From: a virus
IMG/VR virus record: IMGVR_UViG_3300010354_000051
Span: 1 to 64,000 of that record
Direction: 5' to 3' (one strand)
DNA length: 64,000 nt
The notes beneath the pieces were generated by a model that was not told the origin of the DNA, searched no databases, and saw nothing but the letters and a program-made list of their open reading frames with translations. Shown here piece by piece: positions 1 to 64,000 of the stretch. Each line of letters begins with the position of its first letter. The stretch's first letter is position 1. The translations under genes were made by a program, and so were the position numbers.

Positions 1-87
1 AGGAGTTTTTTTTATCCAAAAGATTTTCTCCCGACACCTTCTTTTTTTTGGGAATTGGGGCAGGGGGGGGGGGTTTGAGGGGGGCTT
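1..87. other. Homopolymer-rich end sequence, no gene
   Basis: Runs of T8, T8, G12 and G6 in under 90 bases, unlike anything else in the window. No reading frame or known signal is visible. It lies beyond the terminator of the leftmost gene and probably reflects low-quality assembly at a contig end; a genuine genome end cannot be excluded. Confidence 0.6.
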
Positions 88-122
88 AAAAAAAAAAAAA
101 AAAAAGGCTGCGGTTAGCAGCC
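88..122 (-). terminator. Rho-independent terminator after the MoxR-type ATPase gene
   Basis: On the minus strand, GGCTGC - loop TAACC - GCAGCC is followed by 18 consecutive T. It begins 9 bases after the stop codon of the ATPase gene and closes the long minus-strand gene block. The T run is longer than needed, and its exact length may be a sequencing error next to the poor-quality end. Confidence 0.85.
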
Positions 123-130
123 TTGTTGTT

Positions 131-1147
131 TCAAGCAGACACTCCTTGGAGCAAGTCTTGATACTTAGGCCCGAACTGTTTGGTGACAGGATCGCTGACG
201 AGCAGTTCGACAAACTTGCCTCGGAAACCCTTTGCGTTGACAGCGACCAGGGCGTCGGACATGAACACACCGCAGTAGTCTTCAGTCGTGGCGCCGAGAA
301 GCCACTTCAGCGAGTTGAAGAAGTTTTCCGGAGTTTGAGAACGGCTGACCAGAGAACCAGTGATGGCGTACAGGAGGCTGGGCTCTTTCGGTGCTTTGAC
401 GCTCTTGTCACCCTGAAGGATCTTGTCAACATCGGGCAGACGGCTGTAGAGACGCTTGAACGAGTTGAATTCGGAAGCGGCGCCTTCGCCCACAGCAGCT
501 TCGACCCCCAGGCCAATGTCCAGAAGCTCCGATGCCATTTCCCAGGTACGGGGGCTGGGCCAGGCAATAGCGTTCTTGCTGAAGTTGTGGAGGAGGTTCG
601 GCTTGAAGTTCATGAAAGAGATAATCTCTTCCCGAATGCCATTGGTGATGGCATAGCTCTTCCAGGACACGAGGTCGACTTCAACGGTCATGTGGTTGAA
701 GCGGTTGGTCAGAGGAGCGGGCATCTGGTTGACCGCAGCACGGTCCTCGACTCGGTTACCAGCCGAGACAATGAACCAGGAGTCAGGGACAACATAGTCA
801 CCAACCCGTCTGTCCAGGACCAACTGCATTGCGACGTTCTGGATGGCCGGAGCTGCCAGGTTGATCTCGTCCAGGAACAGGATGCCCGAGCCGCTTTGGG
901 GCAGGAAGGAGGGGGGAGCGAAGCGGGCCACACCATTCTCAACAAAGGGCAGACCGCGAATATCTGTCGGAGCGAGCTGGCTCAGGCGAAGGTCGATGAC
1001 CTCCATTTTGTGTTTTTTGGCCACTTGGTTGACAATACTCGACTTGCCAATTCCAGGGGCGCCCCACATCATAAGGCTGCGCTTATTGCCCGAAGCGATG
1101 ATCTTGTCCAGGACTTTTTCGGACTCGGAAACAGAAAGCGTATACAT
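131..1147 (-). CDS. MoxR-type AAA+ ATPase
   Basis: About 338 residues from the ATG at 1147; an in-frame GTG at 1183 would add 12. Visible are Walker A GAPGIGKSS (residues 29-37), Walker B ILFLDEIN, a sensor-1 region SAGNR and an arginine-finger-like LTNRF. MoxR ATPases are chaperone-like AAA+ proteins that remodel partner proteins, usually with a von Willebrand A-domain protein. No vWA gene is adjacent here. It is the last gene of the minus-strand block, 13-49 bases after hsp20, and is closed by a strong terminator. Many phages carry such an ATPase and its role in infection is not settled; assembly or host remodelling are both possible. The family call is firm, the function is not. Confidence 0.85.
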   Translation of the reverse strand: MYTLSVSESEKVLDKIIASGNKRSLMMWGAPGIGKSSIVNQVAKKHKMEVIDLRLSQLAPTDIRGLPFVENGVARFAPPSFLPQSGSGILFLDEINLAAPAIQNVAMQLVLDRRVGDYVVPDSWFIVSAGNRVEDRAAVNQMPAPLTNRFNHMTVEVDLVSWKSYAITNGIREEIISFMNFKPNLLHNFSKNAIAWPSPRTWEMASELLDIGLGVEAAVGEGAASEFNSFKRLYSRLPDVDKILQGDKSVKAPKEPSLLYAITGSLVSRSQTPENFFNSLKWLLGATTEDYCGVFMSDALVAVNAKGFRGKFVELLVSDPVTKQFGPKYQDLLQGVSA

Positions 1148-1196
1148 GGAGAAGGGTGGTCCGGTTTCGTGGGACAGAACCACCCTAGCACACTGA

Positions 1197-1580
1197 TCAG
1201 TCGATGGCTACCTGAGTCACATCTCGTTTTGTGTCAAGGCGGATGGTCAGCATGCCATTCTCCATCTTAGCAGACGAGACTCGGCTTGTCTGGCCGACCA
1301 CAAACCGCATCCGGAAAGGGGAGACCAGGGCCGAGCTGACCGTGTATTTCCCTTTGTTCGGGGACTCATATTCACTAGATACGGTCATAATCCCGTTCTC
1401 CACCGTAACACTAACGTCGTTTTTGGTAAGTCCGGGTAGACCGATCTCGTAAATCGTTGCCCCTGATTCATCCTTTCTGCTGTTGTATCGAGGAGATCCT
1501 TCGCCTTCAAGGATGACAGGAACTAAAGAGGCTGCTTTCAAGACAGAGTGGACAAAATCGTTTTGGTTAAGTGTGGCCAT
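1197..1580 (-). CDS. hsp20: Hsp20 / alpha-crystallin small heat-shock protein
   Basis: 127 residues from ATG 1580. The alpha-crystallin core shows as YEIGLPGLTKNDVSVTVENG (from about residue 46) and, near the C-terminus, the conserved strand ENGMLTIRL. Small heat-shock proteins bind unfolding proteins without ATP. Hsp20 is a common auxiliary gene of T4-like cyanophages, which is one reason to suspect a cyanobacterial host. The C-terminal I-x-I motif is not obvious. An in-frame ATG at 1607 would add 9 residues, but it sits immediately beside a variant of the recurrent GTTGAAA element, so 1580 is preferred. The gene precedes the MoxR-type ATPase, giving two chaperone-like genes in a row. Confidence 0.75.
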   Translation of the reverse strand: MATLNQNDFVHSVLKAASLVPVILEGEGSPRYNSRKDESGATIYEIGLPGLTKNDVSVTVENGIMTVSSEYESPNKGKYTVSSALVSPFRMRFVVGQTSRVSSAKMENGMLTIRLDTKRDVTQVAID

Positions 1581-1607
1581 GGTAGTGTTGTAATTTCTAC
1601 ACACCAT

Positions 1608-1616
1608 TATTTCAAC
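1608..1616 (-). promoter_or_regulatory. Variant of recurrent element (GTTGAAATA)
   Basis: Matches GTTGAAA but not the final GC of the recurrent upstream element. It lies 27 bases before the hsp20 ATG, in a 90-base gap after the endolysin gene. Confidence 0.35.
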
Positions 1617-1671
1617 ACGAAAAGTGGATTTTGTCCATGGAGGACCGAACTAGATTTTGCGGATTACCGAA

Positions 1672-2967
1672 TCAGCCCTTGGTGATAATCAGTCCCCAGC
1701 CCGTCTTATCTCCTTCAACCATCCATCTCTTTTCGAAGTTTTTGAAGCTGTACCGGAGTCTGTAGCCGTTCATCGAACCTAGCATGCCCCCGTTAATCAA
1801 GTCGCAATCACCCCAAGGATCGTTGACAATATAATGTCCGGATTCAAGGTCGATGCCCACAATGACCGACCAATGGCCTCCTCCGGTAGGAGAACTGATT
1901 GGGCCTTTATGTAGATAGCCTGCCGGGACCGGAATCTTCTTCTCGAGTTGGGAGATAACGTCTTGACGGTTTAAGTTGTTTCGGAATACGGCCAGTATAC
2001 CTAAGTCCTTAAGCGCTCGGACCTGGGCTGTAGGGTTTACCGTGTCCCCATACTTAAACACGTATTTTTGCATGTATAGGTCGTCCGCCCCCCTGTTTCC
2101 ACCTAGACAACCCGGCTTGAGGAATTCGGCGGTCATTGCACAACTAGAACTGAAGCACATCCGGGCTGAGTTATTGGTTGTTGAATCGAGCTGGGTGTAG
2201 TAGGGTACGTTCAGAAGAATTTTTTCACTTGTTGCAGTCTCAGCCGATCCAGGGTTTACGGTTTTCCAGTGCGGGTTGTATACATACCACGTACCTTGGC
2301 TGTTATCCAGGATGACTTTTGTATGGACTCCGTCGTTTACCGAATCGATAACAGTGTAAGAACGCCCCTTAGGCACTTCCACCTTTTCCTTTTCGCCTAA
2401 CTCAAACGACTGAACCGGTCTTTTCTTCAGAATCGTATCTTGCAACGCGACAAATAGTCTTTTCCCACTTCTGAATTTGTCTAGACCGGAAGACCAAAGC
2501 TTACCTTCGGCCTCTCTCCGCCTCTTTAGCCCGGATTCCACACTCGAACCAGGATTGCGGTAGAGAAGCAGAGCGGCCGGAATTTTTTCCCAGTTCTTGT
2601 CTGTCAAAAACCGGCTTATTGTTGTGAAATCGTTGTTGTTGTAGAAACCCGCCCCAAGGTTGTAGGAGAATGACAACAATGCACCGACTTGCTCGTCGGA
2701 CATTTCGGCAAAGTAGGGGATTTTTGCCACTCCAGGCATGTAAACCAGCTCTAGATCATGTAGCAGGAGCGATTCTGCTTCGGCTAGAGTGATTTTTTCA
2801 CCAGGACTGATCGCTGAACCATCTAGTTTTCTAGTGCTGCCCCAGCCTATTGTCCAGGGCTTACCACCTGTCAGCGGATCGGGGTATGAGGTTAATTCAC
2901 ACCCCTCGAACTGTTTGATTAGAGTTATGGCACAGGCCGGAACTGGCCTATTCTTCGCTGTCGTCAT
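1672..2967 (-). CDS. Modular endolysin: T4-type lysozyme plus C39-like cysteine peptidase
   Basis: 431 residues. Residues ~14-160 form a GH24 lysozyme: IKQFEGCELTSYPDP followed by WTIGWGST matches the E...D...T catalytic arrangement of T4 lysozyme and autolysin-like phage muramidases, and GALLSFSYNLGAG is the usual second motif. A linker with an SH3-like look (~185-235) follows. The C-terminal ~190 residues resemble peptidase_C39_2: NVPYYTQ, a cysteine-rich stretch MCFSSSCAMTAEFL, then GGHWSVIVGID and YIVNDPWG carrying the expected His and Asp. It would cut glycan strands and probably peptide bonds. The gene overlaps an upstream membrane-protein gene by 20 bases, a typical lysis arrangement. 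No signal peptide is seen. The lysozyme call is firm; the C39 activity is inferred. Confidence 0.85.
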   Translation of the reverse strand: MTTAKNRPVPACAITLIKQFEGCELTSYPDPLTGGKPWTIGWGSTRKLDGSAISPGEKITLAEAESLLLHDLELVYMPGVAKIPYFAEMSDEQVGALLSFSYNLGAGFYNNNDFTTISRFLTDKNWEKIPAALLLYRNPGSSVESGLKRRREAEGKLWSSGLDKFRSGKRLFVALQDTILKKRPVQSFELGEKEKVEVPKGRSYTVIDSVNDGVHTKVILDNSQGTWYVYNPHWKTVNPGSAETATSEKILLNVPYYTQLDSTTNNSARMCFSSSCAMTAEFLKPGCLGGNRGADDLYMQKYVFKYGDTVNPTAQVRALKDLGILAVFRNNLNRQDVISQLEKKIPVPAGYLHKGPISSPTGGGHWSVIVGIDLESGHYIVNDPWGDCDLINGGMLGSMNGYRLRYSFKNFEKRWMVEGDKTGWGLIITKG

Positions 2968-3268
2968 CGTCTAGTGAGGGTGGATAAGACTGAGCCTTAA
3001 ACAACACCCCGATAACCTCGTCTTTGCCATCTATCTCTGCTACTTCTGGGTGGTCAGGGCTAGATTCCATGAGTTTCCTCAATTCGTCCGGGATTTCGGG
3101 TGTGCTTCGGCTGGATCTTTTCGCCCCTAGCGCACTCTGTAGAGCGGCTTGAGTGGCAGACATTCTAATTCCATGTTCCTGAAGTTTCATTAGCAGGGAG
3201 GAAAATGCGGCGAAAAGGCCTAAGCCCCAGCTACCGAAAGTGAACAGGTAAAGCAGAGTCGTAACCAT
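2948..3268 (-). CDS. Small membrane protein, holin candidate
   Basis: 106 residues. One hydrophobic segment (about residues 3-27, TLLYLFTFGSWGLGLFAAF) is followed by a charged tail that is very acidic at the end (SLDDDDSEE). It overlaps the endolysin gene by 20 bases and is translated just before it. Size, a single membrane segment and position fit a class III holin or a lysis regulator, but no holin family signature is recognised. A weak AAGGA-like ribosome site precedes the ATG. The membrane location is well supported; the lysis role is inferred from position. Confidence 0.6.
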   Translation of the reverse strand: MVTTLLYLFTFGSWGLGLFAAFSSLLMKLQEHGIRMSATQAALQSALGAKRSSRSTPEIPDELRKLMESSPDHPEVAEIDGKDEVIGVLFKAQSYPPSLDDDDSEE

Positions 3269-3308
3269 GGCGAAAAGAGATTTTCCTTTTTCACTCTAGC
3301 AAGAAAAT

Positions 3309-3596
3309 TTAATCCCGTCTTGAGTGAGTTCCCGAGCATTTCCATTTAGCTCGGGAGAGGCAAAGCGGGGTATTTTTATCTTTTCCGTTACAGTCATAGT
3401 CGTATTGTTTACGCTGTCCTTCTGACCGAGTACAGTATCTATCTCCTTTATCTGTACCGGGGGCGATCGAGTAACCTTTCGCCCCATACCGTACTTTTTT
3501 CTCTCGACCGGTGTCAGGATTAGTAACAGTTTTCACGTATTTCTTTTCGCTGAACTCCGGGTCGACCGACCAGCCTTCTGGAACGATTAAACTCAC
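3309..3596 (-). CDS. Small PEGW-motif phage protein with conserved Cys/basic C-terminus
   Basis: 95 residues, starting at a GTG whose bases overlap the TGA of the preceding gene (GTGA). Residues 5-11 are VPEGWSV, a peptide recurring in this window. The rest ([18 protein letters not shown], then DRYCTRSEG and [10 protein letters not shown]) resembles a family of short basic phage proteins with the pattern 'RYC.RS...LSR.KWKCSG' that often lie near virion genes. Function unknown. Its [11 protein letters not shown] stretch is closely similar to the C-terminal [11 protein letters not shown] of the protein encoded immediately upstream, so a local duplication is possible. Confidence 0.7.
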
Positions 3597-4204
3597 GGGG
3601 CTAGCTCTCCTGCAAGCATGTGGGATTTATCCTGATCGCCAGACCGGTGAGATTTTCTGCTTATCTCCGGACCTACTGTCCAGCCTTCCGGTACTTTCAT
3701 ACCGACTACTTCACTGTGATCAGCCGAGGCTTTTTTCTTGACACAGTTAGGGACTTGTCTACCGGATTTTTCCTTCGTCCCTACCATTTCATACCCTTTC
3801 CAGCAAGGATCAGGACCTTCCATGTGTTCGGCGAACATGGCATCTTTGTCCGAACCGGGGTGTTGAAGGTATTCGGCAATGGTGTTCAGATAATCTGAAG
3901 CCAGGGTTAGCTTGCCCTGAACCCACTCAGGCAAGTCGGATGATTCGTTAATGAGAGAGTCGATAAGTAGGGCGTTTCTAGCGGCCGAGCGAAGGTCGCC
4001 CTGAGACATTGCTCCCTCTTCCTCCTCCTCTTCTTCGCAATGGCAACTAGTTTCTTCTTCTTCCTCTTCCGAGTCATCATAATCAGACTTGCCGGCTTCT
4101 TTTAAAGCAATTGCAATTGCTTGTTTTTGAGGATGGCCTTCATCGATTAGTTTGCTGATGTTGTCGGAAATAGTTTCATCCGAGCTTCCTTGTTTCAGTG
4201 GCAT
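3593..4204 (-). CDS. Acidic phage protein with PCW-GR-PNC and PEGW motifs
   Basis: 203 residues. The N-terminus ([13 protein letters not shown], then [16 protein letters not shown]) matches a short module frequent in phage proteins. Next come two acidic runs around a CHC tripeptide (about residues 45-62), a helical part ([20 protein letters not shown]), a module with [11 protein letters not shown] and [10 protein letters not shown] typical of phage structural or head-associated proteins, and at residues 171-177 VPEGWTV. The start overlaps the stop of the preceding large gene by 10 bases. These modules suggest a virion-associated or assembly protein; no enzymatic motif is seen. Confidence 0.7.
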
Positions 4205-6177
4205 GAGATTTTAGAGCGGATAGATTGGGCGAATTCGCCATAGGATAGTCCGGCAAACTCAGATGAGTTTGAGACTTTTTTGGGCGCGAAAGAGTTTGAG
4301 CCAAACCCTTTACCTGTTCGAGGCTGGTATTTGGGGTTATCGGGATTTCTCTCCTTGCGGAAAAGACTGCCGCTCGGAGCTTCGGTCCTAGGTGTTTCTT
4401 CAATTGGCTTTCCCCGAAACTTCTCATACTGATCTGGTTTTTCCTCCAGAGGGTTGTCGCTTTGGCCTGTTCTAAACCCTGTTTTGCCAAACAGCGATCT
4501 TTGAACCATCTCAACCGCTTCCTGCGGGCTCGATGCTTGTTTTATTTGATTGGTCAGGTCTTGTACTTGTTTAGGGCCGGGGGTGAAACCCTCTACGTCT
4601 TGTCTTTTAGGCTGGGCGGGAATGTTCAAACCACTTCTGCTTTTTCTCTTAGTAGGAGTAGGCTTTTCAGTTTGAATTTGCTCTATTAGCTGGGGCAGGA
4701 GATTCTCCTCAATGAATTTCTGCTTTTGCTCATCCTCTTTAGCCCAGGGAGAATTAGCCATTCTCTTGAGCATATTGTTTACTTTTTGGGTCGCTTCCAG
4801 CTCTCTTTCGCCTCTTACTTTGGTGGCCCGGTCTCTAGAAGCCTGACTGCCATATTTTTTAGGCGGGGCTGCCGGCTGGTCAGGTTGTTCGGGCTGAGCC
4901 TGTTCGGGCTGAGATTGCTCCTCTGGTTGCTCGGGCTGGGCCTGTTCTTCTGGCTGTTCGGGCTGGGCCTGTTCTTCTGGCTGCTCAGGCTGGGCTTTTT
5001 CTTCAGGTTCGGGCCGAGTAGAAAGGGGAATATTCAGGCCAAACTTCTTGTTAATTATGGACTTTGCCGTGTCTCTGTCCAAGTCAAATTGCTCGGACAA
5101 CTCGTCGATAGTTTCATCTGCAATAAACGCAATATCGTCTGGGCTCAGATTAACATTTGTAGGTGTTATTTTACCGGCTTTTCTGGCAGCGTCCTGGGCT
5201 CTGTCCAGAGCTGCTTTTTTCTCCTGGTTGAATTTAACTCGGAAAGAGTTAGTAATCTCTTCCGGAGAAGCCTTTTCTTTACCAGTATCCTTACTCACTT
5301 CTTCCTCCTCTTCCTGTTGCGGCTCAGGTTCAGGAGCAGCAGGCTTCTGGCCTGGAGCAGCGGGTTTTTCGACCGGAGCAGCAGGTTTCTGAGCCGGAGC
5401 AGTTTCAGTTTTTCTAGCCTCCTGTTCAGCTTTTCTTCTTTCTATACCCTCATCTCGACTAGCTGCAGCAGCAGATCCGGGCAAAGGCAATGCCTGGCTG
5501 GTCTTCCCTTTCTCCAGCCTCTCCTTTAGCTTAGACGCCAAATCATCCTTGCTTAGCTTACCTCTCTTGTAATCGTCCAGGGTCTGCTGTAGATCGGTTT
5601 TAGGGGCTGGTTTGGGCTTTACATCCTTTTGATTTTTTCCAGTCCCTGGCATTTGTGTCCCGCCACCTCTGCCACCAGGCTCTTTTCTCTGCTGATTTAC
5701 GGATTTACCGGCGGATCCGGTGCTTTTAACCCTGTCTTTTTTACTACTACCCTTACCCGATCCAGGGTTATCATAACCCATTTTACCCATTACTGCATTA
5801 GTAATGGCTGCTGCTTGACTCTGGGTATATCTTCTACCTGGGTTTTCGCTATCAAGATAGGCTCCTACATACCCTAATCTTCTATTCATTAGGCCATTTA
5901 CAGCAGCCCAGAACGCATCTTTAGGAGTAGATCCCTGACTTAATTTTTCAGATATAAATTGCCGTAAGGTTTGCCTACCAGCTACACTTCTTTGATAAAC
6001 TTTTTTACAAGCAGGATCTACCGTACCATCACTAAGTATGCAAGGGTTCTGTGTACGAGTCTGACCTCCGGGAGTAGGCCTACCTTTTCTATTGCCCTTA
6101 CCTCCACCCTGTTTTAGCTTAAAGTCTCCCGCCCCTTCACCTGGCTTGAGCTTTGTTATTTTGGGTTCGGTGGCCAT
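4195..6177 (-). CDS. Large low-complexity protein with Pro/Gln/Glu repeats
   Basis: 660 residues, unrecognised as a whole. A basic, Gly/Lys-rich N-terminus leads to a folded-looking stretch (about residues 45-130: [38 protein letters not shown]). A long disordered middle contains two tandem repeats, three KPAAPxx units and three PEEQAQPEQ units, and further mixed-charge linkers. The C-terminus ([17 protein letters not shown]) looks structured again. The next gene starts inside its last codons. The composition suggests an extended scaffold or tether, perhaps a virion or assembly component. A copy of the GTTGAAAG element lies 22 bases upstream of its ATG. Function unknown. Confidence 0.65.
4923..5003 (-). 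repeat. Three tandem 27-bp units encoding PEEQAQPEQ
   Basis: Three consecutive 27-base units with few differences inside the 660-aa gene, each giving nine residues rich in Pro, Glu and Gln. Degenerate half units continue downstream to about 4875. In-frame repeats of this sort can expand or contract by slippage. Confidence 0.85.
5336..5398 (-). repeat. Three tandem 21-bp units encoding (K)PAAPxx
   Basis: Three 21-base units (each beginning GCAGC on the plus strand) encode seven-residue Lys-Pro-Ala-Ala-Pro repeats in the disordered middle of the 660-aa protein, like Ala-Pro linkers in multidomain proteins. Confidence 0.8.
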
Positions 6178-6196
6178 TACTCTTAACTATTCCTAC

Positions 6197-6352
6197 TTAC
6201 CTTTCAACGCTCCAGCCTTCAGGCACTTCGATATTAAGCTTGCGCTCTTGGCTAGAAAATACCGGTTCGGTAAGGTCGCTAACTTCTTTCTCCTGCTTCA
6301 AGGGTTGAATAATTCCCTCTCCGCCTGCTCTGGCCTGGTCAATGTTCATCAT
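6197..6352 (-). CDS. 51-aa protein ending in the PEGWSV peptide
   Basis: A short reading frame of 51 codons in the 180-base gap between two larger minus-strand genes, starting with two ATG codons 5 bases after the preceding stop. The sequence begins MMNIDQARAGGEG and ends NIEVPEGWSVER, placing the recurrent PEGWSV peptide at the extreme C-terminus (residues 43-49). The rest is polar and probably unstructured. Matching spacing to its neighbours and the shared motif argue that it is real. Its final codons overlap a GTTGAAAG element serving the next gene. Function unknown. Confidence 0.65.
   Translation of the reverse strand: MMNIDQARAGGEGIIQPLKQEKEVSDLTEPVFSSQERKLNIEVPEGWSVER
6200..6208 (-). 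promoter_or_regulatory. Variant of recurrent element (GTTGAAAGG)
   Basis: Eight of nine bases match the recurrent element. It ends 22 bases upstream of the ATG of the 660-aa protein and is embedded in the last codons of the 51-aa gene. Confidence 0.5.
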
Positions 6353-6356
6353 GGTG

Positions 6357-6791
6357 TTAAAGTCCGAGTACGTCATTAATCAGCTCGTCGCTGATTTCTT
6401 TGCCCAGTCCCTCATTGAGCTTGGCAATTGTTCTCTTCTGCTCATTATGGCAGACTTTTGTTATATCGGCCAGCAGTCCTATGACCGATGACCGATCCCA
6501 TTCAGCAATCTCTGCCTTGTCAGACAAAACTTGGAACCGTTCCAGAATCTCCTCAAGAATAACCAGGCTTGTTTCCCTAATCGCTATCCAATCTTCTCTG
6601 GCCTCTTCATCATCTTCCACCTCTTCCTGAAACTTGTGACTTTGTTCTACTACCCGTATTAAATTCTTACCAACATTTGCTATAGACCTCGGGCCTATTT
6701 TCTCTAGCTCTATAGCCTGAAGCTGGGTAATTATCATACCTCGGGTATCTTTCCCAAACTGGCTGAAATCTCGGACGGTGGAAAGCTTCAT
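6357..6791 (-). CDS. Hypothetical helical protein
   Basis: 144 residues, not recognised. Nearly all predicted helix, with charged amphipathic stretches (EEVEDDEEAREDW at about residues 56-68; ETSLVILEEILERFQ) and no cysteine-rich, membrane or catalytic motif. It lies between the gp25-like wedge gene and the PEGW genes, so it may be a small tail or assembly factor, which is inference from position. The ATG is 8 bases after an exact GTTGAAAGC element, closer than usual. Confidence 0.6.
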   Translation of the reverse strand: MKLSTVRDFSQFGKDTRGMIITQLQAIELEKIGPRSIANVGKNLIRVVEQSHKFQEEVEDDEEAREDWIAIRETSLVILEEILERFQVLSDKAEIAEWDRSSVIGLLADITKVCHNEQKRTIAKLNEGLGKEISDELINDVLGL

Positions 6792-6799
6792 GATTTAAG

Positions 6800-6808
6800 G
6801 CTTTCAAC
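6800..6808 (-). promoter_or_regulatory. Recurrent element GTTGAAAGC
   Basis: Exact copy overlapping the TGA stop of the gp25-like gene, 8 bases before the ATG of the 144-aa gene. A GCTTTC beyond the ATG can pair with its GAAAGC, putting the start codon in a loop. Confidence 0.5.
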
Positions 6809-7325
6809 GGAAACTGTACGAAACAAGGACGTTTTCACCACCTTCTACAGAATAAGTCGCGTAGATATAGCATGTCCCGTCTTCTCCCAGGCGAAGAGAT
6901 ACAGCTAAACGGTCTGTGGATAGGTATGGTATGGCAGTCAACAGTTGCCGTTTTATCGACTGGGCTTCGGCATCTTCACTTATCGTCTCAAACAGCAACT
7001 CTTTTACACCAAAGAAAGGCTGACCGACCCTTTCCCCTATCCTTGTCTCAAACACTTCCTTTATGGCTTGTCCTATTCTGTCATACCCTGATGACGTTTT
7101 TAAACCACCTTGTCCGTCAAGCTCAATCGGATAAGATAACCCTCTTAACGTGCTCGATCCAAGAGAAGACGGAGTAGACAGCTTATCAAAGGCAATTTTT
7201 GGAGCGGTTCTGTTACGGTTCAATTGTTCGCTATTGGCCCGATCCCTCAGGGCGAAATTATTCTTGATGCGGGATAGTTCGACCGAGTCGATTCGGTTAG
7301 GATAGTCCAGGTTATCTAGTGACAT
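6804..7325 (-). CDS. gp25-like baseplate wedge protein
   Basis: 173 residues. After a ~55-residue polar N-terminal extension, the segment LSYPIELDGQGGLKTSSGYDRIGQAI followed by TRIGERVGQPFFG matches the GPW/gp25 family (PF04965), where the 'T..GER...P.FG' signature is diagnostic. gp25-like proteins sit at the junction of baseplate wedge and sheath and are specific to contractile tails. The gene starts 2 bases after the tape-measure stop, suggesting translational coupling. The family call is good; the long N-terminal extension is unusual. Confidence 0.75.
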   Translation of the reverse strand: MSLDNLDYPNRIDSVELSRIKNNFALRDRANSEQLNRNRTAPKIAFDKLSTPSSLGSSTLRGLSYPIELDGQGGLKTSSGYDRIGQAIKEVFETRIGERVGQPFFGVKELLFETISEDAEAQSIKRQLLTAIPYLSTDRLAVSLRLGEDGTCYIYATYSVEGGENVLVSYSFR

Positions 7326-7327
7326 GA

Positions 7328-10300
7328 TTAGGCGTTCTTAGGTCGTAGGATCTTGGCTGACTGGCTTTCTTTCCAAGCCTGGTCAATGATTTGAATGACG
7401 GGTTGTTTGAGTGCTTTGACTATTTCATCCGGGTTGCTGGTCAGAGCTTGGTAATTGAGGTTTAGGTAAAAGGAGATCTGGGCTGGCGCCGTCCCTTGTG
7501 CTGGTTGAGAATTTTTTATGTTCTGGCTGACCAAGGTTGACAAAGTTGCAAACCCGTTGCTCGGGATGACGAATTCGCCATCGTTTACCACCATAGGCCT
7601 TCTTCCGCTCATTCTGGCTTCTAGGCCCAGGGCCGGTCCGGCGAAGTTCTTACCTTCGTTAAAGTGGGGGAGCTGGAATTTGGACAGGGATGATAGCAGG
7701 CCGGATATTCCGTTTACTCCGGGAATTGACCGAATTGTGTTTATCGTTCCTTCTATTAGACCTCTGAACAATCCGACTATTCCTTTTCCGAAAGATTCTG
7801 CGGTTCTTGCAAATCCTGAGCCAAGGTCGGACAGAAACTTACCTATCGAATCTCGGATACCTTTATCCATCAAGAGCGTTGCTGCGCTGAAAACTGCACC
7901 AATTCCCGCCCCAATTAAAGCTCCTTGCGGGCCAAAAGCCATACCCATGCCCGCACCTTGCAACGCTCCGTTCGCCAGTGATCCGAGCGCTCCCATTCCC
8001 CCGCCACTTTCTTGTGCGGCGTCAGACGCTTGAGATAGTGAGTTTATAGCAAACGTCGAGGCTATAGACCCGGCTGCCCAACGTCCTGCTCCTGGGCGTC
8101 TTATCGCACGACTCAACCTCCCCATTAGACCGTATCTTCTTCTATACCTTTCTAATACCTTGGAGTATCTGGAAGAAGCAACTCTATCGGCTACGGAAAA
8201 TCCGTGAATTTCATTATCTGGGAAGTTTATTTCATTTGCATTATTCACTAAGTCTAAGTAACTCTTTTGACCGCCTCTTTGTTGATATAACTTATCTCCG
8301 AATCCTTTGATCAGAGATCTATTTCTTTGCCTAATGGCTCTATCTGCTGTAATTCTTCTTTGGTTATTCTCCATTTCTTTTTTCGCATTTATTTTATCCA
8401 TGGCTTCTTTTGCATACAGATCAAACAACTCAGAGTCAGTTAAAGGCTTAAACATGGTTGTTTGACGGTTGATAACACTTGATCCCCTATACCCCGAAAG
8501 ATTAAACATTGAGGTTTGTTGATTTATAGGCCCGTATCTGTTCTGGAATAGAGTAGAGCTAGGGGCAGTATATGGCCCGATACCTGCCAATACTGAGGAC
8601 CTGGCGTTAATAACACCTAGGCGTGTATGGGGTGCTATAGGAGGATCTGTAGGCATTGTATACCCGGTGAAGGTTGGAGCAGCAGGTCTTCTTTCGCGTT
8701 CTCTGCTCAAATATTGTCTAAACCGGCCTACAAAATTAGTTACGGGAGAGAAATCGTCGTCCAGAAATAAGTCCCTTCCAATCCTTTCCTCTGCACCAGC
8801 CACTCTACGCATCGCCCCTCTATAAGTTTGAGACCGTCCTCTGCTCGTTCCAAACCTCGCCCCTAGTTTGGCAATACCGAACAACGCTGCCGGGCCTAGT
8901 AATGACCCAGCACCCATAGCTAACGCACTAAACATATTCCCTCCTCCACCAGTCACATCACCTACCGCACTAGCTCTGGCAAGCGGACCGATTCCGGGGA
9001 CAAAGCCGAGTATGAATTTGACAACTTTACCCCCTACCGTGCCAAACGCCTCGGTCAATATGCTGTTTATCCCTTTGTTAACCTCAGGCAAAATTGCTGT
9101 GACAATTGTCGGTACTTTGTCAATCAGAGTCATCAACAACTCTTTAATCACAACAACAGTCGTCTTGCCTACTTCCGTGGCTAGCGTGCCTATAATTCCG
9201 GCAGAGAAATCCGTGGCTTCAGTCTCATCCCAATCTCTGATCTTTTCACCAAACGATTTAATGTATTGGCGAACAGACTCGCCCACACTCACAATATCCT
9301 CTTTGATCTGGGCCGAGCTGAACCCTCCCGATACTACTTCGTTAATCGCCTTAGAAAAAGTTTCGAATATATTCTTGCCAATATTGACCACTCTATCAAA
9401 AACATCCTTCACCCCGCCTAGAAAAGACAAGAATCCTTCACTTCTGAAGAATTTGGCCAACTCACCAAACTTTTTAGTTACAAACTGAACCGCATCGATG
9501 AATGGCCTTAGCGGATCTCCTACCTTAAAAACTTCAGATATGCTCTTGAATAGGGCTCGGAAAGCCCCATTAGGCCCAAACACTTTATCAGTTAGTTTAT
9601 ATACCTCGTCAAAAATAGTCGTTGACTTACCAGTCCGGTCAATAACTTTTCTTAAAGCTCCAAATACACCTTTTTCCGTATTGAATAACTGAGTGTTCAG
9701 ATCTTCGAGGATAATCCGGTATCCGTAAGTCTGCTTAGCCATATCTCTAAGCTGCTTCTGGACTTCCTTATCTCCTACAATCTGGGCCAGGATCTCACTA
9801 CGGGCTTTAGGATCGTAGATCGTGGTCTGACCACCAGACCTTTTCATGATCTCTGAGCCTAAGAACTGAGCAAGCGGATTATCCGAATTGATCATGTCCC
9901 GGCCCATAGCCTGGCCGGACAAGAATTGTCGAGCTATACCAGCAAAATTATCGCCAAGGCCGGCCCTTCTCGCATCGCGTTGAAACGCCATCATACCCTT
10001 GGTCAACTGATCCTTAAGATCGGTACTTATTCTCGTGCTGATGAATGGCGTGGCCGAGATGACTTTTTGCACATCTTTCATTGTCCCGCCAGCTCTTACT
10101 GCCAGAGAGTTCAATGCAGTGCCTATATCCCTGTTGATGGCCAGGGCAGATTCGGCTGCAAACCCTTTGAAGGTTTGGGTTAGAAGCGAAGCTTGGTTTT
10201 GAGCAGATCGCAGCGATGCCGCGCTGGCTAGTCCCTGCTCGCCAATCGACTTTTGAAATTCCCGGTTAATTTGGCCCAGGGCATTCCGAACCACATCAAG

Positions 10301-10408
10301 TTTCAACCCCGAGACCAGGAATTTATTATCAAGCGTCGATGAGAACTTCTTGAAGTCTGATAGCGCTCTGGCTGTATTAGCTGTTACGTTAAGTTGTAGA
10401 TTAGCCAT
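7328..10408 (-). CDS. Tape measure protein
   Basis: 1026 residues. The N-terminal ~450 residues are helical and rich in Ala, Phe and Lys (repeated 'KFGELAKFF', 'VFDRVVNIGKNIF' stretches). They are followed by hydrophobic glycine-rich segments (about residues 460-505 and 800-870, for example GALIGAGIGAVFSAATLLM) as found in tape measure proteins that also cross the cell envelope. The end contains FNEGKNFAGPALG and VVNDGEFVIPSN, a frequent C-terminal signature of tape measure proteins. It sets tail length by spanning the tube lumen. ATG overlaps the stop of the upstream CIS-tube gene (TAATG). Size predicts a tail of roughly 150 nm by the usual ~1.5 angstrom per residue rule. Confidence 0.88.
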   Translation of the reverse strand: MANLQLNVTANTARALSDFKKFSSTLDNKFLVSGLKLDVVRNALGQINREFQKSIGEQGLASAASLRSAQNQASLLTQTFKGFAAESALAINRDIGTALNSLAVRAGGTMKDVQKVISATPFISTRISTDLKDQLTKGMMAFQRDARRAGLGDNFAGIARQFLSGQAMGRDMINSDNPLAQFLGSEIMKRSGGQTTIYDPKARSEILAQIVGDKEVQKQLRDMAKQTYGYRIILEDLNTQLFNTEKGVFGALRKVIDRTGKSTTIFDEVYKLTDKVFGPNGAFRALFKSISEVFKVGDPLRPFIDAVQFVTKKFGELAKFFRSEGFLSFLGGVKDVFDRVVNIGKNIFETFSKAINEVVSGGFSSAQIKEDIVSVGESVRQYIKSFGEKIRDWDETEATDFSAGIIGTLATEVGKTTVVVIKELLMTLIDKVPTIVTAILPEVNKGINSILTEAFGTVGGKVVKFILGFVPGIGPLARASAVGDVTGGGGNMFSALAMGAGSLLGPAALFGIAKLGARFGTSRGRSQTYRGAMRRVAGAEERIGRDLFLDDDFSPVTNFVGRFRQYLSRERERRPAAPTFTGYTMPTDPPIAPHTRLGVINARSSVLAGIGPYTAPSSTLFQNRYGPINQQTSMFNLSGYRGSSVINRQTTMFKPLTDSELFDLYAKEAMDKINAKKEMENNQRRITADRAIRQRNRSLIKGFGDKLYQQRGGQKSYLDLVNNANEINFPDNEIHGFSVADRVASSRYSKVLERYRRRYGLMGRLSRAIRRPGAGRWAAGSIASTFAINSLSQASDAAQESGGGMGALGSLANGALQGAGMGMAFGPQGALIGAGIGAVFSAATLLMDKGIRDSIGKFLSDLGSGFARTAESFGKGIVGLFRGLIEGTINTIRSIPGVNGISGLLSSLSKFQLPHFNEGKNFAGPALGLEARMSGRRPMVVNDGEFVIPSNGFATLSTLVSQNIKNSQPAQGTAPAQISFYLNLNYQALTSNPDEIVKALKQPVIQIIDQAWKESQSAKILRPKNA

Positions 10409-12246
10409 TAGTTCGCCTCCCTGAACTTACCATCCTTTTCACAAATAAGGACTTTATTCGTGCATGGGTTTTTCCAACGGTCTTGATTTTTGAGCTTTAC
10501 CCCAGACAAGCTGCACAAACTCCCGGCTTTTATCGCGCAGAGCTTTTGTCTTTTCTTCTTGGTCGTATATTCTTTCTCGTTCTGCTGGGACTGTTTGCAC
10601 TTCTGCGAGTCTTGAATGTTTTTACAGGCTGCTATGGCTTTGAATGTCGCCTCTATTAGGTCAGAATATGCTTGTTTGACCCCGTCTAATGAGAACACTT
10701 GAAGTCGAGCACTTATACGTTTCTCCATATCTGCTACGCTCCACCCAGCCAACCTGTCAGTAAACTCCTTCCCAAACAACTCTGAACCTTTTATGTAGTA
10801 TTCTTTATACATTTTGAGCCTTAAGCCTATAGCGGATTTAAAGTACCTCGTATAATCATAAATACCCCCCAAATTTATAAACAAAATACCGTTTTTATCA
10901 CCCTCTAGGGTTTTAGATAGCTTCTCAAAGTTCTTTCTAATCAACCCCATTTCTTTGCACTTAACATACATCTCTGTACGGTTAAAGGATGGTTTACCCC
11001 CTCCACCTCCTTCTTCATTACCCTTAGAATTTTCTCCCTCCTCCACTTTTCTTTGTTCGGGAGTTGTGCTTCTGGCAGGCAGAGCCGGGTCATTCACAAC
11101 CGGTTGCCTACCCGGTCTAGTAATATCTGCAAACCCGTCATTAATTGTCCACTCAGGAACTTGTTCTAATTCAAATGATACCTCGGCATTTACTAATACG
11201 CCGTGGTCCCATGACTGCTCTCTGACCCGGATATTTTGTATAACACAAGGGCCAAATACCCTTTTCCCCCATACGAATTCGAGAACGGGCGGGCCATCGG
11301 CACCATTCTCCCCGTCCCTGGCCATAAACAAATCCTGTAAGCCTTTTTCCAAACTTTCCACACGCTTGCCAAACGTATAGCCATGCAATAGCACTTTGCC
11401 AAAGACCAGTTTTCTGTTCTTATTGCTACGCCAGGATAAAGGCTGACCGCTGTTGGCCGGATCGGATACGCCCCAGGTCTCAGCCCGGTTATAATCCGGG
11501 CCGGATTCTAGCTGAAGTTCCTCAGGGTTGAATAGAAATTGCCAGGCCGCATCGGTTATGGGGGCGGTAGGAGTAGCTGATTCGACTAGGCCGGACGGAT
11601 TAGCAGAGAAAACCGCACCGCCTAGCAGTTTTTCAAAAAAGTTCTGTGGCCGAGAAGGCTGGGCAGAGGGCGAAGGTGCAAGAGCTGGCTTGGTAATATA
11701 AGTATTGGTAGGTACGGAAGTAGCCCCTTTAGGAGGAGGATTGAGTTGTTGTGTAGTACTGACTGTAGCAATACTCCAGTCTACATTACTATCCCATTTA
11801 ATCTTATCTGGCTCCCAAGTCGTGTCATATTTCCCAGCCGCTACACCGCTCCGTATCTGATCCAGCTCTACAACCACACCTTTTCCGTACAGCTCTTCTG
11901 ATATAGAGTCGAATTGGGAGCGAGGGACGGCTTGTTCTGAAGCCTTCTGCTCGACTTTTACTCTTTGCTCGACACCGTTCCTACTCCAGTATCGTATATA
12001 AGCTGTGGTTGCTGACATGCCTCCAACTGTCCCGTCTACGAACGAGATGTTGTCCAGCTTGTCCAGAACGCTAAAGGTAGCACCGCGCACATGCGGCGTG
12101 TAAACTGGCGAATCGGAGTTGCCTGGGGCGGTGGATTGGGCCGGTTTATTCTGCTGAGTAGGTTGTTGCTTAGCTATAGGTGTAGTGGCTGGCCTAGAAA
12201 CTGCCCCGGTCTTGTCTATAAGATCGCTACGTTGAAAGCCAGCCAC
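10408..12246 (-). CDS. CIS tube / LysM-like baseplate protein
   Basis: 612 residues from a GTG start. Residues ~1-210 are proline-rich and variable. The segment from ~235 (WQFLFNPEELQLESG, RAETWGVSD, LSWRSNKNRKLVFGKVLLHGY, then VLEFVWGKRVFGPCVIQNIRV and AEVSFELEQV) matches the contractile injection system tube/LysM-like family (PF19266), equivalent to T4 gp53/54-type proteins that join tube, tape measure and baseplate. The C-terminal ~180 residues contain ten or so cysteines (CKEMG, CKNIQDSQKCKQ, CAIKAGSLCSL) and are unrecognised; such a Cys-rich tail is atypical. It directly precedes and overlaps the tape measure gene, as expected. The GTG start is supported by an element 23 bases upstream and by lack of an alternative ATG. 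Confidence 0.7.
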   Translation of the reverse strand: MAGFQRSDLIDKTGAVSRPATTPIAKQQPTQQNKPAQSTAPGNSDSPVYTPHVRGATFSVLDKLDNISFVDGTVGGMSATTAYIRYWSRNGVEQRVKVEQKASEQAVPRSQFDSISEELYGKGVVVELDQIRSGVAAGKYDTTWEPDKIKWDSNVDWSIATVSTTQQLNPPPKGATSVPTNTYITKPALAPSPSAQPSRPQNFFEKLLGGAVFSANPSGLVESATPTAPITDAAWQFLFNPEELQLESGPDYNRAETWGVSDPANSGQPLSWRSNKNRKLVFGKVLLHGYTFGKRVESLEKGLQDLFMARDGENGADGPPVLEFVWGKRVFGPCVIQNIRVREQSWDHGVLVNAEVSFELEQVPEWTINDGFADITRPGRQPVVNDPALPARSTTPEQRKVEEGENSKGNEEGGGGGKPSFNRTEMYVKCKEMGLIRKNFEKLSKTLEGDKNGILFINLGGIYDYTRYFKSAIGLRLKMYKEYYIKGSELFGKEFTDRLAGWSVADMEKRISARLQVFSLDGVKQAYSDLIEATFKAIAACKNIQDSQKCKQSQQNEKEYTTKKKRQKLCAIKAGSLCSLSGVKLKNQDRWKNPCTNKVLICEKDGKFREAN

Positions 12247-12269
12247 TACACTTAATTACTATCTAACCT

Positions 12270-12278
12270 GCTTTCAAC
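12270..12278 (-). promoter_or_regulatory. Recurrent element GTTGAAAGC
   Basis: Exact copy just after the stop of the primase gene and 23 bases before the GTG start of the CIS-tube gene. Its perfect complement (12231-12239) lies inside the first codons, so the two form a 9-bp inverted repeat that encloses the start codon. Confidence 0.55.
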
Positions 12279-12283
12279 TCGAT

Positions 12284-13267
12284 TTAGACAGGCGGCTCGG
12301 AATGCTCGAAGCTCCAAGCTATGGCATTAGAGACAACCTCTTCGGCATTTTTATCCCAGTCAGCGAAGTGCGGATTGTTGTTAATCCGCTCCAGCACCCA
12401 TTTCTTTACCACGTTCCCTACTGTCTCCGGCATTCTTGCTATTCTGCTGGTCTTTCTCCAGACACACTCATACCTGCTACCTCCTTTCGAGCCATCGAAA
12501 GACTCAATCTCCCTCAATATCCCCAATATCTTCCTCTTTACAAACTCTCTCTTGCCCGGAGTAAGCTTGAGCCAGATCTTTCTCTGATCCTCTATCGACC
12601 CCCAATCCGGATCGTGTTCGCGTGGGACAGATTCTCTCGTCACAATGTACTTCTCCGCTTGTATCGAATCAGAAATCTTCTGAAGCGTGGCCAGCTCAGT
12701 CAGGCAATTCGAGTCGAATCGAATCACCGACTCTTTGGTCGAGCCGAAATACAACCTGGCCACATCGACACAGGCCGTATCAGCCTGCAAGGCGTGAGTC
12801 ACTGCCACCGAATACAGTTTTGCCAAATTTAAATTATTTAAATTATTTTCTAGAAATAAAATTCCTCGGAATTTGGGAAAGGACTCAGTGCTGGAGAAAG
12901 AGTGGTGGAGGATGTTGAAGTTTAGGCCGATCGAGGCAGCTCTGGCTACAATCTCATCCGCCGGCTCCCCGTTGTCAAAATCAATTCCGAGGACTTGGCA
13001 GCTCTCAAATAACGCCTCGATTCGGCGTCTCCTGCGCCAATCCGGGCAAGTATTGAAGACGTAAGGGGACCATGTCCGTCCAGATGTAATAATCCGGGCT
13101 AGACTTTTCGGTGTGACTTCTTGAATATCGGTGCCTAATCTGGCCCCGAGAACTCGAACTTCTGTCCGAGGCACACCATACTTATCAACAAGATTGCCGT
13201 ACTGAAGCTTGCTGCTAGGTTTACGGTCCCAGCATTCGTGATCGAGAGTAATGGTCGCGGTAGGCAT
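12284..13267 (-). CDS. AEP-family primase-like protein
   Basis: 327 residues. Motifs typical of archaeo-eukaryotic primase/PrimPol-like phage proteins appear in order: VLGIDFDNG (residues 92-100, two acidic metal ligands D96 and D98), ILHHSFSSTE with a His pair (119-128), PKFRGILFL (131-139), and ADTACVDVARLYFGS (162-176) with an Asp before the R-x-Y-F-G-S turn. It would synthesise primers for DNA replication. It follows an SF3-like helicase gene by 14 bases, and primase-helicase pairs of this type are common in phages and plasmids. A C-terminal helical region (~230-320) resembles PriCT-type accessory regions. A good ribosome site (CGGAGAA) precedes ATG. Polymerase activity is unproven. Confidence 0.65.
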   Translation of the reverse strand: MPTATITLDHECWDRKPSSKLQYGNLVDKYGVPRTEVRVLGARLGTDIQEVTPKSLARIITSGRTWSPYVFNTCPDWRRRRRIEALFESCQVLGIDFDNGEPADEIVARAASIGLNFNILHHSFSSTESFPKFRGILFLENNLNNLNLAKLYSVAVTHALQADTACVDVARLYFGSTKESVIRFDSNCLTELATLQKISDSIQAEKYIVTRESVPREHDPDWGSIEDQRKIWLKLTPGKREFVKRKILGILREIESFDGSKGGSRYECVWRKTSRIARMPETVGNVVKKWVLERINNNPHFADWDKNAEEVVSNAIAWSFEHSEPPV

Positions 13268-13281
13268 TGTCAGTTCTCCGT

Positions 13282-15114
13282 TCAGAGTTTTTGAGGGTCG
13301 TAAGATGCGTCGTAGAGATATTCCGGTTTGCAGCGATTAGACTTGTCGAACAGGTAGTCTTTTTCCTCCTGATCGGTGATAGTAGCTAGCAGTTCGTTAG
13401 CAAGCTTATAGATTTTATTCTTCTCACCTTTTACCATTTCCCATGTTCGGACAATGTGCGAGGTCTTTTTAGACATGGAGAAGCCGTCTCTGAGCGTAAG
13501 AGCTGTGAAGACGTTCTCTGTAGCTAGGGACAAGTCTTTGTCCGTCTTGTAGTTGTTAAAGATTTCATAGGCTTTGTCCACACTGGTAATGAGCATTTTC
13601 CTCTGAGCCCAGTAAGGGTGAGACTGGTCTCTTTTAGATTGCTCCCAATGAGCTTTCATATTCCGCCTAAGGTTATTCGCCTTCATGTCAATCATCAGGA
13701 ACCGGGTCGATTCAAGGATCGTACCGAGCGAACCCAGAGTCATTTCTGGCAGGTAGTTCCCTGTTCCTTTCTGGTCTCTGATGGCATAGGCCAGGAAACA
13801 GAACCGGATGAAGCATTCAAGGGCGTTTTTGTGAATCTGGATGCGAAGGTAGGGTAGTAATTGTTCGCTATAGAAGTGTACATCGGTGCCCGAGTTGACT
13901 TTGTCCAGGAAGAAATCAGTACAGTCTCTCAGGACTTTCATGAACAGAGTGATCTCATCTACCCCGAGCTTGTTGCACAGGTAACGAATGTTGGCGACAG
14001 GGTGAATGTCTCTCCCCTCTTGTTCAGACATTTCCTCCTGTTCAAACACCCGGTAGGTTGAGATTAGGGCCAGACGACTAATCGCACCTGAGTCCAGACT
14101 ATAGGAGATCTCCGATCGTATCTCGTTACAGTTAGCGATAATTACTGTATTGCTGACGACTTCAATCGAGTCTGTCCCCTTATTCTCTACTTTTTCCGTG
14201 CCCCCGGTCACTACCGACTTAAAGCTGTGGGCCTTGAGCATTTTCTCCAACGAATCCAAAGTAAGATCGTCGTTATATGCTAAGTGTGAACTTATCACTG
14301 GCCCCTGATTAAAACGGGTCCCAAAGTCACCCATGCTGACCACATCATAGCCACAGTATTGCATGGCTTTCATCACACCATTGAGTATGGTCGATTTGCC
14401 AACTCCCGGCTCACCAACAACTACCCCGGCTTTCCTAAAGCCGTGATTGATTACCTTCTCACTCCCCGGATGGATTGAGCCAGTTCGGCCTACACAAGCC
14501 CGGCCGATGATAAGTTTGAACATTTCCGACTCGGCCGGAGGGAATATGGTCACTATGTCTTCAAACTTAAGATCTCTTACTTTCTCGTCAAACCAGGCAT
14601 TTTCCGGCACATAGGCATACACATCGTTGACAGACTTTGCCCGCATATTCGCTTCGATTGAGGCGGGGGAATGGGCTATGCCTAGCCGGTATTCTCCCGA
14701 ACCCATCTTTTTATGCCTAAGCGCTTTCAGATTCTCCACACCGAGTATGTAATCGGTGATTTCGCTAGAGCGACCTGAGCGATAGATGAATAGCGGTATG
14801 GCAAATTCCCGACAATCCGCACTGAGGCTCAGGTCTCCGTCCGGGTCAAGAATGTCATTCTGGGCTTGCTCTAACTGTTCTTCAGAAGCAGGGATTAAGA
14901 ACTCAAACCAGTCCGGGTATACTATCCCCTTCGGGATTTTGGTACAGCCGTTAGCCGGATTGAACCTTTCATAAAGGTCGTGATAGGATGTGATCCTCGA
15001 GTCAAGGTTTATACGGAGGTAATATCCGTTCCCTTCCAGGGAGGAGATAATCTCTCCGTATTTGCTTGCCGGGCCTTTCGATTTGAGTTCGGAATCAGAA
15101 CTGTTCGTTGACAT
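13282..15114 (-). CDS. SF3/D5-like replicative helicase
   Basis: 610 residues. Walker A GEPGVGKST is at residues 234-242. Downstream come a DD-containing strand (HLAYNDDLTLD), FKSVVTGGTEKVENKG, the polar strand NTVIIANCNEI and DSGAISRLALISTYRV with a terminal arginine. That order (A, B, B', C, Arg) is that of superfamily 3 helicases of the D5/P4 type. The ~230-residue N-terminal part is unrecognised and may hold a primase-associated domain. The gene lies between a 5'-exonuclease gene (overlap TAATG) and the AEP-like primase gene, forming a replication module. The helicase call rests on motif order; it could also be a related AAA+ loader. Confidence 0.65.
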   Translation of the reverse strand: MSTNSSDSELKSKGPASKYGEIISSLEGNGYYLRINLDSRITSYHDLYERFNPANGCTKIPKGIVYPDWFEFLIPASEEQLEQAQNDILDPDGDLSLSADCREFAIPLFIYRSGRSSEITDYILGVENLKALRHKKMGSGEYRLGIAHSPASIEANMRAKSVNDVYAYVPENAWFDEKVRDLKFEDIVTIFPPAESEMFKLIIGRACVGRTGSIHPGSEKVINHGFRKAGVVVGEPGVGKSTILNGVMKAMQYCGYDVVSMGDFGTRFNQGPVISSHLAYNDDLTLDSLEKMLKAHSFKSVVTGGTEKVENKGTDSIEVVSNTVIIANCNEIRSEISYSLDSGAISRLALISTYRVFEQEEMSEQEGRDIHPVANIRYLCNKLGVDEITLFMKVLRDCTDFFLDKVNSGTDVHFYSEQLLPYLRIQIHKNALECFIRFCFLAYAIRDQKGTGNYLPEMTLGSLGTILESTRFLMIDMKANNLRRNMKAHWEQSKRDQSHPYWAQRKMLITSVDKAYEIFNNYKTDKDLSLATENVFTALTLRDGFSMSKKTSHIVRTWEMVKGEKNKIYKLANELLATITDQEEKDYLFDKSNRCKPEYLYDASYDPQKL

Positions 15115-16346
15115 TAATGGGCAAGTCCCAGAGTCTTCATTTTAGCATCGAAGCGGAGAAGGGTCGCCTTGTAGTCTTTACGAGATTGCTTCAGAGTTTT
15201 CAGCAGCCCTTTATCCCCTTCTGAGAAATTTGCCGGATCGGATTTTTTCTTTTCCTCAAGCAGTTTGATTTTCTCAAGAGCCTTCAGGTCGTCTATGGCA
15301 ACTCTGCTGCATTTTACAAAGTCGTTGTCGTCAGGTAACGCTATGCAGTATTTTTTGGACAGACCTTTCAGATCAGGGGCCAGAGCCTCTCGGCGTTCTT
15401 TGCGAGATCGTTCAGCATACAAAGCTATGTCAACTTCAGCCGGAGCGGGTATTTCCGGCAAGAACATACCTATTGCAGTTAAAAATTTCCTTGCATTGGT
15501 TAAATGATCCGGTCTGTTGGATTGAGACTGGTCGGAAAGAATATCAGACAGCAGTGTCTCTTCTTCTTCAGTCCAGCCCCATTCCTCATCTTCCTCATAC
15601 AGGTCGAAGAATCGGAGCGGGGTATTGGGTAGGAGATTGTCCCCTCTGTCCCCCACCTCAACTTTTACAGTATAGGTTTCTCTGGCCGATCCTATTTTCA
15701 GTTTTTCCTTCCTGAGGTAGTAGTCACACACATCCTCTTCTGTTCGGATACGGGGCAGCCACGGGCCGGTATTACACCAGACAATTTTATGCTGATCGGA
15801 GACCAGTCCTTGCCAATCTCCGTCCAGCGTGCTCAGTAAGATGTAGCGATCAGGCGATGGCAGACTTCTCTGAATCCGGGCTATTTTACCCGCCACATCA
15901 TCCGCTTCATATAACTCTTTGCTGAAGAAACGAAAAGAAGATCCGGGAGATTTGATGTACTTATACCCTTCCTCAAGTATTATCGGAAAAAGGGAGGGCT
16001 TAGGTGGACGACCGCCTTTATACTCGGGCAAACCTAACTTATGCGCTTCGAGATGGCGCCAATATCCCTGCCCGAGCCCTTCAATCTCTCCCTTAAAGTC
16101 ATCGACAACTATCGCTGTGAAGTTTCTAGCTGGCAGAGAGTCAATACCTCTGTTCAATCTGTAGGCCCAGAGCGCTCTGACAACCGCTCTAAGCTTTGAT
16201 TCATCTTCACCGACAATATCAACAGCAGATTCGGTAAAATTATGAATTTGATGAGCATAGACTTTATAGTCTATGACAATAAGGGGCAGAGTCTCCTCCT
16301 GGTCAAGAGTCTGCTCTAGCCATTTTTCCTTCAGTTCGAAATTCAT
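15114..16346 (-). CDS. FEN1-like 5'-3' exonuclease (RNase H type)
   Basis: 410 residues. The PIN/FEN core shows as LPLIVIDYK (N-terminal Asp), FTAIVVDDFKGE, YEADDVAGKIARI (the E-A-D-D metal cluster), ILLSTLDGDWQGLVS (the D-x-D pair) and VGDRGDNLLP (the helix-hairpin-helix entry, usually G-D-x-S-D-N-x-P). This is the family of T4 RNase H and T5 exonuclease, which remove RNA primers and flaps at the replication fork. About 180 C-terminal residues beyond the core (helical, Lys/Glu-rich, including EEDEEWGWTEEEETLL) are unrecognised. It is followed by the helicase and primase genes with overlap or near overlap. Confidence in the nuclease call is good. Confidence 0.75.
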   Translation of the reverse strand: MNFELKEKWLEQTLDQEETLPLIVIDYKVYAHQIHNFTESAVDIVGEDESKLRAVVRALWAYRLNRGIDSLPARNFTAIVVDDFKGEIEGLGQGYWRHLEAHKLGLPEYKGGRPPKPSLFPIILEEGYKYIKSPGSSFRFFSKELYEADDVAGKIARIQRSLPSPDRYILLSTLDGDWQGLVSDQHKIVWCNTGPWLPRIRTEEDVCDYYLRKEKLKIGSARETYTVKVEVGDRGDNLLPNTPLRFFDLYEEDEEWGWTEEEETLLSDILSDQSQSNRPDHLTNARKFLTAIGMFLPEIPAPAEVDIALYAERSRKERREALAPDLKGLSKKYCIALPDDNDFVKCSRVAIDDLKALEKIKLLEEKKKSDPANFSEGDKGLLKTLKQSRKDYKATLLRFDAKMKTLGLAH

Positions 16347-16370
16347 TTCAGGGCGGTATTTGCCCTTATT

Positions 16371-16613
16371 TTAACGCATTCCGAAGAACTTGGCGCTTAG
16401 GACTCGCTGAGCCCGGACGAATTTCGTCAAGGGGTAGTTGTTGAGCATGGCCCATTCCAGCAGCGGTTTGGGTTTCATTTCAACCAAAGGTTTGTCGATT
16501 TCCGTCAAAACAGTGTTAGAATCGGCCACGTAGAACTTTTCACCGTCCCGCGCAACAACCAAAACATCTACGTCTTTGTCAAAACGAATAGGTTTTAGAA
16601 CTTTTTCAATCAT
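16371..16613 (-). CDS. Hypothetical small protein
   Basis: 80 residues, not recognised. The first half has alternating hydrophobic strands (DVDVLVVARDGEKFYVADSN), the second half is helical with a basic end (RAQRVLSAKFFGMR). The ATG overlaps the TGA of the preceding gene (ATGA), and it precedes the 5'-exonuclease gene, so it is co-expressed with the replication module. No catalytic motif is visible. Confidence 0.6.
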   Translation of the reverse strand: MIEKVLKPIRFDKDVDVLVVARDGEKFYVADSNTVLTEIDKPLVEMKPKPLLEWAMLNNYPLTKFVRAQRVLSAKFFGMR

Positions 16614-17062
16614 TGGCCTATGCGAGATTTAACACCTTCTTTGGTAAGTTTCCGGACCTGGGTCAGATCTTGTTTAGCTTTGGGCAGCTCTCGTTTCAAG
16701 CTGTCTCTCTGGCGCTCCATGGGGGATTTTACCTTGCTCTCCCACTGTTGACCATTGCGGGTTGAAGCTGCGACTCTGGATTCGACACTAGCTTCGGATT
16801 TAGGATTAGGGGTGCAGATCCCGTTCTCATTGGAGGTTCCGGCCGGGCATTGATTGACCTGCCTGCCCCTAAACAGGGCGGTCTCGGGGGAATCCGGCTC
16901 TTCCTTCACCCCCTCGTCTGCAAAGGACATTTTCGATGAGGCTTTAAGGTGAAAGTCCGGATCGCCTAGTTTAGGCATGACAGCCTCTGACTCTCCTATA
17001 ACTTTACCCGAAACCCACTCTGATTTGGGGGCAATACCCCAGTCTTTAGGCTTATCAAACAT
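16610..17062 (-). CDS. Hypothetical polar protein
   Basis: 150 residues, not recognised. Polar and largely disordered by composition, with a short two-cysteine segment (VNQCPAGTSNENGICTPNP) that could be a small disulphide or metal loop, and a basic helical C-terminus (QRDSLKRELPKAKQDL). The N-terminus begins MFDKPKDWGIAPKSEW, weakly reminiscent of the PEGW peptides but not counted among them. A GTTGAAAGC element lies 18 bases upstream of ATG. Confidence 0.55.
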   Translation of the reverse strand: MFDKPKDWGIAPKSEWVSGKVIGESEAVMPKLGDPDFHLKASSKMSFADEGVKEEPDSPETALFRGRQVNQCPAGTSNENGICTPNPKSEASVESRVAASTRNGQQWESKVKSPMERQRDSLKRELPKAKQDLTQVRKLTKEGVKSRIGQ

Positions 17063-17073
17063 GGCTAGATGTG

Positions 17074-17598
17074 CTACTTAGCTTTCAACCCTTTTGCGAC
17101 TGCTGATGCTATGTGGTAAAGGGGGAGGTTGGTAGAGAGTTGCGGGGATACTTTTTCAACAAATTCGGGGATTTTCTCCGGCTCGGGCTTTACTTTATCG
17201 AATACTTTCAGGCTACGGGCAACCCGGTCCTCCAAATCTACACTCAGCTTACCACTCAGCTCGATCTCTTTAGACTGTGCAATTTCTGGCGACCACTTAG
17301 TGGTTATGTAACGGCTCAGAACTTTGACTTCAGCCGCACTCAGCTTATTGTCCCTAACAGATTGGAGTATGACTCCAATAATCACCCTAATCTGCGACTC
17401 ATTGTACCATCTGGACTGACCATGCTTGAGCCAGAAGGCATCTATTGCATTAAATGCGTCGTAGACTAGTTCGGTGTTAAGAAGAGTGTTTCGGTTTAGC
17501 AAATGCTTGTTGATGAGATTTGCAATGGCGATATAGGCTTTTTCTGTCAGAGTTCTTCTTGCCAAAAGCCCGAATGTGAAATTGAATGGAGTGGCCAT
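17074..17598 (-). CDS. Hypothetical helical protein
   Basis: 174 residues, not recognised. Mostly helical (LTEKAYIAIANLINKHLL, ESQIRVIIGVILQSVRD), with a basic C-terminal end (AVAKGLKAK). No membrane segment or catalytic motif. It sits in a run of small genes between dut and the replication module. An AAAGGG ribosome site and a GTTGAAAGC element (18 bases upstream) precede the ATG; its own last codons contain another copy of the element. Confidence 0.55.
   Translation of the reverse strand: MATPFNFTFGLLARRTLTEKAYIAIANLINKHLLNRNTLLNTELVYDAFNAIDAFWLKHGQSRWYNESQIRVIIGVILQSVRDNKLSAAEVKVLSRYITTKWSPEIAQSKEIELSGKLSVDLEDRVARSLKVFDKVKPEPEKIPEFVEKVSPQLSTNLPLYHIASAVAKGLKAK
17081..17089 (-). promoter_or_regulatory. 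Recurrent element GTTGAAAGC
   Basis: Exact copy inside the last codons of the 174-aa gene, 18 bases before the ATG of the 150-aa gene. Confidence 0.5.
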
Positions 17599-17609
17599 AA
17601 TTACCCTTT

Positions 17610-17777
17610 CTAGCCGGCTTTCAACTTCTCCCCTAAACCCGCACAGAATTTACATTCGACTACTTCGTCAGGGTGAACAATTCCTGTTCCCGGTTTTTGC
17701 TGGATAAGGAAAAAACCCCTACCGTTACAGTAGGGGCATTTATTATCCTTATAGTCGGCTATAAGGACTTGCTTCAT
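17610..17777 (-). CDS. Small zinc-ribbon protein
   Basis: 55 residues in the gap between dut and the 174-aa gene. It has two paired-cysteine knuckles, CPYCNGRG (residues 14-21) and CKFCAGLG (42-49), the CxxCxGxG pattern of DnaJ-type zinc domains. A four-cysteine zinc site and a protein- or nucleic-acid-binding role are likely. It starts 3 bases after the dut stop. Similar tiny zinc proteins are common in phages and their partners are usually unknown. Its last codons carry a GTTGAAAGC element for the next gene. Confidence 0.75.
   Translation of the reverse strand: MKQVLIADYKDNKCPYCNGRGFFLIQQKPGTGIVHPDEVVECKFCAGLGEKLKAG
17617..17625 (-). promoter_or_regulatory. Recurrent element GTTGAAAGC
   Basis: Exact copy in the last codons of the zinc-ribbon gene, 18 bases before the ATG of the 174-aa gene. 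Confidence 0.5.
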
Positions 17778-17780
17778 TGG

Positions 17781-18419
17781 CTATTTGCCTCCGGTCGAAC
17801 CAAACCCGTTTGCCGAACGTTGAGACAGATCGAAAACCGATTCGTTTGTTACAACCTGTCTCTTGGTTTGATTGATTACCAATTCGCACAACCCCTGAGC
17901 TATTCTAGAGCCGTGGGTAAAGACGTGATAGTCATAGCCATCATTAGTCAGCGATACTTTAACCCAGCCTCGATACCCGCGATCAATAATCCCAGGAGAA
18001 TTGGTCACTTTAATACCGTGATTGTTGGCTAGTCCGCTCCTAGGCACAATTTTATACACGGAGATCAGGCTGCTCCAGGGGAATTGGAGTTGGGACAGGT
18101 TGGGGAGAATGACCTTGAACCCACTGTTAACAAGAACTTTCTCCCCCGGTTTGAGAAAGACCGCACCGCCAGACTGGCTAATTTTTGCCAGGAATTCGGC
18201 TTCGCTGAAAGACTCATCAGCGACCCCGTCAACATACAGACCGGTGCCGTACTTCTGGTTGTCAACCTCATACTCTCGCCAGAATTTCACAGCGGAAGCT
18301 TCGTTGTACAAACCCTCCACATGGGCTCGAATATCCGCCCCGGCATCTTCGTCGGAGTGTTGAACTGTCGGGGCGAAATTTTCATCGCCAGGCTTGGTGT
18401 AAAAAATTGGGCAGAGCAT
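17781..18419 (-). CDS. dut: dUTPase (dUTP diphosphatase)
   Basis: 212 residues. All five trimeric dUTPase motifs are present in order: DEDAGADIRA (residues 23-32), PRSGLANNHGI (126-136), NSPGIIDRGYRGWVKV (140-155), GSRIAQGL (170-177) and RSANGFGSTGG (201-211). It hydrolyses dUTP to dUMP and PPi, keeping uracil out of DNA and feeding dTMP synthesis. Between motifs 1 and 2 there is an insertion of roughly 50 residues (about 33-85) compared with the usual ~150-aa enzyme. It stands directly after nrdA, so nucleotide-supply genes are clustered. Confidence 0.95.
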   Translation of the reverse strand: MLCPIFYTKPGDENFAPTVQHSDEDAGADIRAHVEGLYNEASAVKFWREYEVDNQKYGTGLYVDGVADESFSEAEFLAKISQSGGAVFLKPGEKVLVNSGFKVILPNLSQLQFPWSSLISVYKIVPRSGLANNHGIKVTNSPGIIDRGYRGWVKVSLTNDGYDYHVFTHGSRIAQGLCELVINQTKRQVVTNESVFDLSQRSANGFGSTGGK

Positions 18420-18455
18420 GGTCGTTCTGTAGCAGTTCTAGCCTAGCAAAAACGG

Positions 18456-21428
18456 TCAGCCTTGGCACGCCAAGCACTCTTCGTATTCCGAGCTTTCACT
18501 CTGCTCGAATAACTTAGCCAGGCCGGTATAACCGCCCTCGACATGAGTACCGTTCAGCCAGATCTGGGGCACGGTGGTGTAAGGCCAGGACTGATCTTCG
18601 ATCTCGCTCCGATCTTTCTCCGTAATGACATACCCGTGTTCCTTTAGCAGTTCTTTTGCCTTCACGCACCAGGGACAAGTAGAAGTGGTGACAATCATTG
18701 CTGACTGCTTGTATACCGGGCTGGCTTTTTTCTTTGTGACTTGCAACGAACTAGATTTCAAGTAATAGAGGGACTTCAGACCGTGTTTCCAAGCGCTGAG
18801 GTGTAGTCTAAGCAAATACTCCGCACTTGATTCCGGGTCGACAAAGAGGTTGAGAGATTGGCCTTGGCAGACAAAAGGTTGCCTGTCCGCTGCTTGCTTG
18901 ACCAGTTCAAACTGGTCAATTTCTCTAGCTGTTTTGAAAACTTCTTTGACCGTATCAGGGAGGAAGTTAAGATGCTGTACGCTACCTCGTTCGTCAAGAA
19001 TGCTATCCCAGACATCTTGAGTATTTTTACCTATAGATTCGAGATGGTTCTCCAAATAAGGATTCCGTCTCACAAACACTCCTTTTGCGTTCTCAGCCAC
19101 GTACAGGTTGGCTATGACCGGCTCGATTCCTTCACTACCCGCATTGCAAATAACCGAGTTAGTTTTGGTCGGTGCAATGGCGATACGAGTTGCATGTCTG
19201 ACTCCGTTGCCCTGGCACCACTCCGGTTCGCCATATTCCTTAGCCATGTCTTGAGAGGCTTTGAGAGTTAGTCTGTCTATCAACGAGTGGATCTCTATGT
19301 TCAGATCTCGGCTCGCTCGGGAAGCAAAGGGTAGACCACGAGACTGGTACAAAGAGTGCAGGCCCATTACCCCCAAACCTAACGATCGGGATTTCTTAGC
19401 AAAGCGTACTGCTCGGCCCATAGAGGTCAATCTTTCCGCTTTGTGAATGAACTCTTCCAGCACAGCATCTAGGAAATAAATTCCGAGCTCGGGTAGAGTT
19501 TTCCCTGTCACGCTACCACGCCAATCTTTCCATTCATCATACTTGGCCAGGTTGAGAGAGGAAAGAACGCAGACAAAGGTGTGATTTTCGTCTGTAGGGA
19601 GGAAGATCTCAGAACAGTTGTGTACTAGCACACCAGAATTAAGATTTCCGTCTTGCTTGGTGACGATGTAGAAGTTGTGGTTATCTTCTACAGTGAGATC
19701 ATAGACTTTTTCCACACCTAGCTTTCTAACACTGACTACTTTCAAGCCATTGCTACGAATAGAGGCAGTTTTTTCCTGCTCGGCATTAAAAATCTCTTTC
19801 TTAAGATTTACCGGAGCCTGTTTTAGCTCTTCCCATTTGCCATCATACTCAGCTTCACCTACCACATAAGACTTATACAAGTCGAAGCTCTTGCCAAATC
19901 TATAGTTCGAGAAAGAGAGTGGGATATTGTACCCCTTATCTCTCAAGGACAAGTAGGCTTTTTTATCAAAGTATCCTAGCTCAGAGTAGATTGTCTTGCC
20001 CAAAGCAATTAACTCGTAATTATCAATTCCCGAGAAACAAGGGTTGCCTTTTCCAGTACAGGTGGCAGATATATAAGCAGAGTGATAATCCTCATCTACC
20101 TTAAAGATTGGGTTATTAGACCCTTTTCTTTCTTCAGAAGTTTTAGTCCAGTGTTGTTCTCGGGTGAGAATTTGCAGGTTCTGGATATTGTCTCCACCAC
20201 GGCTGACAATATGGTCAACATGGTGGCCTTCTGGTACTTCCCCGTTCCAATATTCCCATATCATCTTACCTTGTTTTCTAGTACCTGAGTTGCAGCATAT
20301 TTCTCTATGGCCAGAGTAATTGACTCTGCTTGTGAAAGGCTCAAGTACTTTGCCTACGGAATGCTGAGCTTCTACCCACTCAGTGTCTCTCAGTGCAAGC
20401 TGATGGTCTGGGGTACAGCGGAAAGTACTACCATCCTCCAGCTCAACCTCTACCACTTCTCTTTCCCCAGTACAAAAAGCAGTTGCATTTTTGATCTCAG
20501 GAACCCACTTCTTCATTTTCTCCCCATTTGATTTGACTCGGGGGCGAGCGGAATAAACAGGGAATTTAGTGTCGACTAAGTCTGAAATAGGTACTACATT
20601 TCTTCCGTCTGCCACGGCAACTAAAGTATCGCCGGTAAAACACAGGTTTGAGGTGTAGATTCTAAGGTTTCTTAGTTTGAATGGGTCAGGACGCTGGTTG
20701 TTGGCATTATCAATATAGATAATGTAAGGCGATCCGGATACCAGTCTGCATTTCAGTACTTCAGAAAAGATCTTGAGTTTTTCTTGATCGCCGGCCATTA
20801 GCTGCTTAACCCAGTCGTCCGTTATTGTCACTGCGATATTGCTATCAATGAACTTTCTCGGGTCGCCCTGGCTATGGTCTTTAGATCTAAGAACGTCTGC
20901 CAGATCAGGGTGGTCGATTGGCAAATAAAATGCAAATGATCCGCGTCTGATACCTCCTTGGCTTACAATTTGTGATGTAATGTCATACAACCTCATCCAA
21001 TCCACCACAGTATTGGCTTTCCCGCCGTCTTTGATTGGCGATCCGCTAGGTTGCAAGTCGCCAAAGTACGTGCCTACCCCTCCACCATACTTAGACAATG
21101 CGGCCGATTCCTTATTATGGCTGTAGATACTCGATACAGAGTTTGAAATATGGTTAGAATAGCAGCTAATGGGCAGGCCTCTGTTCGTCGTGCCCATATT
21201 GCTCAAGACCGGACTCGCTCCGCCAAAAAACCCCCGCCAATACATCTCCATAAAGTCTTTGGAGATCCCAGGTATTTTTAGATATTTTTCCGCACTGATA
21301 GCGTTCCTTTTCCACATGTCCCGAGGGGTTTCTCCGGGAACGAGGTAGCCTTTGCTCAGAGTGTCCAGGGCTTCCTGAGTAATCCAAGAGGGGTGATTGG
21401 GCAGATTGTCAGTATCAAACTCGGTCAT
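18456..21428 (-). CDS. nrdA: Ribonucleotide reductase large subunit with intein and internal glutaredoxin
   Basis: 990 residues. Extein residues 1-262 and 605-990 form a class I NrdA: active-site Cys C89 (LPISCYSNH), radical Cys C605 in the split SNL/CSEI site, C620 (FVCVLS) and the YY radical-transfer pair near the end of the barrel. Residues 263-604 are an intein. After the barrel, residues ~910-976 are a glutaredoxin domain with CPWC at 918-921 and TVPQIW (the cis-Pro loop). The protein ends EECLACQG, so C985 and C988 form the shuttle cysteine tail. No N-terminal ATP-cone is evident, so allosteric activity control is probably absent. It reduces ribonucleotides to deoxyribonucleotides with NrdB. 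The glutaredoxin placed between the barrel and the redox tail could recharge the active site in cis. Confidence 0.93.
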   Translation of the reverse strand: MTEFDTDNLPNHPSWITQEALDTLSKGYLVPGETPRDMWKRNAISAEKYLKIPGISKDFMEMYWRGFFGGASPVLSNMGTTNRGLPISCYSNHISNSVSSIYSHNKESAALSKYGGGVGTYFGDLQPSGSPIKDGGKANTVVDWMRLYDITSQIVSQGGIRRGSFAFYLPIDHPDLADVLRSKDHSQGDPRKFIDSNIAVTITDDWVKQLMAGDQEKLKIFSEVLKCRLVSGSPYIIYIDNANNQRPDPFKLRNLRIYTSNLCFTGDTLVAVADGRNVVPISDLVDTKFPVYSARPRVKSNGEKMKKWVPEIKNATAFCTGEREVVEVELEDGSTFRCTPDHQLALRDTEWVEAQHSVGKVLEPFTSRVNYSGHREICCNSGTRKQGKMIWEYWNGEVPEGHHVDHIVSRGGDNIQNLQILTREQHWTKTSEERKGSNNPIFKVDEDYHSAYISATCTGKGNPCFSGIDNYELIALGKTIYSELGYFDKKAYLSLRDKGYNIPLSFSNYRFGKSFDLYKSYVVGEAEYDGKWEELKQAPVNLKKEIFNAEQEKTASIRSNGLKVVSVRKLGVEKVYDLTVEDNHNFYIVTKQDGNLNSGVLVHNCSEIFLPTDENHTFVCVLSSLNLAKYDEWKDWRGSVTGKTLPELGIYFLDAVLEEFIHKAERLTSMGRAVRFAKKSRSLGLGVMGLHSLYQSRGLPFASRASRDLNIEIHSLIDRLTLKASQDMAKEYGEPEWCQGNGVRHATRIAIAPTKTNSVICNAGSEGIEPVIANLYVAENAKGVFVRRNPYLENHLESIGKNTQDVWDSILDERGSVQHLNFLPDTVKEVFKTAREIDQFELVKQAADRQPFVCQGQSLNLFVDPESSAEYLLRLHLSAWKHGLKSLYYLKSSSLQVTKKKASPVYKQSAMIVTTSTCPWCVKAKELLKEHGYVITEKDRSEIEDQSWPYTTVPQIWLNGTHVEGGYTGLAKLFEQSESSEYEECLACQG
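19617..20642 (-). other. Intein with HNH endonuclease inside nrdA
   Basis: 342 residues, from CFTGDTLV to GVLVHN. Splicing blocks are all visible: Cys1 with block A, block B FRCTPDHQL (T-x-x-H), block F VYDLTVEDNHNFY, and block G ending His-Asn, followed by Cys+1. In the middle lies an HNH homing endonuclease (EGHHVDHIVSRGGDNIQNLQ, then LTREQHW). The Cys+1 nucleophile is also the catalytic radical cysteine of the reductase, so the enzyme can work only after splicing. All key residues are intact, so splicing and homing look functional. Confidence 0.92.
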
Positions 21429-21480
21429 TTTGAAGAGGGGATGTAAGGGTCAGTTTAGCGAGAAATTCCGGGCTAGTTTT

Positions 21481-21972
21481 TTATTTTTTCCATTTTGCTC
21501 CGGTGTCCATCAGGCCGTCATCCCAAGCATCTTCTACATTCCTACTTCGGTCGCACCAGTACAGATTGCTGAGACGATTGTCCGGCTTTCCGTCTTGACC
21601 TGTGGGTTTTTTATGGCACACGACTATGTGCTGCCCGGCCGGTTTTTCTGGCCCGAACAGGGCCATTACAGCCTGATGGACAAAGAACTCTTCACGATAA
21701 GGTGAACCGTTCCTCATCCAGGTTACGTTCATACGGAACTTGCCCCGGTCATCTGACCTGGGCTTCCTCATTTTTACCGACCCGTCTTCTCTAATACGCC
21801 TAACTCTGCCCATATTACTTACTTGATACGGGGAGTCTTTCCAATCTCTCCACTCTTCCCTAGCTTCATCATTCGGATCTAGGACAGGAACTTCCTCCAT
21901 TGATACGGTATCATCGTCGTCCTCTGTCGGTTCGGTTGACCAGCCCTCCGGTATGTTAATATTGACTTCCAT
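21481..21972 (-). CDS. HNH homing endonuclease with NUMOD4-like domain and PEGW N-terminus
   Basis: 163 residues. Residues 7-13 are IPEGWST and lead into an acidic stretch (EPTEDDDD). From about residue 40, WRDWKDSPYQVSNMGRVRRI is a NUMOD4-type DNA-binding motif. The HNH_3-type core follows (FFVHQAVMALFG, HIVVCHKKPTGQDGKPDNRL, LSNLYWCDRSRNVEDA). Such free-standing endonucleases cut related phage DNA to promote their own inheritance. It sits 52 bases upstream of intein-bearing nrdA in transcription order and between the two reductase genes, a favoured site for homing elements. The acidic, PEGW-bearing N-terminal extension is not part of the family and is shared with other proteins of this phage. 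Confidence 0.82.
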   Translation of the reverse strand: MEVNINIPEGWSTEPTEDDDDTVSMEEVPVLDPNDEAREEWRDWKDSPYQVSNMGRVRRIREDGSVKMRKPRSDDRGKFRMNVTWMRNGSPYREEFFVHQAVMALFGPEKPAGQHIVVCHKKPTGQDGKPDNRLSNLYWCDRSRNVEDAWDDGLMDTGAKWKK

Positions 21973-21973
21973 T

Positions 21974-22144
21974 TCAAATATCCCAAGAATCGGTAGGTTG
22001 TTTGGCCAGAATCAGTTTGGCAATACGTGCCTTATGGGCCTGGTCGAGGAGTTTATCGGCCCGGCCCGCCTCACTAATTAGGCAAGTCGTCCCATAACTC
22101 TCCCTCATAATCTTCACATTTTTGTCCACTTTGTTGATGGCCAT
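21974..22144 (-). CDS. Possible overlapping small protein
   Basis: An open frame of 56 codons (or 44 from the inner ATG at 22108). Its first part overlaps the 71-aa gene out of frame; its TGA is one base before the ATG of the HNH gene. The unique part reads EAGRADKLLDQAHKARIAKL, then ILAKQPTDSWDI, a plausible amphipathic helix rather than random sequence. Without it there would be a 101-base untranslated gap in an otherwise gapless operon. No family is recognised. It may start at either ATG or be spurious. Confidence 0.42.
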   Translation of the reverse strand: MAINKVDKNVKIMRESYGTTCLISEAGRADKLLDQAHKARIAKLILAKQPTDSWDI

Positions 22145-22289
22145 GACGTTCGTAGTTAAGTTTGGCGAAATAGTAAGCGCTCCAGGCTAACTCCGGATCG
22201 GAAAAGATTTTCTCTCCTGAGACAGTTTGGACTATCCACCCCTGCCGATCGGGTATTTTAATCGGCTTAGGGTAGGGATAGTCGGTCAT
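22074..22289 (-). CDS. Hypothetical small protein
   Basis: 71 residues, not recognised. It begins MTDYPYPKPIKIPDRQGW and ends in an acidic stretch (CEDYEGELWDDLPN). The middle has a strand-helix look (WIVQTVSGEKIFSDPELAW). Its ATG overlaps the TGA of nrdB by 4 bases (ATGA), so it is coupled to nrdB. A role linked to the reductase is possible but is only positional inference. Confidence 0.6.
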   Translation of the reverse strand: MTDYPYPKPIKIPDRQGWIVQTVSGEKIFSDPELAWSAYYFAKLNYERHGHQQSGQKCEDYEGELWDDLPN

Positions 22290-23296
22290 ACCAGATCTAG
22301 ACTCATCGATTGTAGGTCGACGGACATGAAGTCTTGCCCAGGCTTAGCAATATAGTTACTGCCGGATTTAGACCGGGCGAAGAAGTCATGATTGGTCTGA
22401 CCTCTTACCATAGGGTAGAACCACGACCCTAGTTTGTCGGCCAGAGCCTTCTCTTCCTCAGTCATTTCAATTTGGAAATGCTGATTTAGGTCAAGGCATT
22501 TAATTCGGTCGTTAGATCTGGCCTTTAAGTTAGCTTTTAGTTCGGCTAGTGTTACAGGAATTGCTTCGTTGTCAATAGTTGAGTAAATATCCTCGAGAAA
22601 TCCGAACTCGTTGGCCAGAATAGCCTCGAATCCGCCCTTGATCTGTTCGATTTCTTCCTTGGTTATGCCCTGCTCTTTTACCAGCTCTCGGAATAGTTCA
22701 CACCCCGCTTCACTATGCTGAGCTTCGTCCAGGCAAGACCACGAAATGATCTGGGCTAAGCCTTTGAATCGGCCATCTAGGCTGAAAGAGAGCAGAATGG
22801 CGAACGAGCTGAATAGCGATACGCCTTCCCCTGCTCCGCTAAACACAGCTAGCGATACTTTATCGTTCTGGCAATCCTCAAAAAATTTAGATACTTTGTT
22901 TTTGGCTGCCGGATTGCCCAGAAACTCCTCGAACTCCTTCAGGCCAAGCTGGTCGGATAAGTGGTTATAGGCCTGGGCGTGAATCTGCTCAAATGCGCTG
23001 AACATCCGTGCCATGGCATGGATCTCAGGCTTGGGGAATATACTGCAGACTTTGTCTCCCCAGTAACACCCAATACCCATTTCCGCAGCGGTAAAGCCTC
23101 TCAGCACACCCGCAATAAGCTTTCTCTCATTTTCTGTCGTGCTGTGCTTCCAGTCGGATTCATCCGGGCCAAGCTGGACTTCTTTAACACGCCAAACAGA
23201 CCCAAGAGCTTTCTCAAAATACTCAAAGAACTGCGGATAGTCAAATCCATGGTCTTTTTTATAGACCATGGCCGGGTGCTCAAGGATAGACGGCAT
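22286..23296 (-). CDS. nrdB: Ribonucleotide reductase small subunit, class I
   Basis: 336 residues. The di-iron site is complete: E72 (AAEMGIG, in the place of the usual Asp or Glu), E103 and H106 in FEQIHAQAY, radical Tyr Y110 at the expected spacing (ExxHxxxY), E157 (GEGVSLF), and E191/H194 in DEAQHSE. The tyrosine argues for a tyrosyl-radical enzyme rather than a Phe-type (class Ic) one. It generates and stores the radical used by NrdA. It is encoded on the same strand as nrdA, separated by a 71-aa gene and an HNH gene, an arrangement that suggests invasion of an ancestral nrdBA pair. Confidence 0.93.
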   Translation of the reverse strand: MPSILEHPAMVYKKDHGFDYPQFFEYFEKALGSVWRVKEVQLGPDESDWKHSTTENERKLIAGVLRGFTAAEMGIGCYWGDKVCSIFPKPEIHAMARMFSAFEQIHAQAYNHLSDQLGLKEFEEFLGNPAAKNKVSKFFEDCQNDKVSLAVFSGAGEGVSLFSSFAILLSFSLDGRFKGLAQIISWSCLDEAQHSEAGCELFRELVKEQGITKEEIEQIKGGFEAILANEFGFLEDIYSTIDNEAIPVTLAELKANLKARSNDRIKCLDLNQHFQIEMTEEEKALADKLGSWFYPMVRGQTNHDFFARSKSGSNYIAKPGQDFMSVDLQSMSLDLV

Positions 23297-23335
23297 GATA
23301 AAATCGATCTAGGTAAATAGTAGCAAGGATTTTTA

Positions 23336-23881
23336 TCAGTCGTAGACGTTTTTGACAGCAGGGGTTTCTGGGAAACGCTGGCGGAGTTGTGCCAGAGCGT
23401 CATCAGGCAACGCAGCAGAAATAACCCGATACGCCTCACCCAGAGCCGAGGTACGATCGGGCTTTAGAGGAGATTTATACTGTTCGCCTTCTTTGAAGTT
23501 AGGCACGACAGTATAGTATTTTTTCGAATCAATCTCCTGAACCAAGTAGTAATTTCTACCGGCCTGATTACCGCTTTCAATAACAATATGGCCAGGGGGT
23601 AGATCGAGCGACCCGGTATCTCCTACATCACGCTTCGCCGCCTCCGGCTTGTACTCGTCCGTGCCACCAAAAGAACTCTTTGCGCCACCTTCGACATTCG
23701 CCGCACCGAATTCACCATCCGGATCGACATGTCTGAGGTGAGAATCGACTTCAGAATTCCCTTCGCCGACCGGATTGGACGGAATGTCTTCCGGACCTGT
23801 GCCATACTTTGCTTCACCAAACTCATAAGTGGGGTTTTCTAAAGCAGACCACCCGTGAGGTGGGGTAAACTCATCAGACAT
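23336..23881 (-). CDS. Hypothetical protein with PHGWS N-terminus
   Basis: 181 residues from the ATG at 23881; longer in-frame starts run back through a terminator and are rejected. The N-terminus MSDEFTPPHGWSALENP is a divergent version of the PEGWS peptide found in four other proteins here. Residues ~20-100 are Gly/Asp/Glu-rich and probably disordered. The C-terminal half (GNQAGRNYYLVQEIDSKKYYTVV, then DDALAQLRQRFPE) looks folded. Function unknown. It lies immediately downstream of a terminator and has a GTTGAAAGC element 22 bases before its ATG, so it probably begins a transcription unit leading into nrdB. Confidence 0.65.
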   Translation of the reverse strand: MSDEFTPPHGWSALENPTYEFGEAKYGTGPEDIPSNPVGEGNSEVDSHLRHVDPDGEFGAANVEGGAKSSFGGTDEYKPEAAKRDVGDTGSLDLPPGHIVIESGNQAGRNYYLVQEIDSKKYYTVVPNFKEGEQYKSPLKPDRTSALGEAYRVISAALPDDALAQLRQRFPETPAVKNVYD

Positions 23882-23903
23882 AACGACTAAATTACTCTGA
23901 TCA

Positions 23904-23912
23904 GCTTTCAAC
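23904..23912 (-). promoter_or_regulatory. Recurrent element GTTGAAAGC directly after a terminator
   Basis: Exact copy 3 bases after the T-run of a terminator and 22 bases before an ATG. Only about 34 bases separate the end of the terminator from the start codon, so any promoter for this gene must use this stretch or lie in the terminator. Confidence 0.6.
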
Positions 23913-23915
23913 GAG

Positions 23916-23943
23916 AAAAGGGGGAGGGGAGTAAGCCTCCCCC
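23916..23943 (-). terminator. Rho-independent terminator after the putative SSB gene
   Basis: On the minus strand, GGGGGAGG - loop CTTACTCC - CCTCCCCC is followed by TTTTC: an 8-bp stem that is nearly all G:C. It starts 10 bases after the stop codon of the 317-aa gene and would isolate that gene from nrdB. Confidence 0.85.
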
Positions 23944-23953
23944 TCAACTCCTA

Positions 23954-24907
23954 TCAGAAGTCCAGATTCAGGTCGTCCTCATTCACTTCCTCTTGGCGAG
24001 AAAGGATCAGAGCACAGCGAATCCGAGTCTTGCCGTCAGTGGTGACTGTACGGTCCTTGATAGTCAGAACTGCAGGCTTTTCTTCACTGATCTCAGGCTG
24101 AGTAGCAAAGATAGAGCGGAGGGTGCTGTGGCACCAGCCTTCAGCAGTCAGACCGTCATCAGGATAGTTCCTGATAGTCATACGGAACGTTTGACCGTAT
24201 GTGGTGTTGACGGGGCGATAGGAAATCACCTCGTAGTTGACATCAACAGCCAGGTCTTTGAAGTCAAACTCACCATCGGCGTTAGAGCGGGAGTTACCAG
24301 AACCTTTCGGCTTGGCTTCCTGCACCAGAGGAGCGAGATCCTCCGGCTTTTTCTTCAGCATGCCGTTCAGGACTTTGACTTCAGGAACGTTCTTGTAGTC
24401 AGCGAACCGAACGGCGACGGGGAGAATAACCTGGCCAGATTCATCCTCCTCGTCTACGCTCACCATGAGCGAAACATCACCACCTCTGCCCGAGAAGTTG
24501 TACTGAGCGAACTCAGCTTCCAGGGTGATAGGCTGGCCATTGACCGTGACAGTCATGCCTTCCTTGGACAGGGAAATGGGGATGTAACGAGGACCCCATT
24601 GGATGTAAAGAGAACCGGGTGAAGTACCCTCCACATCTTCAGCCCCGGCTTTGACAACCGGACCGAAAAGTCGGTTGTAGATGCCGTCTTCAGCCTTAAT
24701 AAGGAAAGTGTTTTCCTCAAGGGGGAGATCTTCACCGGTCAGAGCCATGAAGACTTTGTCCAGGTTCTGTCTCATAGCGCGAGGAAGATTCGCGTTAGGC
24801 AGAGCAGTGTACTGGGAGTCGTAGGTCCGGCCGGCGAGAGAAGCCAGGTCGGGGCTAGCCGTACCCACTTCAATAGTGGTTACGGTATAGGCGGTTGTTG
24901 CAGGCAT
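23954..24907 (-). CDS. Putative single-stranded DNA-binding protein (OB-fold)
   Basis: 317 residues. The last ~90 residues before the tail (VNYEVISYRPVNTTYGQTFRM, AEGWCHSTLRSIFATQP, KPAVLTIKDRTVTTDGKTRI) have the strand pattern of an OB-fold with the '.G..Y.L' core. The protein ends in an acidic tip with a terminal Phe (VNEDDLNLDF), like the C-terminal tips of SSB proteins that recruit partners. The N-terminal ~190 residues are beta-rich and unrecognised. Its own strong terminator suggests high-level separate expression, fitting an SSB, and it neighbours nucleotide and replication genes. A structural protein is the alternative. The call is an inference from fold pattern, tail and context. Confidence 0.42.
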   Translation of the reverse strand: MPATTAYTVTTIEVGTASPDLASLAGRTYDSQYTALPNANLPRAMRQNLDKVFMALTGEDLPLEENTFLIKAEDGIYNRLFGPVVKAGAEDVEGTSPGSLYIQWGPRYIPISLSKEGMTVTVNGQPITLEAEFAQYNFSGRGGDVSLMVSVDEEDESGQVILPVAVRFADYKNVPEVKVLNGMLKKKPEDLAPLVQEAKPKGSGNSRSNADGEFDFKDLAVDVNYEVISYRPVNTTYGQTFRMTIRNYPDDGLTAEGWCHSTLRSIFATQPEISEEKPAVLTIKDRTVTTDGKTRIRCALILSRQEEVNEDDLNLDF

Positions 24908-24968
24908 TAAGTTAGTCTCACTAGTTGGGTGGGAAAGGGAGTTTCAGGGTCCCGTTCGCCTCTGAAGC

Positions 24969-25253
24969 TTAGCAAGATTTTTCCGAGTGGAGAAAGGCCT
25001 GAGCTTCAATCCGGATCGAGTAAAGTTGCGTGCTTATGGGATTTAGAGGGCAGAGTGGCGGAATGTACAAAATTAGGAGATTTCCCACCCACAGCTCTTT
25101 TTCGAACGGGCATTTTGCCGGGATGAAGTTTATCCAAGCCTGGGCTAGTTCGGGTGTCCAGCGAGTCGGCTTTAGCCAAGGTACACTGAACTGAGGCAAT
25201 TTCGCAATAAAATTTAACCAGCGAGCGGGCGGGCGAGCTTTTTTGCGCGTCAT
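24969..25253 (-). CDS. Possible small hypothetical protein
   Basis: 94 codons in the 351-base gap between the collar fibre gene and the putative SSB gene, starting 5 bases after the fibre stop. The first part (MTRKKARPPARWLNFIAKL, then PELAQAWINFIPAKCPF) reads like a basic, Trp-rich protein; the second part is less convincing. No family is recognised and no ribosome site is clear. No other frame covers this gap and no hairpin is obvious. It may instead be a leader of the downstream gene. Confidence 0.35.
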   Translation of the reverse strand: MTRKKARPPARWLNFIAKLPQFSVPWLKPTRWTPELAQAWINFIPAKCPFEKELWVGNLLILYIPPLCPLNPISTQLYSIRIEAQAFLHSEKSC

Positions 25254-25258
25254 GCCTG

Positions 25259-28200
25259 TTATGAAATTCTCATTATATAGGCCAGGGCGTAGTATGGCGG
25301 GCGATTTTCCACCGGATCGGTGTTTAGTTGATTACCGGCAGAGTCAATCGGGGTGCCGCTAGTACCCACGTTAGGCTCTCCAGTAGCTCTTTCCAACACA
25401 TAATCACGTCTGGTTTGCTCATCTCCTGAACCGCCAGTTCCGTTGGCAGAAATGTGTTGGGTAGGAGCTTGACCCAACTCCGCTTTAGCAGTTTCATTAC
25501 CCTGATAACCATTCGTAGAGGCCAGGAAGTGTCTGTGGTCGGGGAGTTGATTCGGAGACAAGGTGACCGAATCGGCACCACCCAGATCGCCCAAGTCGTA
25601 CAGATTACCAGCACCGACGATAAATCTGTCAAGAAGGTTAGGGGTATTGTTGCTTCCGTTACAAAGAGCCCAACCATTAGGTACATTTACCCCAGACCAC
25701 ATGATAATACCGCCAATTGGTATCGCTGCATTTACATAGTTAGCTATGGCTTTTTCTGTGGGCAGTTTAGAATCAGACGGGGATTGAGAATTTATCGAAG
25801 TGACAATGGCCTCTGCAGCTTGGCCATTCAAACTCCCCAACTTGAGCGAGGAGAAAGCTACCGGATCGTTGTTGAGTGGTAAGCCGGTACTAATCTCAAA
25901 CTGGGTTACGTTGTCGGTAGGGTCATTAGGATCGCCACCTGGCAACTCAACAGAAGTAGTAGTTACTGCTATACCGTTACCGCCAGAAATACTGCTGTCA
26001 AACCTCACATCGAGTTCTTCAGCCAGATCGAGGGCAGTTACCACGGCCTTATCAGCTACGCCAGAGGCCGAGCCATTCTTCGCCCCTCTGATGATTGACT
26101 TATCGGCTAGCTGAACCAAACCTGCTCGAGTTTTGGTAGAGTAAGACGCTGGGGGATTGTTGCTAGCAACAATATCGCCAGTGGTTAAAGACTTGAACTG
26201 GGTGTCATTGCTGAAGAAGATAGTGGTGTCGTTGCCGAACACAACCCTGGAACCGTCATCGAGCAACAGTGTGTTCCGAATAATAACATTGTTCAGAACT
26301 TGGTTGGTTAGACCTTCTTGCTCGCCTTGGGCGCTAAGAGGTATCGAGTACTGTTCGCCAGATCTCAGGTCGAATACAGTCGTACCGAGGTAGAAATTAC
26401 CCTCTTCGTTCATGCCCGTGGCATAAATACGGCCACCGCTTTCCTCAACCAAGATCTTGCTAAGGGCAAAATCCCTCTCAAGAGGCTCGCCTTGGTACTG
26501 GGGGAGTGCGGTGTCGTAATTCAAATACCCGCTCCATTCCCAGGTATGGCCCGAGGCTCGGATTACGGACGGTCGACGTAGACCGACACGGATGCCAGTA
26601 GATTGTACGCTGCTGGAGGTTTTTAGTGAGATCGGGCTTACGGAAGGAGCTAAGGCCGCGCTTAGCCATACACCAGGGCGGCTTCTGAACTGCTCTAGAG
26701 CGACTTTGGTGATGCTGCTGGTTGGGTCTTCACTAGACTCGGGGTAGTCGTAGTCGGAAGCAGGAGCTAGCTGGCCATTGAACACAGTTCGAGCAGCCGA
26801 GCCTAGAGTTAAATAGGTTACATACGCACCATCTTTGTTGACATTGAAAACGTCTCGGTATGTCTGGACGGAAGTCAGGGTGAACGGGTCGGAGTTATTG
26901 GGGTTGAGTGGGTAACCAGCCACACCCTCCTGTTTCTCCAGAATATAGAATGGCTGGGGTTTTCTCAACCCTTTGGTCTTTGTAAAACCTTCCAGCACTA
27001 CCCGATAAACTTTTTCTTCAGCTTTACGCTTATCCGTCGCACGAACAATCTTAATCGAAGACTGATCGAACATCAGGTCTAGCGCGGCATAGACCGCATT
27101 GCTGCCTGTCGGGTTGGTTAGAAGTTTATAACGGAACGCATAATCAAACCGCTTCAGCAGATAACCATCATTGTCGGCATCGGTCGATTCTTCAATAATA
27201 CCACCAGTTGTTACAGGGATGTACCAGCTACCCGAGCCGGTAACCAGATTGCCCTGGTCGTCATACTGTTGGGGGGTTGGATCCCACACGAAGATCTTCG
27301 AGCTATCGTCCAGATTGGCAAAGCCGGTGGTAGTTGGGTCGGGAGCTTTTAGGTTGCCTGTGTACAGGATGCTATTGCCCAGTTCATCAAATCCGCCGAC
27401 AAAGATCCTCTTTCTGTTGACTTGGTTCGGGCCGCCAGAAAGCTCCCAAGTCGTGCTGTTGATCTTCCTGGTGTAGGTGAATTGGCCAAAAGCAGCATCT
27501 TGAGCCGAGGGCGGATTGGTTAGAGAGAACTGCGAAGTGATGTTCGAGTTACGGACGTAAATTCGCAGAGTTTCAGGAGCGGTATTGTTGACAGTTTTGT
27601 TGACAACGGTATAGGCCAGAGTCTTGCTATAGTCAAGTGCCAGACCGGTATTGATCTGAGAGTCTTCCAGGGTGGCAGCATGGCCATTGGACAAAGCGGT
27701 ATAGCTCAGGGGCAGGGGTGGAATAATCTCGGTGATTCTCGTGCCGTCATAGCCTGAGCTGGTAGTGCGCTCGTCTTGACTGAATGACTTTGACTTATAC
27801 CCAATACTGCGAAGAGAAATATCGCCGAAGTCCGAACAGGAGTTGGTGATGGAAAGGTCGGCACCATTCTCAGATACGAAGTGATCGCTGTTGCCGATAC
27901 AGAAGACAGAGACGATTTGAATAGTCGAATCGTTAGAACCTCTGATGCCGAAGTGACGATATTTGAACAGGTCGTTAGCGCAGGACTTGTAAACCTTACC
28001 TTCACCGGTGTCTTTGTCCGTTGGAGGGTCGAGGGAATACGTGCCGGGGTTAAAGCATTCCGGGTCGGTCTGCAGAGATACTTGGGTGAAGTTGGCAGTA
28101 ACCATTGACTTGAATCCGCCAACCCGAGACCCGTCTGCCCACAAACCGTTTAGACCGAAGATTGAGCGGACGGTACAGTTAAGGACGTAGGGGGAGGAGG

Positions 28201-30487
28201 ATCGCGTGCTGTTTACGTCGGGCAGCGGCCAGCGAGCAGCGCCGGGGTAAGTGATGGGGGAGTTTGGCCTACCGTCACCACCAGCAACTAGCAACCCGGT
28301 CAGGTTCTCTTCAATATCCTGGGCTCGGTTCGAGCCGGTAGGAGCTACTATGGTCGTTTCTGCAGGGATGGCTTCCAGGGCTTCCGAGCCCCAGTTATCC
28401 ACATCTTTGAGTAGGCTGGTTAGTTTGGCATAGTATGAGATTTCAGACTGGTCACCAGCTATTTCCGCTTGAGAAGCGAAATCTACGCTAGTCACAGTGT
28501 TGTGAGAGCGGAGGTATTGCGGGTTGTCAGTGAAGGTCAGCAGGGACAGATACGTGCCGCCAGTAACTTTAAAGATTGCGGTGCGTTCAGTCTGAGCTGC
28601 GTCCTGGCCCGGAGTTAGGGCAGGAACGTACATCGGCCTGATCCGTACTTTTCTTAAGTCGGTTCCGTCTACGGAGATTCCTCGGGGGATGATAATACCG
28701 CCGGTTACCGGGTTTACTGCAGACAATCTGTCGTAGTACAGGTCGTCTCCCGATGCAAAAGTGCCCTGGACATATTCCAGAGTCAAGACCCAGTTTGGGC
28801 TAGACAGGGAGATTTTTTCAAGACGGGTGATGTTGCCCACACCACCCGACTCGCTATACAGAACTCGACCTAGGTTGATCGGATGAGGAGGCTGGGTAGA
28901 AGTCGCGTTATTGCTATTAATTGTGATGTGGGTATATCTCGACCCTTGGCTGACTGACAGAATGCTAAACCCGGCGCTCAGCCTTTGGAAAAGACCAGTG
29001 CTGGTTGTCGGGCTTAGGGTGGAGGAGTTGCCCGGAGAGTTGTCGACATAATAGTCGCCAGGAGCCAACTCAATCATCACTTTGTCGTAACGATCGTTGT
29101 TAGAGCCGGCTCTGAACGACTCACGATCACCTTCAATCAGGGCTCGTTCCAGGGTACGGAAGGGACGCTTATCATCAAAACCGTTATTCTCAATCGAGTC
29201 GTCACCGATCGTGCAATCGACGTAGATTACATTTCTGGTGGTGATTGACGGGCTGGTGTTATAGTCCCGGTTGCAGCGAGCCGCCCCGCCTACATAAATC
29301 AGGCTACCGTCACCAGTTGCGTAAAGTGCTACTTTTTCATTGTAGTTTTTGTAGCATTTGCCTACGGTCGGATTGGTAGTAGACGGCTCGAAATCGTAAA
29401 CGCCGGGGGACGAGTCGGGGTATTGGAAGGGCAGGGCGGCACCGTCCGGGCATTCCAGAGCTGTCTTATCACCGATGAATTCACGGCCACCGCAAGACAA
29501 GAACGTGCCCAGGACCGGATTGCAGTCGGAACCGGGGGCTTCCTCAAACTTCCATTGACCGCTAGCGGCATGGTAAAAGATCTGAATGTGCGCGTCTCTG
29601 ATGTTGACGATCCAATCGTCGGCAGACCCGTTTAGGTTTTCTTCGCTTACCGGGTTGATTCGGAGAATCAGCGGATAGCTGTTGAAGCTACCGCTAATGT
29701 CAACAATAGCAAATCGGTCTGAATCGGATGGGGATTCAGGTAGAGTGACAACAATGCTACCGCTGCTCGTATCGGCAATTACCCTATCCCATACTTTAGC
29801 CGTATAGCTCGAGCTTTTGACGCTGGTATTGACTAGGTTTTTCGGATAGGTATTTAAATTACCGATAAATACGTTGGGCCTCAGGTCGACATAACCAGCT
29901 CCGACTACGTCATTAGTGAGCGAGTCGGTTGCCAGACCGTCAGCAGTCGTATTCAGGGTGAGTTTGGCTAGGGGAATATGGGCAGTGGTTACACTCGGCA
30001 AAGAGTTGCCAATAGATAGAGCGACAGGCTCGGACGCAGAGATATTATCCAGAGCGCTGGCCTCATCCAAATAGATGTAGGACGTTGCGCCTGAGACCGG
30101 ATTCAGGATCTGGATGGTTTGTCTAGCCCAGGAGATCGGAGTACCGGCTCGGCTAATAACAGAGCCGGCTTCAACTGTAACCCCGATTCCGCTATTTACT
30201 GGCCGGACTGCCGGTGTGCCAGGAACCTGCACCGAGCTAGTTAGGCTGTCCCAACCTAAAACAATACCGTCATGGGCTAAGCGGCCAATACCAGTTTCTC
30301 TTTCTTCCCTAGGGTCGGAGATTTCCCAGTCCTTAATCTTATCTCTTTCGGCTATATCCCAACCGGCCTGATCAGGCTCGGAGTAAAAATCGGAACGGGC
30401 GGGTGCGGTAAACTTGTCGCCTTTCTGGACTTCGTTTAAATACGCACTACTAACGCTCTTACCGTTCTGAAAATCAATCTTATTCAT
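25259..30487 (-). CDS. Giant tail fibre with C-terminal collar domain
   Basis: 1742 residues. The N-terminal region (about residues 65-130, VQVPGTPAVRPVNSG, and so on) likely attaches to the virion. A long beta-rich body follows, with Gly/Ser/Thr/Asn-rich strands as in beta-helical fibres. The last ~155 residues contain the phage tail collar (PF07484) signature: GGIIMWSGVNVPNGWALCNG, then NLLDRFIVGAG, LPDHRHF and RPPYYALAYIMRI. Collar domains are found in short and long tail fibres and host-binding tips. It is the longest gene here. A GTTGAAAGC element lies 22 bases before the ATG and forms a 9-bp hairpin with bases just ahead of it. Receptor binding is inferred. Confidence 0.85.
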   Translation of the reverse strand: MNKIDFQNGKSVSSAYLNEVQKGDKFTAPARSDFYSEPDQAGWDIAERDKIKDWEISDPREERETGIGRLAHDGIVLGWDSLTSSVQVPGTPAVRPVNSGIGVTVEAGSVISRAGTPISWARQTIQILNPVSGATSYIYLDEASALDNISASEPVALSIGNSLPSVTTAHIPLAKLTLNTTADGLATDSLTNDVVGAGYVDLRPNVFIGNLNTYPKNLVNTSVKSSSYTAKVWDRVIADTSSGSIVVTLPESPSDSDRFAIVDISGSFNSYPLILRINPVSEENLNGSADDWIVNIRDAHIQIFYHAASGQWKFEEAPGSDCNPVLGTFLSCGGREFIGDKTALECPDGAALPFQYPDSSPGVYDFEPSTTNPTVGKCYKNYNEKVALYATGDGSLIYVGGAARCNRDYNTSPSITTRNVIYVDCTIGDDSIENNGFDDKRPFRTLERALIEGDRESFRAGSNNDRYDKVMIELAPGDYYVDNSPGNSSTLSPTTSTGLFQRLSAGFSILSVSQGSRYTHITINSNNATSTQPPHPINLGRVLYSESGGVGNITRLEKISLSSPNWVLTLEYVQGTFASGDDLYYDRLSAVNPVTGGIIIPRGISVDGTDLRKVRIRPMYVPALTPGQDAAQTERTAIFKVTGGTYLSLLTFTDNPQYLRSHNTVTSVDFASQAEIAGDQSEISYYAKLTSLLKDVDNWGSEALEAIPAETTIVAPTGSNRAQDIEENLTGLLVAGGDGRPNSPITYPGAARWPLPDVNSTRSSSPYVLNCTVRSIFGLNGLWADGSRVGGFKSMVTANFTQVSLQTDPECFNPGTYSLDPPTDKDTGEGKVYKSCANDLFKYRHFGIRGSNDSTIQIVSVFCIGNSDHFVSENGADLSITNSCSDFGDISLRSIGYKSKSFSQDERTTSSGYDGTRITEIIPPLPLSYTALSNGHAATLEDSQINTGLALDYSKTLAYTVVNKTVNNTAPETLRIYVRNSNITSQFSLTNPPSAQDAAFGQFTYTRKINSTTWELSGGPNQVNRKRIFVGGFDELGNSILYTGNLKAPDPTTTGFANLDDSSKIFVWDPTPQQYDDQGNLVTGSGSWYIPVTTGGIIEESTDADNDGYLLKRFDYAFRYKLLTNPTGSNAVYAALDLMFDQSSIKIVRATDKRKAEEKVYRVVLEGFTKTKGLRKPQPFYILEKQEGVAGYPLNPNNSDPFTLTSVQTYRDVFNVNKDGAYVTYLTLGSAARTVFNGQLAPASDYDYPESSEDPTSSITKVALEQFRSRPGVWLSAALAPSVSPISLKTSSSVQSTGIRVGLRRPSVIRASGHTWEWSGYLNYDTALPQYQGEPLERDFALSKILVEESGGRIYATGMNEEGNFYLGTTVFDLRSGEQYSIPLSAQGEQEGLTNQVLNNVIIRNTLLLDDGSRVVFGNDTTIFFSNDTQFKSLTTGDIVASNNPPASYSTKTRAGLVQLADKSIIRGAKNGSASGVADKAVVTALDLAEELDVRFDSSISGGNGIAVTTTSVELPGGDPNDPTDNVTQFEISTGLPLNNDPVAFSSLKLGSLNGQAAEAIVTSINSQSPSDSKLPTEKAIANYVNAAIPIGGIIMWSGVNVPNGWALCNGSNNTPNLLDRFIVGAGNLYDLGDLGGADSVTLSPNQLPDHRHFLASTNGYQGNETAKAELGQAPTQHISANGTGGSGDEQTRRDYVLERATGEPNVGTSGTPIDSAGNQLNTDPVENRPPYYALAYIMRIS

Positions 30488-30509
30488 GGAAAGCAGACTA
30501 TGCTATTCT

Positions 30510-30518
30510 GCTTTCAAC
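30510..30518 (-). promoter_or_regulatory. Recurrent element GTTGAAAGC in a hairpin
   Basis: Exact copy, 22 bases before the fibre ATG and one base after the upstream stop. Its GAAAGCAGA pairs perfectly with TCTGCTTTC ending one base before the ATG (9-bp stem, 9-base loop). Confidence 0.6.
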
Positions 30519-31028
30519 TCATTCCGCCCAAATGACCCGACCCAACCACTTCGGCATCGGACCATAAGAAGTCATTTCAACCAGTACAGAAGAGCCGAGA
30601 GAGGCATAGAGATCAATCGGATTGTCCACATTGGGGGTGTTGTCCGGGTTCCACAGGGACGGATTCCCCCAGTCCACTTCATAGTCGAAATATGAAGCGA
30701 ATGAGGTCAAGGGTTGCTGGACAAATCTCATTAGAATTCGGAAAGTCCTCACCGTGCGGTCTGGGGTGCTGAGAGGATTCGGTACGGGAATCGGCAGGTT
30801 TTCCGGATTGGTTACGTCCAGGTCGAGGTGATTGGAGGCGTACAGATTGCTGCCTAGTGGAATGCGAACACATGCCCCGCCTAATTCTACCGGTTCTGTC
30901 GACTCATCAAAAACCCAAACTCTGCCGTCAGCCTGATTGGTTGCAATCTCTCCGCTATCCCCATCGCCAATGAACGGCTCCTCATTGGGTAGGTTGGTTG
31001 TCAGAGACTGAATCGTAGCTTCGGGCAT
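30519..31028 (-). CDS. Small tail-associated protein, first gene of the minus block
   Basis: 169 residues from ATG 31028. A longer frame to 31130 would add an implausible hydrophobic leader running through the AT-rich intergenic region, and the recurrent GTTGAAAGC element sits 24 bases before 31028, so the shorter form is chosen. The opening (GDGDSGEIATNQADGRVWVF) follows the 'G.iAvNt.dGrlyv.d' pattern common at the attachment end of phage fibre and tail proteins. The rest is beta-rich (VRTFRILMRFVQQPL, SVLVEMTSYGPMP). It probably attaches to or chaperones the fibre encoded 31 bases downstream; this is inference. Confidence 0.65.
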   Translation of the reverse strand: MPEATIQSLTTNLPNEEPFIGDGDSGEIATNQADGRVWVFDESTEPVELGGACVRIPLGSNLYASNHLDLDVTNPENLPIPVPNPLSTPDRTVRTFRILMRFVQQPLTSFASYFDYEVDWGNPSLWNPDNTPNVDNPIDLYASLGSSVLVEMTSYGPMPKWLGRVIWAE

Positions 31029-31345
31029 GATGGCGAATTGACCTTCTGGAGGGCTTTCAACGCATAATTCCGCGCACGCCCCTACCCCTTGCTGTATTTT
31101 TAAAATAAAAAATAAAAGGAATATAGGCATTTAGGCTCTTAGGGGTAAATGACATGGAATTGGTCGCTTTCGGCCGAAAAATCGCCCAAAACCCTAGTAA
31201 AACCGTAGCGGTTTTTTGGGTCTGGTCTGTCTCACCCTGAAACCGCCGATACCCTAGCTGCTTTTTGACCCCCCTAAGTGCTTTTTAGGGGGGGCCTAAG
31301 TGTATTTTGAAAAAGCAGCTAGGCCCCCGGTAAAAGCATGGTAGG
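31029..31345. promoter_or_regulatory. Divergent intergenic region with palindromes and inverted repeats
   Basis: 317 bases separate the two divergent gene blocks, the longest non-coding stretch in the window. From left to right it holds the minus-strand element (31053), an AT-rich tract (31096-31126), the palindrome TTTCGGCCGAAA (31168-31179), a 7-bp hairpin AAAACCG-TAG-CGGTTTT followed by T (31199-31217), and then a nested set of perfect inverted repeats reaching into the next gene. Candidate roles are replication origin, bidirectional control region or insulator. No sigma-70 promoter is convincing. Confidence 0.7.
31053..31061 (-). promoter_or_regulatory. Recurrent element GTTGAAAGC
   Basis: Exact copy 24 bases before the ATG at 31028, heading the whole minus-strand block at the divergent region. 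Confidence 0.55.
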
Positions 31346-31372
31346 ATGGTAGAAAATACACTTAGGCCCCCC
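31253..31372. repeat. Nested perfect inverted repeats (14, 9 and 20 bp)
   Basis: Three perfect inverted repeats overlap. CCTAGCTGCTTTTT (31253-31266) pairs with 31310-31323. CCCCCCTAA (31269-31277) pairs with TTAGGGGGG (31285-31293). The 20-bp arm at 31289-31308 pairs with AAAATACACTTAGGCCCCCC (31353-31372). The middle hairpin lies inside the loop of the first pair, while the 20-bp pair conflicts with both, so alternative structures are possible. The last arm covers codons 3-9 of the plus-strand gene starting at 31346. Confidence 0.85.
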
Positions 31373-32494
31373 TTGAATCTGTCCCTCAGCCCTCTTGAAG
31401 ATCAGATAAATTATGCCGAAGAGGCCAGATCTCTGGATTTAGATAGTCTGGACCGGTACGAACTACTGAAAGTTGCCAATAGCTTCCGGGTTGTTATTAT
31501 ACTTTATTCGGAAAGGTTATCTAATTTGGCCACTAGACTGAGCGAAAAGGATAGCGAAATAGAAAGATTAAAAGAGGAGAATAAAAATCTGAGAGACAGA
31601 ATAAGCAAACTTGAAATACCCGACTTCATACCTAAAGAGCAGAAGATACAGGAGTGGCTAAAGGGCAGAGAGATAGAGTACGAGAGGGAGAGGATTAATA
31701 TGGAGAACAGTAAAATATTGGCTAGCGGAGATGTAGCAGTTAGACTGGGTGAAGTGCTAAAAGATAACAAATACGCTCCGCATGCTATTAATAGCGTGTT
31801 GAAAAAAACTCTCGTCGCTGCGGGCGAAGAGGTTAAGTCGGCAGTCAATACTGTACTTGAAGATCGTATTTCATCGGCTTACCAGCTTGGGTTTACATGG
31901 CAAACCCGCTCTTCTAAAAGGCCTTCTAGAGAGGCTACTTGTGTCAAGTTGTTGAGCAAGTGGGAGGCTGAGTATCAGATCGGCAAAGAGTACAACATTA
32001 ATTTCTTACCCGATCCGTCTGCTATCGCAGAAAGCGGGGATGGGGCAGTCTGTGCAGTGATAAATATGATTGTTGAGGCTCTGGGGGGCGAATTGGACCT
32101 GGGCATAGGGAAAAATAACTTCAACCGGCTGCAAAAAGCAATCCGAATTTACAAATCTTCACCGGTTAAGGTTCTTTCTCCTGCTCAGCCAGTGGGGGAT
32201 ACTCCCGTCGAGCTGTGCAACAAAGTATTCGGTCCGGGTCTCCCCGAGGAGGAGAAGGTGAAAGTCATCGCGACATTTGCAGAGAGACTGAGCAGGTATA
32301 AGTCGGCTAGTGAAATACCACCCGAGCTGATTAGAAAATCCTGCACTTTGTCCCGTCTGCCCGTCTTTTTCACTTGGGACCAGGCCCACAAGGACGCTCA
32401 CTCCCGCCTAAAAGCCCTGAAAAACGGCCATTACGACCATGAGTACAAGCGGTTGCTGGAAACCCTGGTCGTTGAAAGTAAAACAGAGGGGTAA
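31346..32494 (+). CDS. Coiled-coil protein at the divergent region
   Basis: 382 residues, not recognised. Residues ~60-130 form a strong coiled coil (LATRLSEKDSEIERLKEEN, then NLRDRISKLE). The remainder is mixed helical with basic patches (RSSKRPSREATCVKLLSKW) and a C-terminal HKDAHSRLKAL. It is the first gene of the plus-strand block and its codons 3-9 form one arm of the 20-bp inverted repeat. A DNA-binding or replication-initiation role is tempting from position, but no known DNA-binding fold is visible; a virion role is equally possible as structural genes follow. No clear ribosome site; the start is the only ATG before residue ~118. Confidence 0.6.
   Translation: MVENTLRPPLNLSLSPLEDQINYAEEARSLDLDSLDRYELLKVANSFRVVIILYSERLSNLATRLSEKDSEIERLKEENKNLRDRISKLEIPDFIPKEQKIQEWLKGREIEYERERINMENSKILASGDVAVRLGEVLKDNKYAPHAINSVLKKTLVAAGEEVKSAVNTVLEDRISSAYQLGFTWQTRSSKRPSREATCVKLLSKWEAEYQIGKEYNINFLPDPSAIAESGDGAVCAVINMIVEALGGELDLGIGKNNFNRLQKAIRIYKSSPVKVLSPAQPVGDTPVELCNKVFGPGLPEEEKVKVIATFAERLSRYKSASEIPPELIRKSCTLSRLPVFFTWDQAHKDAHSRLKALKNGHYDHEYKRLLETLVVESKTEG
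32471..32479 (+). promoter_or_regulatory. Variant of recurrent element (GTTGAAAGT)
   Basis: Eight of nine bases match. It lies in the last codons of the coiled-coil gene, 21 bases before the GTG start of the next gene. This is one of three candidate plus-strand copies. Confidence 0.45.
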
Positions 32495-32500
32495 TTTTGA

Positions 32501-33505
32501 GTGAGTAGCACGTATCTTACTGACTCCTGGTCTAGTATTTCTGGCCTGGCCGCTGTTGCTTACGGCTCGCCCAGCCTGTACCCAGAAGTGGCTAATCAGG
32601 TCCGGTCTCAGTCGCCTACAAGTTTTGTCGACATGTTGCCGCCTTCTGAAGTCTTAAGACATGCGCTCCCCGCTGAAGTTTTCCAAGACTCGGTACAGGA
32701 TGAGTACGACAAAGGTGGAGATTTTGCAGACTATGTAGATTCGGGTAAGAGAACAGTCGGGCAGGAGGCTGACAGCATATACGACAATCTGCTGTCTTTT
32801 TCCGACCAAGTCACTTCATACAACAAGAGATTCTCTGACCTGCTCGGTTATGTGACTTCTGGCAAGGGGCTGGATGTGGTAAGCGTAACCAGAAACCTGG
32901 AAAGCAAATTGCCAGACCTGTCTCTGTTCACATCAATAGCTACTAGCATCGCTTCTAGAAAGCTGGATAAACTTCCTGCTGACACTCAGGTCAGCATTTC
33001 AGACACTGCTCCGTTAGGCAAAGATGTGAGAGGGGTGGACATAGCTGCTGGCTATTTGACACCCGGACAGTATTTTTCTGACGTAGCTTATCCCGGTGTC
33101 GGCACGACCTTTGACAATCTGCCCGCATCTATCATGACTTCACTAGAGCAGGGCTATGCCGGATATGGTTCGCTAGAACCTCTAGCCGGCCCACTATCGC
33201 TGGTATCTGTAGAAGATGTTGCCGGCTTGTCTAGCATACCACGGTCGTTGTTCGGAATAGGCACATTGAATACGATTAGAGATTTGACCGGGCTCGGTCT
33301 AATGTCCGAAGCTGACCAGGCCATGTATTCAGTAGACCTGTCCGAACTAATTCTGGCCAGAAACGGCTATACAACTTATAACCCTCTGACCGACAGTAAT
33401 GGGGATTTCCTCGATCCGGCTCTTGTAACCGATCCTGCCCTTAAAAATATCGACCCTGGTCAAGGTCTTCCTTCTTCTCAAAGATCTAAATCTACCGCAT
33501 TCTAA
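32501..33505 (+). CDS. Hypothetical virion/baseplate-region protein
   Basis: 334 residues from a GTG start 6 bases after the preceding stop, with GAGGGG as ribosome site. Unrecognised. Rich in Ser, Ala, Leu and Asp, without cysteine or membrane segments. Short helices (FSDQVTSYNKRFSDLLGYV) alternate with loops. It precedes baseplate J by 5 bases and ends with a polar tail (LPSSQRSKSTAF), so a baseplate component is likely by position. Confidence 0.6.
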   Translation: MSSTYLTDSWSSISGLAAVAYGSPSLYPEVANQVRSQSPTSFVDMLPPSEVLRHALPAEVFQDSVQDEYDKGGDFADYVDSGKRTVGQEADSIYDNLLSFSDQVTSYNKRFSDLLGYVTSGKGLDVVSVTRNLESKLPDLSLFTSIATSIASRKLDKLPADTQVSISDTAPLGKDVRGVDIAAGYLTPGQYFSDVAYPGVGTTFDNLPASIMTSLEQGYAGYGSLEPLAGPLSLVSVEDVAGLSSIPRSLFGIGTLNTIRDLTGLGLMSEADQAMYSVDLSELILARNGYTTYNPLTDSNGDFLDPALVTDPALKNIDPGQGLPSSQRSKSTAF

Positions 33506-33510
33506 TCTCC

Positions 33511-34797
33511 ATGGCTACTGAAATTTTTGGGCCTATATTGCCGCTACTTCTAGACAGTAGAAATGTTGACGATGTGGTTAGAGGTATACAGTCTCGGATG
33601 TTTATTGAGTCGGGCGGGGCTCTGACAGATTTTACCCCGGCTTCACCCCTTGCAGCAATTAGCGAAGGTCAGGGTTATGCTCAGGCCGAACTGCTATACT
33701 ACCTAAATAGCTTGCCAGAAGCTGTAACTTTGCAATGGCTGAGGACTCTAGGCATTCAAAGAAAACTAGGAGCTAGGGCAGAAGTTGAGATTACTTTGTA
33801 CAAAGTTCCTGGCTATCAAAGAGCAGTTAATATACCGGCCGGGTCTAAGGTTTACGCGAACGGAGGACAAGTTTACATAACTTTGACCCAAGTCTCAATC
33901 ACTTCCGACTCAGCAACTGTCCTGGCGCAGTCTGAGAGATGGGGGACGATTTACAATGTTGGCCAGGGTCAGATTAACCGAATCGATAAAAATTACCTCG
34001 GCCTCGACTACATAACCAATCTTCAGCCAGCTACCGGAGGGGAAGACCTAGAGTCTGCTGAAGATATGAAGTTCAGAGCATTTGAACTCTTCGGGCGCAG
34101 AAATCTTACCTCAAAAGCAGATTTTGAAGCAGAAATCGCCCAGGTAGCTCCCGAGGCAGAGATTGTAAAAGTTCTATCGTATGAAGAGCGGTTTGGTCAG
34201 GATAGTCGAGGAATTTTTATAGTTGCTGGCGGGTCTAACGGTTCGCCCTTATCCACATCGACTCAAACCTCACTAATAACCTCAATTCGGGACAAAGTCC
34301 CGCTTGATTGCAGAATTTACCTGGCCCAACCTACAATCCTGCCAGTAGAAGTAGTGGTTAACATAACCTGGGACCCACTCACTACTTCAGTATTTACTGA
34401 TACTATGGCATCTGAAATTAATCAGTTGCTGCTAGACCTGATCGACCCGGCAATACTCGGCCTGGGGAATAGTCTATCCCATACCGAAATATATAGAAGA
34501 GTGCTAGCTCTGGGCTATGTAGTGGAAGTTCCTGTGTTGGATATTAAGGAGAGGATTGTCGACTTGGACACTTCCGGTACGGATACGTCCTGTGGAAGAT
34601 TTGTTGGTGAGGATGTAGGGGACGATACTTGTCTCTATACCTACAACGCTATGGTAACCAACTCAGACCCTGGGAGTCTGACTACTTCCGATCCGACTTC
34701 CGCTTTTAAACTCTACAAATCCGTAGTCTCTCTAACCTCTACAATTGACTACAGCACCTTAACTTACACTTACGACAATCTATATGAACTTGTCTAA
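33511..34797 (+). CDS. Baseplate J-like protein (gp6/J family)
   Basis: 428 residues. The Baseplate_J (PF04865) pattern is visible: N-terminal FTPASPLAAISEGQG, a beta domain (VNIPAGSKVYANGGQVY, SERWGTIYNVGQGQI), GGEDLESAEDMKFRAFE, LTSKADFEAEIAQVAPE, and the C-terminal half with VEVVVNITWDP and the helix HTEIYRRVLAL. J/gp6 proteins form the inner ring of the contractile-tail baseplate. It overlaps the next gene by 14 bases. Five residues near the end (CGRFV and so on) and a long C-terminal extension (~65 residues with two cysteines) differ from the core family. Confidence 0.85.
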   Translation: MATEIFGPILPLLLDSRNVDDVVRGIQSRMFIESGGALTDFTPASPLAAISEGQGYAQAELLYYLNSLPEAVTLQWLRTLGIQRKLGARAEVEITLYKVPGYQRAVNIPAGSKVYANGGQVYITLTQVSITSDSATVLAQSERWGTIYNVGQGQINRIDKNYLGLDYITNLQPATGGEDLESAEDMKFRAFELFGRRNLTSKADFEAEIAQVAPEAEIVKVLSYEERFGQDSRGIFIVAGGSNGSPLSTSTQTSLITSIRDKVPLDCRIYLAQPTILPVEVVVNITWDPLTTSVFTDTMASEINQLLLDLIDPAILGLGNSLSHTEIYRRVLALGYVVEVPVLDIKERIVDLDTSGTDTSCGRFVGEDVGDDTCLYTYNAMVTNSDPGSLTTSDPTSAFKLYKSVVSLTSTIDYSTLTYTYDNLYELV

Positions 34798-36673
34798 TTC
34801 AGTCTGGGACCGGACACGGTCTACAACCCACCGATCGACAGCATTTTCTCTAGTTCCTCCTCGTGTAACTTTTGAATTTGAGAACAGGGGTAGAAGAAGT
34901 AGTCCGGCCTTTCGGTCAGGCAGAGTAACCTTTGTAAGCGGTCAGCAGCTAAATAAGTCAAGAGACGAGGTAATTAACCAGAACTACGACTCGAACTCCT
35001 TTCACTCAATCTCCAATACATATACCCCGGCTACGTTACTTCCAGAGACCGGAGATGTGTACTTTCACGGAGTTAGAACAGAGTCCGGGTTAGAAAACTG
35101 CGCATTGATGAACTCGACCTGTATCGGCACAGGTTCGGATTCTCAATGTGAGAGAGGGAAATGTAAAATAGGTACTGTTACTGCTACGACTAAAAAGAAT
35201 AAGTGGAGATTCGATTCGGCCACGGTTCCTGGACTGTACTACTATGTATTTGGGACGGATTCAATTACTCTGAAGTCGGTGGTTCGGGGCAGTTTTGTTC
35301 TGCCGGCCGGCCAATCGGCCATAGCAGTAACAAACATAGCTAGCATCCCTACAACTATCTACCTCCCGCCTAACTCTTATTCTGAGGAGACATTTGTAAG
35401 GCGGGTTATTACTGTTGTTTCAGGGTCTGAGCTGAGGGGGATTAAGGACAGTGCTAATGATTTTGTCAGAGAGTTACTGCAGAACAATTTGGCCAGTGTA
35501 GCAGTTGAAGACGAGGTAAGAAATAGAGTAGAAAATGCAATAGTGTCTTCTTTAGATAAAATTTGGGCGGATTTTGTTCTATCCACAATCGCAACTATCT
35601 GGTCGGAATCCGGTCTGACTAACCGGGACTTTTTGTTAAGGGTTTACGAGGAAATGTCCGTCCTGTACCGCAGCTATTTGCAGGTCGGAATGAGTTCTGT
35701 GCGATTCGGTCGATTGAACACCGATCCTGACCAGGCTAGACCAGTCTACAATCGCCTGCCCGGCATATCAGGAGCGTATAATTCTGAGGACAATCCGGAC
35801 AACCCCTCCAAATGGCTTGTTTCAGGAGTTGACTCCTACCTCTCATTCTATAAAAACCATCTTCTGGACCGGTTTTATAGTTTATACCTGGATTATCAAA
35901 CTTGCTATCCGGGTTGTTTAGATTGGATAGGGCAGCACCTTGGGTACAGTTCGGAATTTTGGAAGCTGAGTTGGGATTCGTCCATTAAAAGAGCATTGAT
36001 AGCTAATGCCCATGTCAACAGAATTCAGGGGCAGATGTGGCAGACTTCGGACACGTTAAAGAAAATAGATTTGTCAGTCATAGAGACAATAAATGCCAAT
36101 TCGTTTACCGGAGTTGTAACCACTCAAGCTAGACATTTTAAGAGGCAGTATTATAGCTCTTACCAGGCAACCTATCTCACTCAAGAGTTGAACCTGACTG
36201 TCAGTTTAGCAAACTGGAATGGTATTTTGCCCGGAAAAGGTTCATTGACTACTTTAATGGTCTTGTTCTCGATATTTAATATCAAGGCGGTTTCCGGAGA
36301 AGAGCTTAAGTACAACTCTGACGGGACATACTCTGTCAAAAGCGGGCTTAGGCAGTATGAAGTCTCCGCCCCGATAAACACCCCGTACATGGTTGATAAT
36401 CTGCGTGTCGGGACTGAAACAGATTCAGAGGTGGGGAACTTCCCTAATCAGCTTGTGGCTGATCTTAGCAGATTTTATGACGATACCGCAGCTAATACGG
36501 TAGTCATTCGCATGCCTTTCTACTATAATAGAAATGGCAGAACTTGGAATTCTGTCCAGTCTATCGTTGATAACTTCGTGCCGACTAGTTCTGTTAGCCG
36601 AGTTCAATACGCTTACTCTGCGGCCGATTTGATGGTCGCCGGAGACTACTTCTTCGAGCCTATTATCGACTAA
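34784..36673 (+). CDS. Tail protein I-like baseplate protein
   Basis: 629 residues. The central segment YLDYQTCYPGCLDWIGQHLG, then FWKLSWDSSIKRALIANAHVN (about residues 365-408) matches the P2 gpI family pattern 'L.WLA..LG...W...W....KR.LI.....H', with the RI-Q-G-Q-M-W turn following as in 'h..KGT'. gpI caps or staples baseplate wedges next to J. It follows the J gene directly. The N-terminal ~200 residues and C-terminal ~200 residues are additions, including a six-cysteine stretch near residues 105-130 (ENCALMNSTCIGTG, CERGKC). The I-like call is moderate. Confidence 0.58.
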   Translation: MNLSNSVWDRTRSTTHRSTAFSLVPPRVTFEFENRGRRSSPAFRSGRVTFVSGQQLNKSRDEVINQNYDSNSFHSISNTYTPATLLPETGDVYFHGVRTESGLENCALMNSTCIGTGSDSQCERGKCKIGTVTATTKKNKWRFDSATVPGLYYYVFGTDSITLKSVVRGSFVLPAGQSAIAVTNIASIPTTIYLPPNSYSEETFVRRVITVVSGSELRGIKDSANDFVRELLQNNLASVAVEDEVRNRVENAIVSSLDKIWADFVLSTIATIWSESGLTNRDFLLRVYEEMSVLYRSYLQVGMSSVRFGRLNTDPDQARPVYNRLPGISGAYNSEDNPDNPSKWLVSGVDSYLSFYKNHLLDRFYSLYLDYQTCYPGCLDWIGQHLGYSSEFWKLSWDSSIKRALIANAHVNRIQGQMWQTSDTLKKIDLSVIETINANSFTGVVTTQARHFKRQYYSSYQATYLTQELNLTVSLANWNGILPGKGSLTTLMVLFSIFNIKAVSGEELKYNSDGTYSVKSGLRQYEVSAPINTPYMVDNLRVGTETDSEVGNFPNQLVADLSRFYDDTAANTVVIRMPFYYNRNGRTWNSVQSIVDNFVPTSSVSRVQYAYSAADLMVAGDYFFEPIID

Positions 36674-39612
36674 TGTCCTCTTTTTTCAGCCAGTTAAATG
36701 CTATCAGCGAGTCTGTAGATCGTACTTTAGAAGTACTCGGTGTGCCTTTTGCCGACCCGTTTAACGAAGAGGGGGTAATTTGTGACGTATCCGATCCTAA
36801 GTACTTGGGCAGAGTTAAAGTAACTACGAAGGACGGACTTATCTCGCCCTGGGTTCCCGTGGCAGGCTCAAGTAGGGGGAGACTAAGTGCTAAGTATATT
36901 GGCACGAGAGTAATGGTATCTAAAATAGGTGGCAGATCTGAGAGGTTGTATATTACGGGTATATTGAGTGGGGATAAAGATATTGGTGTGATAGGTACTC
37001 CTGTTCAGCTACCAATAATCGATGAGAGTGTAGCAGTTTGGTCCGGATCTAGTGATACCGGGATGAAGTGTAATGAGGGTAATGAGGCCAGGGTCTACGT
37101 TCTCAGTAATGAGATGGGACAGGATGCAGTTATTTGTCTCCGCAGGAATAATTTGCAAGACGGCGGGGGTTCTGTCTGGGCGTGGAAATCTCTGACTAAC
37201 GGCTTATGGGTAGAAAAAGGGTTTAATCCTGGCAACGCTGATACCATGTCTGTTACCCAAGCTCAGGAGAATAATCCTGGCATACCGAAATGCGATCAGT
37301 CCATGCTAGGGGAAAGGCATGACTTTACAGAGGATAGGGGGTTCCGAACCATATCCATGCAATGCAGGAGAGATGAGAACGGCGATTATTCGTGGATACC
37401 TGACGGTTCTAGCCCGGTGTTTTTCCGAACCACTCTACCATCTTGTACGGAGAAAATACATGGCATGTCTGCTACTGTAGACGACGGAAATAATTCTGAA
37501 TATATGATATGCCAGAGATACCAAGGTAAAATGAAATGGGTGCGTCAGGGGAGAAGAATACCACATAAATTTTACTCGAAAGAAAAACCACTAAACCGGA
37601 TTGAGTTTCTGAGCAAGTTTAATCCGATCCCCGAATTACAGACTGAAGTAAGTGTTTCAGGGTATGATTGGGTAGCCGATCCGGCTGTTAGCCAGGCCGT
37701 CTTTGACGAACTTTATAAAAATGTGCCGATTACTGGTACGGATCCTGAGTTAAAAATTCTACTGAAAGCGGCTAACTTAATACCCGATTCTGCTTTTGAC
37801 GAGGCCAGCGCCTTAAAACGAATTGCTAATGCGGCTATTGAGGCTAAGACAGGATTGCCCGTACAGGAAATATTTGATACGGTCAGGGCCGAACTCGACC
37901 AGTCAAACAGTTTGACTCCGGCCACTTCAAAACTTCTGACAGGTGTTGGTAAAGCAGCAGATGTTTTGATTAACGGCGAAGGCGAAGATGCCCTGATTGA
38001 GGTAGGCAGAGAAGCCCTGGTCGGGTCTATATCCTCTCTGAGCCCTCAAGCCGGATCGGTAATGACAGGTTTAATGACCGGAGGTGTTTGGGGGGCGGTA
38101 GATAGCGCGGTTGCAATCGGACTGGATAAATTGCCAGACGAGGTGAACAGATATGTCGCCCCGGTAGTAGATATTGCCAAAGACCTGCTGAAAGGCCAAT
38201 CGATAGGATTTTCTAACATAGTTAGTGCGGCGGTTAATGGTGGCTTGTCAAACAAAGTCTCATCGTTAGTTAACTCGGCTATAGGGGCGAATGTGGTTTC
38301 TCCTTCTACAGTTACTTCTGTACTGGAAGGTCTGGGCTCGGGGTCTTACGGAGATGTGTCAAAACTGTTCTCTGGACTTAGCAACTTGTCCGCTATAGAT
38401 AAACTTCCTGCTCCGGCCAATTCTCTGGCCAAATCAGCTACTTCTGCCCTAGGCCTAATAGGTCAAGCCGGCTCCGGAGTTAATTTCTTTGGCAATGCTG
38501 GACTAGGCTTGGATTCTGTTCAGAGCTTGCTCGGTAGTAATTCTAATCCTGCTGCGATCATAGCTTCGGGAGTGTCCGGATTGTCCGGGTTGCTTAGAGG
38601 TGGGCTGGGCGGAGACGATTGCCCTTGTGGTGAGAAATGTAGAAAGACTTCCCATGGTAAGAGTAAAGACGGGACAGATTTACTAGGTCCGTGCGGGTCG
38701 ATGAGTTCTAATACGGCTAACAGCACTACACCTAAAGGTATCCCCACACCTAATAACACTGGCCCGATTGCCAAAGAACTCGGCCTAAAGGATACTAAAC
38801 TCGGAGAGAGCTTATTGCCAGCCAATAATCTTGACCTATCGGATATAATAAACAAAGTTCCGAGAGTTAAGGACATGGCAGAGACAATCTACCAGAGTCG
38901 TTTTGCCGATCAGACAGAGAGAGAACTCGAACTAGCATCTAGCTTTGAGGCTGTAGAAAAGTCACTAAAAATAGCCGATAATAACATAACCAGAGTCGAG
39001 TCAATTGAACGCAAGTTAATAGACTCGTTGTATAATTTGCTGACTTCAATTGTTTACAATAAGAAAGTCGGCTCGGTGTCTGTAATGACAGAGGTCTTGG
39101 ATGCAGTCCGCACCAATTCCCGAGCTATAAAAGACCTGTATGAGTTTACCAAGGCATTAAATGCTGTTAAGAGAGGAGGTGACGCTGGGGTCAGGGTCAC
39201 TGAAGCCCTAGACAGCGCATTTAACAATATCCCAGCTCTGCTTAACCTGTCAAAAATCAACAGAGAAAACGCTCTTAAGATACTTAATGGCGGGATTATT
39301 CCGGCCGATAGAGAGTGGAGGGGGTTGAATCCAGACTTGTCAAGGGGAATTAAGCTAGGCAGTTATTCCCCCACTCTCCCTACTCCGTTTGATAACGAGC
39401 AGACTTTATTCAATCAGACCAGGGTCCTGTCCGAGTCATTAGAGTCCAAGCTAACCGACAACGACCCTGAGCAACAAAGCATATTCGACTTGTCTCTTTC
39501 TTCAAATCAAGTTGAAAGTCTTAAAGAATCGAGTGATTTTCTATACGGGTCGGACAAATCTCTCTACGACGTAGTTTCTGACCGAAACAAGAAAACTAAT
39601 TGCAATGAATAA
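36673..39612 (+). CDS. gp5/gpV-like baseplate spike protein
   Basis: 979 residues. Residues ~30-95 (GVICDVSDPKYLGRVKVTTK, then ISPWVPVAGS and YIGTRVMVSKIGG) match the OB-fold domain at the N-terminus of gp5/gpV/VgrG spikes, with the 'V..V.DP...GRV.V' signature. A Trp-rich domain follows (~115-300, RNNLQDGGGSVWAWKSLTNG). The next ~350 residues are Ala/Gly/Ser/Val-rich helical repeats. Around residue 650 there is a cysteine cluster (CPCGEKC, GPCGS). The C-terminal ~280 residues are helical and charged. A conventional beta-helical needle is not obvious. Start overlaps the upstream stop (TAATG). Function as spike or hub is inferred from the OB domain and its position. Confidence 0.62.
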   Translation: MSSFFSQLNAISESVDRTLEVLGVPFADPFNEEGVICDVSDPKYLGRVKVTTKDGLISPWVPVAGSSRGRLSAKYIGTRVMVSKIGGRSERLYITGILSGDKDIGVIGTPVQLPIIDESVAVWSGSSDTGMKCNEGNEARVYVLSNEMGQDAVICLRRNNLQDGGGSVWAWKSLTNGLWVEKGFNPGNADTMSVTQAQENNPGIPKCDQSMLGERHDFTEDRGFRTISMQCRRDENGDYSWIPDGSSPVFFRTTLPSCTEKIHGMSATVDDGNNSEYMICQRYQGKMKWVRQGRRIPHKFYSKEKPLNRIEFLSKFNPIPELQTEVSVSGYDWVADPAVSQAVFDELYKNVPITGTDPELKILLKAANLIPDSAFDEASALKRIANAAIEAKTGLPVQEIFDTVRAELDQSNSLTPATSKLLTGVGKAADVLINGEGEDALIEVGREALVGSISSLSPQAGSVMTGLMTGGVWGAVDSAVAIGLDKLPDEVNRYVAPVVDIAKDLLKGQSIGFSNIVSAAVNGGLSNKVSSLVNSAIGANVVSPSTVTSVLEGLGSGSYGDVSKLFSGLSNLSAIDKLPAPANSLAKSATSALGLIGQAGSGVNFFGNAGLGLDSVQSLLGSNSNPAAIIASGVSGLSGLLRGGLGGDDCPCGEKCRKTSHGKSKDGTDLLGPCGSMSSNTANSTTPKGIPTPNNTGPIAKELGLKDTKLGESLLPANNLDLSDIINKVPRVKDMAETIYQSRFADQTERELELASSFEAVEKSLKIADNNITRVESIERKLIDSLYNLLTSIVYNKKVGSVSVMTEVLDAVRTNSRAIKDLYEFTKALNAVKRGGDAGVRVTEALDSAFNNIPALLNLSKINRENALKILNGGIIPADREWRGLNPDLSRGIKLGSYSPTLPTPFDNEQTLFNQTRVLSESLESKLTDNDPEQQSIFDLSLSSNQVESLKESSDFLYGSDKSLYDVVSDRNKKTNCNE

Positions 39613-41185
39613 ATCTGAGCTGGTTAAAGAAAAAGCGCTGGTAAAAGAGATGATGGCCAGGGCAGATAATTTGTCCTTTGAAGAAAAACGAGAGTTGCTG
39701 AGGTTAAGGTGTCGGACCGAATTCATCACCTATGCAAAGTACATAACACGGCAAGTGGGGACTAGCGGAATCTTTAACCCGTTTCCAGTTCACGAGCTGA
39801 TATGTAGTTATGTGCAGGAGATTTGCGACGGTAATAAAGACTTCAGAAGAACAACTATATCGCTCCCTCCCCGTACAGGCAAGAGTATGCTGATCTCTAA
39901 ACTTCTGCCCAGTTGGCAATTAGGTAGAAGCCCATCTTCACAGTTTATTCTGGCCTCCTACGCCCTAAAACTCACCCATGAGAACTCTAGGGCGATTATG
40001 GATTTTGTCACCAGCGAAGCGTTTAAGTGGATATTCCCTGAGTGTACGATCAACAAAAAAGATTGTAACCTGAAGACAATAAGATCGGGACAAGCCGGTA
40101 TCATTATGTCAGCATCTGCCGGAGCTGGTGTTACCGGTTTCGGCTTTGGGGTCATATCCGAGGAAGATTTGCCCGGTATTGGTATATTGGATGACTTGCT
40201 TGAAGATGGTAATTCCCCCCAAGTACTCGATTCGACTTTTATGTGGACAGCCACTCAGTTTTTAACTCGTGGCCTGCCAAATAACTGTGTAATGAGCATA
40301 GGTACTCGTTTCCATAAAGAAGATGTGATAGGTAGGTTGTTGGCTTCAGACCCGACCGGTTGGCGTGAATTAAACGTACCGGCTCTGTGCCTGGATGAGG
40401 ATAGCGATCCGCTCAGCAGAAGGTTGGGTGAATCACACTGGCCAGAATTTTTCCCTGTAACCGAACTCGAGTCTATTAAAAAACAGGACGAGAAGACATT
40501 CAATACTTTGTATCTGGGTCGTCCTCAGGGTGAAAGTGGTTCGATATTCAAAGATATGTGGTTTGAACAGCACGATAAAAACCTAGAAAAATACGAATAT
40601 GTTTTTGCTACGGGTGACACTGCATTGAAAAAAGAAGAAGTTAATGACCCGTCCGCTGTTTGTATATTCGGAGTGGTTAAAAAGACTAGAAAACTCCACC
40701 TTCTGCATGTTTATAAGGAGCGGATGGAGTTCCCAGAATTGTTAAAAGCTTTGCCGGTATGGCTAAAGACCTGGAAAGTTCGGGCGTTGTATTTAGAGAG
40801 TAGGGCAAGCGGTCTCCCCCTCATTCAAATGTTGAGGAGAGAGTTGCAGATTCCGATAAAAGAAGTCGTACCGACTAAAGACAAGGTTTTCCGGGCAAAC
40901 GAGGTTGCTCCTATAGCGGAGGACGGCCGAGTATCCATCTATGCCAATATCCCAGCTCTGGGCGAACTACTGGCAGAACTCTGCGCTTTCCCGTACACAA
41001 AGCACAATGACTTCGTTGATAGCTTCTGCATGGGATTAAAGGTCTACCGGGACGAGATTATGGGTAGTGCCAAGACTGCCCACGGCGGGAGCAGGATACC
41101 CTTACCCCAGCTCAATCATTCCGGGTCTGCCCAAAGAATCACAGCTAGGCATGTTAGGGGTAAAATCTCAACCCGCTACATTTAG
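39605..41185 (+). CDS. terL: Terminase large subunit
   Basis: 526 residues. ATPase: Walker A SLPPRTGKS (to residue 94), Walker B GIGILDDL (191-198) and the coupling motif in MSIGTRFHKED. Nuclease (RNase H fold): ATGDTA with D338, LESRASG with E398, and KHNDFVDSF with D469/D472. It packages DNA into proheads and cuts the concatemer. The sequence resembles the group of terminases with 'PPR.GKS' and 'ILDD' rather than T4 gp17 itself. It overlaps the spike gene by 8 bases. No small terminase subunit was recognised nearby. Confidence 0.92.
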   Translation: MNKSELVKEKALVKEMMARADNLSFEEKRELLRLRCRTEFITYAKYITRQVGTSGIFNPFPVHELICSYVQEICDGNKDFRRTTISLPPRTGKSMLISKLLPSWQLGRSPSSQFILASYALKLTHENSRAIMDFVTSEAFKWIFPECTINKKDCNLKTIRSGQAGIIMSASAGAGVTGFGFGVISEEDLPGIGILDDLLEDGNSPQVLDSTFMWTATQFLTRGLPNNCVMSIGTRFHKEDVIGRLLASDPTGWRELNVPALCLDEDSDPLSRRLGESHWPEFFPVTELESIKKQDEKTFNTLYLGRPQGESGSIFKDMWFEQHDKNLEKYEYVFATGDTALKKEEVNDPSAVCIFGVVKKTRKLHLLHVYKERMEFPELLKALPVWLKTWKVRALYLESRASGLPLIQMLRRELQIPIKEVVPTKDKVFRANEVAPIAEDGRVSIYANIPALGELLAELCAFPYTKHNDFVDSFCMGLKVYRDEIMGSAKTAHGGSRIPLPQLNHSGSAQRITARHVRGKISTRYI

Positions 41186-41226
41186 CCCTTTTCTTGCTAT
41201 ATTTATATTGCTTACTTAAGGCAATT

Positions 41227-41550
41227 ATGTCCTCAGAGGAAAATCAATTTAAGTACCGGGCGGTAATTTTTACCACGCCGGGTTGCTCGGCCTGTGCAGC
41301 TATGAAACCAATCTGGGCGCAGGTTGCAGGGGAAATGGCCGAAGAATACCCTCAGCACAGGGTTGGTTGGGGGGAATACAACGTTCTGGAGGATGACTGG
41401 GAGTTCCTGGAGTCGTTAACTCCTGAGTCCGGTCAAGGCACTCCTGAAATTGCCATTTTTGATGAAGATGGCCAGCTTGTCGGCTTCAATGGGGACGGGA
41501 TTATGCCTGCCTCTCAATTAAAAGACTTCATTCTAACATCAATAGGTTGA
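41227..41550 (+). CDS. Thioredoxin-like protein
   Basis: 107 residues from ATG 41227. It has a thioredoxin fold: strand AVIFTTPGCSACAAMKPIW with active-site CSAC, and the cis-Pro region GTPEIAIF followed by GQLVGFNG. CSAC differs from the classical CGPC, so it may act as a redox protein with altered potential or as a subunit of another enzyme. It lies between terminase and the sigma-like gene and, with the glutaredoxin in NrdA, gives this phage two dithiol domains. It could reduce NrdA, which is inference. Confidence 0.78.
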   Translation: MSSEENQFKYRAVIFTTPGCSACAAMKPIWAQVAGEMAEEYPQHRVGWGEYNVLEDDWEFLESLTPESGQGTPEIAIFDEDGQLVGFNGDGIMPASQLKDFILTSIG

Positions 41551-41552
41551 GC

Positions 41553-42233
41553 ATGATTAAAAACAAAAACCGGAGAAAATCCGAGTACGAGATTACTAGG
41601 GACAAGCACATCAAAGAGTGTATGTGGAAGGCTACCCATGCCGCACGCAAAGTCTCATCTTTCTCCGGAGTACCTTTTGACGAGCTGAGATCGGTGGCTT
41701 TGGAGGCCATGGTCAAATTGTATGACAAATGGGATCCGGAAAAGGCCAACTTCAGCACTTGGCTTAACCGCTCCCTCACCTTTCAACTCCTGAACTATTT
41801 GAGAGATTCCTCTCGAATGGTAAAAATGCCTCGGATATATGCCGATACATATATGCGGATTAGGAAAGTGATTTCTCGAACTCCTGAAATCAGCAACAAA
41901 GAGTTGTCAGAAATGACCGGTATTGACGAACTGGTTATTCAAGAGACCCGGAGTGCGTTTCAAGTTGTCTATCAGGAAATCAATGAGGATACGGAAATAC
42001 CGGCCAATCCCGAGTCTACTGAAGAAGACTCTTTGTCGGCCATGTTTGAGGACTACAAAGATGTCTTGGACAGGCTATCTTCTCTGCCCACTGAAGATTA
42101 CAATTTCCTCACTGATGTTTACATACACCATCGGGCTCAGTCCACTCTGTTTCGAAAGTATGCCGGGATTAATAAACCTGAGCATATACAGGAAAGAGCA
42201 GACAGGTTGATACAGGCAGTGTTAAATGGCTAA
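41553..42233 (+). CDS. Sigma-70-like late transcription factor (gp55 type)
   Basis: 226 residues from ATG 41553. The segment DELRSVALEAMVKLYDKWDPEKA, split as FDELRSVALEAMVKLYD and KANFSTWLNRSLTFQLLNYL, matches sigma-70 region 2 ('A..gL..A...yD...g..FsTwl...i...i..yLR'), followed by RMVKMPR. A later helix-turn-helix-like part (EISNKELSEMTGIDELVIQE) resembles region 3. No full region 4 is apparent, which is the situation in T4 gp55. It would redirect host RNA polymerase to phage late promoters. It lies beside terminase and overlaps the next gene by 8 bases. Its target could be the recurrent upstream element; that is a hypothesis. Confidence 0.75.
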   Translation: MIKNKNRRKSEYEITRDKHIKECMWKATHAARKVSSFSGVPFDELRSVALEAMVKLYDKWDPEKANFSTWLNRSLTFQLLNYLRDSSRMVKMPRIYADTYMRIRKVISRTPEISNKELSEMTGIDELVIQETRSAFQVVYQEINEDTEIPANPESTEEDSLSAMFEDYKDVLDRLSSLPTEDYNFLTDVYIHHRAQSTLFRKYAGINKPEHIQERADRLIQAVLNG

Positions 42234-42912
42234 GTTTGTAGAGCTGAACGGAACTCGGTTTAACAAGACCGGGTTTGGCAAAAAATGGTCGGGCATTGTG
42301 ACTTCGTATGAGGTTGGAGTGACGTTGAGTGGGGAGGATAAAGAGTTTATCCAAGCGGTGTGCAGCAAGATAAGTAGGTTAAAGGAGTTATCTGAAAGAA
42401 GCGGGGTGGAGTTTTTGGTAACTAATAAGGTGTTTAATGGTAAGAGAGTAAAGGGGATTGTTTTGGTTACTCCTAACTCTAAACACCATGTCTGGGTTAG
42501 TAAAAGTTACGCTACCAGTGTGCTGTTCCCCAAACTATTTCTGCCCGACCCGGCCAAAACCAATAGAAAAAATGTTATTCGGGCTTTGAGAGACATAGTA
42601 GAGCCTCAGATAAAGCAGTATAGGCTATCTTTGAAAGGCAATTTGGTAATCAAGTCGGCAGCGACAGGCCAGCCTATACTCGGTGCTTATCATGTAGACC
42701 ATGTCTACCCGTTTATCCGACTTGTTGAGGAATGGTGCAGGGAGAATGAGCACGATTTGGAGAAGTTGGAAGTAGTGTGCAGAGGTACGTCTTGCAGGTT
42801 AAAAGATACAAGTATTGCCGAGAGCTGGTTTGACTATCACTTGCTAAATGCCAAGCTTCAAGTTTTAGACGCGGCTGAGAATGTTAAAAAAGGATCTAAG
42901 TATTTTGGTTAG
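42226..42912 (+). CDS. Hypothetical protein with HVDHVYPF motif
   Basis: 228 residues, not firmly recognised. The centre contains GAYHVDHVYPFIRLVEEW (about residues 152-169), the pattern of a divergent HNH/DUF3223-like domain ('hhDH..PF..l...w'), preceded by a basic helical region (RKNVIRALRDIVE). N-terminal residues 1-110 contain beta strands (VKGIVLVTPNSKHHVWVSK). Only one HNH element is clear, so nuclease activity is uncertain. It overlaps the sigma gene by 8 bases and ends plus-strand block C, overlapping the opposite gene tail-to-tail by 17 bases. Confidence 0.55.
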   Translation: MAKFVELNGTRFNKTGFGKKWSGIVTSYEVGVTLSGEDKEFIQAVCSKISRLKELSERSGVEFLVTNKVFNGKRVKGIVLVTPNSKHHVWVSKSYATSVLFPKLFLPDPAKTNRKNVIRALRDIVEPQIKQYRLSLKGNLVIKSAATGQPILGAYHVDHVYPFIRLVEEWCRENEHDLEKLEVVCRGTSCRLKDTSIAESWFDYHLLNAKLQVLDAAENVKKGSKYFG

Positions 42913-43414
42913 AGGATAGCAGATCTTCTAATAGGCGGTTTGCTTCTAAGGCCAGGTAGTCCTCTATGCTTTTTTGTGGCGCGGAGATTCGGCTGAGCCA
43001 CGGGCGGTTTTCATCTACTTTCGGACTGGTATATAGGCTGTAGACAGGTTTGGCCTCAAGGCCGACTAAAGTACTCTCTTTTCCCGCCCCATACTTGTTT
43101 TTCAAGTATTGTAGGATTGGGGAATTTTCTCCGCCTTTTTCTAGTTGAGACTCCAGGCCTTTCAAAGACCGTTGAAGTTTCAGGAATAACTTGTCGCCTT
43201 CATTATTCGAGTCGACTTCAGCCGTCATCGACCCTATTGAGTTAACGTAATTAGACAGGTTATGGCTTATTTCTTTTGTAAACCCGTCTGTTACCGTTCT
43301 TAGGAACTCAACACGTACAGCCTCCTGAGCCTGCCCTATAACGGCAGACTTTATAATCTGTTTTAATGACTGCTCGACTACGTCAATGACCAGGGTTGAT
43401 AAGAGCGGGTTCAT
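42896..43414 (-). CDS. Hypothetical helical protein after the hub gene
   Basis: 172 residues, not recognised. Helical throughout, hydrophobic at the N-terminus without a true membrane segment (MNPLLSTLVIDVVEQSLKQI), then charged (KLFLKLQRSLKGLESQLEKG). The start is one base from the stop of the hub/lysin gene, so it is probably translated with it and may be a chaperone or partner. It converges on the plus-strand gene with a 17-base overlap and no terminator. Confidence 0.6.
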   Translation of the reverse strand: MNPLLSTLVIDVVEQSLKQIIKSAVIGQAQEAVRVEFLRTVTDGFTKEISHNLSNYVNSIGSMTAEVDSNNEGDKLFLKLQRSLKGLESQLEKGGENSPILQYLKNKYGAGKESTLVGLEAKPVYSLYTSPKVDENRPWLSRISAPQKSIEDYLALEANRLLEDLLSSNQNT

Positions 43415-43415
43415 G

Positions 43416-46400
43416 TTACTTTACCCTTGAGCACTTCAACCCTTTATATATGCGTTCCGCCGCTGCTTTTCTCTTAATATTAGTACTTGAACCAGGATCC
43501 TTGTATCCGTCGCTTCTTTCAAAATACCTATTCCAGATCAGAGCTGCTTCTGACGGAGTTTTTGCTGAATTGATTTCGCCCACTAACTCCCCGCCCACAT
43601 CTCTCTTGGTTTTTATCTCATTAGCCATAAACCTCAATTCGCAATCCAGCCCTGGCTCATTTTTGCACTTAGCAATTATGCTGGTTTGTCTAGATCCACA
43701 CCATTGTGCTATGCCATAGGCTGGTGAACCGCTACAGCCAGCTCCGTCATTTCTACCCGCAATAAGCCCTGACTCCACTTCAAAATTGCCTAGTACGCCA
43801 GCGTATGCCACATTACTAGTTATGCCGACAGACTTCAAAGCGGACATTACCTTCTCTATAGTAACTTTCCTATCCTTAAGATAGCCATCTTCTGGCAAAT
43901 ACTTGCAATCAGAATCTGCAAACCCAGGAGTGTCTAGCGAGCTTGGGCTATACGCAGCTAGGAATTGTCTTAACTCTTCCGCTTCACTACAAATCAACTC
44001 GCAAGAAGACTTGTCACCAATCTTCCAGCATAAATCTCCTGCAGATCGGATATAGCCATAGTAGTCATTAGTCTTGTCAAAATCTCCTGAGATTTTATAA
44101 TCGGACAGATATTTCTCAAATGACGGGGACGGTACTTTTGCCGATGCGTTGCCCCAGTCACTAACTCCGGTCAGTGCCACTCTTAAATCTCCGCCAGTCC
44201 AGGTATATCTAACCGACCGTATAAACCACTTTGAAAACCTTTGCGGTATCCATATTCCAGGATCGATGTTACTCGGCCTGCCATTCTCAACCCAGTCATC
44301 ATATTTTGTTATGAGGGATAGGACGGTTCGGCCTGGGACAATTCTGAGGGCGCGAGGTATGCCCTTGAATTCCGTCTCTATCTCCGCCCCAGCGGCTGCT
44401 GGAGCGCTTTGAACACCTGCCCCGTACCTGGACCCTGCTGCGATGGAATCGGCCCCTCCCTGGACCCCAGAGGTCGAGTCTAGGTGGGCTATGCGGAACA
44501 CACCTTCAGGCGTGCTGATCAGAACCGAGTTACCGAATCCGCCACCACACGATTTGTTCCCCTCAATACAACCCGTAGTCTCAACTTTTTTAACAGTCGC
44601 CCCGTTTTTTAGATATATGGGAGTTCCTTTATCGGCGGGGTAGTCTATTGCCCCGTCGTAGTTATGGTGGCTACTCTTGCCGCTGGACAAATACCCCCTT
44701 CCTCTAACCACTCCGGAGACAGTTACATATCTGTAAAATATCTGGTTAAGTTTTTCTTCTTCGGATATGGCAGATCGGGGTACACATTCAAAGTGTATAT
44801 GCGAGCCGTAAGAATTACCAGTATTGCCTACTCTACCTGCGAAAGTACCACCGACTTGGTTGCCTGGCGAGGATACAGGATTCTTCACCCCTATTTTGTC
44901 TTGCTCGGCAGGAGTCAGATCTTCTAACGGCACGGCATAGTTCCAGACCAGATTAGGGGAGATTGTGATGTTTTGAAAAGCGTTTGACCCCTGAACCATA
45001 AACCGTGTAAACACTGTTTTTGATGTACCCAGCTTATCGTTTTTCTCCACCCTAGCTCCGACTTTAATTGAGCTTTCCATATTCTTCAGACCTCTTGTCT
45101 CTTGAAATATGGTTTTTTTGATGCAGTCTGATTGCTTGTCTTTTTTGCAAATTTGTAGGAAGTATTTTGTGCGAATTGTAACAGATCCGGCGTCAACTGA
45201 CGAAGTCACCACATTGCCTTCGAGCAAAGCCGTACCGGTCTCCCCGGTCACATTAAGCCCGAAGAAATTAACCTTATCCAGCTTCTGATTTGATACAGAA
45301 GGCCCGGCCGTATTCCAAACATAGCCAGAAGACCCCTGGATTGTGGAATACCGGTTTGACAGAGCTTCAAATTGTGAGGGGAAACTTGTCAGGTTTGTTT
45401 TTGCACCGGACAATTTTTGTTTACGTTTGTTAGGTAAGAGATCTTGCAAGATATAGTTCTTTTCTTCGAGACTGGTTGTATCTGTTTCAAATCCTATGCC
45501 CGAGTCATAACCATTGTACTCCAGGTTAAGGTTAAGAATGTCAGGAGGCACGTTTCCACTGATCGAATAGCCTTCAAACAACCCCTTGCCTAGATAGAAT
45601 ACAGAACAGCCCTGGTTTAAATTAGCCCTGGTGCAAATGGATATTTTCTTGGCATATTCCTTGAACGGCAATTTGGAATAACTGCCATTTACACTTCTCA
45701 GGTATTTTTTAATAACTTCCTCGGCTGTTACTGCTGTCTCTCTAAACGTCTCCGGAAATACTAACTTCTGGCTATAGTCAACGTCCGGGCTATTGCAGAA
45801 AGAAACCTTATGGCCGTGTTTTTCAACAATACTTTTCAAACCTTCCTCGATGGTGGTATTTTCAGCGAGCTGATAATTACCGAGGGTTTGGTTGAAGGCG
45901 ATTGTCTGAGAGTCTACTCCTTGCAGCGTTACTTGTGGATATTCTTTACCTTGCTTTACGTCAAATCTTTGAAGGCGGAAATAAGTCTCGAGTGAAAACT
46001 TTTGCCCGCTTATCTCATACCAGAACTTAACAAGGATATGGGCAAAATTGCCCAGGTAAGTCTTAGCTAGATTAGGGTCGGCTATGTCCTGGTATTTCCT
46101 AGTACATTTGTGCTTGCCAGGGTCTTGTCCTGGCAAACACTCCGGTAACAAAATATTGCTGTAAGCAGCTAGTGCCGGGTTGGTATAAGCTGCTGCCGAG
46201 TCAAACAGTGCGGCCCAAGCCACTCCAGTCATATACGGATCGGACAAAGTCACGTTGACTGTCGAGCCGGATAACGAGTTGACGAATTGACCAAGTTCTG
46301 TTCGACTATCCTGGTTCTGGGTGATTGGGTCGGGAACCCAATTCAGATCCATTCTAACCGATACGACTTGTCTCTCGTCAAACGGGATTATCTTGTCCGA

Positions 46401-46451
46401 TCCGTAAGGTCTATACCCTACAACGCACTTGCAGCGGTACAGAGATGACAC
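43416..46451 (-). CDS. Baseplate hub with permuted M23 peptidase and tail lysozyme
   Basis: 1011 residues. The N-terminal ~470 residues are beta-rich with hub (gp27/gpD-like) features, such as VTLQGVDSQTIAFNQTLGNY. Then come the zinc-peptidase motifs of the M23 family in unusual order: GSHIHFE (HxH at 551-553), and later HHNYDGAID (595-603) followed by GTPIYLKNG and RIAHLD. Next a gpD-like strand region (RSVRYTWTGGDLRVALTGV). The last ~150 residues match phage tail lysozyme (PF18013): VAYAGVLGNFEVESGL with the catalytic Glu, AYGIAQWCG, and ALIWNRYFERSDGY. It should puncture peptidoglycan during infection. It is next to small virion genes on the same strand. Confidence 0.8.
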   Translation of the reverse strand: MSSLYRCKCVVGYRPYGSDKIIPFDERQVVSVRMDLNWVPDPITQNQDSRTELGQFVNSLSGSTVNVTLSDPYMTGVAWAALFDSAAAYTNPALAAYSNILLPECLPGQDPGKHKCTRKYQDIADPNLAKTYLGNFAHILVKFWYEISGQKFSLETYFRLQRFDVKQGKEYPQVTLQGVDSQTIAFNQTLGNYQLAENTTIEEGLKSIVEKHGHKVSFCNSPDVDYSQKLVFPETFRETAVTAEEVIKKYLRSVNGSYSKLPFKEYAKKISICTRANLNQGCSVFYLGKGLFEGYSISGNVPPDILNLNLEYNGYDSGIGFETDTTSLEEKNYILQDLLPNKRKQKLSGAKTNLTSFPSQFEALSNRYSTIQGSSGYVWNTAGPSVSNQKLDKVNFFGLNVTGETGTALLEGNVVTSSVDAGSVTIRTKYFLQICKKDKQSDCIKKTIFQETRGLKNMESSIKVGARVEKNDKLGTSKTVFTRFMVQGSNAFQNITISPNLVWNYAVPLEDLTPAEQDKIGVKNPVSSPGNQVGGTFAGRVGNTGNSYGSHIHFECVPRSAISEEEKLNQIFYRYVTVSGVVRGRGYLSSGKSSHHNYDGAIDYPADKGTPIYLKNGATVKKVETTGCIEGNKSCGGGFGNSVLISTPEGVFRIAHLDSTSGVQGGADSIAAGSRYGAGVQSAPAAAGAEIETEFKGIPRALRIVPGRTVLSLITKYDDWVENGRPSNIDPGIWIPQRFSKWFIRSVRYTWTGGDLRVALTGVSDWGNASAKVPSPSFEKYLSDYKISGDFDKTNDYYGYIRSAGDLCWKIGDKSSCELICSEAEELRQFLAAYSPSSLDTPGFADSDCKYLPEDGYLKDRKVTIEKVMSALKSVGITSNVAYAGVLGNFEVESGLIAGRNDGAGCSGSPAYGIAQWCGSRQTSIIAKCKNEPGLDCELRFMANEIKTKRDVGGELVGEINSAKTPSEAALIWNRYFERSDGYKDPGSSTNIKRKAAAERIYKGLKCSRVK

Positions 46452-46456
46452 TAGTA

Positions 46457-47179
46457 TTAGCCGATAGCAGTTACAGTAGCTGTAGCGCCGCTACCCGTGC
46501 CGTTGCTTTGGCCAGCATGAGTAGTGTCGATTGTCAGGCTAGCTATGCTACCGACAGCGAAGCCATTACCAGCAGAGCTGATAGAGGTGATGTTGGTAAC
46601 CAGGCCCGAGCTAATGTCGCCAACCACTTTAGCTGCGACATACTGAGCCGGATCAATTTGATCACCGACAGCCAGGGTAGCATTGAACACCACGCCGGTA
46701 GAAGTGCCTGTACCCGCACCATTTTTAGAATAGCCAGAACCCTGGGCGGTACGAGTGATAGTCACAATCGGGCCGACAGGGATTACATAGTCTACAATGG
46801 CGGACAGGACCACACTTAGCTTATAGACCGCTACCATGAAATGGTAATCACCTTCGCCGGCAATACCTACAAAGCGGCTTACATTGACCAGATTGTCATT
46901 AAGGCTATTTTTATAGGGATTGGTAGGAACGTCAGGGTTGTTGACCAGAGCTTCGATAATAAGTTCGAGAAGTCCGTATGCGTATTGCTTTGAGGAAAAC
47001 CCCATACTCGGACCGCACTCGACAAACTTGTTGTAGAGGGATGTGCGGATGGCCGGAGTATTGCCGTTTTGGTTATAGTCCAGAACTAGCTTATCAGCCA
47101 GAACCGTGCTGAAAAAATCCTGCAGTTCGAGTTTATAGTTGAACTCAAGACCGACTAGTCGTCTCAGGGTAGTTGACAT
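46457..47179 (-). CDS. Virion-associated protein with Gly/Ser/Thr-rich C-terminus
   Basis: 240 residues. The N-terminal ~135 residues are helical (LRRLVGLEFNYKLELQDFF, QYAYGLLELIIEALV). The C-terminal ~100 residues are strand-rich with the pattern 'GSGYs..G.GtGt' and 'ITSISSAGNGFAVG', common in phage surface and decoration proteins. Unknown function, likely structural. A GTTGAAAGC element lies 43 bases before ATG, the longest distance seen. It is followed 5 bases later by the hub gene. Confidence 0.6.
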   Translation of the reverse strand: MSTTLRRLVGLEFNYKLELQDFFSTVLADKLVLDYNQNGNTPAIRTSLYNKFVECGPSMGFSSKQYAYGLLELIIEALVNNPDVPTNPYKNSLNDNLVNVSRFVGIAGEGDYHFMVAVYKLSVVLSAIVDYVIPVGPIVTITRTAQGSGYSKNGAGTGTSTGVVFNATLAVGDQIDPAQYVAAKVVGDISSGLVTNITSISSAGNGFAVGSIASLTIDTTHAGQSNGTGSGATATVTAIG

Positions 47180-47222
47180 TTTACTACGAGTGGGAATTAC
47201 CCAGATTCTAAATCTTCAATTA

Positions 47223-47231
47223 GCTTTCAAC
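47223..47231 (-). promoter_or_regulatory. Recurrent element GTTGAAAGC
   Basis: Exact copy just after the 110-aa gene, 43 bases before the ATG at 47179; the distance is atypical. Confidence 0.45.
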
Positions 47232-47236
47232 ACTGT

Positions 47237-47569
47237 TTAGACTTGCCGGATTCTTAAAACACCCTGGTAGTGATACAATCCGCCTATGGCAACAGGGGGA
47301 GTTGCCGCTGCTGCTAGTGTATCGCTAGCAAACTCCCTCAGTCCAGTAAAATCTATTGTGGAAAATGGGACAGGTTTACCTTCTCCTAGCTCTTTGACTA
47401 CACCCTCAGAGTCAACGTAAAGTATCTCTGAGTGAACTTCGTTTAAGAACAGTTCTCCTCTTTTTACATTTTGGCTATCTTCGTCATATAAATCTTGAAC
47501 GAATTGTTTTCTTTTATTAGGATCTGAGGTAAATCTAACCCCCCAGCGTCCTTTAGGCTCTGCTGTCAT
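47237..47569 (-). CDS. Small tail/attachment protein
   Basis: 110 residues. The segment KRGELFLNEVHSEILYVDSEGVV follows the same 'G.L.lN....ilYv.d.dG.v' pattern as N-terminal attachment regions of fibre proteins. The end (GGLYHYQGVLRIRQV) resembles the C-terminal strand of tail-tip proteins. It probably associates with tail or fibre. Diverges from the kinase gene across a 69-base gap that holds a GTTGAAAGC element. Confidence 0.6.
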   Translation of the reverse strand: MTAEPKGRWGVRFTSDPNKRKQFVQDLYDEDSQNVKRGELFLNEVHSEILYVDSEGVVKELGEGKPVPFSTIDFTGLREFASDTLAAAATPPVAIGGLYHYQGVLRIRQV

Positions 47570-47592
47570 CGGTTTACACTGTTCTCTTCTCA

Positions 47593-47601
47593 GCTTTCAA
47601 C
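47593..47601 (-). promoter_or_regulatory. Recurrent element GTTGAAAGC in a divergent gap
   Basis: Exact copy 23 bases before the ATG at 47569. On the other strand the gap reads CTTTTGCTAGAATAGACC, whose TAGAAT resembles a -10 box for the plus-strand kinase gene. Confidence 0.55.
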
Positions 47602-47638
47602 TTTTGCTAGAATAGACCTGTCTCTCCTCCTACCCTCT

Positions 47639-48205
47639 GTGGAAATTATTGTTGTTCTGGGCGCAGATCGAGTGGGTAAATCTACCCTTATCAGAAAAAC
47701 AGAAGCTTTGTGTAAAAGTGCCGCAGTCAGTTCTCACATTTGGCATTTTTCAGAAGTCAAGCCCTGGCACCATTCTCCAATCGACCAGTTTTTGAAAAAA
47801 TTCGATGAGATGAAAGCAATTAGACAAGATTTACAACCGCAGTATTTGCTTATCGATCGCTTTGTCTCTGATACACTTTTCTACGAACCTTATAGAAACA
47901 GATTTGAGAAAGTAGATCCCTCCTGGGCCAGGTCAGTTGAGTCTGGATTGCTAGAGCTGAGTAGTTCTGTTGAGTATGTACTTCTCGAGCACGGTTGGGA
48001 CGAGGAGATGGTAAAGAGGCATACTGAGGAGATAAAGCGAGAAGGTAAGAATGCGGTTAGCAAATACTGGATAGACCTGAATCTAGAGGTAAGGAAAAAA
48101 GAGCATTTTGAATACTACAAACACACTGGCTGGTATCTGTCGAAGTCGACAAATATCCCCTGCCGGTATATCGGACCGGATAGTTCAACCCTGTTGAAAG
48201 TTTAG
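47639..48205 (+). CDS. P-loop kinase, thymidylate-kinase-like
   Basis: 188 residues from a GTG. The Walker A motif GADRVGKST (residues 8-16) follows strand MEIIVVL. LLIDRFVSDTLFY carries the D-R-F/Y 'DR' motif of thymidylate kinases, and a helical lid-like stretch with R/K (VKRHTEEIKREGK) follows. It would phosphorylate a nucleoside monophosphate, probably dTMP, complementing RNR and dUTPase. The remaining sequence is divergent, so another P-loop phosphotransferase is possible. No clear ribosome site is present ahead of GTG. Confidence 0.68.
   Translation: MEIIVVLGADRVGKSTLIRKTEALCKSAAVSSHIWHFSEVKPWHHSPIDQFLKKFDEMKAIRQDLQPQYLLIDRFVSDTLFYEPYRNRFEKVDPSWARSVESGLLELSSSVEYVLLEHGWDEEMVKRHTEEIKREGKNAVSKYWIDLNLEVRKKEHFEYYKHTGWYLSKSTNIPCRYIGPDSSTLLKV
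48193..48201 (+). promoter_or_regulatory. Variant of recurrent element (GTTGAAAGT)
   Basis: Eight of nine bases match; overlaps the stop of the kinase gene and lies 18 bases before an 8-codon ATG frame, the usual spacing. Confidence 0.4.
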
Positions 48206-48219
48206 TAGGTGAAACTTTT

Positions 48220-48246
48220 ATGACCGAGCTACGCTCGAAACCATAA
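48220..48246 (+). CDS. Possible 8-codon leader peptide
   Basis: ATG to TAA encoding MTELRSKP, between the kinase gene and a terminator that directly precedes phoH. The upstream GTTGAAAGT is at the spacing seen before real starts, and GGTGAAA could serve as ribosome site. Too short to prove; could be chance. Confidence 0.25.
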   Translation: MTELRSKP

Positions 48247-48252
48247 TCACTC

Positions 48253-48280
48253 GCGGGGCGAACTATCGTCCCGCTTTTTT
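48253..48280 (+). terminator. Rho-independent terminator between kinase and phoH
   Basis: GCGGGGCGA - loop ACTA - TCGTCCCGC, a 9-bp stem with one G:U pair, followed by TTTTTT. It ends only 14 bases before the phoH ATG, leaving little room for a separate phoH promoter, so it may act as an attenuator. Confidence 0.88.
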
Positions 48281-48294
48281 GTACTTACATTCTG

Positions 48295-49038
48295 ATGGCT
48301 AAAGGCAGAACCAGGAAACAGAAGATCGTCGTACCCGGTTATGACGAGATGGCTTATGGGCTACCTCACCGCTCCAGTGAAGCAGAGGTACGCCGGATTC
48401 ACCCTATGAATGAGAATCAGTCCGCTGCTCTGGACTATCTCCGTTCTAAAACGTTGACTATTTTGACTGGACCTCCCGGCACAGCAAAAACTCTTCTGTC
48501 GGTTTACGTTGCCTGCGAAAAGCTTCAAAAAAGAGAGATAGACAAGATCTATTATGTTAAGCCTATTGTCGATGTGCCTGGAGAGAAGGGTATCGGGTTT
48601 TTGCCTGGAGACAAGTCAGAGAAACTCGATCCGCATTTCGCTTCGTTAAAAGATGCGTTGTGTGTGTTTATGGCCAAGGGTAAATGTGATTATCTTATTG
48701 ATAAGAAAATCATCGAGTTTATACCTATTGGCGACTTGAGGGGGCGGTCTCTAGACCGATGTTTTATTATCGCTGACGAGATGCAGAATGCTTCGACCCA
48801 TAGCGTTCTGACAATACTTACCCGACTGGGCGAAAATAGCTACATCTCGCTGATGGGAGACACTGTACAAAGAGACTTATCTCTTCGATACGGTGAGGAC
48901 GGGTTATCCGATGCTCTGAACAGGCTAGGCAAATTCAAAGAAGATGTTGGCCACGTTCAGTTTAGCATTGACGATATTGTCCGGTCCGGGTTTGTGAAGA
49001 ATGTTATACTTTCTTATTCTGACCTGTACCAGAAATAG
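48295..49038 (+). CDS. phoH: PhoH-like ATPase
   Basis: 247 residues. The signature is clear: TGPPGTAKT (Walker A, residues 58-66), KPIVDVPGEKGIGFLPGD (the PhoH-specific loop), IGDLRGRSLD, IIADEMQN (Walker B, D161/E162), and ISLMGDTVQRDL. PhoH proteins are RNA/DNA-handling ATPases widespread in marine phages, where they are a common marker gene; their exact role is unresolved. Its start is 14 bases after a terminator, and it is followed by two hairpins that probably end its transcript. Confidence 0.93.
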   Translation: MAKGRTRKQKIVVPGYDEMAYGLPHRSSEAEVRRIHPMNENQSAALDYLRSKTLTILTGPPGTAKTLLSVYVACEKLQKREIDKIYYVKPIVDVPGEKGIGFLPGDKSEKLDPHFASLKDALCVFMAKGKCDYLIDKKIIEFIPIGDLRGRSLDRCFIIADEMQNASTHSVLTILTRLGENSYISLMGDTVQRDLSLRYGEDGLSDALNRLGKFKEDVGHVQFSIDDIVRSGFVKNVILSYSDLYQK

Positions 49039-49237
49039 ATTTATTTCTTAGGACGGCCTCAGCTCCGGAGGGGAAAAACACTCCTCCGGTAAACATCCAA
49101 CGCTCTAGACAAGCGTTGGGGTTTTTATCTCCCCAGGCCCAGTTAGGTATTTCACACATTGAGAGGAAAGCCAGGCAGAAAATTAACTGACCGGCCAGAA
49201 ATACATACGACTCTATCGTGTTGAGTTTTTTCTCCAT
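49004..49237 (-). CDS. Possible single-pass membrane protein opposite phoH terminators
   Basis: 77 residues. The N-terminus has a hydrophobic segment (YVFLAGQLIFCLAFLSMCEI, residues 11-30), then a Trp/Cys-containing soluble part. An exact GTTGAAAGC element lies 5 bases before the ATG. It runs antisense through the terminator hairpins of phoH and overlaps the last 35 bases of phoH. Protein-like composition and the element favour reality; the antisense position and lack of relatives count against it. If real, it could be a holin-like or envelope protein. Confidence 0.42.
   Translation of the reverse strand: MEKKLNTIESYVFLAGQLIFCLAFLSMCEIPNWAWGDKNPNACLERWMFTGGVFFPSGAEAVLRNKSISGTGQNKKV
49065..49126 (+). 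terminator. Tandem hairpins ending the phoH transcript
   Basis: Two hairpins follow phoH. CCGGAGG (49065-49071) pairs with CCTCCGG (49083-49089) around an A-rich loop. CCAACGC (49097-49103) pairs with GCGTTGG (49113-49119) and is followed by GG and TTTTT (49122-49126). The second is a credible rho-independent terminator. Confidence 0.75.
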
Positions 49238-49244
49238 ACCCGGC

Positions 49245-49253
49245 TTTCAACTT
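49245..49253 (-). promoter_or_regulatory. Recurrent element GTTGAAAGC
   Basis: Exact copy 7 bases before the 77-aa minus-strand ORF. Together with a GTTGAAGGC at 49261-49269 on the plus strand it makes an 11-bp near-palindrome with a 5-base centre. Confidence 0.5.
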
Positions 49254-49260
49254 TTGCCAA

Positions 49261-49269
49261 GTTGAAGGC
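49261..49269 (+). promoter_or_regulatory. Variant of recurrent element (GTTGAAGGC)
   Basis: Eight of nine bases match, 19 bases before the ATG of the 1044-aa plus-strand gene, just the spacing seen on the other strand. Confidence 0.5.
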
Positions 49270-49288
49270 TTATTAGCTCTGGGTTGGT

Positions 49289-52200
49289 ATGGCAACTAAG
49301 TTTGATACCGGTTTAACTCTCTCCGGTCAGACGTTAATAGAATCTCTAACGAAAAAGATTAACAAGAGGGAAATAGACAAAAAGTATATAGGTTTGCAGA
49401 GATCGCTAGCTCTGTCCGACCTGACCAATCGTAGCCAAGCTCTGAATAATATACTGAGCGGAATCAGCAATCTTGAGACCTCGGAGAGAAATCAATATGG
49501 GAGTATTTTTAACTCGTCAGATTGGAATGTTACTGGTGATTTTATACAACAGGGAATTAACAAAAACTTCCTCAGCCAGTTAAATTTCAGTAGCAGTTTG
49601 CAGGGGCAGGTCTCGGTCACTCCGCGAATTAGGATACAAGATCAGATCACTTCCCTTAATTCTTTCTATGGCGAAGGTAGTTTTCCTGGTTACCATAACG
49701 GACTCGATGCTCAGTTTTACAAACCGCCCCAGCCCGCCCACAAGGGGTTTATTAAGTTTGACTTTAATGACCTGACTGGTAGTGTAACTGTAAGCGAGCT
49801 GATTGGTACAGACGGAGTAACAACACTCTCACCCTCCAGTTTGCTAAATGGCAAGTCTCAAATAGTTGTTATTTTAGATAGTTATACAGCTAGTTCGGGG
49901 GAGAAGATTTCTCTAACGGGGGTGGAAGTGAACCTCAAGTTGGTCTCTCCTACTACATGGTCAGTGAGTCAAGGTCTGAGTAAGCTTATTGCTGTAAAAA
50001 ACTCTTTGATCGGGTCTGATGTGTTCTCAGGTCTGGCTTTTAGGTTTTCTCAGGAGTACACGCTACTAAACCCGCCTCCTTGGTTTGCCCAATCTCCCGC
50101 AAACGCTGCGGTTGAAGCAGGTGCTGATGATTTAAATCCGGCCACATCCCACAGGCTATTGGTTGAGTCAAATGGGTCGTATGTGCCGGTAAAAAATAAG
50201 GGGTACTGGTATACTAAATCGGCTATTTTTGACCGCTGGTCGGCTAATGAGCAGGGGTCTATAACACTTGTACAAACAGATTATAATAAAGTTTTTGTTC
50301 TAGACTCCAATATGGAGTGGAAAGAACCCCCTACCGAACTCAAGTCAGAAGTTGGTAATTGGGGAGTGAGATGGGACGGTTATATTAAAATTGTTCCGGA
50401 TAACTATTTGTTCCAAGTGCAGACAAATGTCTTGGTGAAGATAGATATGGCTATAGGGGCTAATAGCTCCTGGGTGAATGTATTTGACAGCACTTCCGAC
50501 CCGGTTTTGTCTGATGTGGAGAGCGGCTATGTCTCCTCTCAATCTTTTGATGGCTCGACTATATCCGAACAGTTTAAATACTATACCTCGGCTGTTGATT
50601 GGAGCGCGTATGTACCTATAACAATACGGATGTATTACGGGCAGGCTGACAGAGCATTCCCTAACATACTATCCCCCCAACAACCTAATCTTTTTATAAA
50701 AACTACCACCCTTACCACACCTGTTGCGTATTCCGATGCGAATTATGAAATAACAATAGCTGGTTCGGACGTTAGCGGCTGGACTATTACCAGTCCGGCC
50801 CTTGCTGATATAATCTCAGCTCTGCAAAATACTCAAATCTCCGTAACTTATACAATAACTGGTACGGCTTCTGGGAGCGTTCTGCCCGTGCCCGTGCTAA
50901 TTAATATGACCACGGATGGGACAACCGTTTCCAGTATTAGCCAGTTAGGTCTAGATCCGGGGAGCTATGTGCTAAAGTTGACCCCGTATCGGTCTGACTC
51001 TTATATTAGAAATGCTAAGCCGTTATGGAGGGGTAGGTTAGCTTCCCCGTCACCCGACCATCAGAACTATAGCGATATGACAGACGGGAGCTTCTCTCCC
51101 GATTTGCTCAAAACCAGTTTTGACATGAGGCCGGAGTGGTGGAAGATAACTCGCGGCCACCCGTATAACATCGCTCTGCCCCCATCACGTACCAACACTC
51201 CTCTGGACGGTTTTCTTACAAATAAGTTTAAGCCTGTATTAAGTTCTGAGGCTACTGGAGTCGGGCTTTATGGATCGGGTGACGGGGTAACATTCTCATC
51301 TCGACCAAACATTATATGCGGTGAAGCCAGGTATAGCACTTCAGACCCCTTGGGATCAAACTATACCGGAATCAGGCTTTTGTCCAATAGTTTCGGCGAG
51401 GGAGGTAGGCTAATTGTTAACGCACTACCTTTAAATAACTCTCTGTACAACAGCCCTGATTTGCTAGGTCAGAATGACCTGGGCGGTTCTCCCAATCATT
51501 TAACAGCCGGATCAACTAATCTAATCAGCTATATAGCCAGGTTATATTTGAGAGAGACTGCTTCTCCAGCAGATTTGTACAATAAGTACTATTTAATAGC
51601 TAATCCTACTCTGGCTACGGCTAGTGATGATCCGACTGCCTGGGGGCTGCCACCTTTCTCAAGCCCTTTGTGGTTGTCTCCAATCACCGTTTTTGTGGTC
51701 AGTGTAGCGGACGATCTACTTTTTACAACCAATGTAAAGAGTTTAGTCTCTCCGTTAACACTATCCGTGGAGAAGAAGACAGTGTCAGGGTTTGATCTGC
51801 TGTGTTTCACTACTACACAGAGCTCGATATTAGTTGGCGGGTCGGAGAAAGTAGACTTTGCTTCTAAGTATGTAAATTTCTACACCGAGTCGAATATAGC
51901 CTTTCAGTACGGCAGAGTAGATACTGGAGACTCGTTGTCATTTGCTGATTGCTTAAAAATTACCTATGTAAATAACGAACTACAGCCCTTGGATAGTGAA
52001 GTACCCCGCCCTCCTTCAGATAGGGTGACGCCGTTCGGATTTGACAGACCGCAGTTTACTAAGGACTTGTGCTACCCACCTTATGTAATTAACAATCCGT
52101 TACTATCTGACATAGCCGTCGAAGATACAGCCCTTTATTCAGCTCCTGCTGGGAACTACGACGTTTTCTGGGGAGATAATACTAAAGCAGCTTTGGGGGG

Positions 52201-52423
52201 CAATACCCTAACCCTGCTGCAGAAGTTAGAATTTCAGTCATACGATAAGACCTCCGTTCAAACTGTCTCTAATGTAACCCTGCAAACATCATTCTATACA
52301 CATAAAATGAAGATTGAATTGCCTATTGATACGGACGTATACGATCAAGACGTTACTGAGTTTTTCGGCAATGGGGAATCAGTTAAGGACTCGTTTTACC
52401 TATTTGTTAGCTTAAATGGCTAG
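49289..52423 (+). CDS. Giant virion adhesin with PA14-like region
   Basis: 1044 residues. The N-terminal ~80 residues are helical (LIESLTKKINKREIDKKYI). Around residues 305-400, GYWYTKSAIFDRWSANEQG, GNWGVRWDGYIKIVPDNY, LFQVQTNVLVKIDM resemble a PA14/GLEYA carbohydrate-binding fold ('vrW.Gyi.p...y.F....d......'). The rest is beta-rich with many aromatic and Pro residues (WWKITRGHPYNIALPPS). A tail-fibre or surface adhesin is the best guess. It follows phoH on the plus strand and ends tail-to-tail, overlapping the next gene by 12 bases. Confidence 0.62.
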   Translation: MATKFDTGLTLSGQTLIESLTKKINKREIDKKYIGLQRSLALSDLTNRSQALNNILSGISNLETSERNQYGSIFNSSDWNVTGDFIQQGINKNFLSQLNFSSSLQGQVSVTPRIRIQDQITSLNSFYGEGSFPGYHNGLDAQFYKPPQPAHKGFIKFDFNDLTGSVTVSELIGTDGVTTLSPSSLLNGKSQIVVILDSYTASSGEKISLTGVEVNLKLVSPTTWSVSQGLSKLIAVKNSLIGSDVFSGLAFRFSQEYTLLNPPPWFAQSPANAAVEAGADDLNPATSHRLLVESNGSYVPVKNKGYWYTKSAIFDRWSANEQGSITLVQTDYNKVFVLDSNMEWKEPPTELKSEVGNWGVRWDGYIKIVPDNYLFQVQTNVLVKIDMAIGANSSWVNVFDSTSDPVLSDVESGYVSSQSFDGSTISEQFKYYTSAVDWSAYVPITIRMYYGQADRAFPNILSPQQPNLFIKTTTLTTPVAYSDANYEITIAGSDVSGWTITSPALADIISALQNTQISVTYTITGTASGSVLPVPVLINMTTDGTTVSSISQLGLDPGSYVLKLTPYRSDSYIRNAKPLWRGRLASPSPDHQNYSDMTDGSFSPDLLKTSFDMRPEWWKITRGHPYNIALPPSRTNTPLDGFLTNKFKPVLSSEATGVGLYGSGDGVTFSSRPNIICGEARYSTSDPLGSNYTGIRLLSNSFGEGGRLIVNALPLNNSLYNSPDLLGQNDLGGSPNHLTAGSTNLISYIARLYLRETASPADLYNKYYLIANPTLATASDDPTAWGLPPFSSPLWLSPITVFVVSVADDLLFTTNVKSLVSPLTLSVEKKTVSGFDLLCFTTTQSSILVGGSEKVDFASKYVNFYTESNIAFQYGRVDTGDSLSFADCLKITYVNNELQPLDSEVPRPPSDRVTPFGFDRPQFTKDLCYPPYVINNPLLSDIAVEDTALYSAPAGNYDVFWGDNTKAALGGNTLTLLQKLEFQSYDKTSVQTVSNVTLQTSFYTHKMKIELPIDTDVYDQDVTEFFGNGESVKDSFYLFVSLNG

Positions 52424-54043
52424 AATTTTAATATCCTTTATGGTGTTGTTTTCTTTGTAGGAGAATAACGGCCACGCTTTAACATTCGAGCCGTTGAACA
52501 GAGTAGGGGTTAATGTGCGGTAGTATACAAATCCTCCGGAGGCCGGATTAGTGCCAGATATATTTTGTACTAGGGTGGAGATTTGAGTATCAAACCCTCT
52601 TATCACGCTTGTGCCGGGTTTTAAATATCCCGTGCTTATGCTGTATTTAAATTCTCCAGAAGAAGCTACTTGAGTTCCATCAAGTTTGTATATAGCCGGG
52701 CTTAGAAAGTTCTTGTCCACAAGGCTTATGAACGGTTTATCGCTAGAGCTGAAGGCTCTCTGATACTTTTCACCTGTCCACAGCCATATACCCGGAACTC
52801 TTTTCCCATCTACTGTAGTTTGTCCGGGCTGATTTAGCGTACTTAGTGTGTTAAAGGTTACACTGCTTGAATCTAAGACTCCGTCCGGATCTCTGAATAT
52901 CACCCGATACGAAGAGCTTATATTTTTGCCTTCGATAATATTATACTTGATGCCCAAAGTGTTATTCGTACCTGATTCTTCAGCCTGATCCTTTGTGTTC
53001 TGGATAAATAGTGAGAATTCGGTCTGAAGACTCTCTATTTTAGACAACAGATCTCTTAACTCCTGATACAAAGAACCGGAGACACCGTAACTATTAGAAT
53101 AGTCCCAGGATAACGATCTGCCGTCAAGATTGTATAGCTGGAGTATATTAGACGAAGTTATTGTGTCTTTTCTCTTAACAACCATCAACGGGCTATCTGC
53201 AGCAGGAATAGTGGATACCGTATTGTAAAATGAGCCTAGATAGACATATTTATTGACGTATTCATCGAACAGGAAAAATCCATTCCTCGATGAGAATTTT
53301 ACCCGGTACTTATACAAGCCGTTTTTTATATATGCCTTGGAGGAGATTTTGTTAGCGAAGAAGACTTCTTGAGTTAGGAAATTAGTAGTATAGCGGATAC
53401 ACTTGCTATCCGCAGCTACTTCATCACCTACACACCCCAGTATAAGTTCAAGTTCTTCTCCGGCTATATACCCGGACCCAGGGTTAATTACACTAACACC
53501 CGATCCTCTACTAATTTCTCCTGCTGTATTTATAGTTAGTACAACTTGTGCATTTTTTGCTCCGGATGACTTGCCTAGTACATTGACAGTGACAGAAGCA
53601 GGCAAGGTCACTGTTGCTTCAGCCGGGGTTAACACTTTATATCTCTCCCCCAGCCCCAATAACTCCACACTAGTAATAGACCCGTTGACCGATACTTTAA
53701 TCGGAGCGCCTATTAGAACTTCTGACCCGGTTCTTTTATCGAAGCTGGATAGAAATGATTCGAACCAAACCAGATTCTCATTGGTAAAAGTTATTCCATT
53801 TGTTAGAAATTTAGTCCGCAAGGTTACATTTCCGGCAGAGTCGGAAATTGGCGAATTAAATATGCCGGAGATCTGGTTAGCATTGCTAAGATCCGCCGAA
53901 GAGATTTTTGATTCTAGCCTGCTAGCAAAGGAGAAAAGAAGTATGTCTTCCTGGACCTGAGGTCCGTACAACTTCTGAACGGCTTCTTTGGAGTTAATAC
54001 CACCTTCAGACAGGTTATTTTTAGTGTAAAGTCCGGTTGCCAT
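52412..54043 (-). CDS. Virion structural protein
   Basis: 543 residues, unrecognised. Beta-rich, with repeats of the type 'INTAGEISRGSGVSVINPGSGY', the 'G.v..v.v.npGsGY' pattern found in many phage tail and surface proteins. A short helix near residue 345 (LYQELRDLLSKIESLQTEF) separates two beta parts. It starts 8 bases after the upstream giant gene. Host-binding or tail-accessory role is likely; specific function unknown. Confidence 0.6.
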   Translation of the reverse strand: MATGLYTKNNLSEGGINSKEAVQKLYGPQVQEDILLFSFASRLESKISSADLSNANQISGIFNSPISDSAGNVTLRTKFLTNGITFTNENLVWFESFLSSFDKRTGSEVLIGAPIKVSVNGSITSVELLGLGERYKVLTPAEATVTLPASVTVNVLGKSSGAKNAQVVLTINTAGEISRGSGVSVINPGSGYIAGEELELILGCVGDEVAADSKCIRYTTNFLTQEVFFANKISSKAYIKNGLYKYRVKFSSRNGFFLFDEYVNKYVYLGSFYNTVSTIPAADSPLMVVKRKDTITSSNILQLYNLDGRSLSWDYSNSYGVSGSLYQELRDLLSKIESLQTEFSLFIQNTKDQAEESGTNNTLGIKYNIIEGKNISSSYRVIFRDPDGVLDSSSVTFNTLSTLNQPGQTTVDGKRVPGIWLWTGEKYQRAFSSSDKPFISLVDKNFLSPAIYKLDGTQVASSGEFKYSISTGYLKPGTSVIRGFDTQISTLVQNISGTNPASGGFVYYRTLTPTLFNGSNVKAWPLFSYKENNTIKDIKILAI

Positions 54044-54051
54044 TGTTCTTA

Positions 54052-57000
54052 CTAAGCTAGTTTTAGAATTTGGTTAGACTGGTTTCTCCAGCATGTTCCA
54101 GCTCCTACCGTACCTGGACATGAAGGCAAGAGTTGCCAGCCTAGTTCTGTAATCGAAGCGTTGCGGGTTGTTACGTTGGTGTAAGTTATATTCACCGAAG
54201 AAGATGTTGTACTTGGAGTGACATAAGTGAAGCCAAAAGTGATAGAAATCCCGAACAAGTTTTTATAGCTCACCCCTAGCGGGTCTTCGCTAATAGATTG
54301 AGTTTGCTTAATTTGTGTTTTGTAATATGTCCCCGAGACCAGCGATCCGGCAACTTGATAAGTTTGCGGCCCGATTAAAGTATAAGTAAATGTAGTAGCG
54401 CCAGTTATTTGATTAGTTGTCTGCCTCTCAGAGTAGACTTGGAAATTCTCATTCCGGAACAGGGATATGGTTTCCTGTCTACCTGCAGTGATTACGGTTG
54501 GGAAAATATCCTGCTGGGTATAATTGGAGTACCGGTCGGCCGATGTTAAGTTATTGCCATTTAGTCTGACCTGGCAATTTCTATACACCCTGAGCTTATC
54601 AATCTCGACAATCTCTTGAACAATTGTCCTTATTGTTGATACCGATAAGGCGTTATTAGTCAAATCGACTACAATCCTTCTATTACTCCCCTTAAAGATT
54701 CTGGCAAAAGTACCAGTGGCATAAGAAGATATTGCGTTTTGCTTAAGATTTATTAAAGTTATAAGGTTGAGGTTAGTTCTTATACTAAAAGTACCGGATA
54801 GCCTACAATTCTCTGCACTGAACGAGGTTAGTTTAGTGTAGCCAAGGCGGAACCAGTTCGATATGTCAATTGACGATCTGGTAAAGTACAAAGTTGATGG
54901 TAAAGTGCCAGGTATATCCGCACTTATAATAATCTCCGTGCTGGTTACTGACATTACTTTGGCTAATTCTGGGCCAGTCTCACTCGCTCTTACCGAATCA
55001 TAAACCATCACTTTTTGGTTAAGGGCGGTAGGCCCGGTTAGAGAGTATACGGCATCGTCGGGTGAAGAGGCCGGTACTTTTCTGGTGATTGAGAGACCGG
55101 TTAAGGCAGTGCTGGGTTGTCTGCTAAGAACGCAAGCTCCTCTTAGCGATTGGACTCCCCAATCAGACCGGTAAACACTAGGCAAAGAGTTATCTAACTT
55201 TACAGAAACTACAGGGGTCTCTGTAACACCTTCGAAAGAGGGCAATAATGCTCCGCCTCCACTCGGATTACAGTTATCTGCAGTTATCCTAGTTATATCT
55301 CTAGAGAAATACTGGTTAGATGTTGTAATGGACAGCGGGCTAATATCATAAAATCCTGACGAGTTTATGGTTATCGCCACATCTTTTCTCTCGGTATCTG
55401 GGAAATACCGAGAAGGGAAAGTTGGGAAACGGCCGGTGAAGTTAGATTGCCTGACATCTATCGTATCTAAATAATGTAAGTTAATAAGGTCATTTTTTCT
55501 AAACCGGTAAGGGTTTGAAGAGAACCCAAGTGATAGGGTTTTTAAGTTGTGTTGGTTAACTGGGCCTCGGGCCGGAGCAAAAGTCACCGGTAGGAAGAAG
55601 TCTACTCCGTTGTCAGTTACGGGGAGTAGGTTGTCGCAAGCTCCCAAGTCTAATGTAACTAAACTACCAGTTTCAGTTGCCGGATCTGTACCTAAAGACG
55701 GAACTTTACCTTCTGTAAAAGAGCTGCCAAGGGATAGAGTTGTTAACTTAGGTGCTTTTATGGAGGACGATAACAGGTCGAACTTCACCCCTCCTCTTGA
55801 GGCCGGTGCTTCAAGTGTGACAAGAGAATCCCATTGGCCGTTTTGCAGATTTACAAAAACAGAAGTTCGGGTGAGTGAAATGCTGACCGAGCTGCTTCTC
55901 CATGCTGACCAGTCTTCACCTACCGGGTTGTTTATGTATCCGGTCGATTCAAAAAGTGAAGCACCGCTTCTTGTAGTGCCTATGTTAAAAGACACTATAC
56001 GGTATTTTGATATATGGCCGAAGTTTGTCGGGTCTGTCGAAGTACCTATTTGTGTAATATCTCCTTTGCCGCCTGAGTTATAAATATCGTAACTTATAAG
56101 AGACCCGTTATTGTTAATTTTGGGTAGATTTCCATACAAGAAGCGGGAAAACGGACGGGTCAAGTCTCTATTAGACCATGTCAACACTCTAAGGTTAGGA
56201 AATACATCATCGAGTCGTGGAGAATACCCTTTAAACCTGTCCCCTAGTACCAGCTCTTCCATCGAGCTAAATTGTCTATAATCGACATTAGCTACCCGAC
56301 CAGACTCATTTAAGACATACTTTCTAAACAGTGCGTCAGACCAGTCGTTACCTGCCTCGTTTACAAAAATTCCTTTTCTGGGTACGGTTAGATAGCTGAC
56401 CGCAGTGCATTGAGGGGTAGAGGCAGAGGGTAAAAGAGTTGGGTCTCTGTAGTCAAACCAGCCCATAACTCCCGACTTCCAGACATCCCCTGACTTGCTC
56501 AAGTCTAGCCTTCTAAGTTTATTTTTTAAAGTCTTGAGCCAGAGGGGTAGTATAGTCATCGACCCGCCGACCATTGTAAAACTTTCTAGGTTATCATATC
56601 CAATCAGGCCCAGGTCTTTTCTATCCTGAGTCTCCCTTATATCTATACCTGAAAACTCAATAGCTTTTACTTTTACCGGATTGACATAGAGGTAGAGGTA
56701 TAGGTCATAGATTGTTTGATAACCTGTTGCTGTAATGTCAATATTTACCGTGTACTGTAAAGATCCGGAAGCCTGAGCTACGGACACCACAGGGAGAAAG
56801 TCGACTGCGGGTGAATTGGGTCTTTTTTGCAGAGGTTGGATCTGGAACCCGTAGAAATACGGGCTGTTCGAGTCGGTGAAAGTGAACTTAATTGTCCCGG
56901 TGGACATTCTGCAAAGCACTTTCAGCGGTGTATTTTTAGTCGAAAGTAGCTTGAGCGGAGTACTAGTCCCGGAGTTGTTGTCGATGTACATGTCCAGAGA

Positions 57001-57639
57001 ATGGCTAGGACTTTCCACTATCTCCGGACGCGGCAATACACTGTTTAGAGGTAGAAAGATTCTATTTACATGAGATCTTCTGCGAACTCTAACACTTCCA
57101 GCATAACTTGCATTCTTAAAATAGCCCAGGTTGACCGGATCTCCTTCCGAGTTAAACAGGCTGTTTCTAGAGGTCGATACCGCTACTAGTTTTCTAACCG
57201 GGTTGCTAAATATCGTGTCCCCTATAGTATTAGTCAGATACTGAGCACCTTCGCACTGAATGGACCCATTGAAAATAATGACGTTTGGGTAGTTTACATA
57301 CGGAGAACCTTCGCCGCCTAGTGGCAGAGACGGGGAATAATAATCCTTTGAATCGTATAAACTAGTCGGAATCTGATACACATATATTTCACTTAACTGC
57401 TGAAGAGCGGGTAGCAGAGTTTTTTCTAACCCAGAACAGAATCGAAAATCCTCTCTATCACTTAACTGCCCACTAAGACCGTACAGCGAGTCCAGAACCT
57501 CCGGGCTCAGCCCCATATTCCTAAGTGCTGTCCTTTTGTCCGACTCAAAAATCTCTGACAGGTTCTGGAACCCGTCTGAAACCAGTCCAATATCCGGACG
57601 AGCTGCTTCTCTAAAAGTAAAAAAGGACTGTTCGGCCAT
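54052..57639 (-). CDS. Giant virion protein with leucine-rich-repeat-like solenoid
   Basis: 1195 residues from ATG 57639; an in-frame TTG two codons upstream is rejected. Long stretches have LRR-like periodicity: LESFTMVGGSMTILPLWLKT, LRRLDLSKSGDVW, MEELVLGDRFKGY, LRVLTWSNRDL, LTTLSLGSSFTEG, LVTLDLGACDNLL, LKTLSLGFSSNPY, LDTIDVRQSNFTG, LTSFSAENCRLSG, LITLINLKQNAIS. These repeat about every 20-60 residues with beta-rich inserts. LRR solenoids bind proteins or glycans, so this may be a receptor-binding fibre. LRR virion proteins are uncommon. C-terminal ~140 residues are Thr/Ser/Tyr-rich strands. Confidence 0.6.
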   Translation of the reverse strand: MAEQSFFTFREAARPDIGLVSDGFQNLSEIFESDKRTALRNMGLSPEVLDSLYGLSGQLSDREDFRFCSGLEKTLLPALQQLSEIYVYQIPTSLYDSKDYYSPSLPLGGEGSPYVNYPNVIIFNGSIQCEGAQYLTNTIGDTIFSNPVRKLVAVSTSRNSLFNSEGDPVNLGYFKNASYAGSVRVRRRSHVNRIFLPLNSVLPRPEIVESPSHSLDMYIDNNSGTSTPLKLLSTKNTPLKVLCRMSTGTIKFTFTDSNSPYFYGFQIQPLQKRPNSPAVDFLPVVSVAQASGSLQYTVNIDITATGYQTIYDLYLYLYVNPVKVKAIEFSGIDIRETQDRKDLGLIGYDNLESFTMVGGSMTILPLWLKTLKNKLRRLDLSKSGDVWKSGVMGWFDYRDPTLLPSASTPQCTAVSYLTVPRKGIFVNEAGNDWSDALFRKYVLNESGRVANVDYRQFSSMEELVLGDRFKGYSPRLDDVFPNLRVLTWSNRDLTRPFSRFLYGNLPKINNNGSLISYDIYNSGGKGDITQIGTSTDPTNFGHISKYRIVSFNIGTTRSGASLFESTGYINNPVGEDWSAWRSSSVSISLTRTSVFVNLQNGQWDSLVTLEAPASRGGVKFDLLSSSIKAPKLTTLSLGSSFTEGKVPSLGTDPATETGSLVTLDLGACDNLLPVTDNGVDFFLPVTFAPARGPVNQHNLKTLSLGFSSNPYRFRKNDLINLHYLDTIDVRQSNFTGRFPTFPSRYFPDTERKDVAITINSSGFYDISPLSITTSNQYFSRDITRITADNCNPSGGGALLPSFEGVTETPVVSVKLDNSLPSVYRSDWGVQSLRGACVLSRQPSTALTGLSITRKVPASSPDDAVYSLTGPTALNQKVMVYDSVRASETGPELAKVMSVTSTEIIISADIPGTLPSTLYFTRSSIDISNWFRLGYTKLTSFSAENCRLSGTFSIRTNLNLITLINLKQNAISSYATGTFARIFKGSNRRIVVDLTNNALSVSTIRTIVQEIVEIDKLRVYRNCQVRLNGNNLTSADRYSNYTQQDIFPTVITAGRQETISLFRNENFQVYSERQTTNQITGATTFTYTLIGPQTYQVAGSLVSGTYYKTQIKQTQSISEDPLGVSYKNLFGISITFGFTYVTPSTTSSSVNITYTNVTTRNASITELGWQLLPSCPGTVGAGTCWRNQSNQILKLA

Positions 57640-57657
57640 GAGCAACGAATCTATATA

Positions 57658-57666
57658 GCTTTTAAC
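57658..57666 (-). promoter_or_regulatory. Variant of recurrent element (GTTAAAAGC)
   Basis: Eight of nine bases match; lies 18 bases before ATG 57639 in the 34-base gap, supporting that start. Confidence 0.45.
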
Positions 57667-57673
57667 GCTCTGA

Positions 57674-60600
57674 TTACTGTTCTGTGTAATTCAGTGAGAG
57701 GTAGATCTCATTGTCTGACCCGGAATGGTTAGTTAAAGATCGAGCTATGAAGAATGTCGCCAGATTGCCCTCGTCATCATTTATGATGCTCTCTGCAGAG
57801 ATGTTAAAAATATCTTGTAAGTTGATTTCGGTAGAGGTATTGGCTGAGACGTAGTAGGTGGCTAGAGAGTCTCCTGAATCAGAAGTCAGCCAACGAATCG
57901 GGTACTCAGAAGGGGTGAATATGCCAGCCGAATTGGCTCCGCCCGAAGTTAAAAAACTTCCACATTTTTTAGGGGAGTTGTGGATAGATTTGCGCGTGTT
58001 CAGGCTGTCCTCTTGCGGGTCTATAGTAGGGGCGGTAGACAGACCGAATTTGTCCTGGGCTGTGTAAGTTCGGATTGCTTTTACCACGCCATCTGTTTCA
58101 GGAACAGAGGCCCATTCACCGTGAGAATCAACACCGGTATCGGAGATAGACAGCGTGCAGCGGTGGGGGGTAAACGGCTCTACTTTTATCCCTTCTGAGG
58201 TCTTTTGACCGATCCAAACCCCGCCCAGACTAGCTCCTTGCCTACCCTGCAGAAACACTCGGACAAAGGGCAATGAGCCCGGAGCTATCTTTGATGTAAT
58301 GATGCTGGTGACATTCAGATCTCTATTTATGTGACCTATGTATATTGTTCGGTAAGACACACTGACTAGTGAACTGGTGGTTATGTTTGCCGGTAATGTG
58401 GTTCCTATGGGCAGTAAGAATTGGGTGACATCTCCCACCACTCTAACAACACCACCAGTAGTTGTGACATTGCGTACAAATGAGCCCTGGGTTATAGTAA
58501 CCACATAAGTTTGTGACCCGAGGTTGGGCCAGGGTGTCGCATTATCACTCAGGTAGTAGGTTGTTACAGAGGTGGCCGGATTGACTTCGGAAATAATGCT
58601 GATGTTGTCCCTGATTTCCCTACCTGCTCTGCAATACAATCCTCTGCAAGTACCTCCATCCACACCAGGAACTGATGGATAGGTTCTATCCAGCTCCGTG
58701 TCAAAATTATACCCGGAAAGCTCTCTAGTCTCGAAATTGAAAGTGTTGCGCAGTAGGTATATAGAAGTCTCGTAGTAAATTGAGTTATTGCTGTAGTCGA
58801 AGGCGAAGTCATAAGGTAAGCCCTCGTAGTAAGTTGACTGCTGGTCGTAAGTTGGTGAACTTTCAATTCCCCAGCTATTGGACAGGGTAGTAGCATACAG
58901 CGGGCTGGATACGTCTGTACTCGGCCAAGCCAAACCAATCCTCAGCGATGAAGAGTGAGCTGGTACGACAGTAGTATCCATGTCACCCCCGGTCCAGAAA
59001 ATATAAAACTCACTACTAACCACATCTATCGTACTGAGCAAGATTTGATCTCGTCTGAAATAGTCAAATTCTATATCGTAACCGTCAGAGTAGTTGTCAA
59101 CTAAGGGGAAAGTGAACGGCAGATAGACTCCATCCGGGCTGGGTAGTTGCTTACTGCTGGACAAATTTAATATCCCGCTTTTATCTCTGGTCAGTTTAAC
59201 AGTTACGTTGTCTTGGCCGAAATCTTTTTGATTATCAGCACACAAGACAAACATATCTTTGCCCAGCGCTCTGACGGACTGCCCGCCTATACTCGTCCAG
59301 TTATTACTATCAAACGGGCTCCTGAAATTACCAGCGGAAGGACCGTTGTAAGTAGCTATTGCCGTATGAGTTCTGCCGTCATCGGATGCAATACCTAGTT
59401 CGGGATAGTCCAAGGTATAAAACGGAGTGATTGCAAACTTACCCCTCATACGTCTTTCTTCGGGCAAAGCATCCCAAATATACCCTTCCTGGTGAGAGAA
59501 AGCCCACTCCGGACAACCTCTTTGCCGAACGATTTTAATCTCACAGTCCTGTTGGCTCCTGACCATGAGCTTGTCGGGGAAAATCTCCTTCTTATTGAAG
59601 AACTGGTTTCCAAACCGGTTAATAATGTATTGCTTGGGTTTTATACCCAATACGGTAACCCAGTCAATAGCGTTTATGTTGGTTTTTATTTCGCTAAACT
59701 CAGGGCTGGGCAAATAACGAACACGAGACTGAGCATTTAAACTATATAAAGTCCCCTTGTCATAGCCGTCGATGTAGTAAGACGCACCGTACTTAGACAG
59801 GTTTTGATTTACCCTGATCGTGGATGAATCACTTACCTTCAGTCGATATTTGAAGTAGAAGAAGGGGTCGGCTAGACACGGTCTGCCTAATTGGTTCTCT
59901 ATAACCAAAGTGTGCATAGTTACCCATCTACAATCTCCGCTTCCAGTGGGCACATACGCATAGAATCTCGCCCCGATAGCACCGTACCAGCCGAATTCAA
60001 TCTTGTACATGGTAACCGTATCCGGGTTCAGGAAATAACCACTTTTCCCCTCTCCACTAAGGGGATCACCGTTCATATACTTTTGCTCGATTACAGTCTC
60101 GTACTGAGTCAGACCGTTTACCGTCACAGCCTTGGTATTAGCCGCATAGTTTGCATTAGCTAAGAACTCTGTACTTTCCAGGGGCACGGTAGACCGTCTG
60201 ACGATAGAGAACAGTGAACCGTTTGTCAGCCTGAACATGTAAGAATCGGTAAGATTCTCCACACCGAATTCGAGCACAGTTCCTGGCCCAGCCCCTATCT
60301 CACTAACCTTTACGCCATAAGTAAATCCGCTTATGCGCCCTGGCTGGTATCTAAAAGCCCTGATTGATTTTATAGTCACCTCACTGCTTATACCCTCTAT
60401 CCCGCCTATTTTGTTGTTGTTAGTAGGCAGGTTGATTTGCTGACCGAAGGCTTGAGAAGGCCAGAAGTTGGTGAATGTGTTGTTGATTTTGTCCGGGACT
60501 AGGGGGGTGTCCAGAACAAAATACGGTAGTTTCAGGTCTTTCTCTACCTGGGTTATGGTAGACTCGTTGGCATGGACGGTAAATTCCCAATCCTTTAGAT

Positions 60601-61702
60601 CAGATCTAATTTGAGACCATCTCAGGCCGTGATAAGACGACCACAGATCTGGTGTCGGGTTTGTCTTAATCTTAAAATGACCTGTGTTCTCTGCTAAGTT
60701 TTCAGGAAAATACGTCCGGGTCGTGCTGAAAAAGAAACTGTCCCAGGATACATTGAGATCGACAGGCAGTTTGTTGGTGGACTGGTTGATAATTACTGTA
60801 CTGCTGCCCCAGAGGGCTGGATTAGCTCTCCAGTTAGGTATAGTAACGTTTTTGAAGTTATAAGCTCTGCCGCTGGGTATAATGGGGTAGTCCTCGGACG
60901 ATCTACCAAAACGTGACTGTTTAATGTCTAGCCAAATACTATCCCAGTAGACCCGATTGAAGACTTTTGTACCATTAGGCCCTGGTATAGTCGGGTATTT
61001 AGCCAGCAGCGGGATTAGATTGTAGTTCAGTAGCTGCTTCTGGTCAAAGTTATTTACCATATACTCGATTAAGTACATGGCTACCAGAGTGTTTAAATAC
61101 TGACCCCAGTCGTTATTAGACAGGTCTGTAGTAGATCCAGTTAGCTGATCTTGAAGAGCAGGTCTGGTCGGCTCTAGAAAAGGTGTCGGGTATGTCAGAA
61201 TAACAAGGGCGGAATTTTTCTCGTCCTCAGTGTACTTTTCAGGGAAGTAGTTGCCACCAGCCGCAGGCCTTCTAGTCCACCATAAATTTGCTCGGTCGTC
61301 ACGCCCAAAAAATTCAATCTTCCAATCCTTAGAGTCTAAGCCGTAAGAAGAAACATTACTGAACAAGCTTTGCTGGGTAGTCCGTCTGTCGATACCTAGC
61401 AAAGACCGGGACGTTTCAGACTGCTCAGGAAACTGCTCGACTATAGGTAGAGCAGCCGGGCTACCTTTACTGAAAACGTTTAAGGTGCTTTTTGCTGTGA
61501 GCAGATACGATTCGGGGTCGACTGTAACACTCAAAGCGGATTTTGAAGAGTATTCGGACGACAAGTACGAATCTTTTTCCGTCACCAGAGGCGAACCTTG
61601 CTCGGTGGACAGGGGGAAACCCTTAACGTCCACCATCTGCTCTGTAACCTTAGTTGTTCTCGGAGATACTTTCTCCGCCCTTAGACTCTTATCGCTGGAC
61701 AT
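57674..61702 (-). CDS. Giant fibre protein with YGASYYIDG module
   Basis: 1342 residues. The central segment (about residues 560-660) reads MYKIEFGWYGAIGARFYAYV, RWVTMHTLVIENQ and KYGASYYIDGYDKGTLY, a module repeated in the next protein upstream and known to me from large cyanophage virion proteins. Other parts are beta-rich with many aromatics. The N-terminal ~90 residues are charged and Ser-rich, perhaps an attachment region. A strong GGGAGGAG ribosome site precedes ATG. Probably a tail fibre or whisker; receptor role inferred. Confidence 0.7.
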   Translation of the reverse strand: MSSDKSLRAEKVSPRTTKVTEQMVDVKGFPLSTEQGSPLVTEKDSYLSSEYSSKSALSVTVDPESYLLTAKSTLNVFSKGSPAALPIVEQFPEQSETSRSLLGIDRRTTQQSLFSNVSSYGLDSKDWKIEFFGRDDRANLWWTRRPAAGGNYFPEKYTEDEKNSALVILTYPTPFLEPTRPALQDQLTGSTTDLSNNDWGQYLNTLVAMYLIEYMVNNFDQKQLLNYNLIPLLAKYPTIPGPNGTKVFNRVYWDSIWLDIKQSRFGRSSEDYPIIPSGRAYNFKNVTIPNWRANPALWGSSTVIINQSTNKLPVDLNVSWDSFFFSTTRTYFPENLAENTGHFKIKTNPTPDLWSSYHGLRWSQIRSDLKDWEFTVHANESTITQVEKDLKLPYFVLDTPLVPDKINNTFTNFWPSQAFGQQINLPTNNNKIGGIEGISSEVTIKSIRAFRYQPGRISGFTYGVKVSEIGAGPGTVLEFGVENLTDSYMFRLTNGSLFSIVRRSTVPLESTEFLANANYAANTKAVTVNGLTQYETVIEQKYMNGDPLSGEGKSGYFLNPDTVTMYKIEFGWYGAIGARFYAYVPTGSGDCRWVTMHTLVIENQLGRPCLADPFFYFKYRLKVSDSSTIRVNQNLSKYGASYYIDGYDKGTLYSLNAQSRVRYLPSPEFSEIKTNINAIDWVTVLGIKPKQYIINRFGNQFFNKKEIFPDKLMVRSQQDCEIKIVRQRGCPEWAFSHQEGYIWDALPEERRMRGKFAITPFYTLDYPELGIASDDGRTHTAIATYNGPSAGNFRSPFDSNNWTSIGGQSVRALGKDMFVLCADNQKDFGQDNVTVKLTRDKSGILNLSSSKQLPSPDGVYLPFTFPLVDNYSDGYDIEFDYFRRDQILLSTIDVVSSEFYIFWTGGDMDTTVVPAHSSSLRIGLAWPSTDVSSPLYATTLSNSWGIESSPTYDQQSTYYEGLPYDFAFDYSNNSIYYETSIYLLRNTFNFETRELSGYNFDTELDRTYPSVPGVDGGTCRGLYCRAGREIRDNISIISEVNPATSVTTYYLSDNATPWPNLGSQTYVVTITQGSFVRNVTTTGGVVRVVGDVTQFLLPIGTTLPANITTSSLVSVSYRTIYIGHINRDLNVTSIITSKIAPGSLPFVRVFLQGRQGASLGGVWIGQKTSEGIKVEPFTPHRCTLSISDTGVDSHGEWASVPETDGVVKAIRTYTAQDKFGLSTAPTIDPQEDSLNTRKSIHNSPKKCGSFLTSGGANSAGIFTPSEYPIRWLTSDSGDSLATYYVSANTSTEINLQDIFNISAESIINDDEGNLATFFIARSLTNHSGSDNEIYLSLNYTEQ

Positions 61703-61705
61703 GGA

Positions 61706-64000
61706 TCACTGCTCCTCCCAGGTTAGGGAATTTACAACAGAGAGCTGAGACGAAGGTTGGATAGTGGAAGATGTAGACTCCCACATTGCGTATACACAAA
61801 GTATATCTACCTCGTTTGTTAGCGGGTAGGAAATATACTCTTTGTTGTAGGAGAAGTAATCAGTCAGGTCAAATTGAGAACCTCCGTTGTTGCAGTACAG
61901 GGAGAAGATAGTATTGCCCGTATTGGCCACTGGAGACAGCCTGAAGTCCTGAGAAACCGAAGCCCCGGATAGCTGAGCTACGGATTCAAAACTACCTACT
62001 CGATCAGACTCGTTCCACTTTTTCTGGTCCTCGTACTGGCTATGGGTAAACTGACCAGTGAATAGGGTTGACAGACCGGCATTACTAAATGTGTACATTC
62101 TGACCGGCATTAGGTTACCATACACATTATATGGTTCTACTTGAGGTTGGTAGTTTTGGATGTAGATCTTAGTGCCTTTTTTGAAGAATCTGACCAGAGC
62201 GGGGACTTCTAGTGCATCGGGGACAGAACCAAACCCGCCCGAAGGGACGGATTTTGTAGGTAGACTTCTCATATAGCAGAAGAAGTAAGACCCGGAGTTC
62301 GGCAACAAAGCACTTAGCGAGGCGTAGTTGCCACTGGTGATGTTAGTTCCGGAGACAATTTCTTTCGGAGCTGTCCCCGAACCGAGATTGAACCCTAGCC
62401 CTTGGTTAGAGCTGAGGGTGTAGATAGGATAGGAGTAGGTCTGGGACAGAGTACTATTGTCTAGGTTATTAGTAATAAGCAGAGGATTTTTAATGAAGTT
62501 TATGGTAAGGATATTGCTATATGATGTCGAATCTACCACGCCGATGCCAAACTTAATCGGATATAGCTGGATCCGGTTTCTGATCGGGGTGCCGGAAGAA
62601 TTGCTTACTTCGTCTTTAGCCCTGAGAGACATTACCGACCTTTGTTTCCTGGGAACAATCAGGTCTATAGAATCGCCATTAGAAAAGCCGCTAATCGCCC
62701 CGTTGAAGTACAGCCGGATTTTGTCCGTACTTTCATTCTCGGCCCAGATAACTTTTAGTGTAACGTTATTCTTCAAATAAGACCCAATAAGTAGATCTTT
62801 CTCGGCCTGAGTAATGCCACTGGAAGTGGAAATGCAGAAGTAGTTGGACAAAAGCGGAGTTGTTACAGTGGTTTTTATACCACTGAAAGCCACATTCTTT
62901 GAATAGTCTGAAGACTTGGACAGCAGTTTAACCGTGCCTTTATCCCCACCATCAATATAATAAGATGCACCGTACTTAACCAGAATACTCTTCTGGCTAG
63001 GCAAACCGTTACTCAGGCCGGAGTGAGTTAGATAAGTAATTGGCAGTGTAGCATTACCCAACGAGGCCACATCGTGCTGGTTAGAAGATCGCATGTGGTG
63101 TACTCTGACCCACCTCGCTTCTCCACTAGATACAGGGACATAACAAAGGAATAACGCACCTACCGCACCATACCAGCTAAACTCGATCTTCCACATTGTC
63201 ACTTTAGAAAAGTCAATGTTATAGACAGAAGTATCGGTCAGAACTTGGTTGTCGATTGTTACCGGATCTCCAGGTCTCTTAATGCCAGTATCTGCCGGGT
63301 CTACGTTTGCAGTGGATACGTCGCTCCAGCGTAGAGTGTTTACTTCACCATTGAGCTGGTCGCCGCTGAACATAGCACGAACCGGACGCCACTCGTACAC
63401 CATTCTGTACTGCGGAGGGACGCAGATCTTGAACCACTCCTTCAAGGTGATGTTTTTTACGCCAGGAGTGGTGCTGGAGGGGTTATAAGCTACGGTTCGG
63501 TGGGCGGTTGGGAAAGCAGCATTATACTGAGCGCTGGTAACTTGGCTACTACCCTGGACCGATACTAGCAAGTTCCAAACTTTCACTCCACTATAAGTTT
63601 CACTAGGAGAGCTGTCATAACCAAATCTGGAATTAGTATCGTCTACATCCAGAATTGTCAGATCGCTGCTGGTAACCACATTGATTTCCGAACTGAAGCC
63701 CGTTCCGCCGCCTCTGCTTAAGTTGGTCACAAGATGCTCCCATTTACAGTGAGCATCAAGTCTAATATATTCAGATTCGGGCTTGAGGAAAGAGTCGTTG
63801 GCTTTCCAAGTATTATAATCGCTTAGGTTATAGGTTTCCTTTTGATCGAAAGGGAATTCGTATTGGCGATTCAGCAAGTGCTCTATCGAGTTGCCAGCAG
63901 AGTCTATATAAGCTAGTCTTACAGCATAGCCCTCATTAAAGGTATACTCTGACAAAGTGCTTGGAGACGCTTCTATATTCCGCACGTCATCAGGGCTGTA
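61706..64000 (-). CDS. Fibre protein paralogue, cut by the window edge
   Basis: At least 765 codons; the frame stays open to base 64000 with no stop, so the true start lies outside the window. A GTG at 63985 is only the first internal start. It carries the same module as the 1342-aa protein: MWKIEFSWYGAVGALFLCYV, ARWVRVHHMRSSN, then KYGASYYIDGGDKGTVK. The remainder is beta-rich and aromatic. It is co-oriented, ending 3 bases before the next gene's start. Likely another fibre or adhesin; duplication within one locus is probable. Confidence 0.7.
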   Translation of the reverse strand, partial: YSPDDVRNIEASPSTLSEYTFNEGYAVRLAYIDSAGNSIEHLLNRQYEFPFDQKETYNLSDYNTWKANDSFLKPESEYIRLDAHCKWEHLVTNLSRGGGTGFSSEINVVTSSDLTILDVDDTNSRFGYDSSPSETYSGVKVWNLLVSVQGSSQVTSAQYNAAFPTAHRTVAYNPSSTTPGVKNITLKEWFKICVPPQYRMVYEWRPVRAMFSGDQLNGEVNTLRWSDVSTANVDPADTGIKRPGDPVTIDNQVLTDTSVYNIDFSKVTMWKIEFSWYGAVGALFLCYVPVSSGEARWVRVHHMRSSNQHDVASLGNATLPITYLTHSGLSNGLPSQKSILVKYGASYYIDGGDKGTVKLLSKSSDYSKNVAFSGIKTTVTTPLLSNYFCISTSSGITQAEKDLLIGSYLKNNVTLKVIWAENESTDKIRLYFNGAISGFSNGDSIDLIVPRKQRSVMSLRAKDEVSNSSGTPIRNRIQLYPIKFGIGVVDSTSYSNILTINFIKNPLLITNNLDNSTLSQTYSYPIYTLSSNQGLGFNLGSGTAPKEIVSGTNITSGNYASLSALLPNSGSYFFCYMRSLPTKSVPSGGFGSVPDALEVPALVRFFKKGTKIYIQNYQPQVEPYNVYGNLMPVRMYTFSNAGLSTLFTGQFTHSQYEDQKKWNESDRVGSFESVAQLSGASVSQDFRLSPVANTGNTIFSLYCNNGGSQFDLTDYFSYNKEYISYPLTNEVDILCVYAMWESTSSTIQPSSQLSVVNSLTWEEQ

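Follow-up and report, generated by a model that had tools for sequence, protein, structure and literature searches.

The point near 31 kb in this phage genome where the direction of the genes changes carries a dense cluster of perfect inverted repeats, and the locus raises the question of what these repeats are and what they might serve. The stretch analyzed, referred to here as the window, corresponds to the first 64,000 bases of a virus record 118,719 bases long. By gene content the phage is a myophage, with genes for a tape-measure-like protein (starting at 7328), ribonucleotide reductase (18456 and 22286), a baseplate J protein (starting at 33511), the terminase large subunit (starting at 39605), and a sigma-70 region 2 protein (41547-42233). 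An HNH endonuclease-like segment lies within the ribonucleotide reductase large-subunit ORF (18456-21428). At the DNA level, positions 25000-45000 match no known phage. The genes from tail fibre through g203, g334, baseplate J, and terminase to sigma factor follow an order similar to that of cyanophage S-TIM5, which was compared by annotation and position.

At the switch, g203 (30519-31027, minus strand), which is kept in relatives, diverges from p382 (31346-32494, plus strand), and p382 is followed by g334 (32501-33505, plus strand). The start of g203 is probably 31027 (M PEATIQ...) and not 31130, given that tblastn matches in relatives begin at about residue 24-37. Because the ORF start at 31130 is probably spurious, the noncoding gap (31028-31345) is really about 318 bp rather than the 215 bp obtained with ORFs of at least 60 aa. 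An earlier note on this sequence described the gap as the longest noncoding stretch, which holds for the window; the contig as a whole has a longer one, of 684 bp, at 114203-114886.

The repeats described in that note are all perfect and lie where it placed them. They comprise a 12-bp palindrome, TTTCGGCCGAAA (31168-31179), a 7-bp hairpin, AAAACCG/CGGTTTT, read from the sequence at about 31199-31215, and inverted repeats of 14 bp (31253-31266/31310-31323), 9 bp (31269-31277/31285-31293), and 20 bp (31289-31308/31353-31372). The 20-bp repeat does enter the coiled-coil gene, as its right arm covers codons 3-9 counted from the ATG at 31346. These repeats are real and far beyond chance. At gaps of up to 70 bp, no other perfect inverted repeat of the contig is as long as the 20-bp pair, and the longest perfect arm in 40 shuffled 118.7-kb contigs was 14. 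When the 205-bp site itself was shuffled 2000 times, arms of 14 never appeared, and at least three arms of at least 9 appeared in 0.15% of the shuffles.

The picture of separate nested repeats needs revision, however, since most of them derive from a single element. Five copies of one 16-20-bp element, AAAATACASTTAGGCC(CC), at 31251-31368 account for the recurring words as well as for the 14- and 20-bp repeats, and the inverted arms arise because copies of this element face both ways. Three copies lie on the minus strand: AAAAAGCAGCTAGGGT (31251-31266), AAAAAGCACTTAGGGG (31271-31286), 20 bp from the first, and AAAATACACTTAGGCC (31293-31308), 22 bp from the second, which supplies the left arm of the 20-bp repeat. 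Two lie on the plus strand, namely AAAAAGCAGCTAGGCC (31310-31325), with the right arm of the 14-bp repeat, and a second AAAATACACTTAGGCC (31353-31368), 43 bp further on, with the right arm of the 20-bp repeat; this last copy falls within codons 3-8 of p382. The 12-bp palindrome and the 7-bp hairpin do not belong to the element and are unremarkable. An AT-rich, easily melted block at 31092-31141 is the seventh least stable 50-bp stretch of the contig.

The element has one other cluster in the contig, with 11 copies, 9 of them on the plus strand, at 114436-114883 (about 450 bp) inside the 684-bp gap. Copies with up to 3 mismatches to the 19-mer are restricted to these two sites (11 observed; 0.2 expected), and inverted element pairs are present at both. 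The best repeated 16-mer occurs 5 times at the window site and 11 times at the second site against shuffle maxima of 3 and 3, and none of 9 control stretches of the same genome exceeded its shuffle maximum in this array test. Each site therefore exceeds the three clustered, near-identical copies of about 17-22 bp that characterize an iteron-type array, and the suggestion that the recurring words resemble iterons was borne out. Same-strand spacings are typically 20-22, 32, or 41-43 bp, also in arrays of unrelated element sequence, and the copies are phased by whole helical turns; at a 10.5-bp period R is 0.62 and the mean phase is 0.05 bp, values that include tandem duplicates and so are inflated and partly non-independent. 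AT-richness beside the repeats is strong at 31092-31141 and weak at the resident second site (114254). A palindromic word, TTGCGCTGCAAGGG / TTGCAGCGCAAGG, is interspersed with the elements in L007 (10346-10740; contig 114346-114740) and in L010 (670-1040).

Both clusters lie directly upstream of paralogous genes, p382 (382 aa) at the window site and p369 (369 aa; contig 113093-114202, outside the window) at the second. The two proteins share 26% identity (blastp E about 1e-24). In the protein tree, p382 and the L032 protein stand apart from p369, with the placement of p382 relative to L032 weakly supported. A recent tandem duplication of p369 as the source of p382 was ruled out, as the tree sets these locus-A proteins apart from p369. 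Thus p382 and p369 diverged long ago, yet one element is present in both arrays, which suggests a common reader.

Further family members come from S-TIM5-like contigs, from a second contig group (group B), and from relatives of the window phage. One homolog from an isolate is gp003 of S-TIM5, annotated only as hypothetical, to which p382 is distantly related (25% identity, E 4e-9, with a family range of 4e-9 to 1e-12). A first scan of viral contigs with the 382-aa protein alone gave no matches, and the family was found neither in plasmids nor, with one profile only, in GTDB genomes. Searches of Pfam, PHROG, and NCBIfam assigned it to no family and found no DNA-binding, initiator, nuclease, or recombinase domain; one member weakly matches a PHROG transcriptional regulator (E 0.009). 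The AlphaFold model of p382 is all-helical with a long coiled coil (mean pLDDT 78, pTM 0.35), and at this pTM only its local structure is trustworthy. A fold search of the PDB with this model gave no match, and the one good Foldseek match in the viral library was again S-TIM5 gp003 (H6WG36, E 1.5e-11, for a model of pTM only 0.35). The protein is near neutral (pI 6.6). Its best conserved stretch, about residues 174-207 (R174, A178, G182, W185, P193, L203, W206, and E207), falls in its most basic part and is likely the putative DNA-contacting region. A short member of about 162 aa at the second locus of G006 (L057, 8512-9002, minus strand) keeps R..GFRWNNSN..P..WE and lacks the C-terminal part.

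The window array and p382 together form an inserted module of about 1.4 kb (31063-32469, plus or minus 2 bp, plus strand) that lies between the halves of a palindrome. The halves are CTTTCAACG (31054-31062) and CGTTGAAAG (32470-32478); L019, L021, L030, and L045 have them uninterrupted, as CTTTCAACGTTGAAAG, and the nearest relatives carry this sequence or a close form. In 21 related contigs without the insert, g203 and g334 are directly divergent across a short gap, as are gp099 and gp100 of S-TIM5. The left half holds the promoter-like GTTGAAAGC of g203 (31053-31061, minus strand), and the right half holds the promoter-like GTTGAAAG of g334 (32471-32478, plus strand), now within the last codons of p382. 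The contig contains the word GTTGAAAG at 28 places, most of them a few tens of bases before a start codon, and GTTGAAAG(C) is probably a phage-specific promoter; the module therefore sits between two back-to-back promoters. At 17618 (minus strand), 76696 (plus), and 67811 (plus), for example, GTTGAAAG(C) is followed by TA about 5 bases on, and the corresponding junction of group-B relatives carries GTTTAAA(G). Among about 23 genomes the insertion is common to only two, the window phage and L032 (G006), the array of the latter being cut by the contig end. A terminase and baseplate tree places both near the base of the clade with weak support (0.68-0.75), so that either one gain followed by loss or two gains is possible.

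In relatives, the family gene is in most cases accompanied by an array of its own. Each near-complete contig searched (G001 and G011), as well as S-TIM5, has a family member with its own upstream region, and most homologs in S-TIM5-like phages and contigs have upstream of them about 500-900 bp of noncoding DNA that contains repeated elements. These elements have a general form, an A-tract, 5-8 bases, and a G/C run, which is realized as AAAACTACACGAAGGCCCC in L010, AAAAATGTGAAGGGGGG in group B, AAAATGGGAnAGGGG in S-TIM5, and an AT-rich variant, AAAACACAAAACATTT, in G001. The repeat search in relatives thus gave a divided answer, in that the architecture is conserved upstream of most homologs examined whereas the element sequence is lineage-specific. 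In the array test, L010 (11 against 5), the S-TIM5-like L016 (8 against 4), G006 (6 against 4), L017, L013, and most group-B regions exceeded their own shuffle maxima, as both window-phage sites did; G001 (8 against a maximum of 9), L015, L070, L079, and S-TIM54 did not. The exact element was found in 6 other viral contigs, and in 5 of these it was set aside as an isolated chance copy with no array or family gene. The two sites of G006 have the element in common in only one copy at each, so that sharing between them is suggestive only.

Based on these observations, our leading reading, held tentatively and at somewhat less than an even chance, is that the locus is one of two copies of an iteron-type array of putative binding sites for the p382/p369 family, serving autoregulation and probably the initiation of replication. 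Binding by the family is suggested by the position of the arrays. The proteins, dimeric through their coiled coil, would bind the elements, and bound copies overlapping the start region of p382 would repress this gene and so provide autoregulation. Origins may be formed by the longer direct arrays, with the resident site beside p369 as the clearest case; at such origins, bound protein would melt the adjoining AT-rich DNA and load the replisome. The window site would then be a second, acquired copy of the module inside the late virion-gene block, its array having stayed matched to the resident one because both would be read by the same proteins.

A replication origin had been one of the functions put forward in the earlier note, and the anatomy fits. 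The proposed skew analysis of the full genome lent it no help: the GC-skew minimum (23,992) and maximum (107,034) each lie 7 kb from the two sites, in a skew that is confounded with gene direction. GC skew in G000, S-TIM5, G001, and G011 was uninformative, in part owing to a net excess of G in the records of S-TIM5 and G011. DnaA boxes were found at neither site, although not all phage origins need them, and the neighbouring gene resembles no DNA-binding initiator type known from Pfam, PHROG, NCBIfam, or the PDB. The note had held that skew extremes elsewhere together with unconserved repeats would speak against its reading; the extremes do map elsewhere, and the architecture of the repeats is conserved, though their exact sequence is not.

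Origins and initiators of large marine myophages are poorly known, and the family with its lineage-varying arrays offers a testable candidate for an initiator-origin pair or a self-regulating master switch, the window module being an example of a second insertion within one genome. We found no description of the array or the family among the open-access papers surveyed. A module of protein and iterons is known in kind, and we regard the present one as a new variant in which the protein is unrelated to known initiators. We are rather doubtful of the broader claim that this is a new initiator family with lineage-specific iteron origins whose module can enter a promoter palindrome as a second copy; if it were true, one phage would carry two origins with matching iterons.

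Several known systems resemble this arrangement in part. Iteron plasmids of the Rep/iteron type, such as R6K and P1, have direct repeats spaced by about 20-22 bp, an AT-rich block, and inverted pairs near the start of the Rep protein itself. The spacing and the inverted pairs recur in the window phage, as does an AT-rich block that is strong at the window site and weak at the resident one; unlike in these plasmids, neither a Rep winged-helix domain nor DnaA boxes were found. S-TIM5 (NC_019516, genus Aurunvirus) has the homologous gp003 with a AAAATGGGAnAGGGG array in the upstream noncoding region, but only a single family copy and a different element sequence. In SPP1, gp38 binds to direct repeats at two origins, of which one lies within the gp38 gene and the other breaks up the late block (PMC6316719); an AT-rich block accompanies the repeats (PMC6316719, PMC3485210). 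In the window phage, too, there are two direct-repeat sites, one at the candidate initiator gene and the other in a segment interrupting the late virion-gene block, and an AT-rich block that is strong at the window site and weak at the resident one. It differs in that no relation of p382 and p369 to replication families was detected in Pfam, PHROG, or NCBIfam, a separate paralog accompanies each site, and the element is 16-20 bp with a G/C run. The iterons of T4 oriE are 12-nt direct repeats with no assigned role, and several T4 origins are located where transcription changes strand (PMC3016281). T4 is similarly a myovirus with clustered iterons near a switch in transcription direction, but repeat length and sequence differ, and the p382/p369 family has no library match to RepEA or RepEB.

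Nearly as likely as the origin reading, and a serious possibility in its own right, is that the arrays are multi-site autoregulatory operators only and that p382 and p369 are transcription regulators with no role in replication. This alone would explain most of the data: the arrays lie directly upstream of genes and at the window site reach into p382, inverted element pairs occur at both sites, and the PHROG match noted above is to a transcriptional regulator. Lambda CI and Cro provide a precedent of two regulators reading the same sites at two places. Against it, 11 copies over about 450 bp in the longest noncoding gap of the genome exceed the needs of simple autoregulation, as do the large noncoding regions upstream of most homologs, and the window array contains no recognisable promoter. 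The bidirectional operator of the earlier note is supported only on the side of p382, upstream of which the array lies; the promoter-like GTTGAAAGC of g203 (31053-31061) falls beyond the array, which is part of the inserted module that carries the 382-aa gene.

A structured RNA switch, also raised in that note, in which the 20-bp inverted repeat would fold in the transcript and hide the start codon of p382, is not favored and appears improbable. A 25-bp stem is indeed predicted over 31246-31380 (-49 kcal/mol, z -2.7), and one inverted pair at the second site folds too (z -3.4). The second-site copies, however, are mostly direct repeats, unable to pair mutually, with fold z values of -1.0 and -1.2 against shuffles. 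Furthermore, helical-turn spacing is a property of double-stranded DNA and favors an iteron-type array bound by protein over an RNA switch. Of the two arms in group-B homologs, one hardly changes and the other is variable, and change in both arms would be expected from copies of one DNA element as well as from RNA pairing. An Rfam scan of the window and relatives returned nothing at the array.

More improbable still is a selfish, homing-type cassette without a regulatory function in the phage, which the insertion at a conserved palindrome in so few genomes and GIY-YIG-like ORFs in the homologous noncoding region of some relatives would suit, but which is hard to reconcile with the family members and upstream regions of G001, G011, and S-TIM5 and with the lack of a nuclease or recombinase domain. 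We consider least probable a pac- or cos-like packaging site with a small-terminase-like reader whose coiled coil is an oligomerisation domain: metagenome contigs with the family gene frequently stop a few hundred bp before it, several exactly at GGCGCC, but L015, L016, and L076 read straight through this point, the two ends of the S-TIM5 record seem to be continuous with each other (compared with L013 and L016), the window-phage sites are away from the contig ends, and two pac sites would be odd.

The regions around the family gene in relatives have further features. Four contigs from different samples (L013, L017, L070, and L078) have position 1 exactly at GGCGCC; such ends were considered as a physical terminus, an idea dropped because other contigs read through. 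Upstream of the family gene in L077-L086, L016, and L017 there is a conserved hairpin, with the form GGGTAGCCACTTCGTGGCACCC in several group-B loci and an S-TIM5-like form GGGAACCCGTCCACTC..., which in S-TIM5 lies near a TTGACA-17-TATAAY promoter-like site. This hairpin had no Rfam match in the loci scanned and is possibly a small RNA. In L018 (about 1-390), L071 (1-350), and L080 (about 280-690), the noncoding DNA that precedes the family gene contains inserted GIY-YIG-like ORFs, recognized by eye. At the resident locus of several phages a gene convergent to the family gene is present (L007 7611-9107, L010 2605-4152, and S-TIM5 gp004), for which the only similarity is a weak one to leucine-rich variants. 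Finally, L016 carries a group I intron at 15653-15944 (Rfam RF00028, 91.8 bits).
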